Made by a program: the position numbers and the translations under genes
NCBI GenBank assembly: GCA_002104985.1
Contig: MCGO01000014.1
Location: forward strand, 62,001 to 126,000
From: Rhizoclosmatium globosum
Taxonomy: Eukaryota; Chytridiomycota; Chytridiomycetes; Chytridiales; Chytriomycetaceae
DNA length: 64,000 nt
Reading direction: 5' to 3'
Notes under the pieces: model-generated
What the model saw: the letters and a program-made list of their open reading frames with translations, nothing else
Database searches by the model: none
What the model was told of the DNA's origin: nothing
Shown here: positions 1-64,000 of the stretch, in pieces
Numbering within the stretch: the stretch's first letter is position 1
Layout of the letters: each line of letters opens with the position of its first letter

Positions 1-746
1 AATCAACCAGAGCGGAATAGCAAAGTTGTATACACCATTGATCTTACGGGATATGACAAGAAGTCAATAGCAACCAAAACAACGGAAAAAACAACACGTT
101 CTGAGACTAAATCATCGGAAACAAAGCAAGCTATAGCAACGGTGAAAAATTCAGGCCAAATTCCCGATATGTTAAGTCCAACAATACCCGAGACACTGAC
201 GCATGTTGAAGAATCGAACGTTGAAGTTGAGTCGGAAGGTCTCCCAACAAATCACCAGGAGAGAAGTGATGTCGAACCTAAAGTAGAGTCTGAAGATTTC
301 CCAACAACTGACCAGCCGAAAGACGATGCCGAACCCCTGGAACACGAGTTTGAGGTACATGAAAACCAAGTCTTCAGTCCAAAGTTCACCGAACCGATTT
401 ACATTCCAATGAATTCGGAAGAGGAGAATATCAACACTCAACCAAATGAGTCCACGAACATTGAAAAGGAAGCAAAGAGGTTCAAGAGCAAGTGGAAGAA
501 ATGCTTCCAGCTTCCGAGCCAAATGATCAGATGTTGGACGAAACTCCACGTGCTGTTACCCCCAAGACACACACTCGAACGAATAGCATAGTTTCAGATG
601 ATGCTCATATTTCAACATCTTTTAACCTTCATGATAATGAAGTGAACGGGTTCAATGATGTTGAAGTAGATATATCGTCAACTTCCACACGTCGTCCTTC
701 CCAAGTAGATGATTTTTCGCGTCTAGCGGACGAACTCTTTGGATAA
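1..746 (+). CDS. hypothetical acidic protein, 5' partial
   Basis: I do not recognise this protein. Reading frame 1 is open from the first base of the window, so the start lies upstream. The visible part is hydrophilic and rich in Glu, Pro, Ser and Thr, with a loose internal repeat of the form VESEGLPT/VESEDFPT, which suggests a disordered region. Frame 1 stops at 591, but frame 3 from about 465 to 746 continues in the same style and ends in RLADELFG. The two are probably one protein joined by a short intron or separated by a one-base indel near 465-495. No membrane segment or catalytic motif is visible. Confidence 0.5.
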
Positions 747-850
747 TAAATGTATTTTGTGAGACAATATATTGAATTGTTTTAAGTTGACTTTATCATC
801 CTTCTTTCTTTTTTCTTTTCATAAACCTCTTCCAACCAAGTCCTTCAACC

Positions 851-1628
851 ATGAAAAGCGGAGTCAAGTCGGCAAGAAACGCGAAGCAGTTGAAGAAGCG
901 CCAATGAACAAGAAGATCAAGTTCACAACCGATGAAGACGACAGCCAGCCAGCAGAAGTGAAGGAAACTGTCCCTGCAGAAGCTCCGATGCTGGAGCGGA
1001 CCCATCAGCCAAGGCTCCAAAAAAGAAGCGGAAGAACAAGGGAGCCGCAAAGAAGATGAAGAAGAAGGAAGAACGGCTAAAGTTAGAGGCAAAGTTGAAG
1101 GAAGAACGCATCGCAAGTGGTGGTCCAGAGAAACTTCCAACACCAAGAGAACAGGCGGCTCAATATCTGCAACAATGGTCTACAGATCGAACTGCTTGGA
1201 AGTTTCAGAAATCGCGACAGCTGTGGATCCTCAGGTTGTGATTAACTCTAATAATAACTTACTTATTCTTTGACCAGGCATTGCTCGATACTTGGAACAT
1301 ATCGGACGATAACTTCAAAATTGCACTCAAATATTGCAAGGATTTACCTGAGGGGAACGCTCGGACGGTAACACTTGCGGAAATGAAGGAAGTTATTGTG
1401 AAGGGAGTCACTGCAACCAAAACAGACGACGCGAACGAGGATGAAGAGGAGGGAGAGAAGCCTGCAGCTAAAGCTGAGACTGAAGAAAAGAAGGATGCTG
1501 GTAATGAGAAGGAGGAGAAGAAAAAGAAGAAGAAGAAGGTGAAGAGTGACAAGGGTGATGGTACTTCCAAGAGCAACAAGATCACACAAGAAATGTACGA
1601 CCGTGCATGGAAGCTTGTCAAAGCCTAG
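851..1628 (+). CDS. WKF-domain protein (C7orf50-like), reading frame broken
   Basis: The core reads YLQQWSTDRTAWKFQKSRQ followed by WILR, the signature of the WKF domain (human C7orf50 family, nucleolar, poorly characterised). After a small intron the domain continues with ALLDTWNISDDNFKIAL. Lys-rich NLS-like tracts flank it (APKKKRKNKG before, a run of Lys near 1520 after). The likely start is the ATG at 851, whose frame closes at 905. The text then continues in frame 1 (908-1058) and frame 3 (936-1240), so at least two shifts are needed. The likely intron 1235-1277 (GT...AG) does not keep phase, another sign of a one-base indel. The family call is firm; gene integrity is not. Confidence 0.6.
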
Positions 1629-1945
1629 AGAAGAAAGAGAAAGAGAAGAAGGAACAGTAAACAATTTACCACGAATTGGTTTCAAGTTTGTTTTTGGTGT
1701 TTCAGAATTGTCTGTTCAAACCAACGACGACTTCGTCCGAGAGCCCAACCACCGCCGCCACCGCCTCCGCCGCCACCCGAATCCTGCCGAATCTCCAATC
1801 TTCTTCCGAGCCAATCAACGCGTCCGACGAGCGCGCGTCCCAACGAATCGAGTGCTTGGCCCAGCTGTCAAAGCAACGTCCTCGTCAACTTCCACCCTTC
1901 AAATCAACTGTCTCGCAAATAAGGCAAATACCCTAACCCTAAACA

Positions 1946-4446
1946 ATGAGCAACGAACCCTCTTTGCAAATGGACCTGTGCCCCGTCGTGCCTGTGCCCG
2001 CCGAGAAACAGCTGCTGGGCAACCCCAACGATGATATTGTGAAGGTGTCGGCTCTTGGAAGCGCCGGTGAGTCGTGCCTCTTATGAATATACAAGCTGAG
2101 TAGCATGTCTTTACAGGTTTCACTTCGCTGGTGAATCGCAGAATCGATGGTTTGTTGAATTCCTGTATTTCAACCTTACTTACCCTCAGCCTCTCAAGGT
2201 GAAGACGTTGTTCGAATGACTCGCGTCATGAAGGGAAGCCCGCGTGACGAATTTATTGGATATGTGGAAATTCTGTCAATGAATGGTCAGATTATGTGTA
2301 ACTGTGGAAAGACGGCGAAAGTCAAAACAGACTCTGATGGAATGAAGACTATGGTACTTCTTTGTTGCTTGGCATATATCTATCGGACACTAACTTCAAT
2401 TCTCAGGTTGGAATTGAATGTATAACCCAATACCATGTGTCTTTGTGATTGGCAGGCTTGGAAAGTCCCGTTCAAAGACTTCATCGGCTTCAAAACAACC
2501 GAAATCTGCTGCAAACACTCCTCAAGCGAGCTGCCCAGCTTCAAATCCGTCCTCCTCAATAAAACCAGCAACAACTCGTCAAAACCACCCCATCCAAAAC
2601 TAGCAGCGACGAAATCTGTCAGCGCTACTCCACAGCCTTCAGCCTCATCTAAAACAACTCGGAAGGATCCAAAACCGCCGCTTCCAGATTCAATGGCGTG
2701 GAGTCGACCGCCTCCATCTGCTATTGTAACAAAGACTGGATTATATTTGACAATGCCAGATCCATCTACTCGCAATCCTCCTCATATTGATCCTCCAAAG
2801 TCTAGAAAACCATATAAACCTCGAACTAAAGTACCCACACCCGCTGGTCCAGAAATCCCAAAAGCATCATCTAGTACCACTCAATCGTCATCGTTTTCTG
2901 CAGCTCCGCAGTGTGACTTTAATTCTCTAAACTATATTCATTCCTTTGAGGCGAAAATGTTTGAGATGGGTCTGACTTCATTTGACCAACTTTTCTCTGC
3001 CACTTCAACAAACCTCAACAACAAAGCCGTGACGGATTATACCGCTATTGATGCTTTAGATCTAGACAGATTTTTCAATGAGAATACCAGCATCGGTGCT
3101 CCCCTAAGTCAACCAACGATAACTCCGTCCCATAGCAATGACTTTATCGAAATTATCGGCCAACCAACAGATCTTATGGGATATCTCAATAGCACTATGA
3201 TGGATATTACCTCCCCATTTTCTCAGACATCATTCTCAGAGACAATGGTTCAATATCCATCGGGAACCCATTCATACAGCTCCTCATTTCTTCCGTCTAC
3301 ATCTGAACCTTCAATCTCTCGACAAAATTCATATCTATTTGCTGATGCATTCGGATCAGAGTCTATGGCAACGGCTGCATCAGCGGCAGACCTCTTCAGT
3401 GGTGACTCTTTGTTGGACACCATGATGACGAATTGGGACTTGGAAAGTTTGGATGGAAGTGTATTGTCTCAGCCTGTAGATTCACTGTCGAATGGCGACG
3501 TGAACTCTATATTTCGGCCACAAGTGTTTTCTTCTCAACATCAACCTCTATTTACTCAAAGCCTTGTCTCGGCGTGGCTACCGAACCTTCCTGACAAAAA
3601 TTTTCCTGAAGTTGGACTCTCGTCATCTCTATCTTCTGTCTCATCGCTTGCTACAAGCTGTTCGACAATGAGTAATGCATCCGACCTACTTGCAAACAAG
3701 CCACAAAGCCGCAAACGTCAATATCACTCTACTTCGTCAAATCTTCCTCAACCTGCGCCAACAGACAAAACTTCCGATATGGCTCTCAAGAAGGGCTCAG
3801 TCCCCTCAACATCTCGCTCTTCTCGACCACCAACAACAACAGCAAAAGTCAATGCTCCAAAGCTACATCCCCCACCATCCACACCGCGAAGTACAAATAT
3901 TCCAACAACTCTTCCTCGTACACGACCCCTGATGACAGCTTCCTCCCGCCCTCCTTCAGCATCTGTCACTAAAACCGCATTCGGTTCTAGCATTCACTCA
4001 ACAACAAGTCGAACTCCAGCCACTCGCCCCGCATCCCGCTTACAACCGCAAGAGTTATCAGTTCGGGGAGAAGTAACGGAGGAAGAAACACGGTGACAAC
4101 TGCTTCCACAGGTCTTCCTGTTGGCTCCGTTGTCCGTCTTTCTGATACAACAACCCGTAACGTTCGAGCAAAGACTCCGTCTCTCGTAACTCCGACTTCA
4201 ACAGCAGTCTCTGCCGCAGCGCCACCAATGACAGTTTCTCCCATTCCAATCCCTCCCACACGGATTCCCACTCCTGTATCGTGCCTCTCTAGTATGATTC
4301 AGCAACATCAGCAGTCTCAACAATCAACCACCCAGTCGGGTCCAACGACTCTAAATGATGTGGATCAGTTGATGGCCGATGTGTTTGAGGAAGGCCCTGC
4401 GACTCAGTTCACTGCCTTCGTCACCTGGAAAGGCAGTGAACACTGA
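1946..4446 (+). CDS. large Ser/Thr/Pro-rich protein with a Cys-containing N-terminal domain
   Basis: I do not recognise the family. Start at ATG 1946. Three introns are well supported: 2067-2116, 2150-2189 and 2354-2406. The N-terminal ~150 residues are the only part that looks folded, with CNCGKTAKVKT, then GIECITQYHV, CDWQAWKVPFKDF and CCKHSS. The spacing of Cys and His suggests a metal-binding or DNA-binding module, but this is inference. The rest (about 2550-4440) is Ser/Thr/Pro-rich and probably disordered, with scattered acidic and aromatic stretches as in transcription activators; it ends near TLNDVDQLMADVFEEG. Two frame breaks occur: one near 2440, where one T fewer in the TTT run restores a continuous reading, and one near 4066. 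Confidence 0.55.
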
Positions 4447-4948
4447 ATGATGTTTGATAGTTTGTTTGATTTTTCGATGGACATTGATAGGGTGATGGAA
4501 GGGGTGAATCCACCAGCTGTGGCGGCTGTGGCTGAAGGACCTATTGCAGATAATACACGGATAAATTTGCTGTGTGATGACTGGCTATTGTAGAGGTGTA
4601 AGAACTATGAGATGACGACTGGGACAATGTATATTCTTTGTACTAATTTATTTGACTTATTCTTTTTTATGTAATATTTGGAATTGCGTGGAGTGTTATT
4701 TAGCATTTTAGTTATATTAGTTGTTACCTTGTAGTATTTTTAAGTGAATAAGAAACCTTTTATTAACAATGAAGGAAAAGACAAAAGGAAAAAACAAAGA
4801 AAAAGGAAGCACGCCCAGTTGATAATAATACTTTAAGATGTCCATTATTGAAACTGAAATACTCGGGCATGGAAGGCAGGGGAGTAGGTGACGGGAACAA
4901 CAAAAAAAATAATAGAATAAGAATGGGAAAGGAAGTGTGTTACTGATG
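4447..4948. other. AT-rich intergenic stretch between convergent genes
   Basis: About 500 bp separate the 3' ends of the Ser/Thr-rich gene and the kinase gene. It is AT-rich with several T runs and polyadenylation-like AATAA/TTTATT words, consistent with two facing 3' UTRs. I see no convincing coding sequence or RNA gene. Confidence 0.5.
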
Positions 4949-7900
4949 TTACTGATTTCTTTCCAATACGCCTGACCTTCTTTTGCCCAAACCAAGAGCT
5001 CCCTTCAACCCACTCGAAAACTCCTTCATTGACAATGTACTCCGTTTCTGCCCCAACTTTTTCCCACTCATCTCACTACCCACAGACTCCTCAATCGGCA
5101 GCGTATCAGCAGATTCGTCAAGACTATTAACAGCAGTCGAAACCGTTCCTCCAGACACGTTCCTGATTGTAGATCGCCGCTTCCGCAGTAACCCTCCAAA
5201 CGGCGTTGAATTCGCTGACGCAGTCGATCGACCGCCCGCAGAGGCTCCGTCATCCCACTGCTGCTCCTCCCCGTTTCGCATGAGGTGTAGTTTCGAGCCA
5301 CGCTTCCGCATACCAAAGAGTCCGACTTTTCCTCGTTGTGCTGGGGAGCCAGGGGTCGTTGAGGTCGTGGACGGTTGGTCGACGCGGGCAGAGTCTCGGG
5401 ATATGAAGGGGGCGAACCATTTGAGTGGACTTGAGCTTCGTCGGTCGCGTGATGGTTGTTGCGGTGAGAGAGGTGGAGCGGTGGTTGTTGATGGATCGAT
5501 TACGAGACTTGTACGTGGTGGAGGAATGTATGGGTTGGATTCGTGGCGTTCCATTGGTGGAGGTTGGATAATGGGTTGCACAGTGGTTGGTGAGGTAGGA
5601 ACAGGGGCTTCAGATGTGGTTTCTTCAGCTAGAGCGGGAGGTGTAATCACGGATGGCAAAACTTCCACAGGTACAGAGGAATCCGACAGAGGAAGTTCAG
5701 CTGGAGCAATGGCCGCGACAGGAGTAACAGAGTTATCGTCTGTGACAATAACAGAGTCTTCCACGGCCAACACGGCTTCTTCGATCGTTTGCTCCAGTTC
5801 TTCCACTGTTCCAGTATAAGCTGTAACCGTGGTTCTTGCCAAACTTGAAACAGTCGCTAGCAGAGATCCTTCGCCAACAGGTCGAACCACAACAGATTCA
5901 TCATCTTCCTCATCCTCCACAGCTCCAGCCCTCTCCAGCATCATCATCTTCTCTACATGATCCTCTTGCATCAACTTACGCATCTCTTCTACATTTTCTA
6001 CCACATGATCTTCTTCGATATCCTCAGGTTCAGATTCTACAACCTCTTCCCATCATCAATCAAATCTACTTCATCGGGAGGTACAACAGCAACATCAATC
6101 GAGTCATCCAAAGCCGTTGCAGATACTTCCAAAGAACCAACACCGACATGCTCTTCATCCACCATGACTTCCAACTCATGCGCTTCCACATCAACAACAG
6201 GGAAGACGCCTTCCCCATCATCCGCAGCAGTAGCAGTCACTGCAGCCGTCGAAGCCGTTGACACGCCCGAACTCTCGACTTCCATAGTGTCCAGTTCAGC
6301 AGACATTGGCGACAACTCGACATCTCCAGGAACTCTAGCCGCCGCAGCTTCACTAATAGATTCACCGTTCGCAGCAACAGCTTTGAGTGACGCAAAAGTG
6401 GGTGTTGTGCGAAGCCCCTTTCTGACAGCCGTGATTGGTGTAGCATCATGGGTCATGACAGGTGGACCTGAAGTAATAGAAGCTGCAGGTTGGGTAAATA
6501 CGGCAGGAAGACTGTCGCCTGGTTTCACAATGTAACCAGGACCAGCAAGAATAGAGCTGTTGTTTCCGTGACGCTTGAGACGGGATTGTTGGATGGATGG
6601 TGTTGGAACTGTTGAGGAGCTGATGGCTGTGGGATCTGTTTCAACAAACTGTGTGCATCCTTCAACCAGGATTTTGAGGTCGGTGACGGAACAACGCCTT
6701 CGTGGGTCGAGTTCAAAGACACGGCGGAGGATTGCGTCGAATTGGAGAGTGAGGTTGAATTGTTGACGGAGAATGTTGTGGTTTGAGACTGAAAGTGGTA
6801 TAACAACAAAAAGAGTTAGTTTGGTCTTTGTGGTCGGGGAAGAGGATAAATAAGATACGTACTGGCAAAGGCAGAGAAGATTGCGTCCGTCATGTGCGCT
6901 TCAAACCAAGGATTCTTTCCAAACAGCAAGTTGAGCAAAATGACTCCCAGGGCCCATACATCGTTTGCTGCAGGTGAATATCCTCCGTTCAAAACTCCAG
7001 GCGCAACGGGTAACGATTTCGCTGGTGGGGGAACAGGTTGGCCAGGTTGCAGGCCCTCAGGTGTGTTGTGCGTCAATTCAAAACATTCTGGAGCCATGTA
7101 TCTGACACTTCCGCATCCAAGCTCCGTTGACCATTCATCCGTTGTTGTGAGTCCAAAATCCGCGAGTTTAACTTTATAGTTTGCCGTTGATATGAGACAG
7201 TTTTCAGGTTTCAAGTCTCTGTGATAGAAACCAGAGTTGTGGCAATGAAGAACAGCATCTGCGACTTGCACGAATACTTCTTTCACGACATCTTCAGGGA
7301 ATCCGCCTTGCTGAGTGATTGCTTCGTACAAATCTGTTTCAGGGGGGGAAACGGGTTTCATGTTAGCCACGGATGTAAAATTTTCAGGGTGAGTTGAAGG
7401 CACTGAGGTTGATGGATAGTTGATGCGAGTCTCAGCAATAGCGTTGATTGATTGTCTGTGTATATGCTCCATGCATTGACGCTGTGGCGAAGGGAGGGTG
7501 GTGATGCGACGTGCTAGGGCAGATTGCTAATACGCACCCAGTTCGCAGTACTCCATGATCAGATACAGACACTCCGCATCCTCGACAGTCGCCAGCAGTT
7601 GAATGATGTTCGGATGTGGAGCCATGAGCTTCATGACCTCTGCTTCCTGGCGCTGAAGAAGCAGTTGGCGCTCGTCGAGGCCGGCCTTGAACAGCCGCTT
7701 CACCGCGCGCTTTTCGCCGCCTTGAATTGGATGAATTGGTTGAGTCGCACTTTGAATTTGACTCGACGGTGACTCATCGGACAGCGGCACCGTCTCGGCG
7801 AGGTAAACGTGCGCGAACGAGCCCGTGCCAATCACGGACACGATGCGGACGGCGTGGCGGCCGGCGGCGTCAACGAGGACGGTGCCAATGATCTCGGCGG

Positions 7901-7996
7901 GATCGCATTCCTCCTTTTTGTTTGGTTTGGTTTGGTTGGTGGTTGGTTGGTTGGTTGGTGTTTAGTGTCGACAACGACAAGGGAGGGCCTTACCAT
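4949..7996 (-). CDS. Ran1/Ksp1-like serine/threonine protein kinase
   Basis: Complete kinase domain near the N-terminus: glycine loop IGTGSFAHV (~res 27-35), catalytic Lys in RAVKRLF, YHRDLKPEN (~160), DFGLTTTDEWS, then GCGSVRYMAPEC in the activation segment and DVWALGVILLNLL. The GCGS..YM.PEC signature is typical of the fungal Ran1/Pat1, Ksp1, Sks1 and Vhs1 group, which act in nutrient and meiosis signalling. Introns: 7914-7993 directly after the initiator ATG, 7334-7537 and 6789-6862. About 600 residues of Ala/Ser/Thr/Pro-rich tail follow and end in a basic GALGLGKRRSG stretch. One frame break lies at 6049-6051, where an extra C in the + strand CCC run would restore the tail. An alternative longer N-terminus in the same frame lacks an ATG. 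Confidence 0.88.
7921..7966 (+). repeat. TTGG-type microsatellite inside kinase intron 1
   Basis: Low-complexity run of TTTGG and TTGG units. On the coding strand it gives a CCAA-rich intron just upstream of the acceptor AAAAAG, where it may serve as an unusual purine/pyrimidine tract. Confidence 0.8.
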
Positions 7997-8424
7997 TGCT
8001 GCTGCTGTGGGTGCTATGTCTTGCTCAAGTGCGTTTGATCTAATGTGTTCTGCGTGCGTCTGTTGCCGCGTTGCTTCTTTCTTGGTGGTGGTGGTGGGAC
8101 GCTGCCAGCAGGTTCGCAGATGAGGAAGGGTGATGAGTTTTTCCCAATTCGAAACACCACCCCTGCAATGAACCCAATACTGTTTCAGATGTCTGGGTTC
8201 TCTGCACGCTTTCAATCAGAACACATTTAATTAATGCTTCAACAATGTTCAAAATAAGCCTTGAACTGTTTTTCAATCATGAATCAGAGTTAACAGAAGC
8301 ACACACTTGTCGAGCATTTATGATCAAAACGATTTCGATGTAGAAAAAAGAACACCAGTAGTCAAAAAGAGGAAGGTGATCGCTTTTTGTGACTTGAGTG
8401 AGGCTTGGAAAAACTACTCCAAAA

Positions 8425-9249
8425 ATGACCCTGTTCGACAACGATCCACTGTTTATGCAGATCCTGCAAAGCACGAATGAGCTGGATATGCTTGGATTCT
8501 GCGGCTATTGCCAACAAGAACAAGACAGTAACACTCTTATCAATGGTAGTATCGGCATCGTTCCAACTATGCTCATTCAAGCAACAACGGCCAAACCCAT
8601 AAACGTCTTTCTTCCTGGGGACGTTATTCAGGATATCCCTGAAGGACACGGGTTTGGGGGCCCTTCCACGGTTCTATCAGCACCGGAAGGACTCAAACCA
8701 ATTAGCCATCCCCTCCTTCAACCTGTCCCATCATCAGTCTGCTCCTACCCATTCTGCAACGCTTCTACAGACGCTTTATTTGAGTTGGACGACTTACTGA
8801 GCGCTACAACCCCCAGCCTTGATGATGTTTTCTCATTTTCACCTTTATTGCACCATCAGGTGAATAAAGGTGAAAACCGTCAATCCCTTGACTTCCTCGC
8901 CACCCCAGACTTCTTCTCCTCCTCTGCCTTATCCACTCCTCTTCTTCTCGATACAACTAAGGTGCCTACAAGGAACAAGATGATTATGAATCCAGCACAT
9001 CCGCAGGACTGCGATTCATGCACAGAGCCCACAAAGTCTCGCAAGCGGATGCACTTGAGTCTCAAACAAAAAGATGTGCTGGCGGCTGTGTTTAAAGAGA
9101 ATGATACGCCGGATACCAAGACTCTCATCAAGCTGTCTCAGCAGATCGGTGCAGAGTTAAAACATGTTCGGTACTGGTTCCAGAATCGCCGAGCGGATGA
9201 AAGGAGAAGAGAAAAGGAGCCTGGTGGATTTGTTGGGTTTTTGGGATGA
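8425..9249 (+). CDS. homeodomain transcription factor
   Basis: Single-exon ORF of 274 residues from ATG 8425. A homeodomain sits at the extreme C-terminus (~res 203-262): basic arm SRKRMHLS, helix 1 KQKDVLAAVF, helix 2 TLIKLSQQIG and recognition helix VRYWFQNRRADERRREK, with the invariant W, F, N and R of helix 3. The ~200 residues before it are acidic and Ser/Thr-rich, as in an activation region. I infer a nuclear DNA-binding regulator; the target is unknown. The domain ends about ten residues before the stop, so the protein has essentially no C-terminal tail. An in-frame GTG lies further upstream at 8398 but is an unlikely start. Confidence 0.9.
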   Translation: MTLFDNDPLFMQILQSTNELDMLGFCGYCQQEQDSNTLINGSIGIVPTMLIQATTAKPINVFLPGDVIQDIPEGHGFGGPSTVLSAPEGLKPISHPLLQPVPSSVCSYPFCNASTDALFELDDLLSATTPSLDDVFSFSPLLHHQVNKGENRQSLDFLATPDFFSSSALSTPLLLDTTKVPTRNKMIMNPAHPQDCDSCTEPTKSRKRMHLSLKQKDVLAAVFKENDTPDTKTLIKLSQQIGAELKHVRYWFQNRRADERRREKEPGGFVGFLG

Positions 9250-9437
9250 ACAACTCTCAGTTTATCATTATCGTTTGCTCAATATATTAGTTTTATCAAC
9301 AAAGGCACGCTTTTTATATGATGTGGAATAGGGATCAATAGTTGAGTTTTGCCTCCTGCTGTGCCCACCCTTGCTTCAGGATAAAACTTCAATCGCAAAC
9401 CACAAATCCGCCAGGAAAGAAAAGGAACAAAAGCAAA

Positions 9438-10912
9438 ATGAGCTTCCGTAACAGGAACTTGCCGGCTCGCTCCGATCATGAATCCGAGTACATAGCAGTA
9501 CTCAATGAGATACTCATAACACCGCAATGGTGGCTTGGCTTGCGGGATGAGGCCATTGTTTCAAAATGGAAAGCAAACTCTCGAGCCAAGACTTCTCAAG
9601 CTAAATTAGCTTCCATGTTGTCGCATTCTAAGAAAGTACCAGCATATTACTTGGATCGAGAAAACGAACAACTAACCCACACAGCAGAATTCTTAATCCA
9701 GGTAAAACTCTCTTTTCATAATTGCCAGTTCCTAAACACAAATGATACAGGAGCTTCAATACATTGCCAAACATCAATTGATCCCTCAAAGGATTTATAC
9801 AACCAACAACGAGCCACGGTGTCTTTATTTCTGATTCAATCATTCCAGCTTCAACAGTTTCTTGGGCGAGAAAGCATGCCGCGCTCCTCGAGGCCGACGT
9901 ATGGAACAAGAAGAAATGGCGAGACAAAGCAAACGAAAGAATCCTCGATTTTATTCATCCCTCGGATTACTGCCTGGTTTACGGTCGTTCAGTTTGTAGA
10001 TAGAAATCCAATCATCTCGTTGGATCCAACGTCTTTGACTATGAGACTTCTCAAGAAATTTTCAATGGCTTCCATAAAGCCAAGGAAGACGGCAGCGTCA
10101 ATATCAAATCGTATATTAACAATTTAAATAGTCGTCACCACCCAGAGCTGCAAGAAGCCATCAAGTCAGTGTTTGAAATTATGGTCCCTATGTTTGAGTT
10201 GGCATTTGGGTCATTGGAAACAGAGCCTTTGAGCCGTGAAATTAAAAAAGACTTTCAGGCTCCTCAAGATTTTAAATTTCGGACTTACAGTCTGTCTGGT
10301 CGTACTGTTCAAGTTATCGTCAAAATGGCCAGCGTTCATTTGACTCCTGAGAAACCAGCCTTTAACGGCGGCCGATGGCATCTGGAAGGAATGGAGAACG
10401 AGTACATAGTAGCTACAGGAATCTTATACTACGCAACAGAAAACATCACGTCTTCCCGCTTGACATTTCGAAACAAAACCGAAGTATTGCAATACTTCAG
10501 TGGCTATGAGGAAGAGACTCAGGTGTGTGGCCAAATCGAGGCACTTCAAAATCGATGTGTAGTGTTCCCAAACAATTTGCAACACAAGGTGGAGGACTTT
10601 GAGTTGGAGGATAAGTCTCGTCCTGGACACCGTAAAATGCTGGCATTCTTCTTAATTCATCCAGATCACAAGATCTTTTCAACGGCGGATGTGGGAATAC
10701 AGCAGGTTGATTGGCTTGCTGAGGAACTGTATGAATCATGCGGGTTTGGTAAAAAATTGCCACTTGAGGTAGTGCGCCAAATTGCACTATTTACTGGTGC
10801 TGTTATGACTGAGAAGGAAGCAAGGGACGTGGCTTATCAGGTTGCAGACGAAAGAAAGTATGACGGGTCCTTCACGATGAAGAGACCAAGGCGTGTCAGA
10901 CGCCTTGACTGA
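9438..10912 (+). pseudogene. decayed DUF4246-family gene (copy 1)
   Basis: Clearly related to the DUF4246 genes at 46359 and 48475: VLNEILITPQWW near the start, IHPSDYCLVYGRS, VIVKMASVHLTPEKP, WHLEGMENEYIVATGIL and a GHRKMLAFFLIHPD stretch. Intron 9702-9750 matches the intron position of the other copies. The frame shifts between about 9780 and 9812, an in-frame TAG stands at 10001 in the middle of the homologous region, and roughly 65 codons present in the other copies are missing after LSREIKKDF. A second shortening follows SRLTFRN. The combination of stop, shift and deletions points to real decay rather than a single sequencing slip. The C-terminal ORF 10169-10912 could still be expressed, but would lack the N-terminal half. 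Confidence 0.8.
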
Positions 10913-11000
10913 ATAAGGCTCATTCCAGAATGTATCTCGATTGTTTTCTCGGGGAGCGAATGTTTTGAAGGAGAGGAAGAATTATTATGAATATAAGGCT

Positions 11001-12037
11001 TTATGAATTGAACAATCGAGAGTACATTCGTTCGTGCAATCCTTGCACAACTTCTACCACAAAACCTGTTTGTATGGCATGCATTTCCGCCAATCGAACA
11101 CCATCACACTTTGATCCCTCCGATGAGAACCCGTCCTCAAGAAACACGTCGAAAACGTTAGCGATCCTTCCATCGTCTTTCGTGTCCCTATTCATCCCAC
11201 GTGAATTATCCATAGATGCGACTTCAAGTTCCCCATCGAGAGAACCTATTCTTCGTTTCCTCGCTCTTCCCAACCCCTCCACTTCGTCGTCCTCCAGGTT
11301 TTTAATGCTTCTCTGAGTCTGTAGAAGATCGCCAAACCCTTCCATCCGCTCTCGTGCATTCCCCAAACACACCTCAACACACCCACCCAGCCCCGCCATC
11401 CACCGCTGCCCCTCATACGGCCCGAACAAATTCAACCGTACACACGCACTAACAAGTCCCCTTACATGACTGAACAAAAACACACGCATCGCGTCATCAC
11501 ACCCAACCCCAACCGCAGCGCACAGAAACGCGAAACAAATCGGGTAATGCTTTACACCTTTGCTTTTATACCCCTTCAGTAAGTCTCGATGGTGTTCTGA
11601 TATCGTTGACGAGAAGCTTTGAGTTAGGAGTGTGATGAGGGCTGAGCCTTGTGCTTTTGAGGCACGATTTGCGGGTTGGTTTGAAATGATGAGGGTGTTG
11701 TAGCTTTCGTCCAGTTGCAGGAGGTGGTCTAGAGTTGCAGTGGGTGATGTAAGAAGGCGATGGGTTTGTGCGAGGTATGGAAGAGTTGTCGACGAGAAAG
11801 CGGATATGTTTGTGATAAGGAACTTTTGGAGAGATGTCAGGGTTGCATGTCTTGGTTGGGCGTTGGCGGCCTTGGGATGGTGGAGAGATGTGAACGCTTC
11901 AAGACCTTCTCGCGGAGTTAGCCTTATTTGACGAAAGGAATGATCATGCCTGAAGATGCAATAAATCCTCCTGTTGGTAGCGCCGAATCCGCCAGAAGAA
12001 GGAGTAGCCAATCAGCAGAGGGTGGCTGTGATTGCAT
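11001..12037 (-). CDS. ureF: urease accessory protein UreF
   Basis: 331 residues. The first exon from ATG 12037 reads LLLLADSALPTGGFIASS, the conserved UreF N-terminus. The second has the C-terminal signature FLFSHVRGLVSACVRLNLFG followed by PYEGQRW. UreF is a helical chaperone that acts with UreD and UreG to load nickel into urease, so the organism probably uses urea. Exons join across 11909-11949 (41 bp) in the correct phase (88+908 nt), giving S-S-E-G-L-E-A-F. The intron uses a GC donor (GCATGA) with a CTAAC branch-like word and AG acceptor. A Ser/Lys/Arg-rich stretch at ~res 235-290 is an insertion relative to bacterial UreF. No other urease gene is in the window. Confidence 0.92.
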
Positions 12038-12168
12038 TTTGGCTTGGCAAATCAGTTTTCAATCACAGATCTAAGGTTCGGATTCCGTGTTTTATATCTG
12101 CGAGCAATTCAGAATGCAGAATGCAGAGCAAGGATTGGCTATCTTCAAATGAAACACAAGGTAATTTA

Positions 12169-15100
12169 TTACGAAAAGCCCTGAAAGAATGTAGCTCCTT
12201 GTAAATAATCATCCAGAGATTTGTATCCTTTGATAAAACGAATTAAAAACGAGCCAGTTGAGTAGAGGAGAAACTTACGCGGCGAAGCTTCAATGATACG
12301 TTCTAAATGTGGCATTACTTGCCATATGGGTATATAGAGGTTAAACTCGAGGGCAGCATATACGGCAAACTCTTGTTGGAATACTTCTTTTGGCGACACT
12401 TCCATCACCCTTTCAATGACCTAATTTTTAGTTATATCATTAGTTGCAACGAAAATAAAGGTTCACGGGAACCCTTACCTCCAGGAGCTCATTGTACTTG
12501 AATTCCTTAATATCATTCACTTTCGCAGCTAATAACAGACAAACGGCTGGAACATCCAAAGTATGTTACTTCAAAACCACAGTACAATACAAAACTCACA
12601 TGCAATAAGCCTTCGATTCGCCCTTGTTGCAAAGTTCTTGAACACCAGTTTCTCAAAGTACACCATTGCAATCGCCACGCTGCTCAGTTCCATTCCCTTC
12701 AGCCTACCAACATCCATCATGCGGATTTTCAATGCACGAATATGGCTTAAGCTGAGAAGCGGGTCTACAGTTGGGTGTGTTTCGCGGAAGACTTCGTTGA
12801 GCTCCTTCTTGATATCGGCGGGACGAGAGTACAGAAGGATAGAGCTCTGAAGAAGAAGTTTTATAACAGTTTTCCAAGACGACTAAGAACTTACGACATA
12901 ACTCTGTAACTTAATCACAGTTCGGTGCTTTCCAGTTTTGAGTTCTGGGTCATCGAGAGAAAGAGGATCATAAATATCGTATTCAGGAATTACGCTCCTG
13001 TATGAGATTAGAGCTGAATTCTTCGATCTAGTAATATTATTACCCCAGAGTTCCCGTAGGTTCCAATAGTCTTTGATATGATTCTAACTTCAGTTTTCGT
13101 GATTTTACTGCCTCAAGAGCAAATCCTAAGCGATCGCCGCTTGATACTGTCGTCAGTTACTCGAAGCTGTGGTGTGAACACTTACAATGGCTGGCTGCCA
13201 AAGAGAGATTTGGCCTTTCTCTTCTTTTCTTTGGGCTGATTCTCTACAGTGCCAATGACTGTAAATGTAGATATGGGATATCCGCCCTTCACAGTATTAT
13301 TAGTTTTGTAAACCAAACATGAGTACAAGAGGCGAACCAACCGATGGAGGAACAAATATAATCTTGGCATTCAAGAGCTGATTCAAGTTATTCAAATCCA
13401 CAGAATTCTTGGTTCTTATGTTATTCAAATGACGAGCCGGAATAGTCTGAATCAAAGACTGCCGTTCTGCATCCAAGTCTTCCCCACGAGATCCTCCCGA
13501 CCCATCTGACCGTCGACCCGGCGCGACATGTAGAACCACTGACGTCGCGTCTCCCATACTTCCTTTCCGCTCCGGACCACGAAAACTGACGTTCGAGTTG
13601 GAATTGTTCGCGCTGTTGTTTGTCATATTACGCGTTGATGTTGTGCTCTCGCGCAAGTTTGGTAGGTTTCGCATTTCAGCTTCGAAGGGTGACATGTGGT
13701 GAGGCGAGGCGTAACTGACATGTTGTAATGCGCCAGAGGTAGGGTTTCGGAAGACGGATGTGATTAGTTCTCCGACGCTTGATGTCATGTGTTGGATGCT
13801 GTGAACGATTTGTTGTTGTGCTGTGGCGGAGGATGGGGGATATGCAGGGTTGTGACTGTATGTGTAGTGATGGGCTAAAGAGTTTCGTGAGCCGCCTGTT
13901 TTGCGTCTCACTGGTGACCCCGTCTCTGAATAATTCATGAGTTAAAATTCGGTGAGTGTAAAAATGAACTGAAGAAGAACAGAGAATACTCACGTTCATC
14001 CAACTCTCTTGAGCTCATGGTCCTCAAACGACCTACAGTGATTCTCTTTTCCATGACACTGTTTGCCCCACTTCCAGTTGGAGCTCTGCCAACCATAAAC
14101 TTGTTGTTAGGATCTGCAGGATCAAACATTCTCCAAGGCGAACCACCACCCAACGAACTCTTTCGATCAGAAACTTTCACCATAGCTTGATGACTCTTTG
14201 ATGTACTACCTCCACTCATATTAAACAACCCAAACGGTGCAGAACTGCCACCGAGAGATCCGGCGCGGTTAACACGAATCGGAATGACATCGTCAGACTC
14301 CGATAAGTTGCGTTCAACAGGTGTAACAGCCTCATCATCCAGAGTTTCAATTCGGGGAGTTGAAGGACCCACAGAACTTGAAGTATCGCCGAAAATCGGA
14401 GGAGCTGTAAGCCGTTTCATCTGATAGTCTTCTTTGCCCAACAGTTCTTTCTTTGGCCGTTTCGTACCACGCACTTCCTCTCGTCTGTTGCTATTTGGAT
14501 TCGGTTCCTCGTGGTTTCCTAGTACTACGATTTCTAATTCAATATCTTCTGCTGGATCCAAGCTGGACTTTCGAGGCGGTGCATTATTTGAATTTGGTGC
14601 AGCAGGCTGAAATATGGACGACGGGCGAGTAAAGAATGGCAGAAAAGAGTTTGATACGTCGGGAATACTGGCACTATTCAATAGCTTATTCACTGAGGCG
14701 CCCATGGCATCTGACATATTCTTCCATGCTGAGGGAGGTTGATATTGGTTCTCGAGATCACTGGCTGCAGAGTTTGTCACAGCTGCCTTCAAGGCGTCTT
14801 TTGAAAGTATGTATGAGTCAAGTTATTTGAGAAGCAGAGTGACTTACTCAGGGAGAAGGACGAGTTGGATACAGGTTGGGTCTTGTTTTTCGAACCAGCC
14901 GATACGGGCCTTGATTCAACCTGCGTCCTAGAAACCGCAGACACACGCACGTTTGTTGCAGTGGCAAAGGCGTCGCGGTCGGTCTTCTCCTTCCGCTTTG
15001 GCTGAGTGTTTGTGTGTGCAGCATCGGTTGAGAGGGCGAGGGATCCGAGGAACGCCTGGGCTGTTTGATTGAATGTGTTAATTGAATGTACTAATAAGAT

Positions 15101-15319
15101 GTCGAGAGAGAGAAAGAGAAAGAGAGGGTTCCAAGGCGGAGTTTGAAAGCCACCTCGCTGTTGTCGCGCTCGAAACGCCGCAATTGTTTCCGCCTCTGAA
15201 CTCAGCATTCGCGCCCCGTCGCCGTTTTCTTTGTCTTCGGAAGGCCGCGTTGCCACTTCGCCGGCGACTTGGTCCACTGGCACGATCAGATCTGGATCAA
15301 CTGAATTGCCCTTCTCCAT
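12169..15319 (-). CDS. CABLES-type cyclin-box protein
   Basis: Multi-exon gene from ATG 15319. Near the N-terminus is ARQQRAQAFLGSLALS, resembling the R-rich/AFL motif of animal CABLES1/2. A long Ser/Asn-rich, probably disordered region follows. The C-terminal cyclin box reads LSLSHIRALKIR, ELSSVAIAMVYFEKLVFKNF, AAVCLLLAAKVND, VSPKEVFQQEFAVYAALEF and PIWQVMPHLERI, the order and spacing of CABLES (Cdk5 and Abl enzyme substrate) proteins, which bind cyclin-dependent kinases. Supported introns include 15061-15153 and the one removing the GTAAGT after EASPR; the protein then ends in YKSLDDYLQGATFFQGFS. Inference: a regulator linking a CDK to kinase signalling. The family is better known from animals. 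Confidence 0.8.
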
Positions 15320-15562
15320 CAAAGTTTCGCTGAAGGAGACTCCTGATTCCAATATCGATAAAACTCAACAATTAACTCTATTCCTTATTGATTTCAATTA
15401 CACGTACTCAATAACGCCGCGTTTCAACAGATTTTGGGTGAAACTCCCCCAACCGATTCTCGCACCACCAGATCGAACGACACTGACCCTCAAATCACAA
15501 ACTCGAAACAAAAAGCCCCTCTTTTCCCCCAAAATCAATCCCCAAAAACTCTGCCTGAAACC

Positions 15563-16665
15563 ATGACTCTCACTCACCTCTCTTCTGCTCCAACTGCCTC
15601 TCAAATGGTCCAAGCCGAAATGGCAAACCTGCCATCAACTGACGCTGCTGTCCTCTTGCAAGATTTCTCCTTCTCATTCGGCCCTGACGCTCCAATTATC
15701 TTGGATCACGTCAATTTGTCTATCCCTCGAGGATCCACTACCCTTCTTATTGGAGCTAACGGTGCTGGAAAGTCTACAATCCTTAGACTGTTGGCTGGAA
15801 AGACCTTGACAAAAGACTTCATCCGCGTCCTTGGAAAGCACCCATTCTTTGAAACCAACAAGGTAAGAAACGAGTGATTAAGAAAGTGAGGAAATCGGAG
15901 GTAGAATGAGTGATGTCAGCAGTTCAGTTCTCTTTAGCACCTTGAACAACTATCCCAACCATCCTCGTAACAACCCAATATTAACCTCTTCTCCACCAGG
16001 GAATTACATACTTGGGAACTGAATGGGCGCACAACCCAATCGTCCGAAGAGACGTCCCAGTCTCCCGTCTCCTCAAAACCCTCGGCGCCGAACGACACCC
16101 AGAACGTTGTTCCCGCCTCCTCGACATCATGGACGTCAACGTAAACTGGCACATGCACCAAGTCTCAGACGGTCAACGTCGCCGTGTCCAAATCGTCCTC
16201 GGTCTCATGGAACCTTGGGAAATTCTCCTCCTCGACGAAGTCACGGTCGATCTCGACGTTCTCGTGCGTAAAGACTTGATTGACTTTTTGAAGGAGGAGA
16301 CTCAGGTCCGTGGAGCTACTGTTATTTATGCTACACACATTTTCGATGGTCTTGGTGGCTGGCCTACACATGTTGTTCACATGGCGGAGGGAAAGATTGA
16401 TATTGTGAGAGAGATTGAAGGGGCCGGTGGATTCCCTGAGTTGGAAGAGATGAGGGCAGCCGCAAGAGCCGCTACTGGTGTCAACCGATATGAGGACAAG
16501 AGTGCCCTTCTCCGGGTTGTGGAGCGATGGTTGAGAGAGGATTACAAGCACCGTACTAGAACTTCTCAAAAGACGGACGCGGAGGGAAGGCTGATGACTC
16601 GATGGGCCATGCTTTCAGAAAACATGAAGGAGTACGGAGACAAGTACTACAACTACTGGAACTAG
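15563..16665 (+). CDS. CAF16: CAF16-like soluble ABC ATPase
   Basis: 321 residues, two exons (15563-15862 and 16000-16665; intron 15863-15999). One complete nucleotide-binding domain and no membrane segment: Walker A GANGAGKS (~64-71), signature-like VSDGQRRR (~155-162), Walker B ILLLDE (~175-180), then a switch His in YATHIFDGL. The sequence matches the CAF16 family, in yeast a CCR4-NOT-associated factor linked to RNA polymerase II regulation and related to plant ABCI proteins. TVDLDVLVRKDLIDFL after Walker B is also typical of that family. Start chosen at the first ATG in frame; in-frame upstream codons to 15434 have no ATG. It is divergently arranged with the CABLES-like gene, with about 240 bp between starts. 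Confidence 0.92.
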
Positions 16666-16742
16666 ACTGCGGGAAGTAAACCCCCAAATAATTGCATTCG
16701 TTGAATCTTTATTCTTGCCATCATATTCTGGCAACTCGTATT

Positions 16743-17811
16743 TCAGTGAAAATAAAATGCTTCACACTCTCTACGTATAACTGGTATTGGCAGTGGGTGC
16801 GATACGGAAGTGGAAGAACCAAACGAATAGATCACATTTGGAATAACGGGTTGCTTGTGTTGGGGCCGTTGCAATCGGAGTTTGACATCCCACCGCATTT
16901 TCTTTGGTGTTATACCTTGTCCAACCTCCCTTTCTTCTCGTAAGATCCTGTAAAAACTCACCCAATCATATGGAACGTATTCCAAGTCCTTGTAACCATC
17001 CTTCACCCATTTTGAGTGGAAGTCAGTCATTTTCCAGTGCTCTTCAAGAAGATTCGCCGTTTCTTCCGGAGTGAGCTCCTCCTCAATCATTGGCGGCAAG
17101 AGGGCCTTACGTGTAGGAATAGGTGTAGGTAGAAAAAACGGAAGAATATCCTTGCGTTTTGACTTCGTTTGAGGAATTGCAGTAGATTCTACATAAACAC
17201 CACTATCACGAGGATCGGAGGATGTGGTTTGATCAAGATTCTGGGAGATGGTATTTTTAGAACATAACCGAATTCCAGAATCCATTGGCATCGGTAGTGA
17301 TAATGCTTTGTCGGCTATTGATTGTTCATTGATGTTTTTGAGATGTTGCAATTGAACAGTTTCAGTGTCTCCCACAACTGTTGGAAGAGCTTCGTAATGC
17401 GGCAACACATCTTGAGTCACGTCTTTAGCGCTCCCAAGATTAAACCTAAAGGTTCCAAGGTATTTCTTGTATGTGGAACCAGGTTCCACAGTTGCTGGGG
17501 AAGGTGTTGGGATGGGTTCAACCAAAGCACAACACAGAAATCGGTCGTATTGCTGACGCTGGAGAGCATCAGCACGTGCTTTCAGTGCTCTAAATACTGT
17601 AATTGGTGTTTGTTTCTGTGGAATAAAGGAGATCAGAGTTCAGCGATTGTGACGGAAACCGGTTTCCATTTTTGGACAGAAACAAGGCGCAAATATTGAT
17701 TATTTGAGAGGAAAGAACCGAATATTGAAGCAAAAATTGAGGGATCTGGAGTATCAATAAAATCGACATAAGTAACTTCTTACTTTCTATTCTTTCACTG
17801 TTTCCGATCAT
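16743..17811 (-). CDS. hypothetical protein
   Basis: I do not recognise this protein. A consistent model starts at ATG 17811, with introns that join MIGNSERIEN to PSIFASIFGSFLSNNQYLRL, then VQKWKP to KQTPITVFRALKARADALQR, and runs open to the stop at 16743. Features: a basic segment rich in Arg/Gln near the N-terminus, a Pro-rich middle, and an acidic/aromatic stretch TPEETANLLEEHWKMTDF before KDLEYVPYDWVSFYRIL. No membrane segment or signal peptide is clear. The start overlaps the stop of the upstream deaminase by ATGA. Near 16965 a GTGAGT could be a donor, but reading through keeps the longest frame, so the C-terminus is uncertain. Confidence 0.55.
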
Positions 17812-18501
17812 GATGCATCCTCCTTCTCTTGTTCATCAACATCCTCATCTGCACCATCCTTCTCTTGAGAACCATCATCCCTCTTCCTCTTCTTCCTTCC
17901 GCCTCCATCCTCGTCATACTTTACACCAAGTGCATCAGCTGCTGTCCGAATACGTTGCATCCACCTATCCCACCACCGATCAACGCGCGACCTCGTCATT
18001 TCCGCCGTTTCACCCTGACTCGCCCAGAACTGTCTCGACCTATCATTGAAATTGACATCCAGTGCAAAATCGACGCTCCTGATTTCAATCCCCAGGGCTT
18101 TCGCAGAGACAGCAACTACAGGCGGACAATACTTGTTCAAGTGAACGATCCGTTTCACTCCCGCCGCCGCAAGCAACATGAAACACTCTGCACAAGGCGG
18201 AGCCGTAACGTAACACGTGCACCAGCGAGTGAAGTTGAATGGAAGCTGCTTGGGATACGCACAGGGCTTCTGCATGGATTTCTTGGATTTTCTTTTGGAT
18301 GAGGGACGCGTTGAAGAGGAGGGGTGTGTTGTTTGCGTAGGAGAGGATTTGGGATGTGGTTGGGTTTACGATGATGGCACCCATGTGGCCCTTGCGTGAG
18401 TTTGAATGACGGGCGAGGATGCATGCCCATGCGAGGTAGTTGTCGTCTGTTGAGAGGGCGGCGTCGAACTCATACGGTGGGAGTGGGAGCGGTGTTTCCA
18501 T
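17808..18501 (-). CDS. CMP/dCMP-type zinc deaminase, frame broken
   Basis: The zinc site is present in two pieces: EIHAEALC supplies His and the catalytic Glu, and TAPPCAECFMLL supplies the two Cys ligands (PCxxC). This is the cytidine/deoxycytidylate deaminase fold. The N-terminus NYLAWACILARHSNSRKGHM followed by GAIIV is typical of the family. The pieces are in different frames; dropping one G from the + strand GGG at 18252-18254 gives a continuous ALCVSKQLPFNFTRWCTCYV. The C-terminus is a charged Lys/Arg/Glu/Asp tail with a possible NLS (GGGRKKRKR). Substrate is not decidable: dCMP, a tRNA base or another nucleotide. ATG 18501 is the likely start. Confidence 0.75.
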
Positions 18502-18876
18502 GTCAACCGTTTTTAAACAAAGAAGAAAGAATGAAAGATGATTTATCAATTGTGGAGTCCAGTAATTTTGGTACTTCTACTCTTAGCCCTGTTCACAGTA
18601 ACTACGAAGACTGACACTAGTCCGCATTTTGCATTGAAATTAAGTAAGGCATTGAAATTCGTTCAGTTGAATTCCTAAACTTGTTGATCCAAACTTCAAC
18701 AAAACTCGGCTAATCATTACTTTCGTTTGGTTCAAATTCACAACAAAATAAAAGCAGAGAAAGTGAATTTCCACAGCCGTTTCCTCTTTGGTAATTATTA
18801 AAAATCCTAACTCTTCACTTATTTTCAGGAAGCTGAATATCTTCTTTGTATGAATGTAAATCTTTAGTTGTAAACC
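18502..18876. other. intergenic, shared upstream region
   Basis: About 375 AT-rich bases between the divergent deaminase and seven-helix gene copy 1. The last ~30 bp (TGAATGTAAATCTT...CCATGG) recur almost unchanged upstream of copy 2 at about 19998-20028, showing that the tandem duplication included the promoter-proximal sequence. Nothing coding seen. Confidence 0.55.
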
Positions 18877-19825
18877 ATGGACCCTGTATCAGCCAACCAA
18901 ACCTCCTCCACATACAAATCGCGGCATCAGTTCTTTGGGTAGCTGCACTGATAGGATTGCTGGGGTTTATCGTGTTCGAGGGTCGTCAAACGTCAGGATA
19001 TTTTTCCTGGACGAAAGCAGCAAACCCCTTCAATATTCTCCTCGTGATTTTATTTTCTTCGAGTATATCACTTCATGGAGCTTCTGCTTATCGCTATTCT
19101 TACATTACCGTGATATACTTAAGTGATGGGAACATCTGGCCCTCCAATTCTCGATGTTGGCAACCTTTGTAGTTCAAAATACGAGCATCTATCTTATGTG
19201 TTTATGTTTCATAAACTATTCATGGCTGAGAGGGAAAGGTGTATTTCAAGAGATTCTTCCAAAGAGTGTTGTCCCACTACACGTTTTTATGTGGACAATG
19301 CCTGTAATCTACATTCTGCAATTTCCTCAACGGCTGCCGTCTTGTGGTTTTGTATACTGACGCCGATATTTCCCATTCTGAGTAACTGTCAATATAACAA
19401 ACATACTGGCGGAGGGTTAACGTTCTCTTCGACATTCTCATACTAACACATTTACTTGGTACCTTCAAAAAACACGCGCTGACGGCGAAGCTATCGACAA
19501 ACGGTTTCAGATTATATCAAAGTTTGGAGTTGGTTCCTCCATCACAGCTATCGTGACGTTTAGCATCGACTTGATCACATTCTTTGCACCTCTGGATGAC
19601 ACGATATCAGCAATCGTGTTTCAGCTTATGCTTTGTGGATTCGATGCACTTGTGGCCATATTGTTTGGAATGAAAGTCGCGTTGTATTTTAACAAGAAAA
19701 ATGAGAGTAGTGTACGAATATCGGGGGCGAGGGAGCAAGTGAATACGGCAACAGTGGAAGAGAGCAGAGGAAGTAAGATCAGTGGAATTCGACAACCGAG
19801 AAAATCAAGCGCTGTGGATGCATAA
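18877..19825 (+). pseudogene. seven-helix membrane protein, decayed tandem copy
   Basis: Starts MDPVSANQTSS like its neighbour at 20025. One missing base in the sixth to twelfth codons shifts the frame and gives a stop within about 22 codons. Recognisable helices continue in other frames: SVLWVAALIGLLGFIVFEGR, AANPFNILLVILFSSSISLH, INYSWLRGKGVFQEIL, PLHVFMWTMPVIY, and FSIDLITFFAPLDDTISAIV to ALYFNKKNES near the end. Between about 19360 and 19470 part of the fifth-helix region is deleted. At least three independent lesions separate it from the near-intact copy, so I call it a pseudogene; assembly error alone is unlikely to explain the deletion. Confidence 0.75.
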
Positions 19826-20024
19826 TGTTAATGTTAATGCAGAAATGCCTCAAATAAACATTGGATCAACTATTCTGGCTGATACATAACAGTGAAGGAG
19901 TCAATGTTTGCATGCTTTCATATCAAATCTGTCCAGCTGTTACCCCCTGGACAAATATATTATTACTCTTAATTTTTTAAAATGATGTCTCCGATAAATG
20001 AATGTAAATCTTAAGCACTAAGCC

Positions 20025-20989
20025 ATGGACCCTCTATCAACCTACCAAACCTCCTCCAACATTCAAATCGCTGTATCAGCTCTTTGGGTAGCTACGCTGA
20101 TAGGATTACTAGGTTTTATCGTTTTTGAGGGTCGTCAAACCTCACGATCATTTTCCTGGGTGAAAGCAGCCAACCCCTTCAATATTCTCCTCGTGATTTT
20201 ATTTACTGCGAACATATCTCTCCATGGAGTTTCAGCTTTTCGCTTTTCATATCAAGCAAAGATACAGGCGAGCAATGGAGAGATAAGACCCACGATCGCG
20301 TCAAAGTTGGTAGCCTTTGTCGTTCAAAACACGAGTCTTTATGCAATGTGCCTATGCTATATAAATTACTCATGGTTACGGGGGAAAGGTGTATTTGAAG
20401 AAATTCTCCCAAGTTTGTTCCTGCATTGCACGTTTTCATGTGGACGATGCCTATAATTTACATCACAGCTATAAGTACTTCGGCCACTGGTTTGTGGTTC
20501 ATTTATGGTGGCACTGCAACTCCACTCGCACTAAGTTATTTTTCCATGGTCATCAACCTATTGGCTGCAACATTCACTGTTCTGTTTGACATTCTCATTT
20601 TAACGACATTCACTTGGTACCTCCAAAAAACTCGAACAGACGGTGAAGCCATTGATGAACGGTTTCAGATTATATCAAAATTTGGAGTTGGCTCCTCAAT
20701 CACAGCTCTCGTGACGTTTATACTTGATTTGATGTCTTTCTTTGCGCCCATGGATGAAACTATTTCTGATGTTGTGTTTCAGATTATGCTTTGCGGATTC
20801 GACACACTGGCAATGATATTATTTTGGATGAAAGTTGCATTGTATTTCAACAAGAAAGCTCAAAGTAATGCAAGGATTTCAGGAGCAAATCATAACAGGA
20901 ATACGGTTACATGGGAAGATGGTAGAAGTAAACTGAGTGGAAGTCGACCACAAAAGAAATCAAGCGAGACAGGGAATTCAGTTATATAG
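20025..20989 (+). CDS. seven-helix membrane protein (copy 2)
   Basis: About 320 residues with seven predicted membrane segments: VSALWVATLIGLLGFIVF, PFNILLVILFTANISLHGV, LVAFVVQNTSLYAMCLCYI, VFMWTMPIIYITAISTSATG, MVINLLAATFTVLFDILI, GVGSSITALVTFILDLMSFF and VVFQIMLCGFDTLAMILF. A motif YINYSWLRGKGVFEEI follows helix 3, and a basic Ser-rich tail ends the protein. The topology resembles a G-protein-coupled receptor, but I see no family signature (no DRY or NPxxY), so receptor function is inference. A single missing A at 20411-20412 breaks the frame; restoring it joins EEILPKFVPALHVFMW. A related protein is encoded at 51487-53270. Confidence 0.65.
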
Positions 20990-21135
20990 CACTAAAATAA
21001 ACTCAATCATCATGACGCTTTTCAGTGTTGATCAAATAATAATCGCGTAATATTCAAGTATCAAATTATACAGTTAAAGTCTATTAAGTAGCACGCCTAC
21101 CAGCTTAAAATAATTCTCACAACCATCGCATATCC

Positions 21136-23686
21136 TCAAAACAGAAAGTCATCATCCGAAGACTCATCGTCAGACCACTTCAACGCGTTCGGTGACCCAC
21201 CCTTCAGCCAGACATCATCTTCGCTGTCCTCATCCGACTCAAACAGCCCTTCAAAATGACCACCTCCACCATTCTTACTTTCCTCACCATCAGCTGCAGC
21301 ATGAACACTCCCATACGAAACCTGTGGCGTCCCCAACAGAGGCGTCGTGACCAAAGTCGCATCATCATCCACAATCTCGTCAATCCCATCTCCTCTCCCA
21401 AAACAGACCGCAAACACTCCAACAATACACGCGAAAACACTGTTACTCTCGCCACCCCTACTTGAAACCCCACGACTCTCCGGAGAATTCAATTCCCCAC
21501 CCACACTCCGCATCCGCCCCATAGCACCCGCGAATCCATCTCCAGGGTGTCCCGCAGGCTCCATCGCTGCAACTCGCTGTACCGCCACCGCCTTTCCGCC
21601 CTCCGCTTCCGTTTCCGCCAGTCCCGGAACTTTGGCGTGTCAGAGCTTCCGTCTAACGGTGCTGTAGCGGTTTGGAAGGGTGATGGGGTGGTGAGGATGT
21701 GGTTGTTGTGGAGTCGAGGCATGTTGCGCAGAACTGGATTTCGACTTCTGAGGCGAAACTGACGTGTCGTGCTGATGTGAATTTTACGGTTTTGGAGGGT
21801 TTGGAAGGGGTAACTGTGGTTGTGGTGGATGGGAGTTGGGTGGATTGGTTTCGACGGTGGAATGTAGATGAATTTGGAGGGGAGGGGATGGGACTCATTG
21901 CGCAGATGTGGTCTGGTTCGATTCCATTACAGCAGCCGGCGTTGGCGCAAAGGAGCGCGTCATCCGATTTTTCGAGGCCCATTACGAGCATTCGCTTTAC
22001 AGGGGTTGTTGGCGTTGGAGATATCTTTTGGATTGCGATTGCAGGTACGTTGAGATCAAAATCGCTGGGTACTTTGATACTGAAGATCGATTTGATTCTG
22101 CAGACGAGGCTGTGGACGCGGAGTAAGGGGTCCAGAATTGAGAGTCCCGAAGTGACGTGCTTGCTGCAATAACAGCGGAAGCACCAATAAGACGTCCTCC
22201 ACATCCAATACTTTCTCCACGCTTCTGTTTTTCCAAGATTGATTTGTACGCTGCTGCATCTCCAGGTACGTATCTCTGTCAGAGGCAGACGCATTCAATA
22301 AAGTTCGTTGCTGTGTAAATGTTCGCAACCGCCGTAGCTCCTTTTCTTCGAGCTTCAAAAACAAGTCCTCCGGAGTTCCAGCCATGGTTTGAGCACTACA
22401 AACAGATCCATAGTACGTGTTGCTGAAGGTGATGAATGATTCTGGAACAATCTGTGGGCCACCTCCATTATCTCCTCCACCCCTAACAGTAAATTAATAA
22501 GCTCATAGGCAATAAATAAAGGACGAACCATAACTCGGGACGTGTTGGAGAGCAAGAAAACGATGCCGCTTTCAATAAAGCACGTCTGGGTGCATCAGCG
22601 AGATCTTTTCGTTTTGGACGCGGCCAAATGACACAGGAGGTACAAGATGAGTGGGAGCAGTTGAAGGAAGAGTGGATTCAACAAGATGGGTTGGTGGTTG
22701 AATAGGATATAATACAGAAAAGCAATCTTGAGTGGCCCATGAGCCCGAAGTAAAGGTGCGATGATTAGGAATAGACGAGAACGGGTGGAGCGTGGAAGAC
22801 GAATTGTTTTGGGAGTTTGACGTGACTGATGAAGGAGCAGGAATTCTGACAGCAGGAGTGGAATTGGGTGGCGTACAATCATCATCATCCTTTTCTTCAG
22901 AGATTGTTTGAATGTGTGGAATATGCCATTGATCCAGTTGTGAGTTGTTTGAAGCAAGGGATCCCACAATGAGTCGAGGTTCGTCATTCGCATCATCATC
23001 TTCCGACACTTGCTGATCCGCATCATCATTTGCAGTGGCTGAGCTTTCTGAGGCGGCATCCAAGGGTGGAGTCCTCCTATTGTCGTCTGTGGGAGAGGCT
23101 GATTCTTCAGTTGTTTCAATTGGGAAGGCGATTCCCGCCGAGTCAACGACGCCACGCAGCCAAGCTTCCGTTGACAGTTTCGGCGATGAGAACGAGGAAG
23201 ACGAGAGAGTGTCGAGGGAGGACGAGCTGAGCACAGACGAGTTGCTTCCGCTTCGAGGAAGGAAGGCGCGGGCGGACCGGGTAGAGGCCATTGCATCCCG
23301 CACGAGAGAGTGGTGGTGTGGTTGTGGTTGTGGCTGTGAGTAGCGTGGAGTGCGAGAGACGAGTGTGTCGTTGGAAGGTAGTTTACGTTGTTTGAAGCAG
23401 TAGTAGTAGTTGTTGTCGGAGGAGCATCAAGAACCAGCACCGAGGGCGGCACCCGGAACGAGTACCCGCCACCCACGTGCACAAGTGGCGACGATCCGTG
23501 GATCAGAGGAAGTGGCCCAGTCGGCGGTGTCGTTGTCGTTGTTGCCGCCTTCGGAAGCTGCAGCGGCGAACAGTGCTCCCACGTACCCCGAACAAAGAAC
23601 GACTCCGTGCAGAACGACGACCCAACAAGATCGTTCTTCTCCTTCGTCTCTTCGCAGATCGAGGACCCAGTGCTGCTGCTGCCCAT
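21136..23686 (-). CDS. large hypothetical protein, frame broken in several places
   Basis: I do not recognise this protein. I read it as one gene because coding-like segments on one strand follow each other: MGSSSTGSSICEETKEK (start ATG 23686), FVRGTWEHCSPLQLPKAATT, a Thr/His-rich stretch, then MASTRSARAFLPRSGSNSSV to HTFKQSL, NTYYGSVCSAQTMAGTPEDL, KELRRLRTFTQQRTLLN, a Trp/Cys-rich segment (SYWCFRCYC), LLCANAGCCNG, RHVSFASEVEIQFCATC, and an acidic C-terminus WSDDESSDDDFLF. Clustered Cys pairs suggest zinc sites. Frame changes occur near 23320, at 22228-22232 (a run of five T on +, one too many), near 21655 and near 21560, with an intron near 22500. The exact chain is uncertain; two adjacent genes remain possible. 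Confidence 0.4.
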
Positions 23687-23898
23687 TGTCTGTGTCTGAC
23701 CTGTAGTGGTGTCAGGCAAGGACACAAGAATTTTCCGAGAAAGGCACGCCCCTTTCCACTTCATTGAGTCAGTTTCACAGGGTTTCACAACTCTTGCAGA
23801 TATTGTGATGTGTATTCTTTTATTTCTTTTTTACATTATTTACGCAGTACGCTGGAGGGAGGGAGCAGGGTGAAGAATAATAAGAACTCAAACAAACT

Positions 23899-25095
23899 TC
23901 AATGCATCAATCCATTTGGGATTGGAAGCTGAAACGATTGCTGTTGCATGAATGGCAAATACAAGTCAGTCGAAGTTGAATTCGTGGCGGGCATTTGGTG
24001 TCTAAATTGGTATGGCCCCAAAACAGCAACTTGAGGCTGTTGGGAAGAATGCACGCCACGCTGGTAAGGAGTTCCAGATCTTGCCGCCTTTAAATACTTG
24101 TGGTTTTGGTGGTTTCTCCCAGCGACAGATTGAATCATAAACAAGTCTTCCATCAATGGGCGAGGAGACACAGGAGATCGCAAATACTGCTGCTGTTGCT
24201 GTTGAATTTTCGCCATCGCAACCAGTCTCGTTTTGATACTGTACTCTCTGGCTGCTGCCCTTACGAATGAAAGCCATTGCAAGTACCCCTGCTCGCCATC
24301 CCATAGATCAAATCCAAGCAACAAAACAAGATCGAGCTCAAGCCTGTTCAGCATCTGTGGAGGAACCATGGCAACTTCACTCCAAGTCTAATAAATGATG
24401 AAAAGAGTCAGTTTTCCGGTAAACCTTAGTAATATTCGCTGACAAACACACCTTATTCGTGAACGTATTGCAACACCCATTCGGACTCTTCATCGCAACC
24501 ATCAACGCAGCAACAAACACAGTCTTCGCACTCAAACTCCCAAGCATTCCTTGAACTCTCTCCAAGTCCCCATCAGCCAGACTTGCAAACCCTACTTCCC
24601 CATCACATTGTGTCCCTGAAACAACAGCATTCATCTTTTGCTGAAGTTTATACACGATCCGCAGCGCCATGACGACAACTGAAAGTGAAACTTGCGTCAC
24701 AGATAGGATTGATTGGATGAAGGGGACTACATCGGCTGGGTTGCAGCGGTGTGACAGATGGGTAGTTTGGTATCTTTGCAGAGTTGGATGTGGAAGTGCG
24801 CTGCAAATTGGGTAAACTCATGGTTTGCTGCGGCAGGGGTTGTGGAGTTTGCTGCAGAGGTTGGACTTGGTGGCTGACGTGCAGTGCTTCCGCTGATATG
24901 ACCACTTGACCATGAAGGAGAGGTTGGGGAAATGAAACCAATGTGTCCCATTTGGTGCTTTTGGTCGAATGAAAGCTGCGATAGTGTTTGCGGGATCATA
25001 TTGGGTACTAATTTGATTGCGGCTGGTTTTTTGAGGCAGTGTTGACAGCGATCCTTGTTGCTGGTGGTTCTGCCGATGAAAGAAGGGAGGGACAA
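23899..25095 (-). CDS. cyclin-like protein (Pho80/PCL/CLG1 type)
   Basis: Cyclin-box features in order: FTQFAAHFHIQLCKDTKLP, VVPFIQSILSVTQVSLSVVV, MALRIVYKLQQKMN, KTVFVAALMVAMKSPNGCC and, after an intron at about 24390-24452, TWSEVAMVPPQMLNRLELDL. The last block is the helix-3 to helix-5 pattern of fungal Pho80-like cyclins, which activate Pho85-type CDKs. The C-terminus is Gln-rich (IQQQQQQYL) and probably disordered. A Cys pair near the N-terminus (CQHCLKK) is unusual. One frame break lies near 24741-24760. The N-terminus is open beyond 25095 without an ATG to about 25200, so a further 5' exon or another indel is likely. Confidence 0.7.
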
Positions 25096-25366
25096 TGGCG
25101 GGTGGAGTTTGGTTGAAACTCCTTTATAGGCTGAAACGTGGAAACTGTTTTGCCAAAACGGTTTATTGAAGGGGGTGAGGAGATTGTCAGTGGAGATGGT
25201 GTTTCAAAGTTCGCCCCAAGTGTCTTTTGCCAGTAGAACTCGTGTGATAATTAATTCATGTCAAATAGATGAATTATCTTCGACAGATAATCAGAGCATC
25301 TTTTCACTTATTTGCTCCAATGGAGGCAAACATGCGTTTAAAAACGGTTACCAAAAAAACAACATT

Positions 25367-27498
25367 TTACTTTCTAAACAGAGCCCCATCAGCAGATTGC
25401 CTTGACGCCTCTCCCAAGGTTGTCTGTGACAATCCTGTCCCAAGTTTAGCCATCGCACTCTCTTCCCCAGCTACAATTGTGTGACGATTTGGAGACACCT
25501 TTCGTGGCGATCCACGTGAACGAGAACGTGCAGCAGGAATGCCCCCACCAGTAACATTATCAACACTCATGGGACGATCCATATGGTCCGCACTAACACT
25601 TCCTCGCCGACGGTTCGAAGACATATCAACAGTGTCTCGTTCCTCTTCGTCCTCCTTAACCTGATCTTCATACCCTCCAAAACTCACGGGCCGTTCACCA
25701 CCAAGCACTAATGAGCGAGCTCCTAACATCTCAGGCGCCGCGGCTGCAGGTGGCTCTGGCGCTGCTCGCGGGAGTGTGGACTGTTGCTCAGCAATCACAG
25801 GTACATCTCCAATAGTAGGTAACCCTTCCATCGCGTCTTCATCCGCATCAACGCCTGCGCCATCATCACTTCCAAACACTTCAACCCACTGTTCAATACA
25901 GATTTTGACCAGTGTTCCAATTCCTCCACCTCCTGCACCGATCGCACACATTCCCAAGTCCACCATCGGGTTATTACTCTTAACAAAGTTGGGGCTCCAC
26001 ACGATTGCAAGGTTTCCAGAGTGCATCAGAGTTTTTGCCTGGTTTTTGTGGATGGTATGAAGAAGGTGGAAGAGGGAGCGAAGGAGAAGCAGAGTGGGAA
26101 CCGGGAGTATTCCAAGAAGGATTTCTTTTGCGAATTGAATTTGAGTTGTCTCAGTATCATCTCCAAGAGCTTTTTGGTTTTCGTTAAAGATATGAAACGG
26201 AGGACTGTAAAACCTTACATTGAATCACACGGATGGCATCGTACATAGAGGATTCAAAAATGGGATTGGGTAGGTCTCGGAAAAAGAGTTTCAAGAGTCC
26301 ACATGCTGTATGAACGCCGCCATATTCTTCGAGGTCGATTTTGGGTTCATTGTTGTTGTATTTCTCCTTCACGGCGTTGACACTGACGAGACTCGGAGAG
26401 ACACGGAAGAGGCCTTCGGTTTCAAGTCCTGCAAAAAGAGTTCAGCTGCTTGCGATGGTGATGAACAGCAACACACTACCATGGAGCAAAATGAAACTGA
26501 TGCATTCCTCTACTACTCGTGGGATACCCCATTCCCCTTTGTGGCCCATCAATTGTGTCAACGAAACTCCGAATTGAAGCGATGGGGTGGCTGGATGTCC
26601 CGGAACTGATGCATAGCCCGAAGGTGCGATTCCAGCGATGGATGAAACCACTCCCCATACACTGGACAGAAGCCCACTTGGACCACTTCCTCCGTCAGCT
26701 CGAGCGATATTTGATCGCTTATTGTCCGCACTAAACGTGAAAGATGATGAGTTTAAGTGCGATTCGATTGATTGATGGACTCAACTCTTGAATCATTTTC
26801 GGGATCTTGAATTGGTTTAAAGGCAGAAGAGTCCCCAATATATCCAAATTATGAACCCATTCGACTTTAGCTTGAAACTTTGGACTGCATAAGAAGTCAG
26901 TCGGAGACTCTGGTTGCAAGCGCACATACCTTATCAGTGGACCCATAACTTGCATAATGAGTTTAAACCAGGAAGAAGGATGAACAATATACAGTCGTTT
27001 CAGATTCTTGCGAAACCTTAACAAGAGATCAGAGGGGAAGAGCGGACGAGGCAAATAGAGAGTCGTACTTTCTTTCCAGGAGCTGATACGCCTTCAAAAT
27101 CCATCGAACGCTTGGCTTATGCCGCGATCCACTCGAGAAAATAACGAGTACGTACTCGCTGTCAACCAATTTATCTGTGCGACGAACGAGTGCACTATAG
27201 GTCATCGATTAGACACCCAGGCCGGAGCCTATCCTATTCGACTTACTGCAGCAGCTCATCGTAGTTGCATACTTTTGGATCGGGGAGGTAGCATGAGTAC
27301 AGAGCGAGGATGGGTCGCGAAAGACTGTCAAGGCCTTTTGGGGATCCATAAGTCCAAATAAAGTTGTGTATAGATTAGCGCTGTTATACCTGCATCCTGT
27401 ACAAGTTGCGAGTTGACTAGTGATGAGAGAATAGGATCTATGGCCCTGTCCGGGGATCCGATTGTGTTTGCTCGGTCAAGAGTCGACGGCCGACTCAT
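25367..27498 (-). CDS. p50RhoGAP-like protein: CRAL-TRIO domain plus RhoGAP domain
   Basis: Start ATG 27498 (MSRPSTLDRANTIGSPD). After small introns comes a CRAL-TRIO/Sec14-like module: LSRPILALYSCYLPDP, YVLVIFSSGSRHKPSVRWIL, KNLKRLYIVHPSSWFKLIMQ, AKVEWVHNLDILGTLLPLNQ. The RhoGAP domain follows: FGVSLTQLMGHKGEWGIPRV, GLETEGLFRVSPSLVS with the Arg finger in LFR, VHTACGLLKLFFRDLPNPIF, and NLAIVWSPNFVKSNNP with the conserved Asn. The domain order matches animal ARHGAP1/ARHGAP8, which stimulate GTP hydrolysis by Rho/Cdc42. A Ser/Arg-rich tail of ~190 residues ends in ADGALFRK. Each splice junction I tested keeps frame, so the gene appears intact. Role: polarity and actin regulation (inference). 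Confidence 0.9.
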
Positions 27499-27582
27499 AC
27501 AACAAAAGATTCCACACGAACAAAATCAGTCAAAGTGGTATCGCGCAAGAACATATTTCCTGGCTTATTAATATGAGAACAA

Positions 27583-27804
27583 TCAATTATTTAAACCTCT
27601 GGAATTCCGATACGCTATGAGGCACTGTCGACACTGCTGTTTATGACTCTGTTCCATGGGCAAGGCATTCCTATCACCGAGTTTGGGTTGTAAGTAGAAT
27701 CTGGCTAAAAATAGGATCTTCACCATCATACCATCAACAATGTCATTCGGGTCATAGTTCTCACCCATGATGGCATCTTGAAGAGACTCTGAATCATATC
27801 GCAT
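27583..27804 (-). CDS. small hypothetical ORF
   Basis: 73 residues from ATG 27804 (MRYDSESLQDAIMGENYDP), ending in RNSRGLNN. Composition looks protein-like, with an acidic N-terminal half and a Gln/Cys-rich end, but I do not recognise it. It lies 85 bp upstream of the RhoGAP start on the same strand. It could be an exon of a longer gene whose 5' part would overlap the YbjQ-like gene on the other strand, or a chance ORF. Confidence 0.25.
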   Translation of the reverse strand: MRYDSESLQDAIMGENYDPNDIVDGMMVKILFLARFYLQPKLGDRNALPMEQSHKQQCRQCLIAYRNSRGLNN

Positions 27805-27860
27805 CCGGTAATCTCTTCTCAAGTGGTCGACAAACTGCTTTCTGTAACCTCAAACGCCAA

Positions 27861-28246
27861 ATGAAGAATCAGGTTTTGAACAACTGCGAACGAGCAGCCA
27901 GGATACCAAGTCGTTCAGAATATCGGTATTGATCGAGGAATCACTGTTCGTATCTAAAAGCCTTGTACGGGGGATTTGCATCAGTGAGTTTAACGCTTTG
28001 TCGAGCTTCGTTTCACCGCCTTGTCACACACAAACGCTATATATTGGAGGAGGAAAATCCACCGTGTACATGGAACTAGCTGAAAAGACACGTGAGATTG
28101 CGATGCAGAGATTGTTGGAACACGCAGGATCTAACGGTGACAACGCCATCATCGCCTTTCGTTACGACACCAATGAGATTATGCCAGGAATGACGGAGAT
28201 TGTAGCATATGGTACTGCAGTAGTTATTGGGCAAAAACAGGTCTAA
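27861..28246 (+). CDS. YbjQ/UPF0145 (DUF74) family protein, frame broken
   Basis: The family pattern is complete when three frames are joined: TTANEQPGYQVVQNIGIDRG, ITVR then SKSLVRGI, an intron 27984-28049 (GTGAGT...AG), and STVYMELAEKTREIAMQRLL, NAIIAFRYDTNEI, TEIVAYGTAVVI. YbjQ proteins are small, pentamer-forming proteins of uncertain, possibly metal-related function and are mostly bacterial. Start at ATG 27861 (MKNQVL). One extra base at about 27879 and one at about 27947 shift the frame. The intron shows it has been resident in a eukaryotic genome. Two shifts in ~105 codons could mean decay, but the encoded sequence is otherwise well conserved. Confidence 0.7.
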
Positions 28247-28280
28247 AACGAACGAAGTTGGTACAAAAATTGTCTATTTA

Positions 28281-28952
28281 TTATTCAACAGTATTTGGTC
28301 GTGGACAATATAATCGATTATGCCTTTTCAATGAATCTGGCCGACTGAATAGCTTTCCACACTGGTTACATTCTTGATTACTTGATAGATTAGGAGAGTG
28401 TCGGGTCCTGGTGTGCCTCTGAAGATCGTGAACTCGCGAGAACTTGGAGCCGCAGACTTTACAGACTATGGGTTCTAGAGCAGAGACAGCCATCTTTGGT
28501 TGGATAGCGTTTGGTTCCTTTCGTTTTGAAACTGGGGTGGGGTCCCTTGAACTCATAGCTTGTGGAGACAATGGCGGTGAAATGTACGGCTGAAATCTCA
28601 CAGGCTGCTGAGATGAGAGGTTTAGCTTTGGTACAACTTGTTGTCGTGTCGATAGCTGGTGATGGGTTGGTGTGGCAGAGATAAGGGTAGGGCTGAAGGA
28701 GGCATGTTGATTTTGAAGAACGAAATGCTGTGCTTGTTGGCCGGTTATCACACTTGTTGGCGATGATGGGATAACAAACGGCGGTGAAGGAAGACTTGTT
28801 GAATTGACCATATTCTCCAGTTGCTGGAATTGGTGCTTGTGGGTTGAGAGTTGCTCTCGTAGTGATGGTAACGAGGGACCATTTTGTTGAACGCAGGCAT
28901 GGAACAAGTTCCAAACAGATGGGAGAGACATTGTATGAGTGGCGTCAGTCAT
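28281..28952 (-). CDS. two-finger C2H2 transcription factor
   Basis: Single exon of 223 residues from ATG 28952. Two adjacent zinc fingers sit at the C-terminus (~155-215): CKVCGSKFSRVHDLQRHTRT..H and CNQCGKLFSRPDSLKRHNRL..C, the second ending in Cys, so C2H2 then C2HC, as in many fungal regulators. Both contain an R/D-rich recognition helix (RVHDLQRH, RPDSLKRH). The N-terminal two thirds are Ser/Pro/Gln-rich and probably an activation region. The targets are unknown. Confidence 0.88.
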   Translation of the reverse strand: MTDATHTMSLPSVWNLFHACVQQNGPSLPSLREQLSTHKHQFQQLENMVNSTSLPSPPFVIPSSPTSVITGQQAQHFVLQNQHASFSPTLISATPTHHQLSTRQQVVPKLNLSSQQPVRFQPYISPPLSPQAMSSRDPTPVSKRKEPNAIQPKMAVSALEPIVCKVCGSKFSRVHDLQRHTRTRHSPNLSSNQECNQCGKLFSRPDSLKRHNRLYCPRPNTVE

Positions 28953-29428
28953 TGGATTTCACTGTTCTTTCTTTCTTTTCGGGCTTGCGAAGCGTGAGGA
29001 TGGCGCAAGAGACATCAGCGGCCACAACTATCCTACTCAAATAGATAAGCAGATTCTCAACATATTCGACTTAACATCATCACACCATGTATAGTCCGGA
29101 CAGAGCCACCACTGACCTGATGCCGTCAATTGGTCTGTCGTGATACCCGGGCTTGTGCAATTTTTGCAATTTCAGTGGCCAAATACCAATTTTTCAGAGG
29201 CTCAATCCCCTGTGATTGAAAATTTTCCTTGATATAATGCCAGGCTTGAAGGTGGCAACAGATAGCGTGCTGATACAACCCGAATTTTTTCCGAGCAGTT
29301 GGGCCTCACACCAGCGCCACCTTCCCAAGAACGTCCCTCAAGAAAAATTCCATTTTCCTTGACGCCACTTTCTGAAATCGTATATAACCTGAGAGACCCG
29401 ACTGCAACCACCGATATCGAAACAAGAA
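28953..29428. promoter_or_regulatory. intergenic promoter region with TATA-like box upstream of OPT
   Basis: About 475 bp between divergent starts of the C2H2 gene and the OPT gene. TATATAA at 29381-29387 lies 42 bp before the OPT ATG, which fits a TATA-driven, highly expressed gene. No coding sequence seen. Confidence 0.4.
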
Positions 29429-31890
29429 ATGACCAAAACAGCAGAACTTGTTCAAGAGAAGGAGAACCAACTCGAGGACCTCAAGCAACAGCACCCTGAG
29501 CTTGAAGATGATGTTGAAGTTGATGACATCAAGGAAGTCGAGGAGAGAATGTAAGTTGATCTTGATGCGCGCTGTGTGTATGTTTCCTAACCGGCTGTTA
29601 GCGATTTCATCGTTCCACAAACTGACGAACCATCTACTCCTGCCTTCACCGCTCGTGCCGTGTTCCTGGGAACACTCTGGGTAGTTTTGTTGTCTTTTGC
29701 CAACACCGCCCTCTCTTTCCGTACCGTCGCTTTCTCTGTAGGAGCCAACATTGCCCTCATTTTGTCCTACCCAATGGGTCTCTTTTTGGCTGCAGCTCTT
29801 CCAAGATCAGTGCCAGTCCTCAACCCTGGGCCATTCTCTTTGAAGGAGCACGTCTTGGTTTACATTATGGCTTCTTGTGGAGGTGTGCCATACGGTATTG
29901 ACAACGTTGTTGCCCAGATCATGCCAGACTTGATGGGAAACACTGACATTTCTTTCCTCTCCTCCCTCGGATTTGTGTTGGTAACGCAATTCCTTGGTTA
30001 CGGTCTCTCTGGTCTTACCAGAAGATTCTTGGTTCGTCCAACTGCCATGTGGTGGCCAGGAACCTTGTCTACTATCGCCTTGTTCACTTCCTTCCACAAG
30101 GTTGAGACTGGTGAAATCGACGCTTCTACTCAACGTTACACTATGACTCGTTTCAAGTTCTTCTGGATCGCTTTCTTCACCATGTTTGCCTACTCCTGGA
30201 TTCCAGCCTACGTTGCTCCAGTCCTGCAGGCTGTTTCCCTTGCCTGTCTTGTTGCTGGCCGCGGAAGCGGACCATCTGGAGTCCTTTCGTCCTTCAACAC
30301 TGTTGCTGGATCCGTCTAGTGAGTACAGAAATATCAAAGACAGACAAAGTTACTAACTATGCTTTCCTTAGCAACGGTGTTGGTGTCTTTGGTCTCACTT
30401 TTGACTGGACCTACATCGGATCATATGTCTTCACCTCTCCATTCTGGGCCTTGATGGTCAACTTCTCCGGAACCATCATTTTCCAATGGATTATTGCTCC
30501 ACTCCTTTACTCCTCTGACACTTGGGGTTTGAACCAGAAGATCACTGAGGACCCAGTTACGCAGAACCCACTCTTGAACACCCCACACTTATTCGTCGGA
30601 AACGCCAACGGTACCAAGAAGCAGGGATCCCGTGTCAGACCAACTTACTTCTTCGACAAGACCAAGAACTACGACTTGAACGTCACTGCCTACAACAACG
30701 TCGCCCCAGTCTACATCACCTCCTACTTCGCTCTTGTCTACGGTTGCTCTTTCTTGACTATCACTGCTGCTGTTTCCCACGTTGGTCTCTGGTACGGTCG
30801 GGACATTTACCGTCAATCCATGAACGCTTTCCGTCAGATCCGTGATGAAGTTGACTCTCTGGACAAGCACGTTAAGATGATGGAAGCTTACCCAGACGTT
30901 CCAGACTGGGCCTACCTTGCTTTCCTCGGAGTTACCACCATCGGTGCCCTCTTGGTTTCCATCTTCACCCCATTTAACATGCCATGGTGGGGTATCTTCT
31001 TCAACATCTTCTTGTGTGCCATCTTCATCTTGCCATTCGGTATCGTTCCAGCCATTTCTGGTTTCGGATTGTACTTGAACGTCTTGACTGAATACGTCAT
31101 CGGTCTCATGATTCCAGGACAGACCATCGCTGTCATGGCTTTCAAGTCTTGGGGAACCAACAACTTGATCCAGGCTCTTACTTTGACTCAGGACTTGAAG
31201 CTCGGTCAATACCTCCACATTCCACCATACGCCATGGTTTTCGCTCAGTTCTGGGGAACTTTCTGTAACGCCATTGTTGCCACCAGTGCTTCCTACTACA
31301 TGATGTTCAACACTGGTAACTTGCTCACCAAGTCTGACTGGCGTTACAACGGTTACCAAACCTTCTACTCTGCTGGAGGAATTTGGGGAGCCATTGGTCC
31401 ACAGCGTTTCTTCGGTATTGGATCCCTCTACGAAGGTCTCTTGTGGTGCTTCTTGATTGGTTTCCTTGCTCCATTCGGTCCATGGTTGCTCAACAAGTAC
31501 GTCTACAAGTCCAGATACTGGCACATGGTCAACTTCTCCATCATCTTCACCATCGGTTCCGCTGGTTACCCACAGGTCTTCATTGTCATTCCAATGCTCC
31601 TTGCTTTCATTGCCAAGTACTTGTTCGAGAAGAACAAGGAGTTCTACCAGAAGTACTTGTACGTTATGGGATCTGCTTTCGATGCTTCCTCCGGTGTTGT
31701 TTCCTTGATTATCTCCATCATGTACTTCCAAGGAATCTCGTTCACCACCATCTGGGCCCTTAACCCAGACACCAACAACGTCAACATGGACTACTACTGT
31801 TACCCAGGTTCCACCTACAGTGACTACGACTGTGCTTACTACCTTGCCCAGGGAGGTGACTCTTTGGCTGACGGTACTCCATGTGCTTAG
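29429..31890 (+). CDS. oligopeptide transporter (OPT family)
   Basis: 785 residues in three exons (introns 29551-29601 and 30319-30371), all in phase. About 14-16 hydrophobic helices. Family marks: NPGPFSLKEHV after the first helices, NGVGVFGLTFDW after intron 2, and a HIPPYAMVFAQFWGT block at the position of the family KIPPR motif. OPTs import small peptides or glutathione/metal complexes by proton symport at the plasma membrane. The N-terminus is an acidic cytosolic stretch (LEDDVEVDDIKEVEERI). Codon choice is strikingly biased to C-ending codons such as TTC, ACC and GTC compared with neighbours, as in very highly expressed genes. An open antisense frame of 380 codons (30589-31731) follows from that bias and is not a gene. 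Confidence 0.95.
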
Positions 31891-32205
31891 ATTTCCTTGA
31901 AATGATTCTTAGACTATGATGATACATCTGAATGAATAAATATGTTTTCAGAGTTAATCCTTTTTCCTCTTTCTAAATTAATGCACTCAATTTTTTCCGG
32001 AAATCTTGTCGTTGAGTAAGGAGAGTGTTTGAAGATACGAAATTAACTTGCTAACAAACATTACAACTTACATGAAGTTTCCGGATGGGACAGTCGCCAT
32101 CAAAAATCCCAGATTATAATAAAGAAGGACGTTAAAAGTGCAATTTATTGTAACAAGCAGCAAAGTAAAATCGAAAACAAACAACAACGAACAAAACAAA
32201 CCACA
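31891..32205. other. convergent 3' intergenic region
   Basis: 315 AT-rich bases between the OPT and Skt5-like stop codons, with AATAAAT just after OPT (about 31935) and A/T runs. Nothing else visible. Confidence 0.5.
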
Positions 32206-34757
32206 TTACATCACTGTGCAATCCCCATCTCCAGCGTTAGCACCTTCTTTTCTCCAGTTTCCAGATCTACCCTTCTCTTGTACCTGACCCGACAACCCCT
32301 TCAACTCCTTTAACCTCTGCACGGCTCTCTTATTGTTCTGACCAGCAGCCCTCATGTACCACCTTCGAGCTTCTTCAACATCAGCTCTCACACCAACACC
32401 GTGCTCCGAATAGTATCCGACAGCGTATTCAGCCTTGGCCAGTCCCTTATCGGCAGCTTTTCGCGCCCACAAGTACGCTTCCGTGTCGCTCTGCTTCAAG
32501 ACACCTTCGGCTCCAGTCAAGTACCATCCAGAAAGTGCAAGTTCGGCTTCAGGGTCGCCTTGCTCGGCGGATCGGGTGTACCACGCGATAGAGCGACGAG
32601 CGTCAATTGGGAGGTCGAGGAGTCCGTATTCGTAGCACACACCCAGTTTATATTGCGATGGGGAATATCCGAGTTGTGCACCACGACGGTATAGATCATG
32701 AGCATATGATGGATCCTAGTGAAAACGTTGAGTCGAAGTTATTTGTGCGACGGCAAAAAACACTCACGGGAATGATGACTCCGTTCGTTTCCCCCTTTCC
32801 TTCATACAGTGTCGCCAATTCATGCAAAGCGTGTGGGGTCGTTTCATCAGCCTGACTTCCAGCTCTCTTCAACCAGGTAATACCCTCTCGTGGGTTCTTA
32901 GGTTGACTCAACAGTCCATTCAATAGAATCATTCCAAGTTTGTACATGGCTGCTGTATCTCCCAACGCAGCTGATTTTCGGTAAAACTGCACACTTCGTG
33001 AATAGTCTTTCTTTGTACCAGCGCCGACTTCGTAACAAACGGCGGCACGGTAAGCAGCGGCTGGATGGTTTTGTTTTGAGGCTTGGACGTATAGTGAGAA
33101 GGCTCGGTCATGATCAACAGAGAGCCCCAACGATCCGTTTCCGTAGCATTCAGCGAGGAAGAACATGGCTTCAGGGTATGCCGTACGCCCGCTTTCTGCC
33201 TTACACAGTTTCTTGACCCATTTGAGTCCCTCCGCATACAAAATATCCTGGTTCTTTTTCGCCTTCTTTGGATCTGGGTCGGACTCCATCGCAGCTAATA
33301 GTTGAAAATTGAGCTTTGACCGAGACACTTCAATGAAACTCAACTGTCTCCCGTCGCAATCAAAAACTTTGCAAAGTCGAGCTGAACAGCCGGATCCCAC
33401 TCTTTTTTGCGTTTTGACGATACACTTCCAGACTCTCTCCGTATGGCAAAGTAACTTGTCGACCAGTTGCGTTTGTGCCAGTTGAACGAATTGAACTGCT
33501 GTCGCTATCTGTTCTGACCAAGTTGGGTGGTGCAAAGTTACCCCCAACAGAGGAAGGTGGAGGAGGGATAAATTGTCCAGGAGGGGCAGGCATGTACGGT
33601 ATTGGAGCGCCGTTGGGGCTTATTGACGCACTTCCAGGAGGACCGGGAGGCCAGGTGGACGAACCATGTACCCATACGGATTCATCATCATTGGAGGTGG
33701 TGGTCCATACATCATTGGAGGAGGACGGACAGACTAGTTGTGAACAGAGCCGGTTAAATTGATTTGCTCAAGCCAATTGAGCATCACTCAAAAAACTCAC
33801 TCCGCTGGTGTTTTCTGATGCCGCAGATCCTCCATCTGAAAACGATTCTGAAATAACACTGATTCTACGATCATCGCCGTCTCCAGGTACATAGCTCGCA
33901 ACTCCATTTGACAGAATGCTCTGAAGTTCGCCTTGTTTGTCGTCGCCCTGCTCTGAAGATTCCGTAGATTTTGGAGTTCCCGGAGCAGCTGGGAATGGAG
34001 GACGGACCTGATGTAGTTGTGTCAGTGATAAGGGGGATCCAACAACCAAATTTCCATTTCCATTACCATCCAAGGTGGAGGAGGTCCCGGCATCATTGGA
34101 GGTCGACCAATCATATGAGGTGGAGGAATTCCCATTCCGGAGGAGGTGGCATCATTCCTGACGGAGGCGGCAACCACTGTCCATTTGGTCCCTGATTGAA
34201 AGGATTCGCAATCAGTTTATAAGTCCGCTATTGTCCTCACACCCTCTCGACAGAATTAAACGCTTCTTACCACCATTCCAGGGGGTGGTCGCATAAACGG
34301 AGGAGGAGGCATAAATCCAGGACGTACGATGAAAGGTGGAGGAGCCCCATTGGCATCCCGTTTGGAGCGGTTGAAGGGCTTCCTGGAGCGATTACAGGTG
34401 AGCCTGATGGAGGCGGTGCGTATCCTTGGGGAATAAAACCAGGAGGAGGAGGGGGGCGGAAGCCAGGGGGCGGCATTGCTAATTCAACACGTGCGATTAG
34501 ATTGGTTGTAGCGTATAAAGGAGACCAATCCACTGGGACTAGATCGCTTTTAAAACGACAAAGTACTTACGATATCCAAACTGGGGCGGTGGTGGTCTCA
34601 CTGGAGCGCGCATTGAAGCCGTTGAACCAACTGAGCTTGTCCGTGTAATCCCCTCAGTCGGTGGTCCAATCGAAGACAGGCGCTGCGGAGCCTGGACACC
34701 CATTTGATGAACTCCATTTGTAATGTCTTCCACGCCATTGCTGTCCTGGTTTGACAT
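32206..34757 (-). CDS. Sel1-repeat chitin synthase regulator (Skt5/Chs4-like)
   Basis: Start ATG 34757. The N-terminal third is Pro/Gly-rich (MPPPGFRPPPPPG, QGYAPPPSGSP), split by several introns. Then comes FAKFLIATG and a run of about seven Sel1-type repeats, for example AMFFLAECYGNGSLGL, AAYRAAVCYEVGAGTKKDYS, AMYKLGMILLNGLL, PSQYKLGVCYEYGLLD, AELALSGWYLTGAEGV and AEYAVGYYSEHGVGVR. The protein ends CTVM, a CaaX prenylation box like that of yeast Chs4/Skt5, which recruits and activates chitin synthase III at the bud neck. I infer membrane anchoring and a role in cell wall synthesis. The repeat region is open and consistent with the family. Confidence 0.9.
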
Positions 34758-34865
34758 TGTGTGAGACAATGGATGATGGGCTGTCGATGAAAAATCACCA
34801 AGTCAAAGAGACACAACAAACACGCCATAAACTCGTCAGCATTATTAAACAATTCTAAGCTTTAT

Positions 34866-36856
34866 TTATCGTCCTTTTATGGTGACAGCGAGCAAATAGA
34901 GATTCAATGCAGTTACGGCCACGGCAATCAGCATCACAAGTATTGTGAATGGCCATGAATTTGCGTAACATACATCAAACACCCGCATCTCACCCCCGCC
35001 TTCTCCATCTTCAGTAGTCGCGAGCATATTTCCATCAGAACTATATCGTGAACCATCTCCCTCCACATACCGCACAGTCATCACCCTCCTTGAACTAGTA
35101 AAAATAACCAACGGCCACACCGCAAACGGTAACAGCACACCCAAAATAACCTGCGACAACACAAGCAAATCATCAATCCCATGCGATCCCTGCGTCTGAA
35201 CAACAATCAAAGCCGGAACAATCGCAACACCTCTCGTAACCAACCGCCTCGCCCACATATTCTTCCTAAAAAACAACACCATCTTCCCCGTCGCACTCTG
35301 AACCCTCGCCGTAACCCTATTCCCTTCACCAGCCACCCCTTCCTTCCTCTTCACCCCATCCGAAACCAAAAACTCCCCTTCATCCCCAGGAACAGCATCC
35401 AACGTATCCTCCCCGCCCAAAAACCCTTCCATAACAACCTGCCCCGCAAGCGTCCCCGTAACCGTACTACACTGTCCACTGAAAAACAGACCCACAGCAA
35501 ACAGCGTCGCGCCACCGCTTCCAAGCATCTGCATCAACAGATCGTATGCGTCTTCGATGCCGCCGACGGATACGCTTTGGTCTGGGGTGTAGAAGGCTGC
35601 GGCCGCGGTTATGAGGATGAAGGAGTTTATGATTGTTGCGTAGAGGAGGGATACGATGCTGTCTACGTTCAAGTGGTGGAGGCATTGTTTTAGGAGGGGG
35701 AGGAGGTGGTCTGGGAGGGAACGGGGGGTCTTGTGGAGGGAGGTTGGGGTTGTTGGGGATGGTGGGTTTGTGACGAGGGTGACGAGGGTGTTTGCGGATT
35801 CGGTGCGTGTTGGGGGTAATGCCGCGGGGGTTATTTCGGCGTCAGGGTGTAAGGGTTGTGTTACATTTTCTGTGGATTCTCGTGGTTCTTGGACTTGATC
35901 CATTTTCTTGGCACCCACTTTGTTCTTTTCAAGGCGTTCGCGGTATGAGGGGGACTTGAAGTGGACTAGGGATGAGTGGAGGTATAGGTTGTGTGGCATG
36001 ACGGTCGCACCGAGAATTCCGAGACAGGTGTAGAGTGCAGTGGAGTCAGTGACGAGAATCGACGATGGCAGATAACCTTTGAATGCCTGGCCCCAATCCA
36101 CACCCAGTCGAGGAAGCAAGGCCATGAAGCAGACACCAACACCGAGAATGAGAATAAATATAAAGATTTCAAAGTAACGGAGGTACTTTTGGTTCCACCT
36201 GTAATGCAAATTGGTTCATGGCCATATCAAAAACAAAAGACACGTACCCAAACAAAACAATAAGAACATCAAGTCCCATGATTAAAACACCATACGTTAT
36301 GGGCAGCCCAAACAGTAATTTGAGGGACATTGCTGCCCCAATCACCTCTGCCAGATCGGTACAAATGATTGCCACCTCGGCCAGGATCCAAAAGAGCAAG
36401 TTGGCGACAGGATGAAGTTCCTTGCGACACATTTGAGGCAAATCCTTGCCTGTGACGATGCCCAGACGAATAGTCAGACTCTGGAGTGCAATAGCACACA
36501 ATCCAGACAGGAGTACGACAAAGAGAAGTGAATAGTTGAACTGTGTACCACCTGTTGTATCAAGTCATTAGGAGATCCATTATTATGTGCAGAATAACGA
36601 ATTCGTTTGAGTGGTGGCTCAATCCTAAGACATCACCCCAACACGTACCCTGCAGATCTGTGGCCCAGTTTCCAGGATCCATGTAACCGACAGCGACAAA
36701 GCCACCTGGACCAATCGTGGCCAGCACGATGGCAGCAAGGCGTTTAGCTGAGTTTCCCATGTTCCTCAGAGTCCAGCGTGGTCGTTGTTGTTCATTACTC
36801 TGATTCGCATCTACTATGATTGAGGATTCGTGTGAGGGAGGCGGCCTAGGAAGCAT
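34866..36856 (-). CDS. NRAMP-family divalent metal transporter (Smf-like)
   Basis: Start ATG 36856 (MLPRPPPSHE), because upstream in-frame codons lack ATG. Helix 1 has the metal-binding DPGN (GYMDPGNWATDLQ) and helix 6 has MPHN (GATVMPHNLYLHS), the two signature unwound-helix motifs of NRAMP/Smf proton-coupled Mn/Fe transporters. The loop with GQCSTVTGTLAGQVVMEGFL matches the family transport signature. About eleven to twelve helices. A cytosolic loop of ~80 residues after helix 6 (RERLEKNKVG... to HKTPRSLPDHLLP) and one in the second half (GEDTLDAVPGDEGE...) are longer than usual and hydrophilic. At least three short introns in the N-terminal half. Membrane location (plasma, endosomal or vacuolar) is not decidable. 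Confidence 0.93.
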
Positions 36857-37059
36857 AGTATCGAGTGTACAGGTTCGAGTAATGGCGGGCAAACAAAGAA
36901 GGTTTAGAAGGGCAAGTAGAGATTTTTCTTCTCTGGTATCGATTGAATTTTTGTTTCATAGGTTTGGCAGCACACCCTCAGTCAGCTCACTTCATTAGTT
37001 TTGCTGGACCCGAACCAAGTCCCGAACCAAGTCTTTAACCAGTTAGAAAGAGAGAGACG

Positions 37060-38936
37060 ATGTCGACATCTCTGAACCACCACCACCACCACAACCACCT
37101 TCACCCTCAACACGCACAACACGCACAACCAACCGACGCCGAAGCACCACAGCCACCGCCGTACTCGCCGCCCGCAACGCACTTCAGCCACAGCCACAGC
37201 CACAGCCACAGCCACAGCCACCAACACTCGGCCTTTGCCTCGCTCGCAAACTCGTCCTCGCCGTCGCCGCTCATCGGATCGCCCGCTCGAACGCCGAAAC
37301 AGATGCCTGGCGCCAGTCAGCGGCTGTCCGATGACGACTCGGACTACTCGGTCGATCTGTCGCGGCAGAAGGTCTTTACTTCTCCGTCAAAGAACAGACT
37401 CCTGTCAACCTTATTAATGGGAACTTCATCGTCTTCCTCGTCACCCTCTCCCATTGCTGCCTTCAGGAACCAGTCCCACTTGCTCGAAAACGCTAAATTC
37501 ATTGCCCTCTGTCTCATGTGGTACTTTGCCTCCTCTGTCACTTCAAACATTGCAAAGGATTTACTCAATGTCTACAACTACCCCCTCACTCTCTCATGGA
37601 TCCAATTCTTGTTTGTCGCGGCCGGTTGTCTGATTGTCACTTCCATCCAACATTATCTCTTTGGTGTTCAATCCGCTGGAATCAAGTTTCCTACTATCGA
37701 TGCTTTTCGTACTACCGCTCCCCTCTCCCTCTTTTTGATTTCTGGCCATGCTTTTTCTAGTATGGCCATCTCGCGTGTTCCCGTCAGTTTTGCGCATACC
37801 ATCAAGGTATTGTGAAATAGAAACGAGCAGAGAGAAATGAGCCAGCGGAGAGGAATGAGCGAGCGTAGCGAGCAATGCCGCCGGCAGGCTCGACGAAGTC
37901 GAAGAGAAATCGATGGAGTTGAGAGAAAGGGCGAGCATCAATTGAGTGATCCGTGAAGTAAAGAACGATCTACGTAGTCGAATTGAAACGACAGAGTCGA
38001 AAGAATGTGCGAGGAACGAGCACGGAAAAAATATGAGCGAGTGTAGCGGCAAGCTCGATGAAGAATAATCGACAGAGTCCAATCAATCTCTAACAATCAA
38101 AAATAGGCACTGTCACCTCTCTTTACAATCGGAATCTACCGATTTATCTTTAATGTCCAATACGCATCAAAAGTCTACGTATCTCTCATTCCCCTTACAA
38201 TTGGTGTTATGCTTGTCTGCACCAACAAACTCACATTCCACCTCCTCGGCTTCCTCTGCGCCCTCACATCCACAGTCATATTTGTTGTTCAAAATATCGT
38301 CTCAAAGGCAATCTTCAACAAACAAGAAGCCAAGAAACACAAGAAGATGGACAAGTACAACCTCTTGTTCTACTCATCCGTCACTGCCTTCATTCTCATG
38401 GCTCCACTCTGGTTCTACGCTGATGGAATGAGCATGTTTGGTGGAGATTACAAACGGCCGCCAGGTTTTGGACCTATAGGATCCGCCACGAACCCATACC
38501 AGGCCGCCCCATCTACTCACACCACAACATCCTCAGGCGTTACAATAGCGACAAAACAACTCGAATCACAGCAACCACGGGTGAAATTGTACGCCTCTTC
38601 CTCGTGAACGGAGTCTCGCACTTTGCACAAGCTGCACTGAGTTTCAGTATCCTAGCACAGGTGCACAACCCCGTCACTTTCTCCATCGCGTCTCTGTTCA
38701 AGAGAATTGTGGTGATTGTCGCGAGTATAGTGTACTTTGGGGAGACGAGTAAGGTTGGGCCTGTGCAGTGGCTTGGACTTGTCCTGACGTTTGTTGGACT
38801 GTATATGTACGATCGAGCAAAGATGGAAGTAAAGGTTGGGAATAGTAAAGGGATTGGGGGTGGAGACAAGGCTCATGGTGGAGAAGATGTCGAGTTTCTG
38901 GGCGGGAGGAGGAAACATACTTCCTTGCCGGTGTAG
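37060..38936 (+). CDS. SLC35/TPT-type nucleotide-sugar or phosphate transporter (Sly41-like)
   Basis: Start ATG 37060. A His/Ser-rich N-terminus (LNHHHHHNHLHP, then an HSHS repeat) and Ser-rich linker of ~140 residues precede the drug/metabolite-transporter fold. Visible: FIALCLMWYFASSVTSNIAK, YPLTLSWIQFLFVAAGCLIV, AFSSMAISRVPVSFAHTIK (family signature), then after a 300-bp intron (37807-38106) ALSPLFTIGIYRFIF, LLGFLCALTSTVIFVVQNIV, SHFAQAALSFSILAQVHNPV and SIASLFKRIVVIVASIVYFG. The last blocks are diagnostic of TPT transporters such as yeast Sly41 (Golgi/ER). A frame change of one base falls within about 38445-38550, in the loop between helices, so an indel or a missed intron is possible. 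Confidence 0.85.
37184..37225 (+). repeat. CACAGC hexanucleotide microsatellite, coding for His-Ser repeats
   Basis: About six units of CACAGC (AGCCAC) in frame, giving an HSHSHS tract in the N-terminal region of the transporter. Length variation would change the tract by two residues per unit. Confidence 0.8.
37807..38106 (+). other. unusually long, internally repetitive intron
   Basis: GTATTG donor, TCTAACAATC branch-like word and AAATAG acceptor, so a normal spliceosomal intron, but 300 bp against 40-80 bp for most introns here. It is purine-rich and carries two related blocks: one at about 37856-37915 and a shorter, diverged one at about 38032-38075, sharing ATGAGCGAG, TGTAGCG/CGTAGCG and AAGCTCGATGAAG-like words. 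This looks like inserted repetitive DNA that became or enlarged an intron. Confidence 0.65.
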
Positions 38937-39077
38937 ATGGAGTATCAAGGCTCTCTTCTGATTGTGAACTATTCTTTCTTCGTTTTCTTCGTCTACGCGA
39001 ATTAGATACGCGGTGTAATCTCCTCGTTTATAGTTTTTTAGGGCATCTTTTTGCGTCATATGAATACAAAGCAAACT

Positions 39078-40144
39078 TCATTCAGAAATAAGTCCTACTC
39101 CTCGATTATCTTCAGTTCCAATACTCAAGAATTCTTTAACCAAATTGGATACCACCGCACTTGTCTCCGCCTCCAAATGGAGGTGATGAGTTCCTCCTTC
39201 TACCCACACTACCTGAGTCTCGCCCCCTTTCCTTGACTTTAATGCGTCCATCCGTTCAACAACAAGAGGATCTCCCTCACGCAACAAATTAGATGCGGAT
39301 CCCAATACAACCAACTTATCACAACTAATATTCCGCATAATATTCACAACCCCTGTGTGATCCCACTGAAAGAAATGACGCATCAACAGCCTTTTATCTG
39401 TCCGCAACTTGTATCCAACAACCATTTCCCCGTCTCCTCCATAAACAGCCTCACATCCCCGCGTACACAAGCACAAAGCGGCCTCCAACGAAACTTTTGT
39501 AACTCCATCCATCCGAACTCGCGCTGCCGCGTCCAAGCTTTCATACACTGTCCGTGGACTCTCCGCCTTCACCCCAGCCTCCTCCAAATTCAAAACACGC
39601 CGCCTATCCATGTACACCCGCATAGACGCTGCATCATCGTTCGCAGTATTCAGTCTATTCACGAATCCAATGCTTTCGATAATCACGAGGGATTCAAGTT
39701 TTTCCGGGTATGTTCCTGCAAAGAGATATGATGTGTGACCGCCAAGAGAGTGACCGATGAGTGTGAATTTGTCCCAGTTGAGAGATGTTGAGACGTCGTG
39801 GATTGAGAGGGCAAAGTCCCACAGGTAGTAGGTTTGGCCACGATGGAGGGGATCTGAGTGGCCGTGCCCAGGAAGGTCGATTGATATGAGGGTGATGGAT
39901 GGTGACGTGATTGACAGATTGGTGAATAGATTTGCGGCAAAGGAGTCGAAGCTGTTTGCATTGTCGAGCTAATTGAAGAAGGGGTTAGACTGTTTGGCGA
40001 TGGCACGAAACAGAGACTCACCCAGCCATGAACAGCCAATATCCGCACTTCACGCCCACTAGAAGATGATAAATGCTGGTATTTCTTGCCCGCAATCCGG
40101 AGTCCATTGGACGCTACGAAAGAGGTTTCTGTCCATTCAACCAT
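39078..40144 (-). CDS. alpha/beta hydrolase (SERHL-like)
   Basis: Start ATG 40144 (MVEWTETSFVASNGLRIAGK). After VLAVHGW-type strand and intron (about 49 bp, ~39970-40018) the sequence continues LDNANSFDSFAANL, then LISIDLPGHGHSDP and the nucleophile elbow FTLIGHSLGGHTS. The catalytic Asp is probably in KLVVLGSASNLLREGD or near it, and the His in VEGGTHHLHLE close to the C-terminus. The HGWLDN, DLPGHG and GHSLGG combination resembles serine-hydrolase-like (SERHL) proteins and meta-cleavage hydrolases; substrate unknown. No signal peptide. Last residues SIGTEDNRGVGLISE. The frame is continuous in both exons. Confidence 0.88.
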
Positions 40145-40259
40145 TTTTTCAAACTCGAATTCTTCCGTCAATTTCGCTACTCACCCCATGGCCCACAAGT
40201 TACACCCTGAGCCCCACAAGCACGCCAGCGCCCTCGGACTTGTTCCACCATGATAACAT

Positions 40260-41622
40260 ATGTTATTAGATGTCGAGGTGAGTGTTCGTGGGCTACTCTG
40301 AGGTCTCTGCGGCGGTTGGCCATATCAGCAATCAACCAACTCACAACTCACCTTACAGACGCATTCTCCACTATCACCGACGCCTCCAACGCCTCCAAAC
40401 AATCTGAAACGAAAAAGCACCGAAGCCGACGACGCCTCAAAATCTGGTATAAGTTGGGGCTTCTTAAAAACGTTCACTGATTCTAAACGCGAACCCGCGA
40501 AACAGCCAGCCATCAGTCGTATGAATATTCCGCTCATTGTTGACCTCACCCGTAGCTCTGCCAGCAACTCGCCCAGCAGTAGTGTCTCACCCTCTGCCAT
40601 CTCCGTGTCATCAGGTCCACTTTCGCCTGACGCCATTGCTTGTCTCAATGAGCCCTTCACCATATCCTCCACTCCTTCCGTTATATCACTTGCTGCTACT
40701 AGTGACGATACCATGAGTCTGTCAGATTCTGATTCGTCTACTTCGAGTGAGAATGTTGCCTTCAATGACGATAACATTGACGTAATTGAAACTGACGCAA
40801 TGGCGGCGATTCAAGCAAAACTACTTCAAATGAATCTTATCCAGGCTAAGCGTGTAGCTCATCAAGTCGGCCACCCTCAAACAATGAATCTTGATGACTT
40901 GCGAGAATCTCTTGCACAGCACATTGTGGAAATGACGATGCCGTTACGCAATGGTGCCCCTTTGGATGAACTCTTGATTATTGGAATTGATCCTGGTACA
41001 GCAAGACTTGGTTGGACTGTTTGTGTTGGGTCTGCAAATGGATTCCGTGTTTTGACAGCTGGTCTCTTCTCATGTGATGGCAACGTCAGAAACCGCCAAA
41101 ACTTAGGATACGAGCTTACAAGACTTACAGAAATCATATTCGAGTCCACCCCTCCATTGCCACGACCAATCGAAACAGTCTTCGTTATTGAACAACAAAC
41201 TATTCGCGGCGGACCTTTTGTGCAAGCTCTTTTGCCAGTTTACAATTGCGAAACAATTCTTACAACTCTGGCAATGCGTTTTGCAGCTGTTACAGTTTCC
41301 GCGAATGCCAAGTCTGTCTTTTCGTATTGGAAAGAGCAAGCACTCTTGGACTTTCAGGTAAAGCTACGATTTATATCATACACATGTTAAAAGTGAGCAG
41401 GTGGGGGAGACAGAAGCAGCGAGGCAACGGCGAGGGCGAAGAATCAAGAAACAGAATGCAACACGGATTGTTCGTGATTGGCGATCGCAAAATGAAATTG
41501 AAGTTGACAACGCAGTTCCTGACGGGACTTTGGCGGTACATGATGTCGCAGATGCCATAATCTTGGCGAGAAGCGGTTGGGAATGGATACAAAATGCACT
41601 GAGAGAACAGAATCTAATTTAA
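40260..41622 (+). CDS. CCE1/Ydc2-family Holliday junction resolvase
   Basis: Three exons (40260-40277, 40359-41357, 41401-41622; introns 81 and 43 bp) give 412 residues in phase. RNase H-like resolvase motifs: LLIIGIDPGTARLGWTV with the first catalytic Asp (~245-260), FVIEQQTIRGG with the Glu, and HDVADAIILARSGWEW with the C-terminal Asp pair. A short helical segment before the catalytic core (LLQMNLIQAKRVAHQVG... LRESLAQHIV) looks like the SAP-type region of yeast Cce1/S. pombe Ydc2, which resolve mitochondrial recombination intermediates. The ~200-residue Ser-rich N-terminus is long and carries NLKRKSTEADD; no clear mitochondrial presequence, so nuclear action is possible. Stop lies 33 bp from the convergent recombinase stop. 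Confidence 0.88.
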
Positions 41623-41655
41623 TAATTCCGAATTTTAATAAATTTGTTTATTTGG

Positions 41656-43364
41656 TCAAAGGTTATTCCTCAAAGAAACAGCAGGTCCACATGGGCAATT
41701 ACGACCACAGTAAGAACATGTTTTTGGAAGGGTGTGAGTCTTATCCAACAAATCTTCGCGGGAAATTCGAGGTACATCGTAGATACTATGCAAATATCTG
41801 ACAAGGTGAGGAGTTAGAAGGTCATGACAAATTCAAACATATCTTACCGAACAATAGTCATTGAACCAAACTCCAATGACCAGCCACCCCAATTGCAAAT
41901 CATCGTCAAATCCCATCTACGTTCGGAGAGAAAGTACTGTGCACCACCTCGGCGAAAACTATGCGTGCCGTAAAGATGAGCTTCAAGTCCTATATCCAAC
42001 AAAACACTTCGGAAAAGTTCCAAGTATCGATCTGAAGGCTGTTTATGATATAAGATAATTAAACAATAAACAGCATTCCCCACCATTGCAACACTGTCAC
42101 CTCCGTGAAATGCAGGAATCCCTGCATCAATCTCAGTGTAATTTCGAAACATTTTCCCTGAAGACCTCTCCCTCAAAAACAAGCGCCAACGGAGGTACGC
42201 CCTAACAGCACAAAGATGTGGTTCGTCATGATCGATTGGTAAGTAAAAGGGTTGGATACCGCCCTCTTGCGCGGTTTTACGAAATGGTAGCTTGAGTTCC
42301 AAACGAAGCTTGAGGGATTCAAGTTGGACATTTCCAAGAGCAGCTATTTCTTTGAGGTATTGCCACTTTCCATCCCGATTGATTTGCAAACGACAGTGCG
42401 GAATTTCAATATTCAGCGTTTCATCACTGCGAAGTAAACACAAAAATGAGACCACGTAACCAAACTGTAAGAATGATTAGACTTTTACAAATACATAACT
42501 CTAACGTACGTAGAGCTCGGCACAGAGGTGGTCGGTGAGTTGTTGTCGCCTCTCTTGAGTAACACCTTCAACGAGCAAGTTCATTCGTTCCGTTCTTCGA
42601 GAAGGATTAAAAAAAAGGTCGTAGATACATTCCAAGTCAAAGCATGTGAGAGATCGCATGGAAGCCGCAACATCCCCATTTCTTGCCTTCTTTCGTCTTA
42701 AACCAGCAAGATAGTCTGTCACAATTGTCGACAGCGCAGGATTTCCAATCCACTTGTTTCCATACGCCGTCCAAGTTGAGAATCCCTCTTTTCTGTATTG
42801 ATAGCTGATAGCTGATCTGATAAGGTTGGCAACTGAATAAGACAGATTACGACAGGATAATTCACTTCCTGCTGTATCTTTCAGACCAACTATATCATCA
42901 CACTGCAGCATAATGTAAGCCGCTATATACTTTGGGGTGTTCTTATCAGGGATCATGGGATCGTGACCAGGTACTGCATCTGCAAGCCAGCCCAAGAACT
43001 TTTTCCAAGTAGCCTTGTACGTTTGGTTTGTTCCTTTTGTGCGAGCTCCATCAACTCCAATCATGATTGCGTTCAACGTTTCGTGCAATGCGTTCCGTCT
43101 CATATCAGTTTCGTCACAGTTCTCATCGTGTGTTTCTTCCATAGTTTGATCATTTTCGATTTGCGGCGGAATAGACGATTGTGCAGTTTTGAGGGCAGCA
43201 TCAATATCCAACGCCCGGTGGTTTTCATCTTGTTCCTCCAAGAAATTGTCAAATTCTTTCAAAACAGAGCCCCGCAGAATCGCTGAAGGCAGCGGCGTTA
43301 CTGGAGCTACGGATGTAGGGGATCTGCTACTTTGTTTTGGTGATCTGCTCTTCGATGGGACCAT
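41656..43364 (-). CDS. tyrosine recombinase, Crypton/DIRS-like, complete
   Basis: 537 residues in three exons (43364-42510, 42464-41848, 41797-41656; introns 45 and 50 bp), all phases closing. N-terminal Ser/Pro-rich arm, then a core-binding (SAM-like) domain GTNQTYKATWKKFLGWLAD and AAYIMLQ. The catalytic domain has Arg I in CLLRSDETLNIEI, the linker LPFRKTAQEGG...PFYL and HLCAVRAYLRWR typical of fungal YR elements, HxxR in THSFRRGG, the GGW box, and the nucleophile Tyr in TIVRYLHS. The third exon adds a Cys-rich end CSYCGRNCPC that could bind zinc. All catalytic residues are present, so it may be active. It is head-to-head with the gene at 43377. Confidence 0.9.
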
Positions 43365-43376
43365 TTTTTGTTTCAA

Positions 43377-45877
43377 ATGACGACATCAAACAACCTTCGA
43401 CGAAGCGGAGACGACCCATTCATTCCGGCAGAAACTTTGAACGATGCTATTGGATCTACAACAATTGATGGCGGAAAAAGGATATACTACTTTCGTAAGG
43501 TGGGCAACCAAACGCCGGAGCTTTTGACAGGTCCCAGACTGGCCTTCTATCTCAACCAAGCACGAATGGCAGAGAATGAAAAGCTTCTATAGTGAGTACA
43601 ATATGGGCAACTGGCACACGGCTTAGACCATTTTTCACAGTTATGCCCACGATGTTTGCGAAGCAACTGGCGCCATTTCTTTCAGTCAACTAAAGGAATA
43701 CAATTATAAGAGCGGGAGAAGTCGGGGCGAATTGCGAAGCAGGAATGTATTCGGGAATGGAGATTCGACCACTACAGTTGAGAAGGAGGGCTCCACTCAA
43801 TCACGAAAACGTCGGAGAGTTGCTGATGTTGTCATAGACGCAGGCGATTATGAATCAAGTCAGCCCACCTTATCGAATATCAAGATTCGAGGTGAAAAAG
43901 ATGAGGCCACCGTCCTTTTGTTTGCGACGGGTCGTGATATGAAGTTTTGGGTGAAGTCAATTGAACGACTCTCATGTGCGGGGAAGATTCGAGATCATGG
44001 TGTGGTAAAGTTGTGATTGATTCTTATGGTGAAGCTGATCCTCGTCGTTGCCAGGATGGCCTCAGAAAGTATGTTGAGTGTGTCTTCAAAGTGATGCACG
44101 AGTCGAAACCTCTTGCAAAATGCGATGGATTTTACAGTGACCTTCCATCTCTTCCATCCGATGTCGAGGAGCTGAAATTATTACATCAAAAGTTTGAATC
44201 TATGTGTCGCATTGACGCAAACAAAGGGAAAAATATGGCAGAAAACTCCGAGCCAGTGAATTCTGAAGTCTCCACCAAAAGCAAACCTAAATCAACAACA
44301 TTGCCACCGCTCAGGAAATCAACTACTGTCAGCAAGGCCCTCAGTGCCAGCTTCACCACATCAAATACGGTCAATGTGGGGCCTAATTTCTGTGAAGAGG
44401 TCAACGCAGCATATTCTCTTGCACTCGTGTTTGAAACTCGCGGATTGCTCAAATACAACCCAGTTGAAATCGAAAAGTGCCCTTCTACAACGGAAGATAT
44501 TGTTGATTCTCTTCGAAGCTTGCCATTGGGAACTGACTCCGAATCACGGCTGCCTTCGACGTTGTCCAATGTTACTCCTCTGTTGTCCCAGAATGGAAAT
44601 GGAAATACAAGCACAACAGTTCTACAACAAATCACCATTATTCAGATTCCTCCACCACAGACAGCAGCAGGGACCAAAGAAGCTTCTACTAAAGCATCAC
44701 AACTTTTGCATCCAGAACAAGAAGATACTGACAAAAAGTTCGAGCTTGATGATGTTATTCACGTGTATAAGACGCTTCACCGACCACAGACCATTCCAAT
44801 GTTTGATGTCAGAAAAGGGGAGTCCTTGAAACAGCTTTGTTCACTGTGGAACTCAACGGAGCCACCAGCTCGCGAATATTTGTGGCATTTTGTAAACGTT
44901 TTCGGAGAAGAAATCTTTGTTCCATTGAGCAAAGAGAAGCGATTGCTTCATGGTACGGATTTCTGGAATCAAACGAAGAGCAAGAATTGGTCAAATTGGG
45001 AGGTAAGTACTGCAGTTTGTTAAGCAACATCCGTCTAATTTGCTTTGAACAGAAGGCAGTGGCTGCAGTGGAAAAGTGCGGCGGTTGGACAAAGTTTACA
45101 GAAATGGCTAAAACCGACAAGCCGCTTATTCAAACTGCGTTAAATCATGCAAAAACTCTGACCGGGTGGGAAACACATACAAGTTTGTGTGGATTGGTGA
45201 ACACCAGATTGTCGCTGTTATTTATTAAATCGAAGAGGGAAGGCAATGGATCCAATGAAAGCGTGGCGAGTACATCCTCCAATGGATTCTTAGAAAATGC
45301 GAATGAAACTATTGTCGATTGGTTCAAAGAGGAAGCAAGCCTAGATTTGGGGAGTGAGGAAGTACAACAGTACTTGAGGTCAACAAAACCGTTCTTCAGT
45401 CGAAATGGAGCTGGCACCAACAAGCGTTTAACAGTGAAAAAAGAGTCGAAAATTTCAGCAGCATGGCGTATTGAGTTCGGGTTTCCATCTTCGATTGATG
45501 TTGGGTTGACACGCGAAAAACAAATTCGGAACATCCAAAAGCTGTATTCAGAAGATTACGGAGGCAGTGGTGACGTCATTGAATATGATACGGTTGCTGG
45601 ATATGTTGTTTTCTCTGATGGATCACATTTCAAAGAACTTGATACTACAGAAACCAAAAAGGGGTATAGACGTACTCTGGATGAAGACATTGGAGAAAAG
45701 GAGTATGTTATGATTGTTCCGAGCTTGAGAGCACACGGACTTCCGTCATATGCTTTTGCAGATTTTGTTAGGTCCCGCGGAACGAATGAAGGCCTTGTAA
45801 TTCCATATTCTGTGTATTTGGAAGAATATGAAAAATGGAGTCGGTCGACGGCGGCGAGATTATTGCGTCCTGGTTGA
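43377..45877 (+). CDS. large unknown protein paired with the tyrosine recombinase
   Basis: I do not recognise the family. ATG 43377 lies 12 bp from the recombinase ATG. Introns near 43593-43640 and 45003-45051 keep frame. Visible: DGGKRIYYFRKVGNQTPELL at the start, an NLS-like SRKRRRVAD (~res 130), a folded-looking AYSLALVFETRGLLKYN, REYLWHFVNVFGEEIFVPL, KAVAAVEKCGGWTKFTEMAK, and a C-terminal block EYDTVAGYVVFSDGSHF, YVMIVPSLRAHGLPSYAFAD and VYLEEYEKWSRSTAARLLRP. One frame change occurs at 44007-44009, where one more A in the AAA run restores the reading. Position suggests a second gene of a mobile element, for example a DNA-binding or targeting partner, but that is inference. Confidence 0.7.
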
Positions 45878-46358
45878 GTGTTCCAAATAAAGAATGTTGT
45901 TATTTATAACCGAACTTTTGCTTCCACTCTGCTATCTTAAATTTGTGATTTAATTTCTAAATTATGTGGGTGTTGTGGTGGTTGCTGGGATGGGGGTGGT
46001 GTGTTGGTGTGTGTGCCTTGCCGGCCGTGTGTAATTTTGGGCCACAATTGGTGTAGCGAAATTCCCTACTCATCAGAAATTCGCGTTGGGCCACAATTGA
46101 TTTATTGTGGCCCAAACTTCGTGAATTTGGCGGGTTCACTACTTTGGGCCACAATAGACGAGAAAAGTGAGGGATTCTGACCCTCCCGAGAGAGTTGAGG
46201 CGATGCCGCTTTGGCTACAGGTAGATATACACTTTATTCATCTATGGTAGAAAGGGGAGGGATGGGGATGGCCTGTGTCGGCGGTGCGGACGCGTCTGCG
46301 TGTTTGACATGTTTGAAACGGGGGGTCTTGAAAATTTTCAGGCAGGCCAAGTTGGGCC
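45878..46358. other. intergenic region with G-rich and repeat tracts
   Basis: 480 bp between the unknown gene and DUF4246 copy 2. It has a GGGTGT/TGGGGG-rich stretch (about 45966-46016), the TTGGGCCACAAT repeat cluster annotated separately, and an AAGTTGGGCCATGG context around the DUF4246 start at 46359 that repeats the first half of the motif. No ORF of note. Confidence 0.5.
46037..46155. repeat. cluster of TTGGGCCACAAT repeats with a palindrome
   Basis: Three direct copies (46037-46048, 46086-46097, 46144-46155) and one inverted copy (46104-46115) of TTGGGCCACAAT within 119 bp; the first two extend to TTGGGCCACAATTG. The second and inverted copies form a perfect 12-bp palindrome with a six-base spacer. 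It could be a binding-site cluster, a hairpin or a recombinase target next to the tyrosine recombinase unit. Confidence 0.85.
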
Positions 46359-48293
46359 ATGGTGTGTAGTGAAGTTGACCCTCTTGATTTTGAATTCTGC
46401 TCGAATTCAATGAAACATCCCTCTACTCCAAACTTTCGTTACAAGACGCTTCCAATTCGTACAGACCGTGAAGTCAAATACATGGTCGTGCTCAACGAGA
46501 TCCTGATCAAACCGGAGTGGTGGATCAAGCTCAAGGACGAGGCGATTGCAGCAAAGTGGAAGGGCGAAGTCCGCGGCGGAATCACGGCTTTGCTCAGGCC
46601 CGGTGGAGGTGAATTAAACGACGTCTATGGGAATGCAGAAGGTATTTTTGATCGGAGGAGGAATAATGGCGGAACATGAGTAACAATCTGTCACAGACAC
46701 AAAGGAAAACCTGGTCGCGCACGTCGTTGACAGCGAGTTTGTGAATCAAGTCACTGATTATCTGTTTCAGGTATATTCGCCATCCTCTGCATTGAAGCTT
46801 GTGATATTTACTAATGAGCAAAACTCACCGAAACATAGGAACTTCACTATATAGCAAATAATCGATTAATAACACAAAAGAATGGCGCTATTATTTCTCC
46901 AACGTCTAGTCACGGCGTCTTCATTTCTGATTCCCTCATTCCTCGGGATATGGTATCGCAGTTAGCTCAACATGCTGCATCCGTTGAAGCAATCTCGTTC
47001 ACAAAAGCGAAATGGCACGAAGGATCTGATGGAAAAGTTCTGGACTTGATCCATCCCTCTGACTATTGTCTGGTGTATGGACGTTCGCATCAACGGGAAA
47101 GAATTACGCAGCCTGTGGGATTCAAAGTACTTGAATACAAGGGACCTAATGGTGGAGATATTTCTCGAAAGTTTCAATGGCTTCCAAGTGAATTCAAAGT
47201 GAATGGTGAAGGAAATGTCTCTATTCGTTCATATATCAACAATCTGAACCGTCGCCAGTGCCCCGAGTTGCAAAGTAGTATTCTATCAGTATTTGAAACT
47301 ATGGTTCCCATGTTTGAACTTGCGTTGGGATCATTACAGTCAGTTCCCGTCAACAGAATTCGAGCTCCGTTGGCTAATAATGCTTATCAGCTTAGTCAAG
47401 GGCGCTGGGAGCTTGACGAGTATTTACGCGATAAATATGGTGCGAATGTGAACTTGAATGACCAAGCTCTTCAACATAGTACGCTTTATGACGATGATTA
47501 TGACGAGTTCGTGGACAACCTCATGGAACGAATTTCTAGACGACCCGTGAATATTCCAGGCCTCCCAACTGAGCTTAGCTCACTGAATGATTCAGAAGTT
47601 TGCAGATTCAGTTTGGCTGGACGCAACCTGCAAGTAATCGTAAAAATGGCCAGCATTCACTTGACTCCTGAGAAGCCAGTCTTTAATGGCGGAAGTTGGC
47701 ACTTGGAAGGAATGGAAAACGAATCTATTGCAGCCACAGGAATCTTATACTACTCAATGGACAACATAACGTCTTCTCGCTTGACGTTCCGAAATGTCCA
47801 CGAATCTGACAGAGATGGAGTTTTTGTTTATGAGCAAAGTGATTTCGGTGGACTTGAAAAGGTCTTTAATTTCACTAACGAGGTTTCCACCAACGTTCAA
47901 GTATGTGGACAAATCGAAGCGCGTGAAAACCGATGCGTTGTGTTCCCGAATTATCTTCAACACAAGGTGGAAGATTTTGAGTTACTCGACAAGACACAGC
48001 CAGGCCATCGCAAGATTCTAGCATTCTTTTTAGTTCACCCCGATTTCAATGTGACCTCAACAGCAGACGTGGGGATGCAACAACTTGAATGGCTTGCAGC
48101 AGAGTTGTATGGGATCTGTGGACTTGGGTCGAAACTGCCTCTCGAAGTTGTTCGTCTAATTGCAGGTTTCACTCGTGCAACATTGACAGAGAAGCAGGCA
48201 CAGAGAGTAGCTCATCTAGTTATGGAAGAGAGAAAGAATACTCCCAAGGATGGGTATGCTAATGTTCAGAGTATTGTCCTGTGTGAGCATTAA
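46359..48293 (+). CDS. DUF4246 family protein (copy 2, intact)
   Basis: 603 residues in three exons (46359-46641, 46697-46770, 46839-48293; introns 55 and 68 bp). DUF4246 hallmarks: VLNEILIKPEWWIKLKDEAI near the N-terminus, IHPSDYCLVYGRS, EVRSYINNLN-like IRSYINNLNRRQCPE, VIVKMASIHLTPEKP, GGSWHLEGMENESIAATGIL, DNITSSRLTFRN, ENRCVVFPNYLQHKVEDFEL and GHRKILAFFLVHPDFN with STADVGMQQ. The WHLE and QHKV histidines plus the following Arg resemble the metal and co-substrate ligands of a double-stranded beta-helix oxygenase, which is inference since the family has no assigned activity. An alternative start is ATG 46410. This is the only copy of three with a fully open frame. Confidence 0.88.
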
Positions 48294-48474
48294 TCAGCCA
48301 TGAAAACTGTGGCTTAACAAATAATCATAATTAACTTCCTTGTTGATTTAAACCTGAATATATTGCTGTTCTGTATTGCATATCAATTTCAAGACCCTTC
48401 CGGCCCTACCCTCCTCTGAATATCGAGCGAGTGGGCCAATATCTTGATTTCCCCATATAATCTCCAAATAAAAG

Positions 48475-50342
48475 ATGCAAGATCCTGTGTTCCGATACAA
48501 GAAGCTCCCAATCCGCACGCATCGCGAGTCTTTATACTTGAGAGTTCTCAACGAAATCCTCATCAAGCCGGAGTGGTGGATCAAGATCAAAGAAGAAGCG
48601 GTTGTTGACAATTGGAGGCAGGAGGCCCGATGCGGAATCTCGGCATTGCTTCTTGGCAACAATGGTGAAACGGGAGTTGGGCAAGCGAATGCCGGACCTG
48701 AGGCTGTGGAATTGGAACGTAGTGCTGATGTTGAACCAACAGCCGTGGATGCCGACATAGACACAGAACAACAGCCTATAAGACATGTCACAGATTCAGT
48801 TTGTAAACCAGATCGTAAACTTTCTATTCCAGGTTTGCTAATCTGTTTGGGACTGATCGCATCATCTTACTCAAACAACCCTGACAGGAACTCGAATACA
48901 TTGCCGCGAATCGCTTAATCGTTCACAAGAATGGCGGAACAATTGTTCCAACGTCCAGCCATGGTGTCTTTATCTCGGATAACGTTGTTCCAATACAGAC
49001 CATCTCTCATTTGGCTCGATATGCTGCAGCCATTGAATCTGAATCATTGAAAAAGAATAAGTGGCACGAGGGCTCCGACGAAAAAGTTCTTAACTTGATT
49101 CATCCGTCGGATTACTGCTTGGTATATCGACGTTCGTTGAAAAGAGGGAAACTCACACAGCTTATTGGATCCGAGCCCTTTCAATACACTGGTATAACTT
49201 ACGGTGATGTGTCCGAAAAGTTTCAATGGCTACCGTCAGAGTTCAAGGTGAATCAAGATGGTGGTGTCGAGATTCGTTCCTACATCAACAATCTGAACCG
49301 TCGCAAACATCCTGAGGTGCAAGATGCAATCAAATCAATATTTGAAAGTATGGTTCCAATGTTTGAACGCGCGCTTGGATCTTTTGAGACACAACCTACA
49401 AACAGAATCAAAGCCTCCTTGAATAACAACGACTACCAGCAAGATCAATATGAGTGGCAATTCGATGAATATTTACGTCACAAACACGGTGTGAATGTCA
49501 ATTTGAAGGATCAATCGCTGCGAGAAGCCGCTGAGGATGATAATGAACTTGACGAGTTCATCGACAGCCTTTGGGAATCAAAAAGATTCCGTCCAATTCA
49601 CGTTCCTGGATTACCAAAATCGTTTGAAGTACCTGCTGACTCTGAGGCACACTGTTTCAACCTTGCTGGTCGCCACCTTCAAGTTATTGTCAAAATGGCC
49701 AGTATTCATTTGACGCCTGAGAAGCCTTCGTTCACTGGTGGAAGTTGGCACCTGGAAGGAATGGAGAACGAAGCTATTGCGGCAACAGGAATCTTATATT
49801 ATGCAATGGACAACATTACATCTTCGCGATTGACCTTCCGAAACGTGCACGAGCATGATGAAGACGTTAACTTTACATATGCGCAGCATGATTACGTAGG
49901 TCTGGAAAAGGTATTCAACTTTGAAAACGCGTCAACAAATAATGTTCAAATCTGTGGTCAAATTGAAGGTCGGGAGAATCGCTGCGTCGTGTTCCCAAAC
50001 TTTTTGCATCACAAAGTTGAAGATTTTGAGCTTCGGGATAAGACTCGTCCTGGTCATCGCAAAATTCTGGCTTTCTTCTTGGTTCACCCAGACTTCAAAG
50101 TTATTTCAACCGCAGATGTCGGAATTCAGCAACTTGACTGGGCTGCGGAGGATTTGTTCCGGATTGGTGGCTTTGGATCCAAGTTGCCCATGGAGATTGT
50201 AAGACAGATTGTTGTCGCAAGTGGCGGTTGTTTCTCAGAGAAAGAGGCCAATGAGATGGCTGATCTGGTTATGGAAGAAAGAGTAAATACACCAGAAGAA
50301 TGGTATGCTAACGTCCAGCACATCAATCTTTGCGAGCACTGA
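48475..50342 (+). CDS. DUF4246 family protein (copy 3), one frame break
   Basis: Tandem paralogue of copy 2. Exon 1 from ATG 48475 (MQDPVFRYKKLPIRTHRES, LNEILIKPEWWIKIKEEAV) reads to about 48797, where a net two-base deletion (or one-base gain) relative to copy 2 shifts the frame; the correct continuation is FVNQIVNFLFQ. An intron of 55 bp then joins to ELEYIAANRLIVHKNGG and the rest is open to 50342: IHPSDYCLVYRRS, VIVKMASIHLTPEKP, SWHLEGMENEAIAATG, GHRKILAFFLVHPDFK. The two copies agree over the last ~440 residues, with most differences in the linker before PGLP. The break is not in a homopolymer, so it may be a real mutation. Confidence 0.75.
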
Positions 50343-50428
50343 TCTAGAAACGTTGTGTTGAAATGAACTATCTTTATTTTCTATTAACACAATGAATAAA
50401 TAATAAGCCCCAGAACGCGAACACTGAT

Positions 50429-51374
<946 letters not shown>

Positions 51375-51486
51375 ACGTCAAACAACTGAACAAACTATCA
51401 TTATTGGGGTTCTTTTTAGATACTGTAGCATAATAAAAGAAATATACATTTGTACGTAACTGAGTATTATCAAGAGATTTACATCC

Positions 51487-53270
51487 ATGGTCAATCCGAC
51501 CGTTTTCTCGGATCATGACGTTCTTTCGCTCGGCTATGTCGTTGCCGTCCTTTTGATTTTATCCGTTTGCCTAATGTTTTTTCTATTCTGGTTCGCTTCG
51601 TTTGAGGTCATCAGGCTTCACTCTCGTCTGACTTGGCAACTTGTCTTGACACCATTCAACAAAATTCTCACTGTGATGAACTTGTCGATTCTTCTTATTT
51701 TCTTATCTGAAACTGTTTCGCTCTTTTGGTTCTCGTCTGCGGAGATTGATGATCTTTGGATCCGTTTTGTTCGTCCATTTCAAACTCTGTGCTTTGCACT
51801 CTTTTCTCAGTCTTATCTGTACTATAGTTGGCAAAGAGGGTAAATTCTTAATTGTTGAAAGTTGTAGCTTAACCTGAATACAGTGATAAGTCCGTTGAGT
51901 CTATGATGCCAGAAAGGCTTATTGTGTTCAAGTGCTATATACGTTTCTCAATCCTTACGTCAATTGCTTCTGTTGTTTCTCAAATAGTACGCAGTATTAT
52001 GTTCACTGTATCGAGTACTTACTACTTGGTGTTCGGCCTCTCTGTTCTTGTTTTAACACAAACAATTCTCTTTGATGGAATTGTTCTTCTGGTATTCCGT
52101 ATGCATACAATCGAAACCAAGATGAATGATGCTGACAGTGTTGATGCGCACTTTGGTATTGTTCTCCATTACGGCCTGCTCGCGCTGCTTTCATTGACAT
52201 TCACTCTTACATCAACAATATTGTCCTATGTAGTCAATGGTACGAAATCTTTCATTGTTCTTCGAATATTTACGTATATTCTCTTGTTCCTGACGTATGT
52301 GTCGTTGGTGATGTTGAAAGTGGCGTTGTTTTGGGACAAGGTACGGAAAGAGGAAGAGGAAAACTCAAAATTGCAACAAGTCATTGGCAAAGAGGAGATA
52401 GAAAGACGGAAACAAAGGTCCTTAGATGCCCACAGCAGATCAGGCTCAATCGATAGCAATATTTATCTTTCGGCTTTGTTTCCCTCTCGTGAATCTCTTG
52501 ACAACTTGAGTAACTTTTCGCGCCACAAGCGAGAGTCTACCAACAGTGGCTTCTCAGCCGACAAAACCAGCGAAAAATCTGAGCTTCGAAAGTATTCCAT
52601 GGATTTATCTCGAGATTCATTCGACAGACCAGAGTCCACCAAACTGCAGAAAGGGCCAGGGTCATTGATGAGATATGCTTCTATTGAATCTCTTCGTGAT
52701 TCTGTGAGCTCAATGTCCACTCCCAAGAAGAAACCATTGCACAGGCATAAATCCGTTCAGTCCTCACCCAGAAAGTCTGCTCTCCAAATTGATGACGAGG
52801 ATGAATATGGCTGTAATGCAAATGAATTGGGTTCCAAATCCAAGAGTCTACTAGAGCTATATTCCAACCACGATAAACAGGATGCGATCAGTGATATTGA
52901 CCTAACTAATATTCGCGATACCACCGCGTCCGAGCCAAAGTGTCCTCCCAAGTCAACGACACAAGAAAACAGTCCATATCAGTCGCTCGATCGGCAAAGT
53001 CCAAAGCGATCAAACTCTCTTGATAGCAATAATCCCCGGCAATTTGATCGCGACAGCCGAACCAATATTTCAATTGATCGGTTTCGAGGATCGACTGACA
53101 CATTATCGAAACTCACTACAACTAAGCCATTGCGACCAAGTAACCTTCGTGAGTTTTCTTCTCCAGATGTGGCGACAGAATCTCCAGATGACACGGATGA
53201 GAATGTTGATGATTCAGAAAACGAATCGAAATGGAGTATTGCTTGTACTTATCGTGGCTCTGAATCTTAA
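51487..53270 (+). CDS. seven-helix membrane protein with long Ser-rich tail
   Basis: 579 residues in two exons (51487-51839, 51884-53270; intron 44 bp). Helices: VVAVLLILSVCLMFFLFWF, PFNKILTVMNLSILLIFLSE, FQTLCFALFSQSYLYYSWQR, FSILTSIASVVSQIVRSIMF, YLVFGLSVLVLTQTILFDGI, GLLALLSLTFTLTSTILSYV and IFTYILLFLTYVSLVMLKVALF, seven in total. The PFN helix-2 start and the YSWQRG loop after helix 3 match the tandem copies at 18877 and 20025 (PFNILL, YSWLRG). About 290 residues of Ser/Asp/Arg-rich cytosolic tail follow, with many SxxS and RxxS sites suited to phosphorylation. A GPCR-like role is possible, but no known family signature is visible. Confidence 0.75.
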
Positions 53271-53339
53271 ATAAATAAAATGATTATATGACGAGACAAA
53301 TAAAAGAATAGAATGTTATTGTTTGGAAGAGAAAAACAA

Positions 53340-53411
53340 GACTCCTTGGCGCAACGGTAGCGCGTTCGTCTCCAAAGCGAAAGGTTGCGTGTTCAAATCA
53401 CGTAGGGGTCA
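53340..53411 (+). tRNA. tRNA-Trp (anticodon CCA)
   Basis: 72 nt, no intron. Acceptor GACTCCT pairs with AGGGGTC; D arm GCGCAACGGTAGCGC; anticodon stem TTCGT/GCGAA around loop CTCCAAA (anticodon CCA); T arm GCGTGTTCAAATCACGT. Internal A and B boxes are present, and a T-run (TTTT at 53415-53418) follows as Pol III terminator. The 3' end A is the discriminator; CCA is not encoded. Confidence 0.95.
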
Positions 53412-53439
53412 AACTTTTGGTTTTTGACTTTCTCTTGGA

Positions 53440-54051
53440 ATGTCCCTTACAATTTCGTTGCGCATTTCCCGTACTCTGCGCCTCAATGGAACCCATGGTA
53501 CCTATCGCTATTATTCTCAAAGGCCTGGATCTGTGAAGCGAGCAGCCCCTGCAGGCAGCCCTGCAGGTGTTTGTTCAACACCAGGCCCACAGCCTCGTTC
53601 CTGCCCTCCGTCTCTGCTTACATCCGAATACCATCCTGAGAAGCTGGTCAAGTCTCAGTCGGAGTCTATACCGTCCACGATCAAATCTTGGGTTCCTGGG
53701 GACTCTTTCTCATTAGAAACGATCAATAGGGACGTCCTCGCAACAGCTTTGGATCGTATATCACTCGAGATTGACCAATTGAAGGAAGCATTGAAGAATC
53801 ATGAACTGCGACGAGATATGATGGATGCAGGTTCACCGGCACGGCAAATGACTATCAACGCCATCATTATGGTTTCCGGACTATTATCAACTGCAATCAA
53901 GGCGAAAGAAGCTATCATTGTTCTACAGAAAGCTTTGCGACAGGGTGGAAACGCCAGTGAAGTAGAGAAAGCCGTCGCCACTCTAACTCCATACTACAAT
54001 GCAGAACGTGGCTTTCTATTTGATTTTGAACCACCCTACTTCCTTATTTAG
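53440..54051 (+). CDS. hypothetical protein with likely mitochondrial presequence
   Basis: 203 residues, single exon from ATG 53440. The N-terminus SLTISLRISRTLRLNG is Arg/Ser/Leu-rich and lacks acids, as in mitochondrial targeting peptides, followed by YRYYSQRPGS as a cleavage-like context. A Pro/Cys-rich linker follows, then a helical region DVLATALDRISLEIDQLKEA, TINAIIMVSGLLSTAIKAKE and AIIVLQKALRQGG that is amphipathic or coiled coil. C-terminus FDFEPPYFLI. No known domain recognised. The start is only 29 bp after the tRNA gene. Confidence 0.6.
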   Translation: MSLTISLRISRTLRLNGTHGTYRYYSQRPGSVKRAAPAGSPAGVCSTPGPQPRSCPPSLLTSEYHPEKLVKSQSESIPSTIKSWVPGDSFSLETINRDVLATALDRISLEIDQLKEALKNHELRRDMMDAGSPARQMTINAIIMVSGLLSTAIKAKEAIIVLQKALRQGGNASEVEKAVATLTPYYNAERGFLFDFEPPYFLI

Positions 54052-54105
54052 TACCTCGTCATTACAAATAATATTCTGATTCCTCATGAAAAAAGAGTTT
54101 TGTCA

Positions 54106-56242
54106 ATGGGGAAAGTCTCGAAAGGAAGTAAAGCAGCTGCCGATGGACCACCAAAGGAGCAGTTCCAGCTCAAATATTTACGCTTCAGCTGTAACGATCT
54201 GGCGCGAACCAAAGAGTTCTATGTGACGCTGGGAATGTCGGTAGAATGGCAACTTCGCAGCAGCAAAACCCCATTAAATACACAGACCCCAGCAACTCCA
54301 AACGTTCCTCCTACAGCAGACGCGACTAAAGATCCAGAGAAGAGACGACGTGCGGCCTTCTCTCCGCGTTCCCAACTTAATTCTAACAAGCATAAATCAC
54401 AGCATCACTAGTTCAAAAAATCCAACAAATATCGGCAAACAAGAAAGCTGCTCAAGACGCGGCTGCAAAAAAGGCCGCGGACGAGCTGGCGGGAATCTTA
54501 ACGGCAGCTCCTGTGGAAGAAGTCAAACCCCAGCCACAACCAGAACCACCCGCTGGATCGCCGAACGTATTCAAAACGGATTTATGCATGTCCTTCTCAA
54601 TTACGCCGTCAAACAGCACGGAGCATCCTGATCCCACACAGTTTCAACTGATTTTCTCGAATATCAGTACACATGTATAGTTAAAACTTCGAATTTGATC
54701 CATCAATCTTATAATCACTAAAAATAGAAGCCGTCTTCTCAATCCAATTCACGTACCAACTCGAGAGTAAATTCTCGAAACAACTCTGCCATCAACAGGT
54801 CCATCAACTTCAATTTTGGCGTTGAGGATAAAAAAGAGAACAAGAAAAAGGAACGGAACCAAGAATACTTAGTGATATACGTCCATCTTCTGCCCCGTCT
54901 TGTCAAACGTCTGGCTCAAAAAGGTTAACACTTTCTTCGTCATTTAACCACACGTTTTAACCAGAATATAAAGGCTTCGTGTGTTCCTTACCAATCACAC
55001 CATTTCAAGGTGCTCAAATCGCCATCTTACAAGATCCAAATGGAATCGAAGTTCGGCTCATCGAACTTACAGAAGCACAGTCAGAGGACCCCAACGTTCT
55101 CGTCAAGCGACAATGGTTTGCAAGAGTAGGATACTATACGATACCAAGCGTGAAACTAGACCACACGTCGCGATACTATGAACGCATGTTTTCGTATATT
55201 GGAGCTCCCGTTGCACCAGCAGCTGGACCCGGAGGTATCCCAGCGCCGCCAGTGAAGAAAGAAAAGAAGAAGAAGGGTATGGCGGCAGAGGCGGGGACGC
55301 ATGCGAATACAGCTGTTGAGTGTCGTTATGTGTTGTTGAATACTTACCTTTGAATAGGGTGTCCGACTGATCGACTCCGAAGAATATGTTGTTGGGCTGA
55401 CGAAGACGCAGTTTTTGTGGTTTGGTAATGAGCCGAGAAGTGTGGGAACGTCGATTTGCTTTACTGGGAAAGTGATTGCAGAATCACAAGAGGCGCGACA
55501 GATGGATCGGTCTGATTCATTATTGATGGGTATTGGTAAGTTTATATTGGCTCAGACAAATGAAACTGATTGAATTTAGGGATCGAGGTACCCAGTTTGG
55601 ATGGATTGTTGAAGCGCTGGGAATGGGAACGGCCCAACGAAGTATTATGGTATTACTTCATTCACAGTGAGACATGAATACTGAATTTTATGAATCAGGG
55701 AACCAGGAAGAATTCGCATTCCTGGCATTGGACAATATCAACGTTTCAAAGACCCAAACAACGAATTGCATCTCGAAATCTTCACTCCAAAAACAATCGA
55801 CCCTGCGGAAGCTGCAAAAGAAGCCGCAGCTCTCGCTGCGAAAGAACTCGCTGTCAAGGAAGCTACAATGGCTGCAAAATCTGGAAAGGCTACACCTCAC
55901 AGAAGGGGCGACGAAGATGTGTTCAAGGAATTAGAGCGTGAACCAGAAATCAACAAGGATCATTTGGGTGGACTTTCGAAAACGCTTTCAGAAGGTGCAA
56001 TCCAAGTTCCACCACTTGCTGAAATTACCAGTGTCACAAACCCAGCTGAAGTAGCGGAGGAAGAGAGACGATCGTCACCAGAAAAGGTTCTTCCAATTCC
56101 GCAAACCATTAAAGTCAAAATGCAGAAGCTTGAGAATGATGCTGCCAAGTTTGACGACGTTGAGGAGTTGGTTGACGAGAGCCGTGCTGCTGAAAAGTTG
56201 AGTCCAACAGATCGGCCAAAGAGCCGTTCCGCAAAGTTCTAA
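54106..56242 (+). CDS. VOC (glyoxalase-fold) protein with Lys/Glu-rich tail
   Basis: Start ATG 54106 (MGKVSKGSKAAADGPPKEQF). First VOC half: YLRFSCNDLARTKEFYVTLG then a charged insert (KKAAQDAAAKKAADELAGIL, KPQPQPEPPAGSPNVFKTDL) and QIAILQDPNGIEVRLIEL. Second half: FARVGYYTIPSVKLDHTSRY, LIDSEEYVVGLTKTQFLWFG, GIEVPSLDGLLKRWEWERP, and NNELHLEIFTPKTIDP. The Pairs of VOC modules match glyoxalase-type proteins, but the metal ligands are not clearly all present, so catalysis is uncertain. The tail (~55750-56242) is Ala/Glu/Lys-rich and ends KSRSAKF. Five or six exons are needed; several intron boundaries (e.g. ~54342-54411) keep phase, others are less sure. Confidence 0.65.
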
Positions 56243-56314
56243 GATAGTAAAAAGAGGGAAAAAGAATAAAGTCGAGGTTTGGGTGGCTTTAAAAACATCA
56301 ACCAATTTGCAAAG

Positions 56315-56921
56315 ATGGACAAGATCAAGGAGGTTTGTACGCTCCCTCGCAACGGATAAGGACCTGACCTTGAATGCCTTAGAAACTTGAGAAGCTTCGT
56401 ATTGAGGCTGACGAGAACAACGCCCGCGCGGAGGCAGCTGAGGCGTTGGTTAAGGAGCTGAAGGCCAAGGTTGAGAAGCAGGAGACTGAGATCCAGGGCC
56501 TCAACAACAAGGTTACCCTCCTCACTTCCGATCTTGAGCGTACCCAAAAGCGTGCTGACGACTCTACTTCTGCGTGAGTGTTTGATGTTGTTGTTGCTGC
56601 CTGTGAGGGCTGCCCTTATTATCCTTGTTACTCCTTCCTTGTAAGCTGGCAGACGGAATCGATGATGTAACGATGATATGTGGTACATCTTGCATAGTTT
56701 GGATGCACTGGCCTTGTAGCTTGTTCTAGAATGTGATCACTAATGCACAGCTTTCCAGGCTCCGAACCCTCGAAGTTCAAGCTGAACAATACGAGCGCAA
56801 GGCACGCCAGCTTGAATCTGAGAAGGCAGCATTGGAAGCCAAGCACGATGATTTGAATGAAAAGCACACAGCCCTTAAAACCGACTTTGAAACCACAATG
56901 AAGTCTCTCGAGTCAATGTAA
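56315..56921 (+). CDS. tropomyosin
   Basis: Start MDKIKE at ATG 56315, a hallmark fungal tropomyosin N-terminus; introns 56333-56382 (50 bp) and 56574-56758 (185 bp). The rest is an uninterrupted charged coiled coil with heptads: KLEKLRIEADENNARAEAA, GLNNKVTLLTSDLERTQKR, then LRTLEVQAEQYERKARQLE and KTDFETTMKSLESM. Tropomyosin stabilises actin cables and regulates formin and myosin action. The predicted 123 residues are short compared with yeast Tpm2 (161), and the gap falls at intron 2, which may hide an additional small exon. No Cys or Trp, as expected. Confidence 0.88.
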
Positions 56922-56993
56922 ACGAGGCCCTATTAATAACTAGATTGGTGTCCAATATACAAAACTATTCGTTTTCTCTTAATTCTTAATCAA

Positions 56994-58905
56994 ATGTTTT
57001 CGTTTCTTTCGCCGCGCCACCGATCAGAATCATTTGTCTTCAAGAGCCTCCGCGGCCCGGCTCCTCATCCAGACAAACAACCGATGCCTCCAAAGTCGCC
57101 CGCGCGCCAAATTCAGCAAGAAAAGCCAAAGATTGAAACTCCGCCGCCGCGATTTCAAGCCACAGAATACATTGACGAAAACTCGGTCTCAACAGACTCA
57201 AACTCAAAGTCAAAGTCGAATACACAGTCAAATTCGTCAAAGAACTCGAGAGCCTCAAAGAACGCAGATGCCGCGACCGCTGCTCTCGCCCATTTTATCA
57301 ATCAGAATCCAAACCTGAATAAGGACTTTCTCGCCCACTATCATTTGGTTTCTCAACTTGGAGTTGGAGGATTTGGCTTTGTTTGTGGAGCTGTTCGTCG
57401 AACTGATGGCCGTAGCGTCGCTGTCAAGTTTATTGTGAAACACCGAGTGCATACCTGGCACACAGATGGATTGCGTAAAATCCCCCTTGAAATATATATT
57501 CTCAAACAGGTATTTCTTCGACGCCTAATCGCTTCGACTAACTCTGAAGTAGGTCAAACACCCAAATATTATCTCATACGTTGACTACTTTGAAGACAAC
57601 AAGTTCTTTTACTTGGTCACAGAAATCTTTGGAACTCCTTGGGAACTGGAGCCCACAGACACGGCTTCCAGAGACTTATTTGCTCCATCTGATTCTGTTG
57701 AAAATGCTGTTATTCCCCCTGAGCCAACGAACAAATCCAAATCGACCGTTGGTTCCGATTCGTTACTTCAAACCGATATTCCGCAGAAACAGTCCTTTTC
57801 GTCAAACAAGGGCTCAGTGGTGGGTTCAGGTTCAGGTTCAGGTTCAGGTTCAGGTTCAGGTTCAGGTTCAGGTTCAGGGTCAGGCACAGGTTCACATCAC
57901 CAACTTACATCTTCAAAGTCTCCAATTTCAGCCATTCGTTCCACGCTCGCTTCTATAATCTTTCCTTCAAACGATGAAGAAGAATTCGAGGAAGAACGAA
58001 GGTCACTCAACGTCTTCCGAAACAAGGAGCCAGATGACTCGAAAGAGCAAAGAGCAACGTCCGATCCTGCAACCGCCAACCAGCCTCTGAAACGTCAATG
58101 GGTACATTCATCCAAGCCTCAAAAGAAAGTTTCGTTGAATCTCTATAAGGATCCACTTCAATTTACTGATGTTTCACGCTCCATCACCTGTCCGGTATGC
58201 ATTCTCCAACATCTCTGAATATAAATTAAGCCAAAAGCCACCAACACACGTAGAATATTTCCACTCTTCGCCGCCTTCCATCGATGGACCTCTTTGAATG
58301 TATTGAGAGAAACGACCGCCTTGACAACACAACCTCTCGCTACATTTTCAAGCAAATCATGAGTGCAGTCGCGTATCTTCACTCCCACGGCGTTGCGCAC
58401 CGAGACCTCAAGGACGAAAACATTGTGATCGATGCCGAGTATGCAGTCAAATTAATTGATTTTGGTAGCGCAACGCTATTACACGAGTGGAACGACGAAG
58501 TTGATTTAGATTTGAGGGATGTCGCGGAGAAGGAGAATATGCAGGGAAATTATCATTCGCGGTTCCAAGGAACGTTGCAATTCGCGCCACCGGAAGTGTT
58601 GAGTGGATATCGGTACCATGCACGACCGGCAGATATTTGGGCGTGTGGAATATTGTTGTAAGTGCGTCGTCTTGTGGTGGGATAGACATCTAAGTTGATT
58701 TGTAAGATACACCATTCTTTGCGGCGAAACGCCATTTTCTTCAGTGATTCAAGTCGTTTCCGAGCCACCTAAAACTCCGCGATACGAATGCGATCCGAAA
58801 GTGATGGAGTTGATGAATTGGATGTTAGCAAAGGATCCACAGAAACGACCAACAGCGAAACAAGTGTTGGAGAACTTGTGGGTGACAGGGGCTTTTGAAA
58901 TATAA
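56994..58905 (+). CDS. PAS-kinase-like protein kinase without PAS domain
   Basis: Kinase domain: GVGGFGFVCGAV glycine loop, AVKFIVKHRV with the ATP Lys, HPNIISYVDYFEDN, then after a long insert DLFECIERNDRL, HGVAHRDLKDENIVID and VKLIDFGSATL, and FAPPEVLSGYRYHARPADIW. The KDEN and IDFGSA words and the ISYVDYFED/YLVTE block are diagnostic of the PAS kinase (PASK/Psk) group, which controls glycogen and lipid metabolism. Between the N- and C-lobes is an insert of ~180 residues, partly (Gly-Ser)n. The N-terminus is only ~110 low-complexity residues, with no PAS domain visible. Four introns; exon 1 ends KQ at 57509. The activation loop also carries an acidic insert (VDLDLRDVAEKENMQ). Confidence 0.85.
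57825..57878 (+). repeat. TTCAGG hexanucleotide repeat, coding
   Basis: Nine perfect TTCAGG units followed by two degenerate ones (to 57890). In frame it encodes alternating Ser and Gly inside the kinase insert. Unit number can vary without frame loss. Confidence 0.9.
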
Positions 58906-59042
58906 GTGCGAAGATTAGTTAATCGAGTCGTAAGATATTGCTTCACAAGTGCCAGATTGTATTTGATTTGATTTGTTATGTTGTTTGGCTGATAAAGGTT
59001 GTATCACTGCTATACAAAACTATCTTCAAAACCCCAAAAAGA

Positions 59043-59388
59043 ATGGTCCATACTGTCGTTGTCCACTTGTACGCTAAAGATGACGCTGATGCTATCGCCA
59101 AGGTGGCTTCCAAACTTGTTGAGGCTTCGCAGATATACGTGAAAGACAAGGGGACCTTGGACTGGTTTGTAATGCAGGACCACCAAGACAAGCGCGCCTT
59201 TACCATCGTCGAAAGATACGACGTCGAAGCAGTAAGTTAACTGAGCTGGTGCGTGGATATGAACTGATTCCGTAAAATAGAGTCTTGACATCCATCGTGC
59301 CAACCCATTCTTTGCAACCTTTGGTCCATACATGCAACCACTTCTCGAGAAGCCATACGAAGTTCGTAGATTCAACGAATTGATTTGA
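59043..59388 (+). CDS. small ABM-like (dimeric alpha/beta barrel) protein
   Basis: 98 residues in two exons (59043-59231, 59281-59388; intron 49 bp). VVHLYAKDDADAIAKVASKL, TLDWFVMQDHQDKRAFTIVE, RYDVEASLDIHRANPFFATF then GPYMQPLLEKP fit the ABM/EthD-type ferredoxin-like fold used by antibiotic-biosynthesis monooxygenase relatives. Such proteins are cofactor-free monooxygenases, heme oxygenases or stress proteins; no decisive residue assigns one. HxxxPFF is the common terminal motif. No targeting signal seen. Confidence 0.75.
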
Positions 59389-59628
59389 TTTGATTTGGTA
59401 TATAATAAACGGGTTCCTTCAACTTTGACGGTTTGCAGACGTCTCTATCCTTTGGAGTAATACTTACCCCGCCATCGTAATTGGATTCAGCCTGACGAAC
59501 GTTGGCCCTTGGACAACTATGAAAACTGCTATATAATGATGTTGTTCGTGGATTTGATCACTGGAACAAGTTGAAATATACAGACGCAATTTATCCTTTA
59601 TTACTCCAATTTATAAATAATTTCACTT

Positions 59629-60942
59629 TTACGGTACAATCGAGTGATTTCGTGATGTGGCGCCAGAACTTGGTTGGAGAGACTCCTCGGCGATGCTCGG
59701 CTGCAGCGTCGAATAGACTGAAGGAATAACCCGACTATGTATTGCGATCGACCGACTCAGAGTATCGTTGGAATTTTCTAGAGCCTGAAGTCGCTCCTTC
59801 AACGACAAAACCTCCTTCTCCATCCGTATACGAGCACTCTTTTCATCTTGAAGCTGCCTCATCAGTTCGTATTGCTCCGTCCGCATCTTTCCGATTGTAT
59901 CTTTCAATTGGTTAACCGTAGATTGGACGTCCGACTCAGGGTTGATTTGACTGATTTGACTTATGCTTGAACTGGACATGGAGCTTGAAACCGTACATAC
60001 CCCGAGCGACTTTTTTCGCGACATTGATATCGAGTTTCCTAGTCTTGATAACTGTTTTCCAAAGAATGCAAGACCACTTGAGCTTCCGGCAGATCCCGTT
60101 CTTGGCAACGCGTTGTTTGGCGAGTTTTGACTCTTGGTCCCTTTATTCCCGTTGATGGGTCCCGTCATTGGCGGGGCCTGTGCGATGTTCCCGTGTGTAC
60201 TGGCGCGTACCATAGGAGGTGTGACAGATCCTGGAACTGTACCGGCTCCAACAGCACCGCTGCTTCCATCATCAATATCTACAGTCTTCATACTATTGGT
60301 TGAACTATTTCCAACGGATCCAGGTACGCCTAAATACGATGACGCGCGACTCATGGCTGGAGATGGCCCACCAATCATCCATAAGTCGTCTTCACGCGAA
60401 GCTATTCGACTCCTAGTTTTTGGTGAAGTCCCAGCGGGCTGTTGTTGCAGTGCGTGTCCCGTAAGAGATTGTGCACTGTCTTTCAGCTTCGTAATGGAAC
60501 TATGTACCGGTGGAGACGGATCCTCTTCAGGCCCACAATAAATTCCGTTGTAGTTTGAGCTTGACGCATTAGCGTTGGGTTTCACTGTCTGAGACGTTCG
60601 AACTGGGTGTGGGGCGTGACGGTTTTTTCCCCTTGTCGATGAAATTCGAGCGATCTGGGAATGACGTGTTGGGGCAGCTGGTGTCGGAGAACTTGGCGGT
60701 GCTGAACTAGGAGAGGTTGGAGTCTGAGCGATTTGGTGGAAAGCAATAGTTCCGCCGTTAACGTTGGCTGGTTTCGAAGTCGAGATGGAGGATAGTGAAG
60801 CACTGTTAGATTTCAGCTTTCGCGGTGCTTTGGACAAGTTTTTTTGTATGCCAGGTGTTGGAGCTGGTGAATCTGAGCTAGTAGAAGGGTCTTTTGTTGG
60901 TTGGGGAACTGCTGCATCAGGTGTGTGGGTCGTGTCCTCCAT
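59629..60942 (-). CDS. Ser-rich protein with C-terminal coiled coil
   Basis: 437 residues, single exon from ATG 60942. The first ~330 residues are Ser/Pro/Thr/Asn-rich and probably disordered. Residues ~340-400 form a coiled coil (TVNQLKDTIGKMRTEQYELM, QDEKSARIRMEKEVLSLKER, LQALENSNDTLSRSI). No enzyme or membrane motif. Similar layout is common in polarity and cytoskeleton scaffolds, but I do not recognise the protein. Confidence 0.75.
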   Translation of the reverse strand: MEDTTHTPDAAVPQPTKDPSTSSDSPAPTPGIQKNLSKAPRKLKSNSASLSSISTSKPANVNGGTIAFHQIAQTPTSPSSAPPSSPTPAAPTRHSQIARISSTRGKNRHAPHPVRTSQTVKPNANASSSNYNGIYCGPEEDPSPPVHSSITKLKDSAQSLTGHALQQQPAGTSPKTRSRIASREDDLWMIGGPSPAMSRASSYLGVPGSVGNSSTNSMKTVDIDDGSSGAVGAGTVPGSVTPPMVRASTHGNIAQAPPMTGPINGNKGTKSQNSPNNALPRTGSAGSSSGLAFFGKQLSRLGNSISMSRKKSLGVCTVSSSMSSSSISQISQINPESDVQSTVNQLKDTIGKMRTEQYELMRQLQDEKSARIRMEKEVLSLKERLQALENSNDTLSRSIAIHSRVIPSVYSTLQPSIAEESLQPSSGATSRNHSIVP

Positions 60943-61083
60943 TGTTCACAGAATAATAACAAGTATGTCCATTTTAACGATTTTCATCTCTTCAAATTTC
61001 TAAAGACTAAATCTCTCCTTTAAAGAGTTTATACCACCGTTCCAAGAACAAGTCGGACTTACAATAATCTATCCACACTCCAG

Positions 61084-62322
61084 ATGCATTCTACTTTGAT
61101 GTCACGTAGCGTCTTTGGTAGTCAAAAGGTTGTTCAAGGTGGTTGGAAATCGATTTCAAATCGACTTCTTAAGTTCTCAAGTGCAAGCCAGGCATCCTCC
61201 CTCACCAAAACCAGCCTCCAAAAGTACAACACGAGCATGGCAACATCAAAGACCTCTGGCCTTACGCATGGCAACAAAGTGACTGATGGATTGATGGATA
61301 CACGCATCTCTCAAAAGAATCCAATTGCCAATGTCGTGGCGTACAAGGCGCTGGGACTTGCTGTTTCAAATGTCGAGGCAGCTACTGAATTCTACAGCCG
61401 CTTCGGATTTGATCTCGAAAAGGAGAAGAGTGTGGACAACGTGAATGTTCTTACCCATCCAGGCGGCCTTGAACTACATGTTTTCAAGGCGGATCGTGCC
61501 GTAAGATTCATTTCTCAGATCTAAAGTGTGCTCACATAATGCCAGCATGTCGATAACAAAAACATCTTGATGGATTATGATGAAAACAAGTATCCTGGTA
61601 TCAACCACATGTCGTACTCTGTTCCCAACGTTACTGGTTAGTGCCATTATCTACCCCAACGACACAACTAACTGAGTGCAGCATGCAAGGGGTTCCTTGA
61701 ATCGAAGGGAATTACAATCAAGGATAAACGTCAATACCCCAATGACCCAAGAATCTATGCCATTTTCATACGCGACCCAGATATGACAACAATCGAGTTT
61801 GAAAACAATCATGGAGAAGAGTTCTTGTCAGTCGAACATTTCACCGCCTCAATGATTGGCGAGAATCGTCCAATCGACCACGTTGGAATTCGCGTTTTTG
61901 ACCCAGACTCCACTCTAACCTGGTATGCCGAGAAACTCGGGTTCAATAATCTCGTCGCCAAGTTTGAGTATGATCCAACTGCTCCCCTCAAGAACGGTCG
62001 TCCCTGGATTTCACGCACACAGTCGGGAACAGACATCAACTTGATCTTGAATACGAATGAAAGGCCTAAAGAGCATGTGTTGACTGCTGGTGGTTCTGTT
62101 GCTCCTGGAATTTTATACGCGTTCTGGAGCATTGAGGAGAGCATTTCTGCCGTGGCTGTGAATTTGAAAGCAGAGGGTGTCCCGGTTGTACTTGAAAGGG
62201 ATGTTGAAACTTCAGAACTCAAGTTTTTAAGTAAGCGATTTGTTCCTGCGGCTAAGGGACTGTCATCAATCTTCATTCAAGATCCCTGTCAGAATATTAT
62301 CCGATTGATTGGTCCTCAATGA
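61084..62322 (+). CDS. two-domain VOC/glyoxalase I-like protein
   Basis: Start ATG 61084. The N-terminus (MHSTLMSRSVFGSQKVVQGG, basic, Ser-rich) looks like a mitochondrial presequence. Domain 1: VAYKALGLAVSNVEAATEFY, FGFDLEKEKS, LTHPGGLELHVFK and MDYDENKYPGINHMSYSVPN, ending DMTTIEFENNH. Domain 2: RPIDHVGIRVFDPDSTLTWY, GTDINLILNTNE, GILYAFWSIEES and SIFIQDPCQNIIRLIGP. The HVGI His and IEF Glu are placed as VOC metal ligands. Related to glyoxalase I, HPPD-like or dioxygenase proteins; exact reaction not decidable. Introns near 61504-61548 and 61640-61681. The frame is continuous. Confidence 0.85.
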
Positions 62323-62458
62323 TATTCTTTATCGCAATAAATAACTTTTAGTATTGCTTGTTGAAACAACAATAGTCGCTCCTTCCAACCTCAGAAAAAA
62401 TACTGACACATCCATGGGCATATGAACTGGTAAATCAAGAATTCATAACAAGTATTAT

Positions 62459-63831
62459 TTACGAGGCTGGAACGCATTTGTATCTCTCCCCAATATATCC
62501 GCTGGCGTATCCTTTCTTCTCTTCTTGCCGTCCAGGCCGTCTCTTTAACGAGCATTGTTTCTTTTCAACCCAAAAACTGAATGACGCACACTCAGCGTCT
62601 TCAATACACGCAACCATACATCCAAACTCATCTTCTGTAGTACGCTTTTTGAATGGATCGCCACCAATTTCATAATCCATCTTGGGAATAACTGATGAAT
62701 GATTATACCCTCGAAATTCTCGAAACACGTCAGCCATTGTTGGTTTGAAGTTTGAATCACGCATCAGCTTATCGAGTTTTCGAATTTGATTAAGCGACAT
62801 TTTGTGAAAAGTGTTGGGGGATTCGCAAGGATCCTGGTCGTAGAATACTACATCGGGGCTGTTGGAACCAAAGTTAGTTGAACACTTCAGGCAGATGATA
62901 AGACTCACCCTTCATTAAACTGCATCTTCCCTCCTGAAGCGTAAATATTGGCGTCTTTCATACAAATAGCCACTCGAATATCCCCAGCTAAAACAAAACT
63001 CAATACTGGCAAACTAAATCAAAATCAACTTACCCCAACAATCTTTATACTTTGGAATACACGTATCGACTACAGTTTGGATTTTCTTCATCGCCCCGTT
63101 TGAAATAATAATACCGGGTCCTCCATGAGCGAAAGCAGGTTTTGGCTCATAATCCACGCATCCACTAAACACAAATGCGTTTCCAAGGTAATGTTCCTTG
63201 TCAGAGTCATGTCCTTTCAGGAAGTGTGACAGGGAAACCAGGTTCACAAACGCATCATCATCAAGAATGATGTACCATTTAGAGTTAGGATGCTTTTCAT
63301 AGAGGAGTTTCAAACCAGGAAGGAATTTATGAGCGTCTCGTTCCCTAAATTGAAATTTGTTAGGGAGTGATGCAAGCAATCAATCTTGTTGTTTTACCAT
63401 CCCTTCATACCAAAGGTTCCGCCGACTGGTTTGATGTCATCAAGAGGATTGGTACCGTTATCTCGCTTGTTGATCGAACTCATATATGGTAGATTGGTGA
63501 CGACATCGTGGATTTTGAAGCCTTCTAGTTCCCCGCCTTGGTCGCTGAATACAACAATCTTATCATGACCCTTCAAAAACGTCTGCAGCTGAACTTGGGC
63601 TCTGTGCAAGGTCTCCTTTCCAGTCCGCAGTCCAACAACAATATCTAGATCTCCCATTGATGATTGACTCTGACTTGTAGCAGCTGTGGTTGTGACAGCG
63701 ATAACTTTGGACTCTGTTGGTTGGATTGGTTTCTGTTCCCCAGTTTCATAAACCATTATGAATGCTCCGAGGGAGAAGAGCAGTACCAGACTCGTAAGTA
63801 GTAGGGGCAGGAAGAATGAGCGGCCAACCAT
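62459..63831 (-). CDS. Fringe-like GT31 glycosyltransferase with C-terminal PAN domain
   Basis: Start ATG 63831. A type II membrane anchor follows (FFLPLLLTSLVLLFSLGAFI, ~6-28), so Golgi lumenal. Then LDIVVGLRTGKETLHRAQVQ, KIVVFSDQGG, and after an intron LPGLKLLYEKHPNSKWYIIL with the metal-binding DDDAF, FAHGGPGIIISNGAMKKI, KYKDCW, and AGDIRVAICMKD. These are Fringe/GT31-type features (DxD, GGPG). The last ~75 residues (EDEFGCMVACIEDAECASFS, FWVEKKQCSLKR, GYIGERYKC) form a Cys-rich PAN/Apple-type module, which binds proteins or carbohydrate. This fusion is unusual. Several small introns; boundaries at 63380-63395 and 62910-63040 are approximate. Confidence 0.85.
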
Positions 63832-64000
63832 GGTGAAATGAAAAACAATGTTCAACAGAAAAATGGAATAAGGCGGAGTATTAATAAAATCTCCACTAAC
63901 TTTCATTTGCACCCTGTTTGAAATAATATATTAAAGGTCCTGATCATCATTATCATCCCTTCTTGCGATCCAAACCCGTTCAGCGTTGCACAGCACAGCC

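Follow-up and report, generated by a model that had tools for sequence, protein, structure and literature searches.

Does a complete tyrosine recombinase (YR) gene that lies head-to-head with a gene of no recognisable family form a new mobile element of two genes, as the initial annotation of this locus had proposed? The window, that is, the whole 64,000-bp stretch of DNA analysed here, is part of contig C46 of the genome of Rhizoclosmatium globosum, a chytrid of the Chytriomycetaceae, and the assembly of 56.9 Mb in 420 contigs is presumably that of strain JEL800. The empty site and the short repeat that the annotation had suggested looking for were both found, the empty site on contig C15. 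This contig was colinear with the window over 14 kb on the left (26060-40162, 97.4% identity) and over 9.7 kb on the right (46400-56137, 96.5% identity) with nothing between, and a segment of 6,237 bp (40163..46399) is absent from it. The flanks join where window position 40162 corresponds to C15:120879 and window position 46400 to C15:120887, so that they overlap by 9 bases, CTCGAATTC. This 9-bp sequence occurs once in the empty site of C15 and twice in the window, where the alignment with C15 places the left direct repeat at 40154..40162 and the right one at 46400..46408, and the break between the two contigs is exact to one base.

C15 carries the same locus in a second form, approximately 97% identical overall, and the locus is therefore not fixed. 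It is well supported that the element moved or was inserted, which agrees with the earlier suggestion of a mobile element; alternatively, exact excision may have removed the element from C15. We consider it highly improbable that C15 is a paralogous segment, or that the difference is an assembly artefact, with no insertion polymorphism behind it, because the colinearity is about 97% on both sides, the break is base-exact and a single 9-bp repeat was left; moreover, another contig pair, C223 and C44 (98.8% identity over 4.2 kb), also resembles two versions of one region. The insertion point is the 19-bp gap that separates the ATGs of two host genes, one of them a DUF4246 gene and the other an ORF that by eye resembles alpha/beta-hydrolases. 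Since these host genes are also head-to-head with so short a distance between their ATGs, the 12-bp gap (43365..43376) between the start codons of the YR gene (43364, minus strand) and its partner (43377, plus strand), which was confirmed as annotated, is not special as such.

Three open genes were found in the insert, namely, a RuvC-like gene, the YR gene, which is tail-to-tail with it, and the partner gene. An element of two genes therefore does not describe this insert, whose borders at 40163 and 46399 lie outside 41656..45877, the span of the YR and its partner.

The ends of the insert carry imperfect terminal inverted repeats (TIRs), with the left arm at 40167..40195 (plus strand) and the right arm at 46353..46379 (minus strand). 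The arms are 27-29 bases long and lie 4 bp (left) and 20 bp (right) inside the borders, and their local alignment score of 32 was reached by none of 5,000 dinucleotide shuffles and none of 5,000 random window pairs. No further copies of either end were found in the genome at three mismatches or fewer, and each end occurs once, in the window copy only. The window contains just four perfect copies of GGGCCACAAT, three on the plus strand and one on the minus strand, and all of them lie near the right end within 117 bp (46039..46155). If one mismatch is allowed, the motif occurs 7 times in the whole window; 10 of 100 shuffles had at least as many, and the motif itself is therefore not rare; the cluster is possibly a set of candidate protein-binding sites, its clustering alone speaking for this.

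Because there is one complete copy, one insertion site and a single occurrence of each end in the genome, the 9-bp repeat can be read either as the core of a YR reaction or as a true target-site duplication. TIRs together with a duplication are the usual traces of DDE transposases, whereas Cryptons are described with neither in the available text of PMC3212892 and PMC3627910, and this weakens the reading of the insert as a YR transposon. A cut-and-paste transposase that depends on the inverted repeats and duplicates 9 bp, either encoded by the partner or acting from elsewhere, might have inserted the element, with the YR and RuvC-like genes as passengers. We regard this history as rather unlikely, although the inverted repeat ends and the exact 9-bp repeat would fit it and there is a precedent: MarCry-1_FO of Fusarium is a Crypton fused to a Mariner, and its TIRs and TA duplication come from the Mariner part (PMC3212892, in the portion available). 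For none of the three proteins of the insert was a DDE family found in Pfam.

The YR gene (41656..43364, minus strand; exons 43364-42510, 42464-41848 and 41797-41656) encodes 537 aa. Its two introns are in frame, as the initial annotation had stated, and both are GT-AG. The motifs LLRSDE, RKT, HSFRRGG, GGW and TIVRY match the pattern conserved in the YR family, for which 28 of 52 database matches and the window protein were aligned (29 rows), and by this measure the YR is intact, with the whole catalytic pattern. The last exon is Cys-rich (CSYCGRNCPCG) as had been described, but it is not an extra: the tail CxxCGRxCxC is present in 20 of the 29 aligned rows (by eye), which makes it a family trait, and some of the other nine rows look truncated.

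The 52 matches were found among 7,998 scored candidates of a large protein database; one is from this genome, and the closest protein, 96% identical, is from Rhizoclosmatium globosum. The relatives are mostly Agaricomycete by name (Mycena, Suillus and others), many are called 'DNA breaking-rejoining enzyme', and they are mostly 30-38% identical. The best relative from another chytrid is that of Obelidium mucronatum (41% identical in an alignment that covers 66% of the query). The YR family is common in mushrooms. The family profile weakly matched solved structures of Cre and an integrase (best E 0.003), and some relatives weakly matched Pfam Phage_integrase. The whole window YR had no Pfam match at E 1, which also weakens the reading as a YR transposon, and NCBIfam gave no match for the window YR, the Obelidium YR or the pieces of a second RuvC-like gene on contig C334. 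Viral contigs searched with the YR and with the partner contained no relative of either. An endogenous virus as carrier was rejected, as no capsid or polymerase family was found in the insert with Pfam.

The RuvC-like gene (40521..41622, plus strand), which the initial annotation had not mentioned, directly adjoins the YR gene inside the same insertion. An intron at 41358-41400 separates its coding exons, one of which ends at 41357 and the other of which starts at 41401. Its first Met is at 40521 within an ORF open from 40302; a conserved ATG lies upstream at 40250, possibly in a further 5' exon, so the start may differ from the one given here. RuvC resolvases have acidic active-site motifs in the order D, E, HDxxD. 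The window protein contains IIGIDPG, VFVIEQQ and VHDVADAI, whose GIDPG, E and HDxADA we take to be RuvC-type motifs, and D, E and HDxxD follow in order in both this protein and its relative on C334. The matches to profiles are weak yet consistent: E 0.0044 and 17.3 bits against Pfam RuvC, below the curated cut-off of 22.2; E 0.02 against RuvC of known structure; and E 0.00048 against the RuvC-like resolvase of PHROGs. A genome-wide search with PF02075 (E 10) returned this gene as its one match, again below the cut-off (E 0.06, 18.3 bits). Of 5,350 candidates in the protein database, one matched, which was the window's own ORF, and none was from another species. RuvC-like stretches of more distant similarity, four in all, occur on C46:286724, C93 and C392 with 24-29% identity and E values near 1e-4, and none is near any YR match of the genome search. 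This distance from YRs and the Pfam scores below the cut-off count against the reading of the insert as a YR transposon.

The partner gene (43377..45877, plus strand; exons 43377-43591, 43641-44004, 44055-45002 and 45053-45877) encodes an orphan of 783 aa. Its description as a protein of no recognisable family was borne out. Nothing in Pfam exceeded the curated cut-off, the best match being ICAP-1_inte_bdg, with E 0.05 when a single exon was compared and 0.14 with the full protein; there was no match in PHROGs at E 1 or among PDB sequences at E 10, and none of 7,989 scored candidates in the large protein database reached E 0.001. Assignment to a known family was thus rejected. A large protein with no family assigned would be compatible with a transposase encoded by the partner. 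Single-sequence AlphaFold predictions of the RuvC-like ORF and of partner exon 4 had a mean pLDDT of 37-38. Compared with decayed copies, dN/dS was 0.59 for the YR (12 synonymous and 25 other changes in 520 codons), 0.41 for the partner (13 synonymous and 19 other changes in 280 codons) and 0.31-0.39 for the RuvC-like gene (145 and 87 codons). The decay of one of the two copies in every comparison would inflate these values, and the counts of changes are small.

The initial annotation had asked whether the divergent pair of YR and partner is conserved. On C268, YR and partner sequence occur together at about 96% identity, in pieces whose arrangement is consistent with an inversion and insertions, whereas no RuvC-like sequence was found within the 50 kb examined around this copy, which is a further point against a YR transposon that includes the RuvC-like gene. 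The similarity with C268 begins at window position 41658 and ends at 45904. These edges are the edges of a two-gene unit without RuvC, and they would be expected if a unit of YR and partner (about 41656 to 45904) had entered or joined an element bearing the RuvC-like gene and the whole had then moved together. We believe that such a nested or composite origin is quite improbable, because C201 holds RuvC-like sequence contiguous with the YR 3' end (23104-23866) as well as the left element end joined to partner sequence (94384-95770), which places the three genes in one copy lineage, and because a RuvC-like gene is beside a YR on C334 also. The left end is also present on C235, and C223 and C44 hold only a diverged stretch of it. 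The close relatives of the element in this genome, on C268, C201 and C235, are fragments.

A second, diverged YR was found on C334, and the YR of C279 is identical to it over the 257 aa compared; more YR-like pieces are on C346 and at C201:64133-64297. On C334 (3 kb examined), a RuvC-like gene is tail-to-tail with the diverged YR, and the same pair is on C279. With their last exons left out, the RuvC-like pieces of the window and C334 could not be aligned by BLASTP, and the match was clear only once the last exons were added: the spliced C334 protein scored 97 against the window's, compared with a maximum of 52 in shuffles (0 of 500). The intron of the C334 RuvC-like gene is in the same place as that of the window, ahead of the RRIKK stretch, and intron 1 of the C334 YR is at the same codon boundary as in the window YR, after ELY. 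The tail-to-tail arrangement, the protein similarity and the common intron positions argue that the YR and RuvC-like genes have been moving as a pair over a long period. Passenger genes need not recur as a pair at a diverged locus, and this speaks against the cut-and-paste reading.

The partner is less constant, which also speaks against it as the transposase: it occurs beside the YR of C268 and in fragments on C201, but the genome-wide search with the partner found nothing on C334, C279 or C346. An ORF on C334 does point away from the YR, with the starts 55 bp apart, and was not supported as a partner homolog, since its N-terminal part scored 22, a score reached by 397 of 500 shuffles. A conserved divergent pair is thus weakly supported, by C268 and not by C334, and the two genes do in part occur separately within this genome, where the YRs of C334 and C279 have no detectable partner.

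In this study, we believe that the insert is probably a 6.2-kb DNA transposon of the YR kind, which one version of the locus carries and the other lacks. This reading is supported by the empty site with a single 9-bp core, the TIRs, the YR catalytic pattern and the RuvC-like motifs, and likewise by the RuvC-like gene beside a diverged YR, the dN/dS values and the related fragments on C268, C201 and C235. We infer the following roles for the three proteins. The YR would pair both ends of the element or excise it as a circle, exchange strands over the 9-bp CTCGAATTC core and integrate the element at a matching target. The RuvC-like nuclease would cut the Holliday junctions that arise in this process, or else branched intermediates formed when the excised element replicates. 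The orphan partner, which would be expressed together with the YR from the common 12-bp start region, would most likely be an accessory or regulatory factor that binds subterminal DNA. More tentatively, and doubtful though possible, the element may represent a novel class of eukaryotic DNA transposon, in which a YR makes a Holliday junction where the ends are flanked by TIRs and a dedicated RuvC-type resolvase encoded by the element finishes the reaction. If this is true, elements with a YR and a resolvase would be self-sufficient, and a 9-bp duplication would be left at the insertion.

R. globosum JEL800 has been termed an emerging model (PMC12115818, in the part available). With a natural insertion in a culturable chytrid, its genes open and its empty counterpart available, the movement of such elements would become testable, as would any role of an element-borne Holliday junction resolvase in the reaction. 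Among the titles and abstract openings of the literature on Cryptons and YRs in fungi, chytrids and Agaricomycetes, and on these together with RuvC or resolvases, no such element was described.

Cryptons are the closest described YR DNA transposons of fungi, without inverted repeats and mostly with the YR gene alone. Like the Cryptons (CryptonF of fungi, CryptonS), the present insert is a DNA element whose YR has R, H, R and Y and which has no reverse transcriptase. Both have short direct repeats at their ends, which in Cryptons serve as the recombination core. Here the repeat is exact, 9 bp long and seen at one insertion, against 4-6 bp at the termini of Cryptons, which have no TIRs; some Cryptons carry a peptidase, for example, the C48 peptidase beside the YR in some CryptonS and oomycete CryptonF (PMC3212892, available text). 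The part of PMC3627910 available describes YR elements as free of TIRs and duplications, and it mentions elements of uncertain class in which duplications accompany a partial Crypton recombinase. The length of the repeat, the imperfect TIRs, the RuvC-like gene and the orphan gene set this element apart from the Cryptons. Unlike CryptonF, the window YR has no GCR1_C DNA-binding domain (no Pfam match at E 1) and has a Cys tail instead. MarCry-1_FO is similar in being a YR-bearing element with TIRs and a direct repeat at the insertion; it differs in that no DDE transposase was found here and the repeat is 9 bp, not a TA duplication.

In the DIRS and Ngaro retrotransposons, reverse transcriptase and RNase H accompany the YR, and no YR retrotransposons were reported from two chytrid genomes in the available part of the source (PMC3783388). 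Unlike in these, Pfam found no reverse transcriptase or RNase H family among the insert proteins. A Starship is a large cargo element with a captain YR of the DUF3435 type at one of its ends, whereas this element is 6.2 kb long, has its YR in the middle and gave no DUF3435 match. Fanzor and TnpB proteins have an OrfB_IS605 domain and a zinc ribbon, and the RuvC-like exons of the insert are without the matching Pfam domain. Fanzor1 nucleases of RuvC type occur in various transposons, Cryptons included (PMC10711439, as far as its text is available). TIR transposons with a DDE transposase have TIRs and a target duplication of fixed length; TIRs and a 9-bp repeat were observed here at the one insertion, and no DDE family match was found. 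With RuvC and other Holliday junction resolvases, the RuvC-like protein has the motifs and the weak profile matches in common; here it is very diverged, intron-bearing and in a transposon. Finally, the window YR belongs to the same protein family as the YRs of Agaricomycetes and shares the Cys tail with most aligned rows, and our results suggest that the YR family of mushroom genomes possibly has a RuvC-like partner.

The element's right border (window 46392-46408) holds two GAATTC motifs 11 bp apart, of which one lies within the element and the other in the 9-bp direct repeat. The insertion adjoins a tandem pair of DUF4246-type (2-oxoglutarate oxygenase-like) genes, 46410-48293 and 48490-50342, and a third such gene is located at window 9342-10912. 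The gene at 46410-48293 was assigned by Pfam, and the other two by resemblance.

A broken copy of the tyrosine recombinase (YR) and its head-to-head partner occupies C268:257122-282337 (stretches L010-L012), where the arrangement of the pieces fits one inversion of approximately 23.5 kb together with extra DNA inserted into the partner gene. This copy lies between direct repeats of 2 kb (251174-253236 and 282510-284587).

Stretches of approximately 250 bp, 75-78% like the 5' part of the element's RuvC-like gene, were found on a pair of matching contigs (C223:354990-355229, L030; C44:69988-70216, L031), and they may be either a 5' exon in common or an ancient remnant. Four distant RuvC-like stretches (C46:286724-287362, C93:35273-35911, C392:161361-161981 and C392:126153-126773) are within open frames of 281-309 aa, and none of the genome's YR hits was near them.

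Contig C201 carries decayed copies of the element and also large-DNA-virus-like genes. It also contains a 5.4-kb block in two copies at 98% (24950-30353 and 70407-75807), each with inverted 2.4-kb arms in which lies an ORF that, by eye, was named glycoside-hydrolase-like. Domain matches marked four ORFs on C201 as large-DNA-virus-like (L015:6276-6803, L015:8152-9498, L016:34-1110 and L025:1193-1921): D5_N was present in two, Bro-N and T5orf172 occurred together in one, and a Pox_A22 match was weak and sub-threshold.
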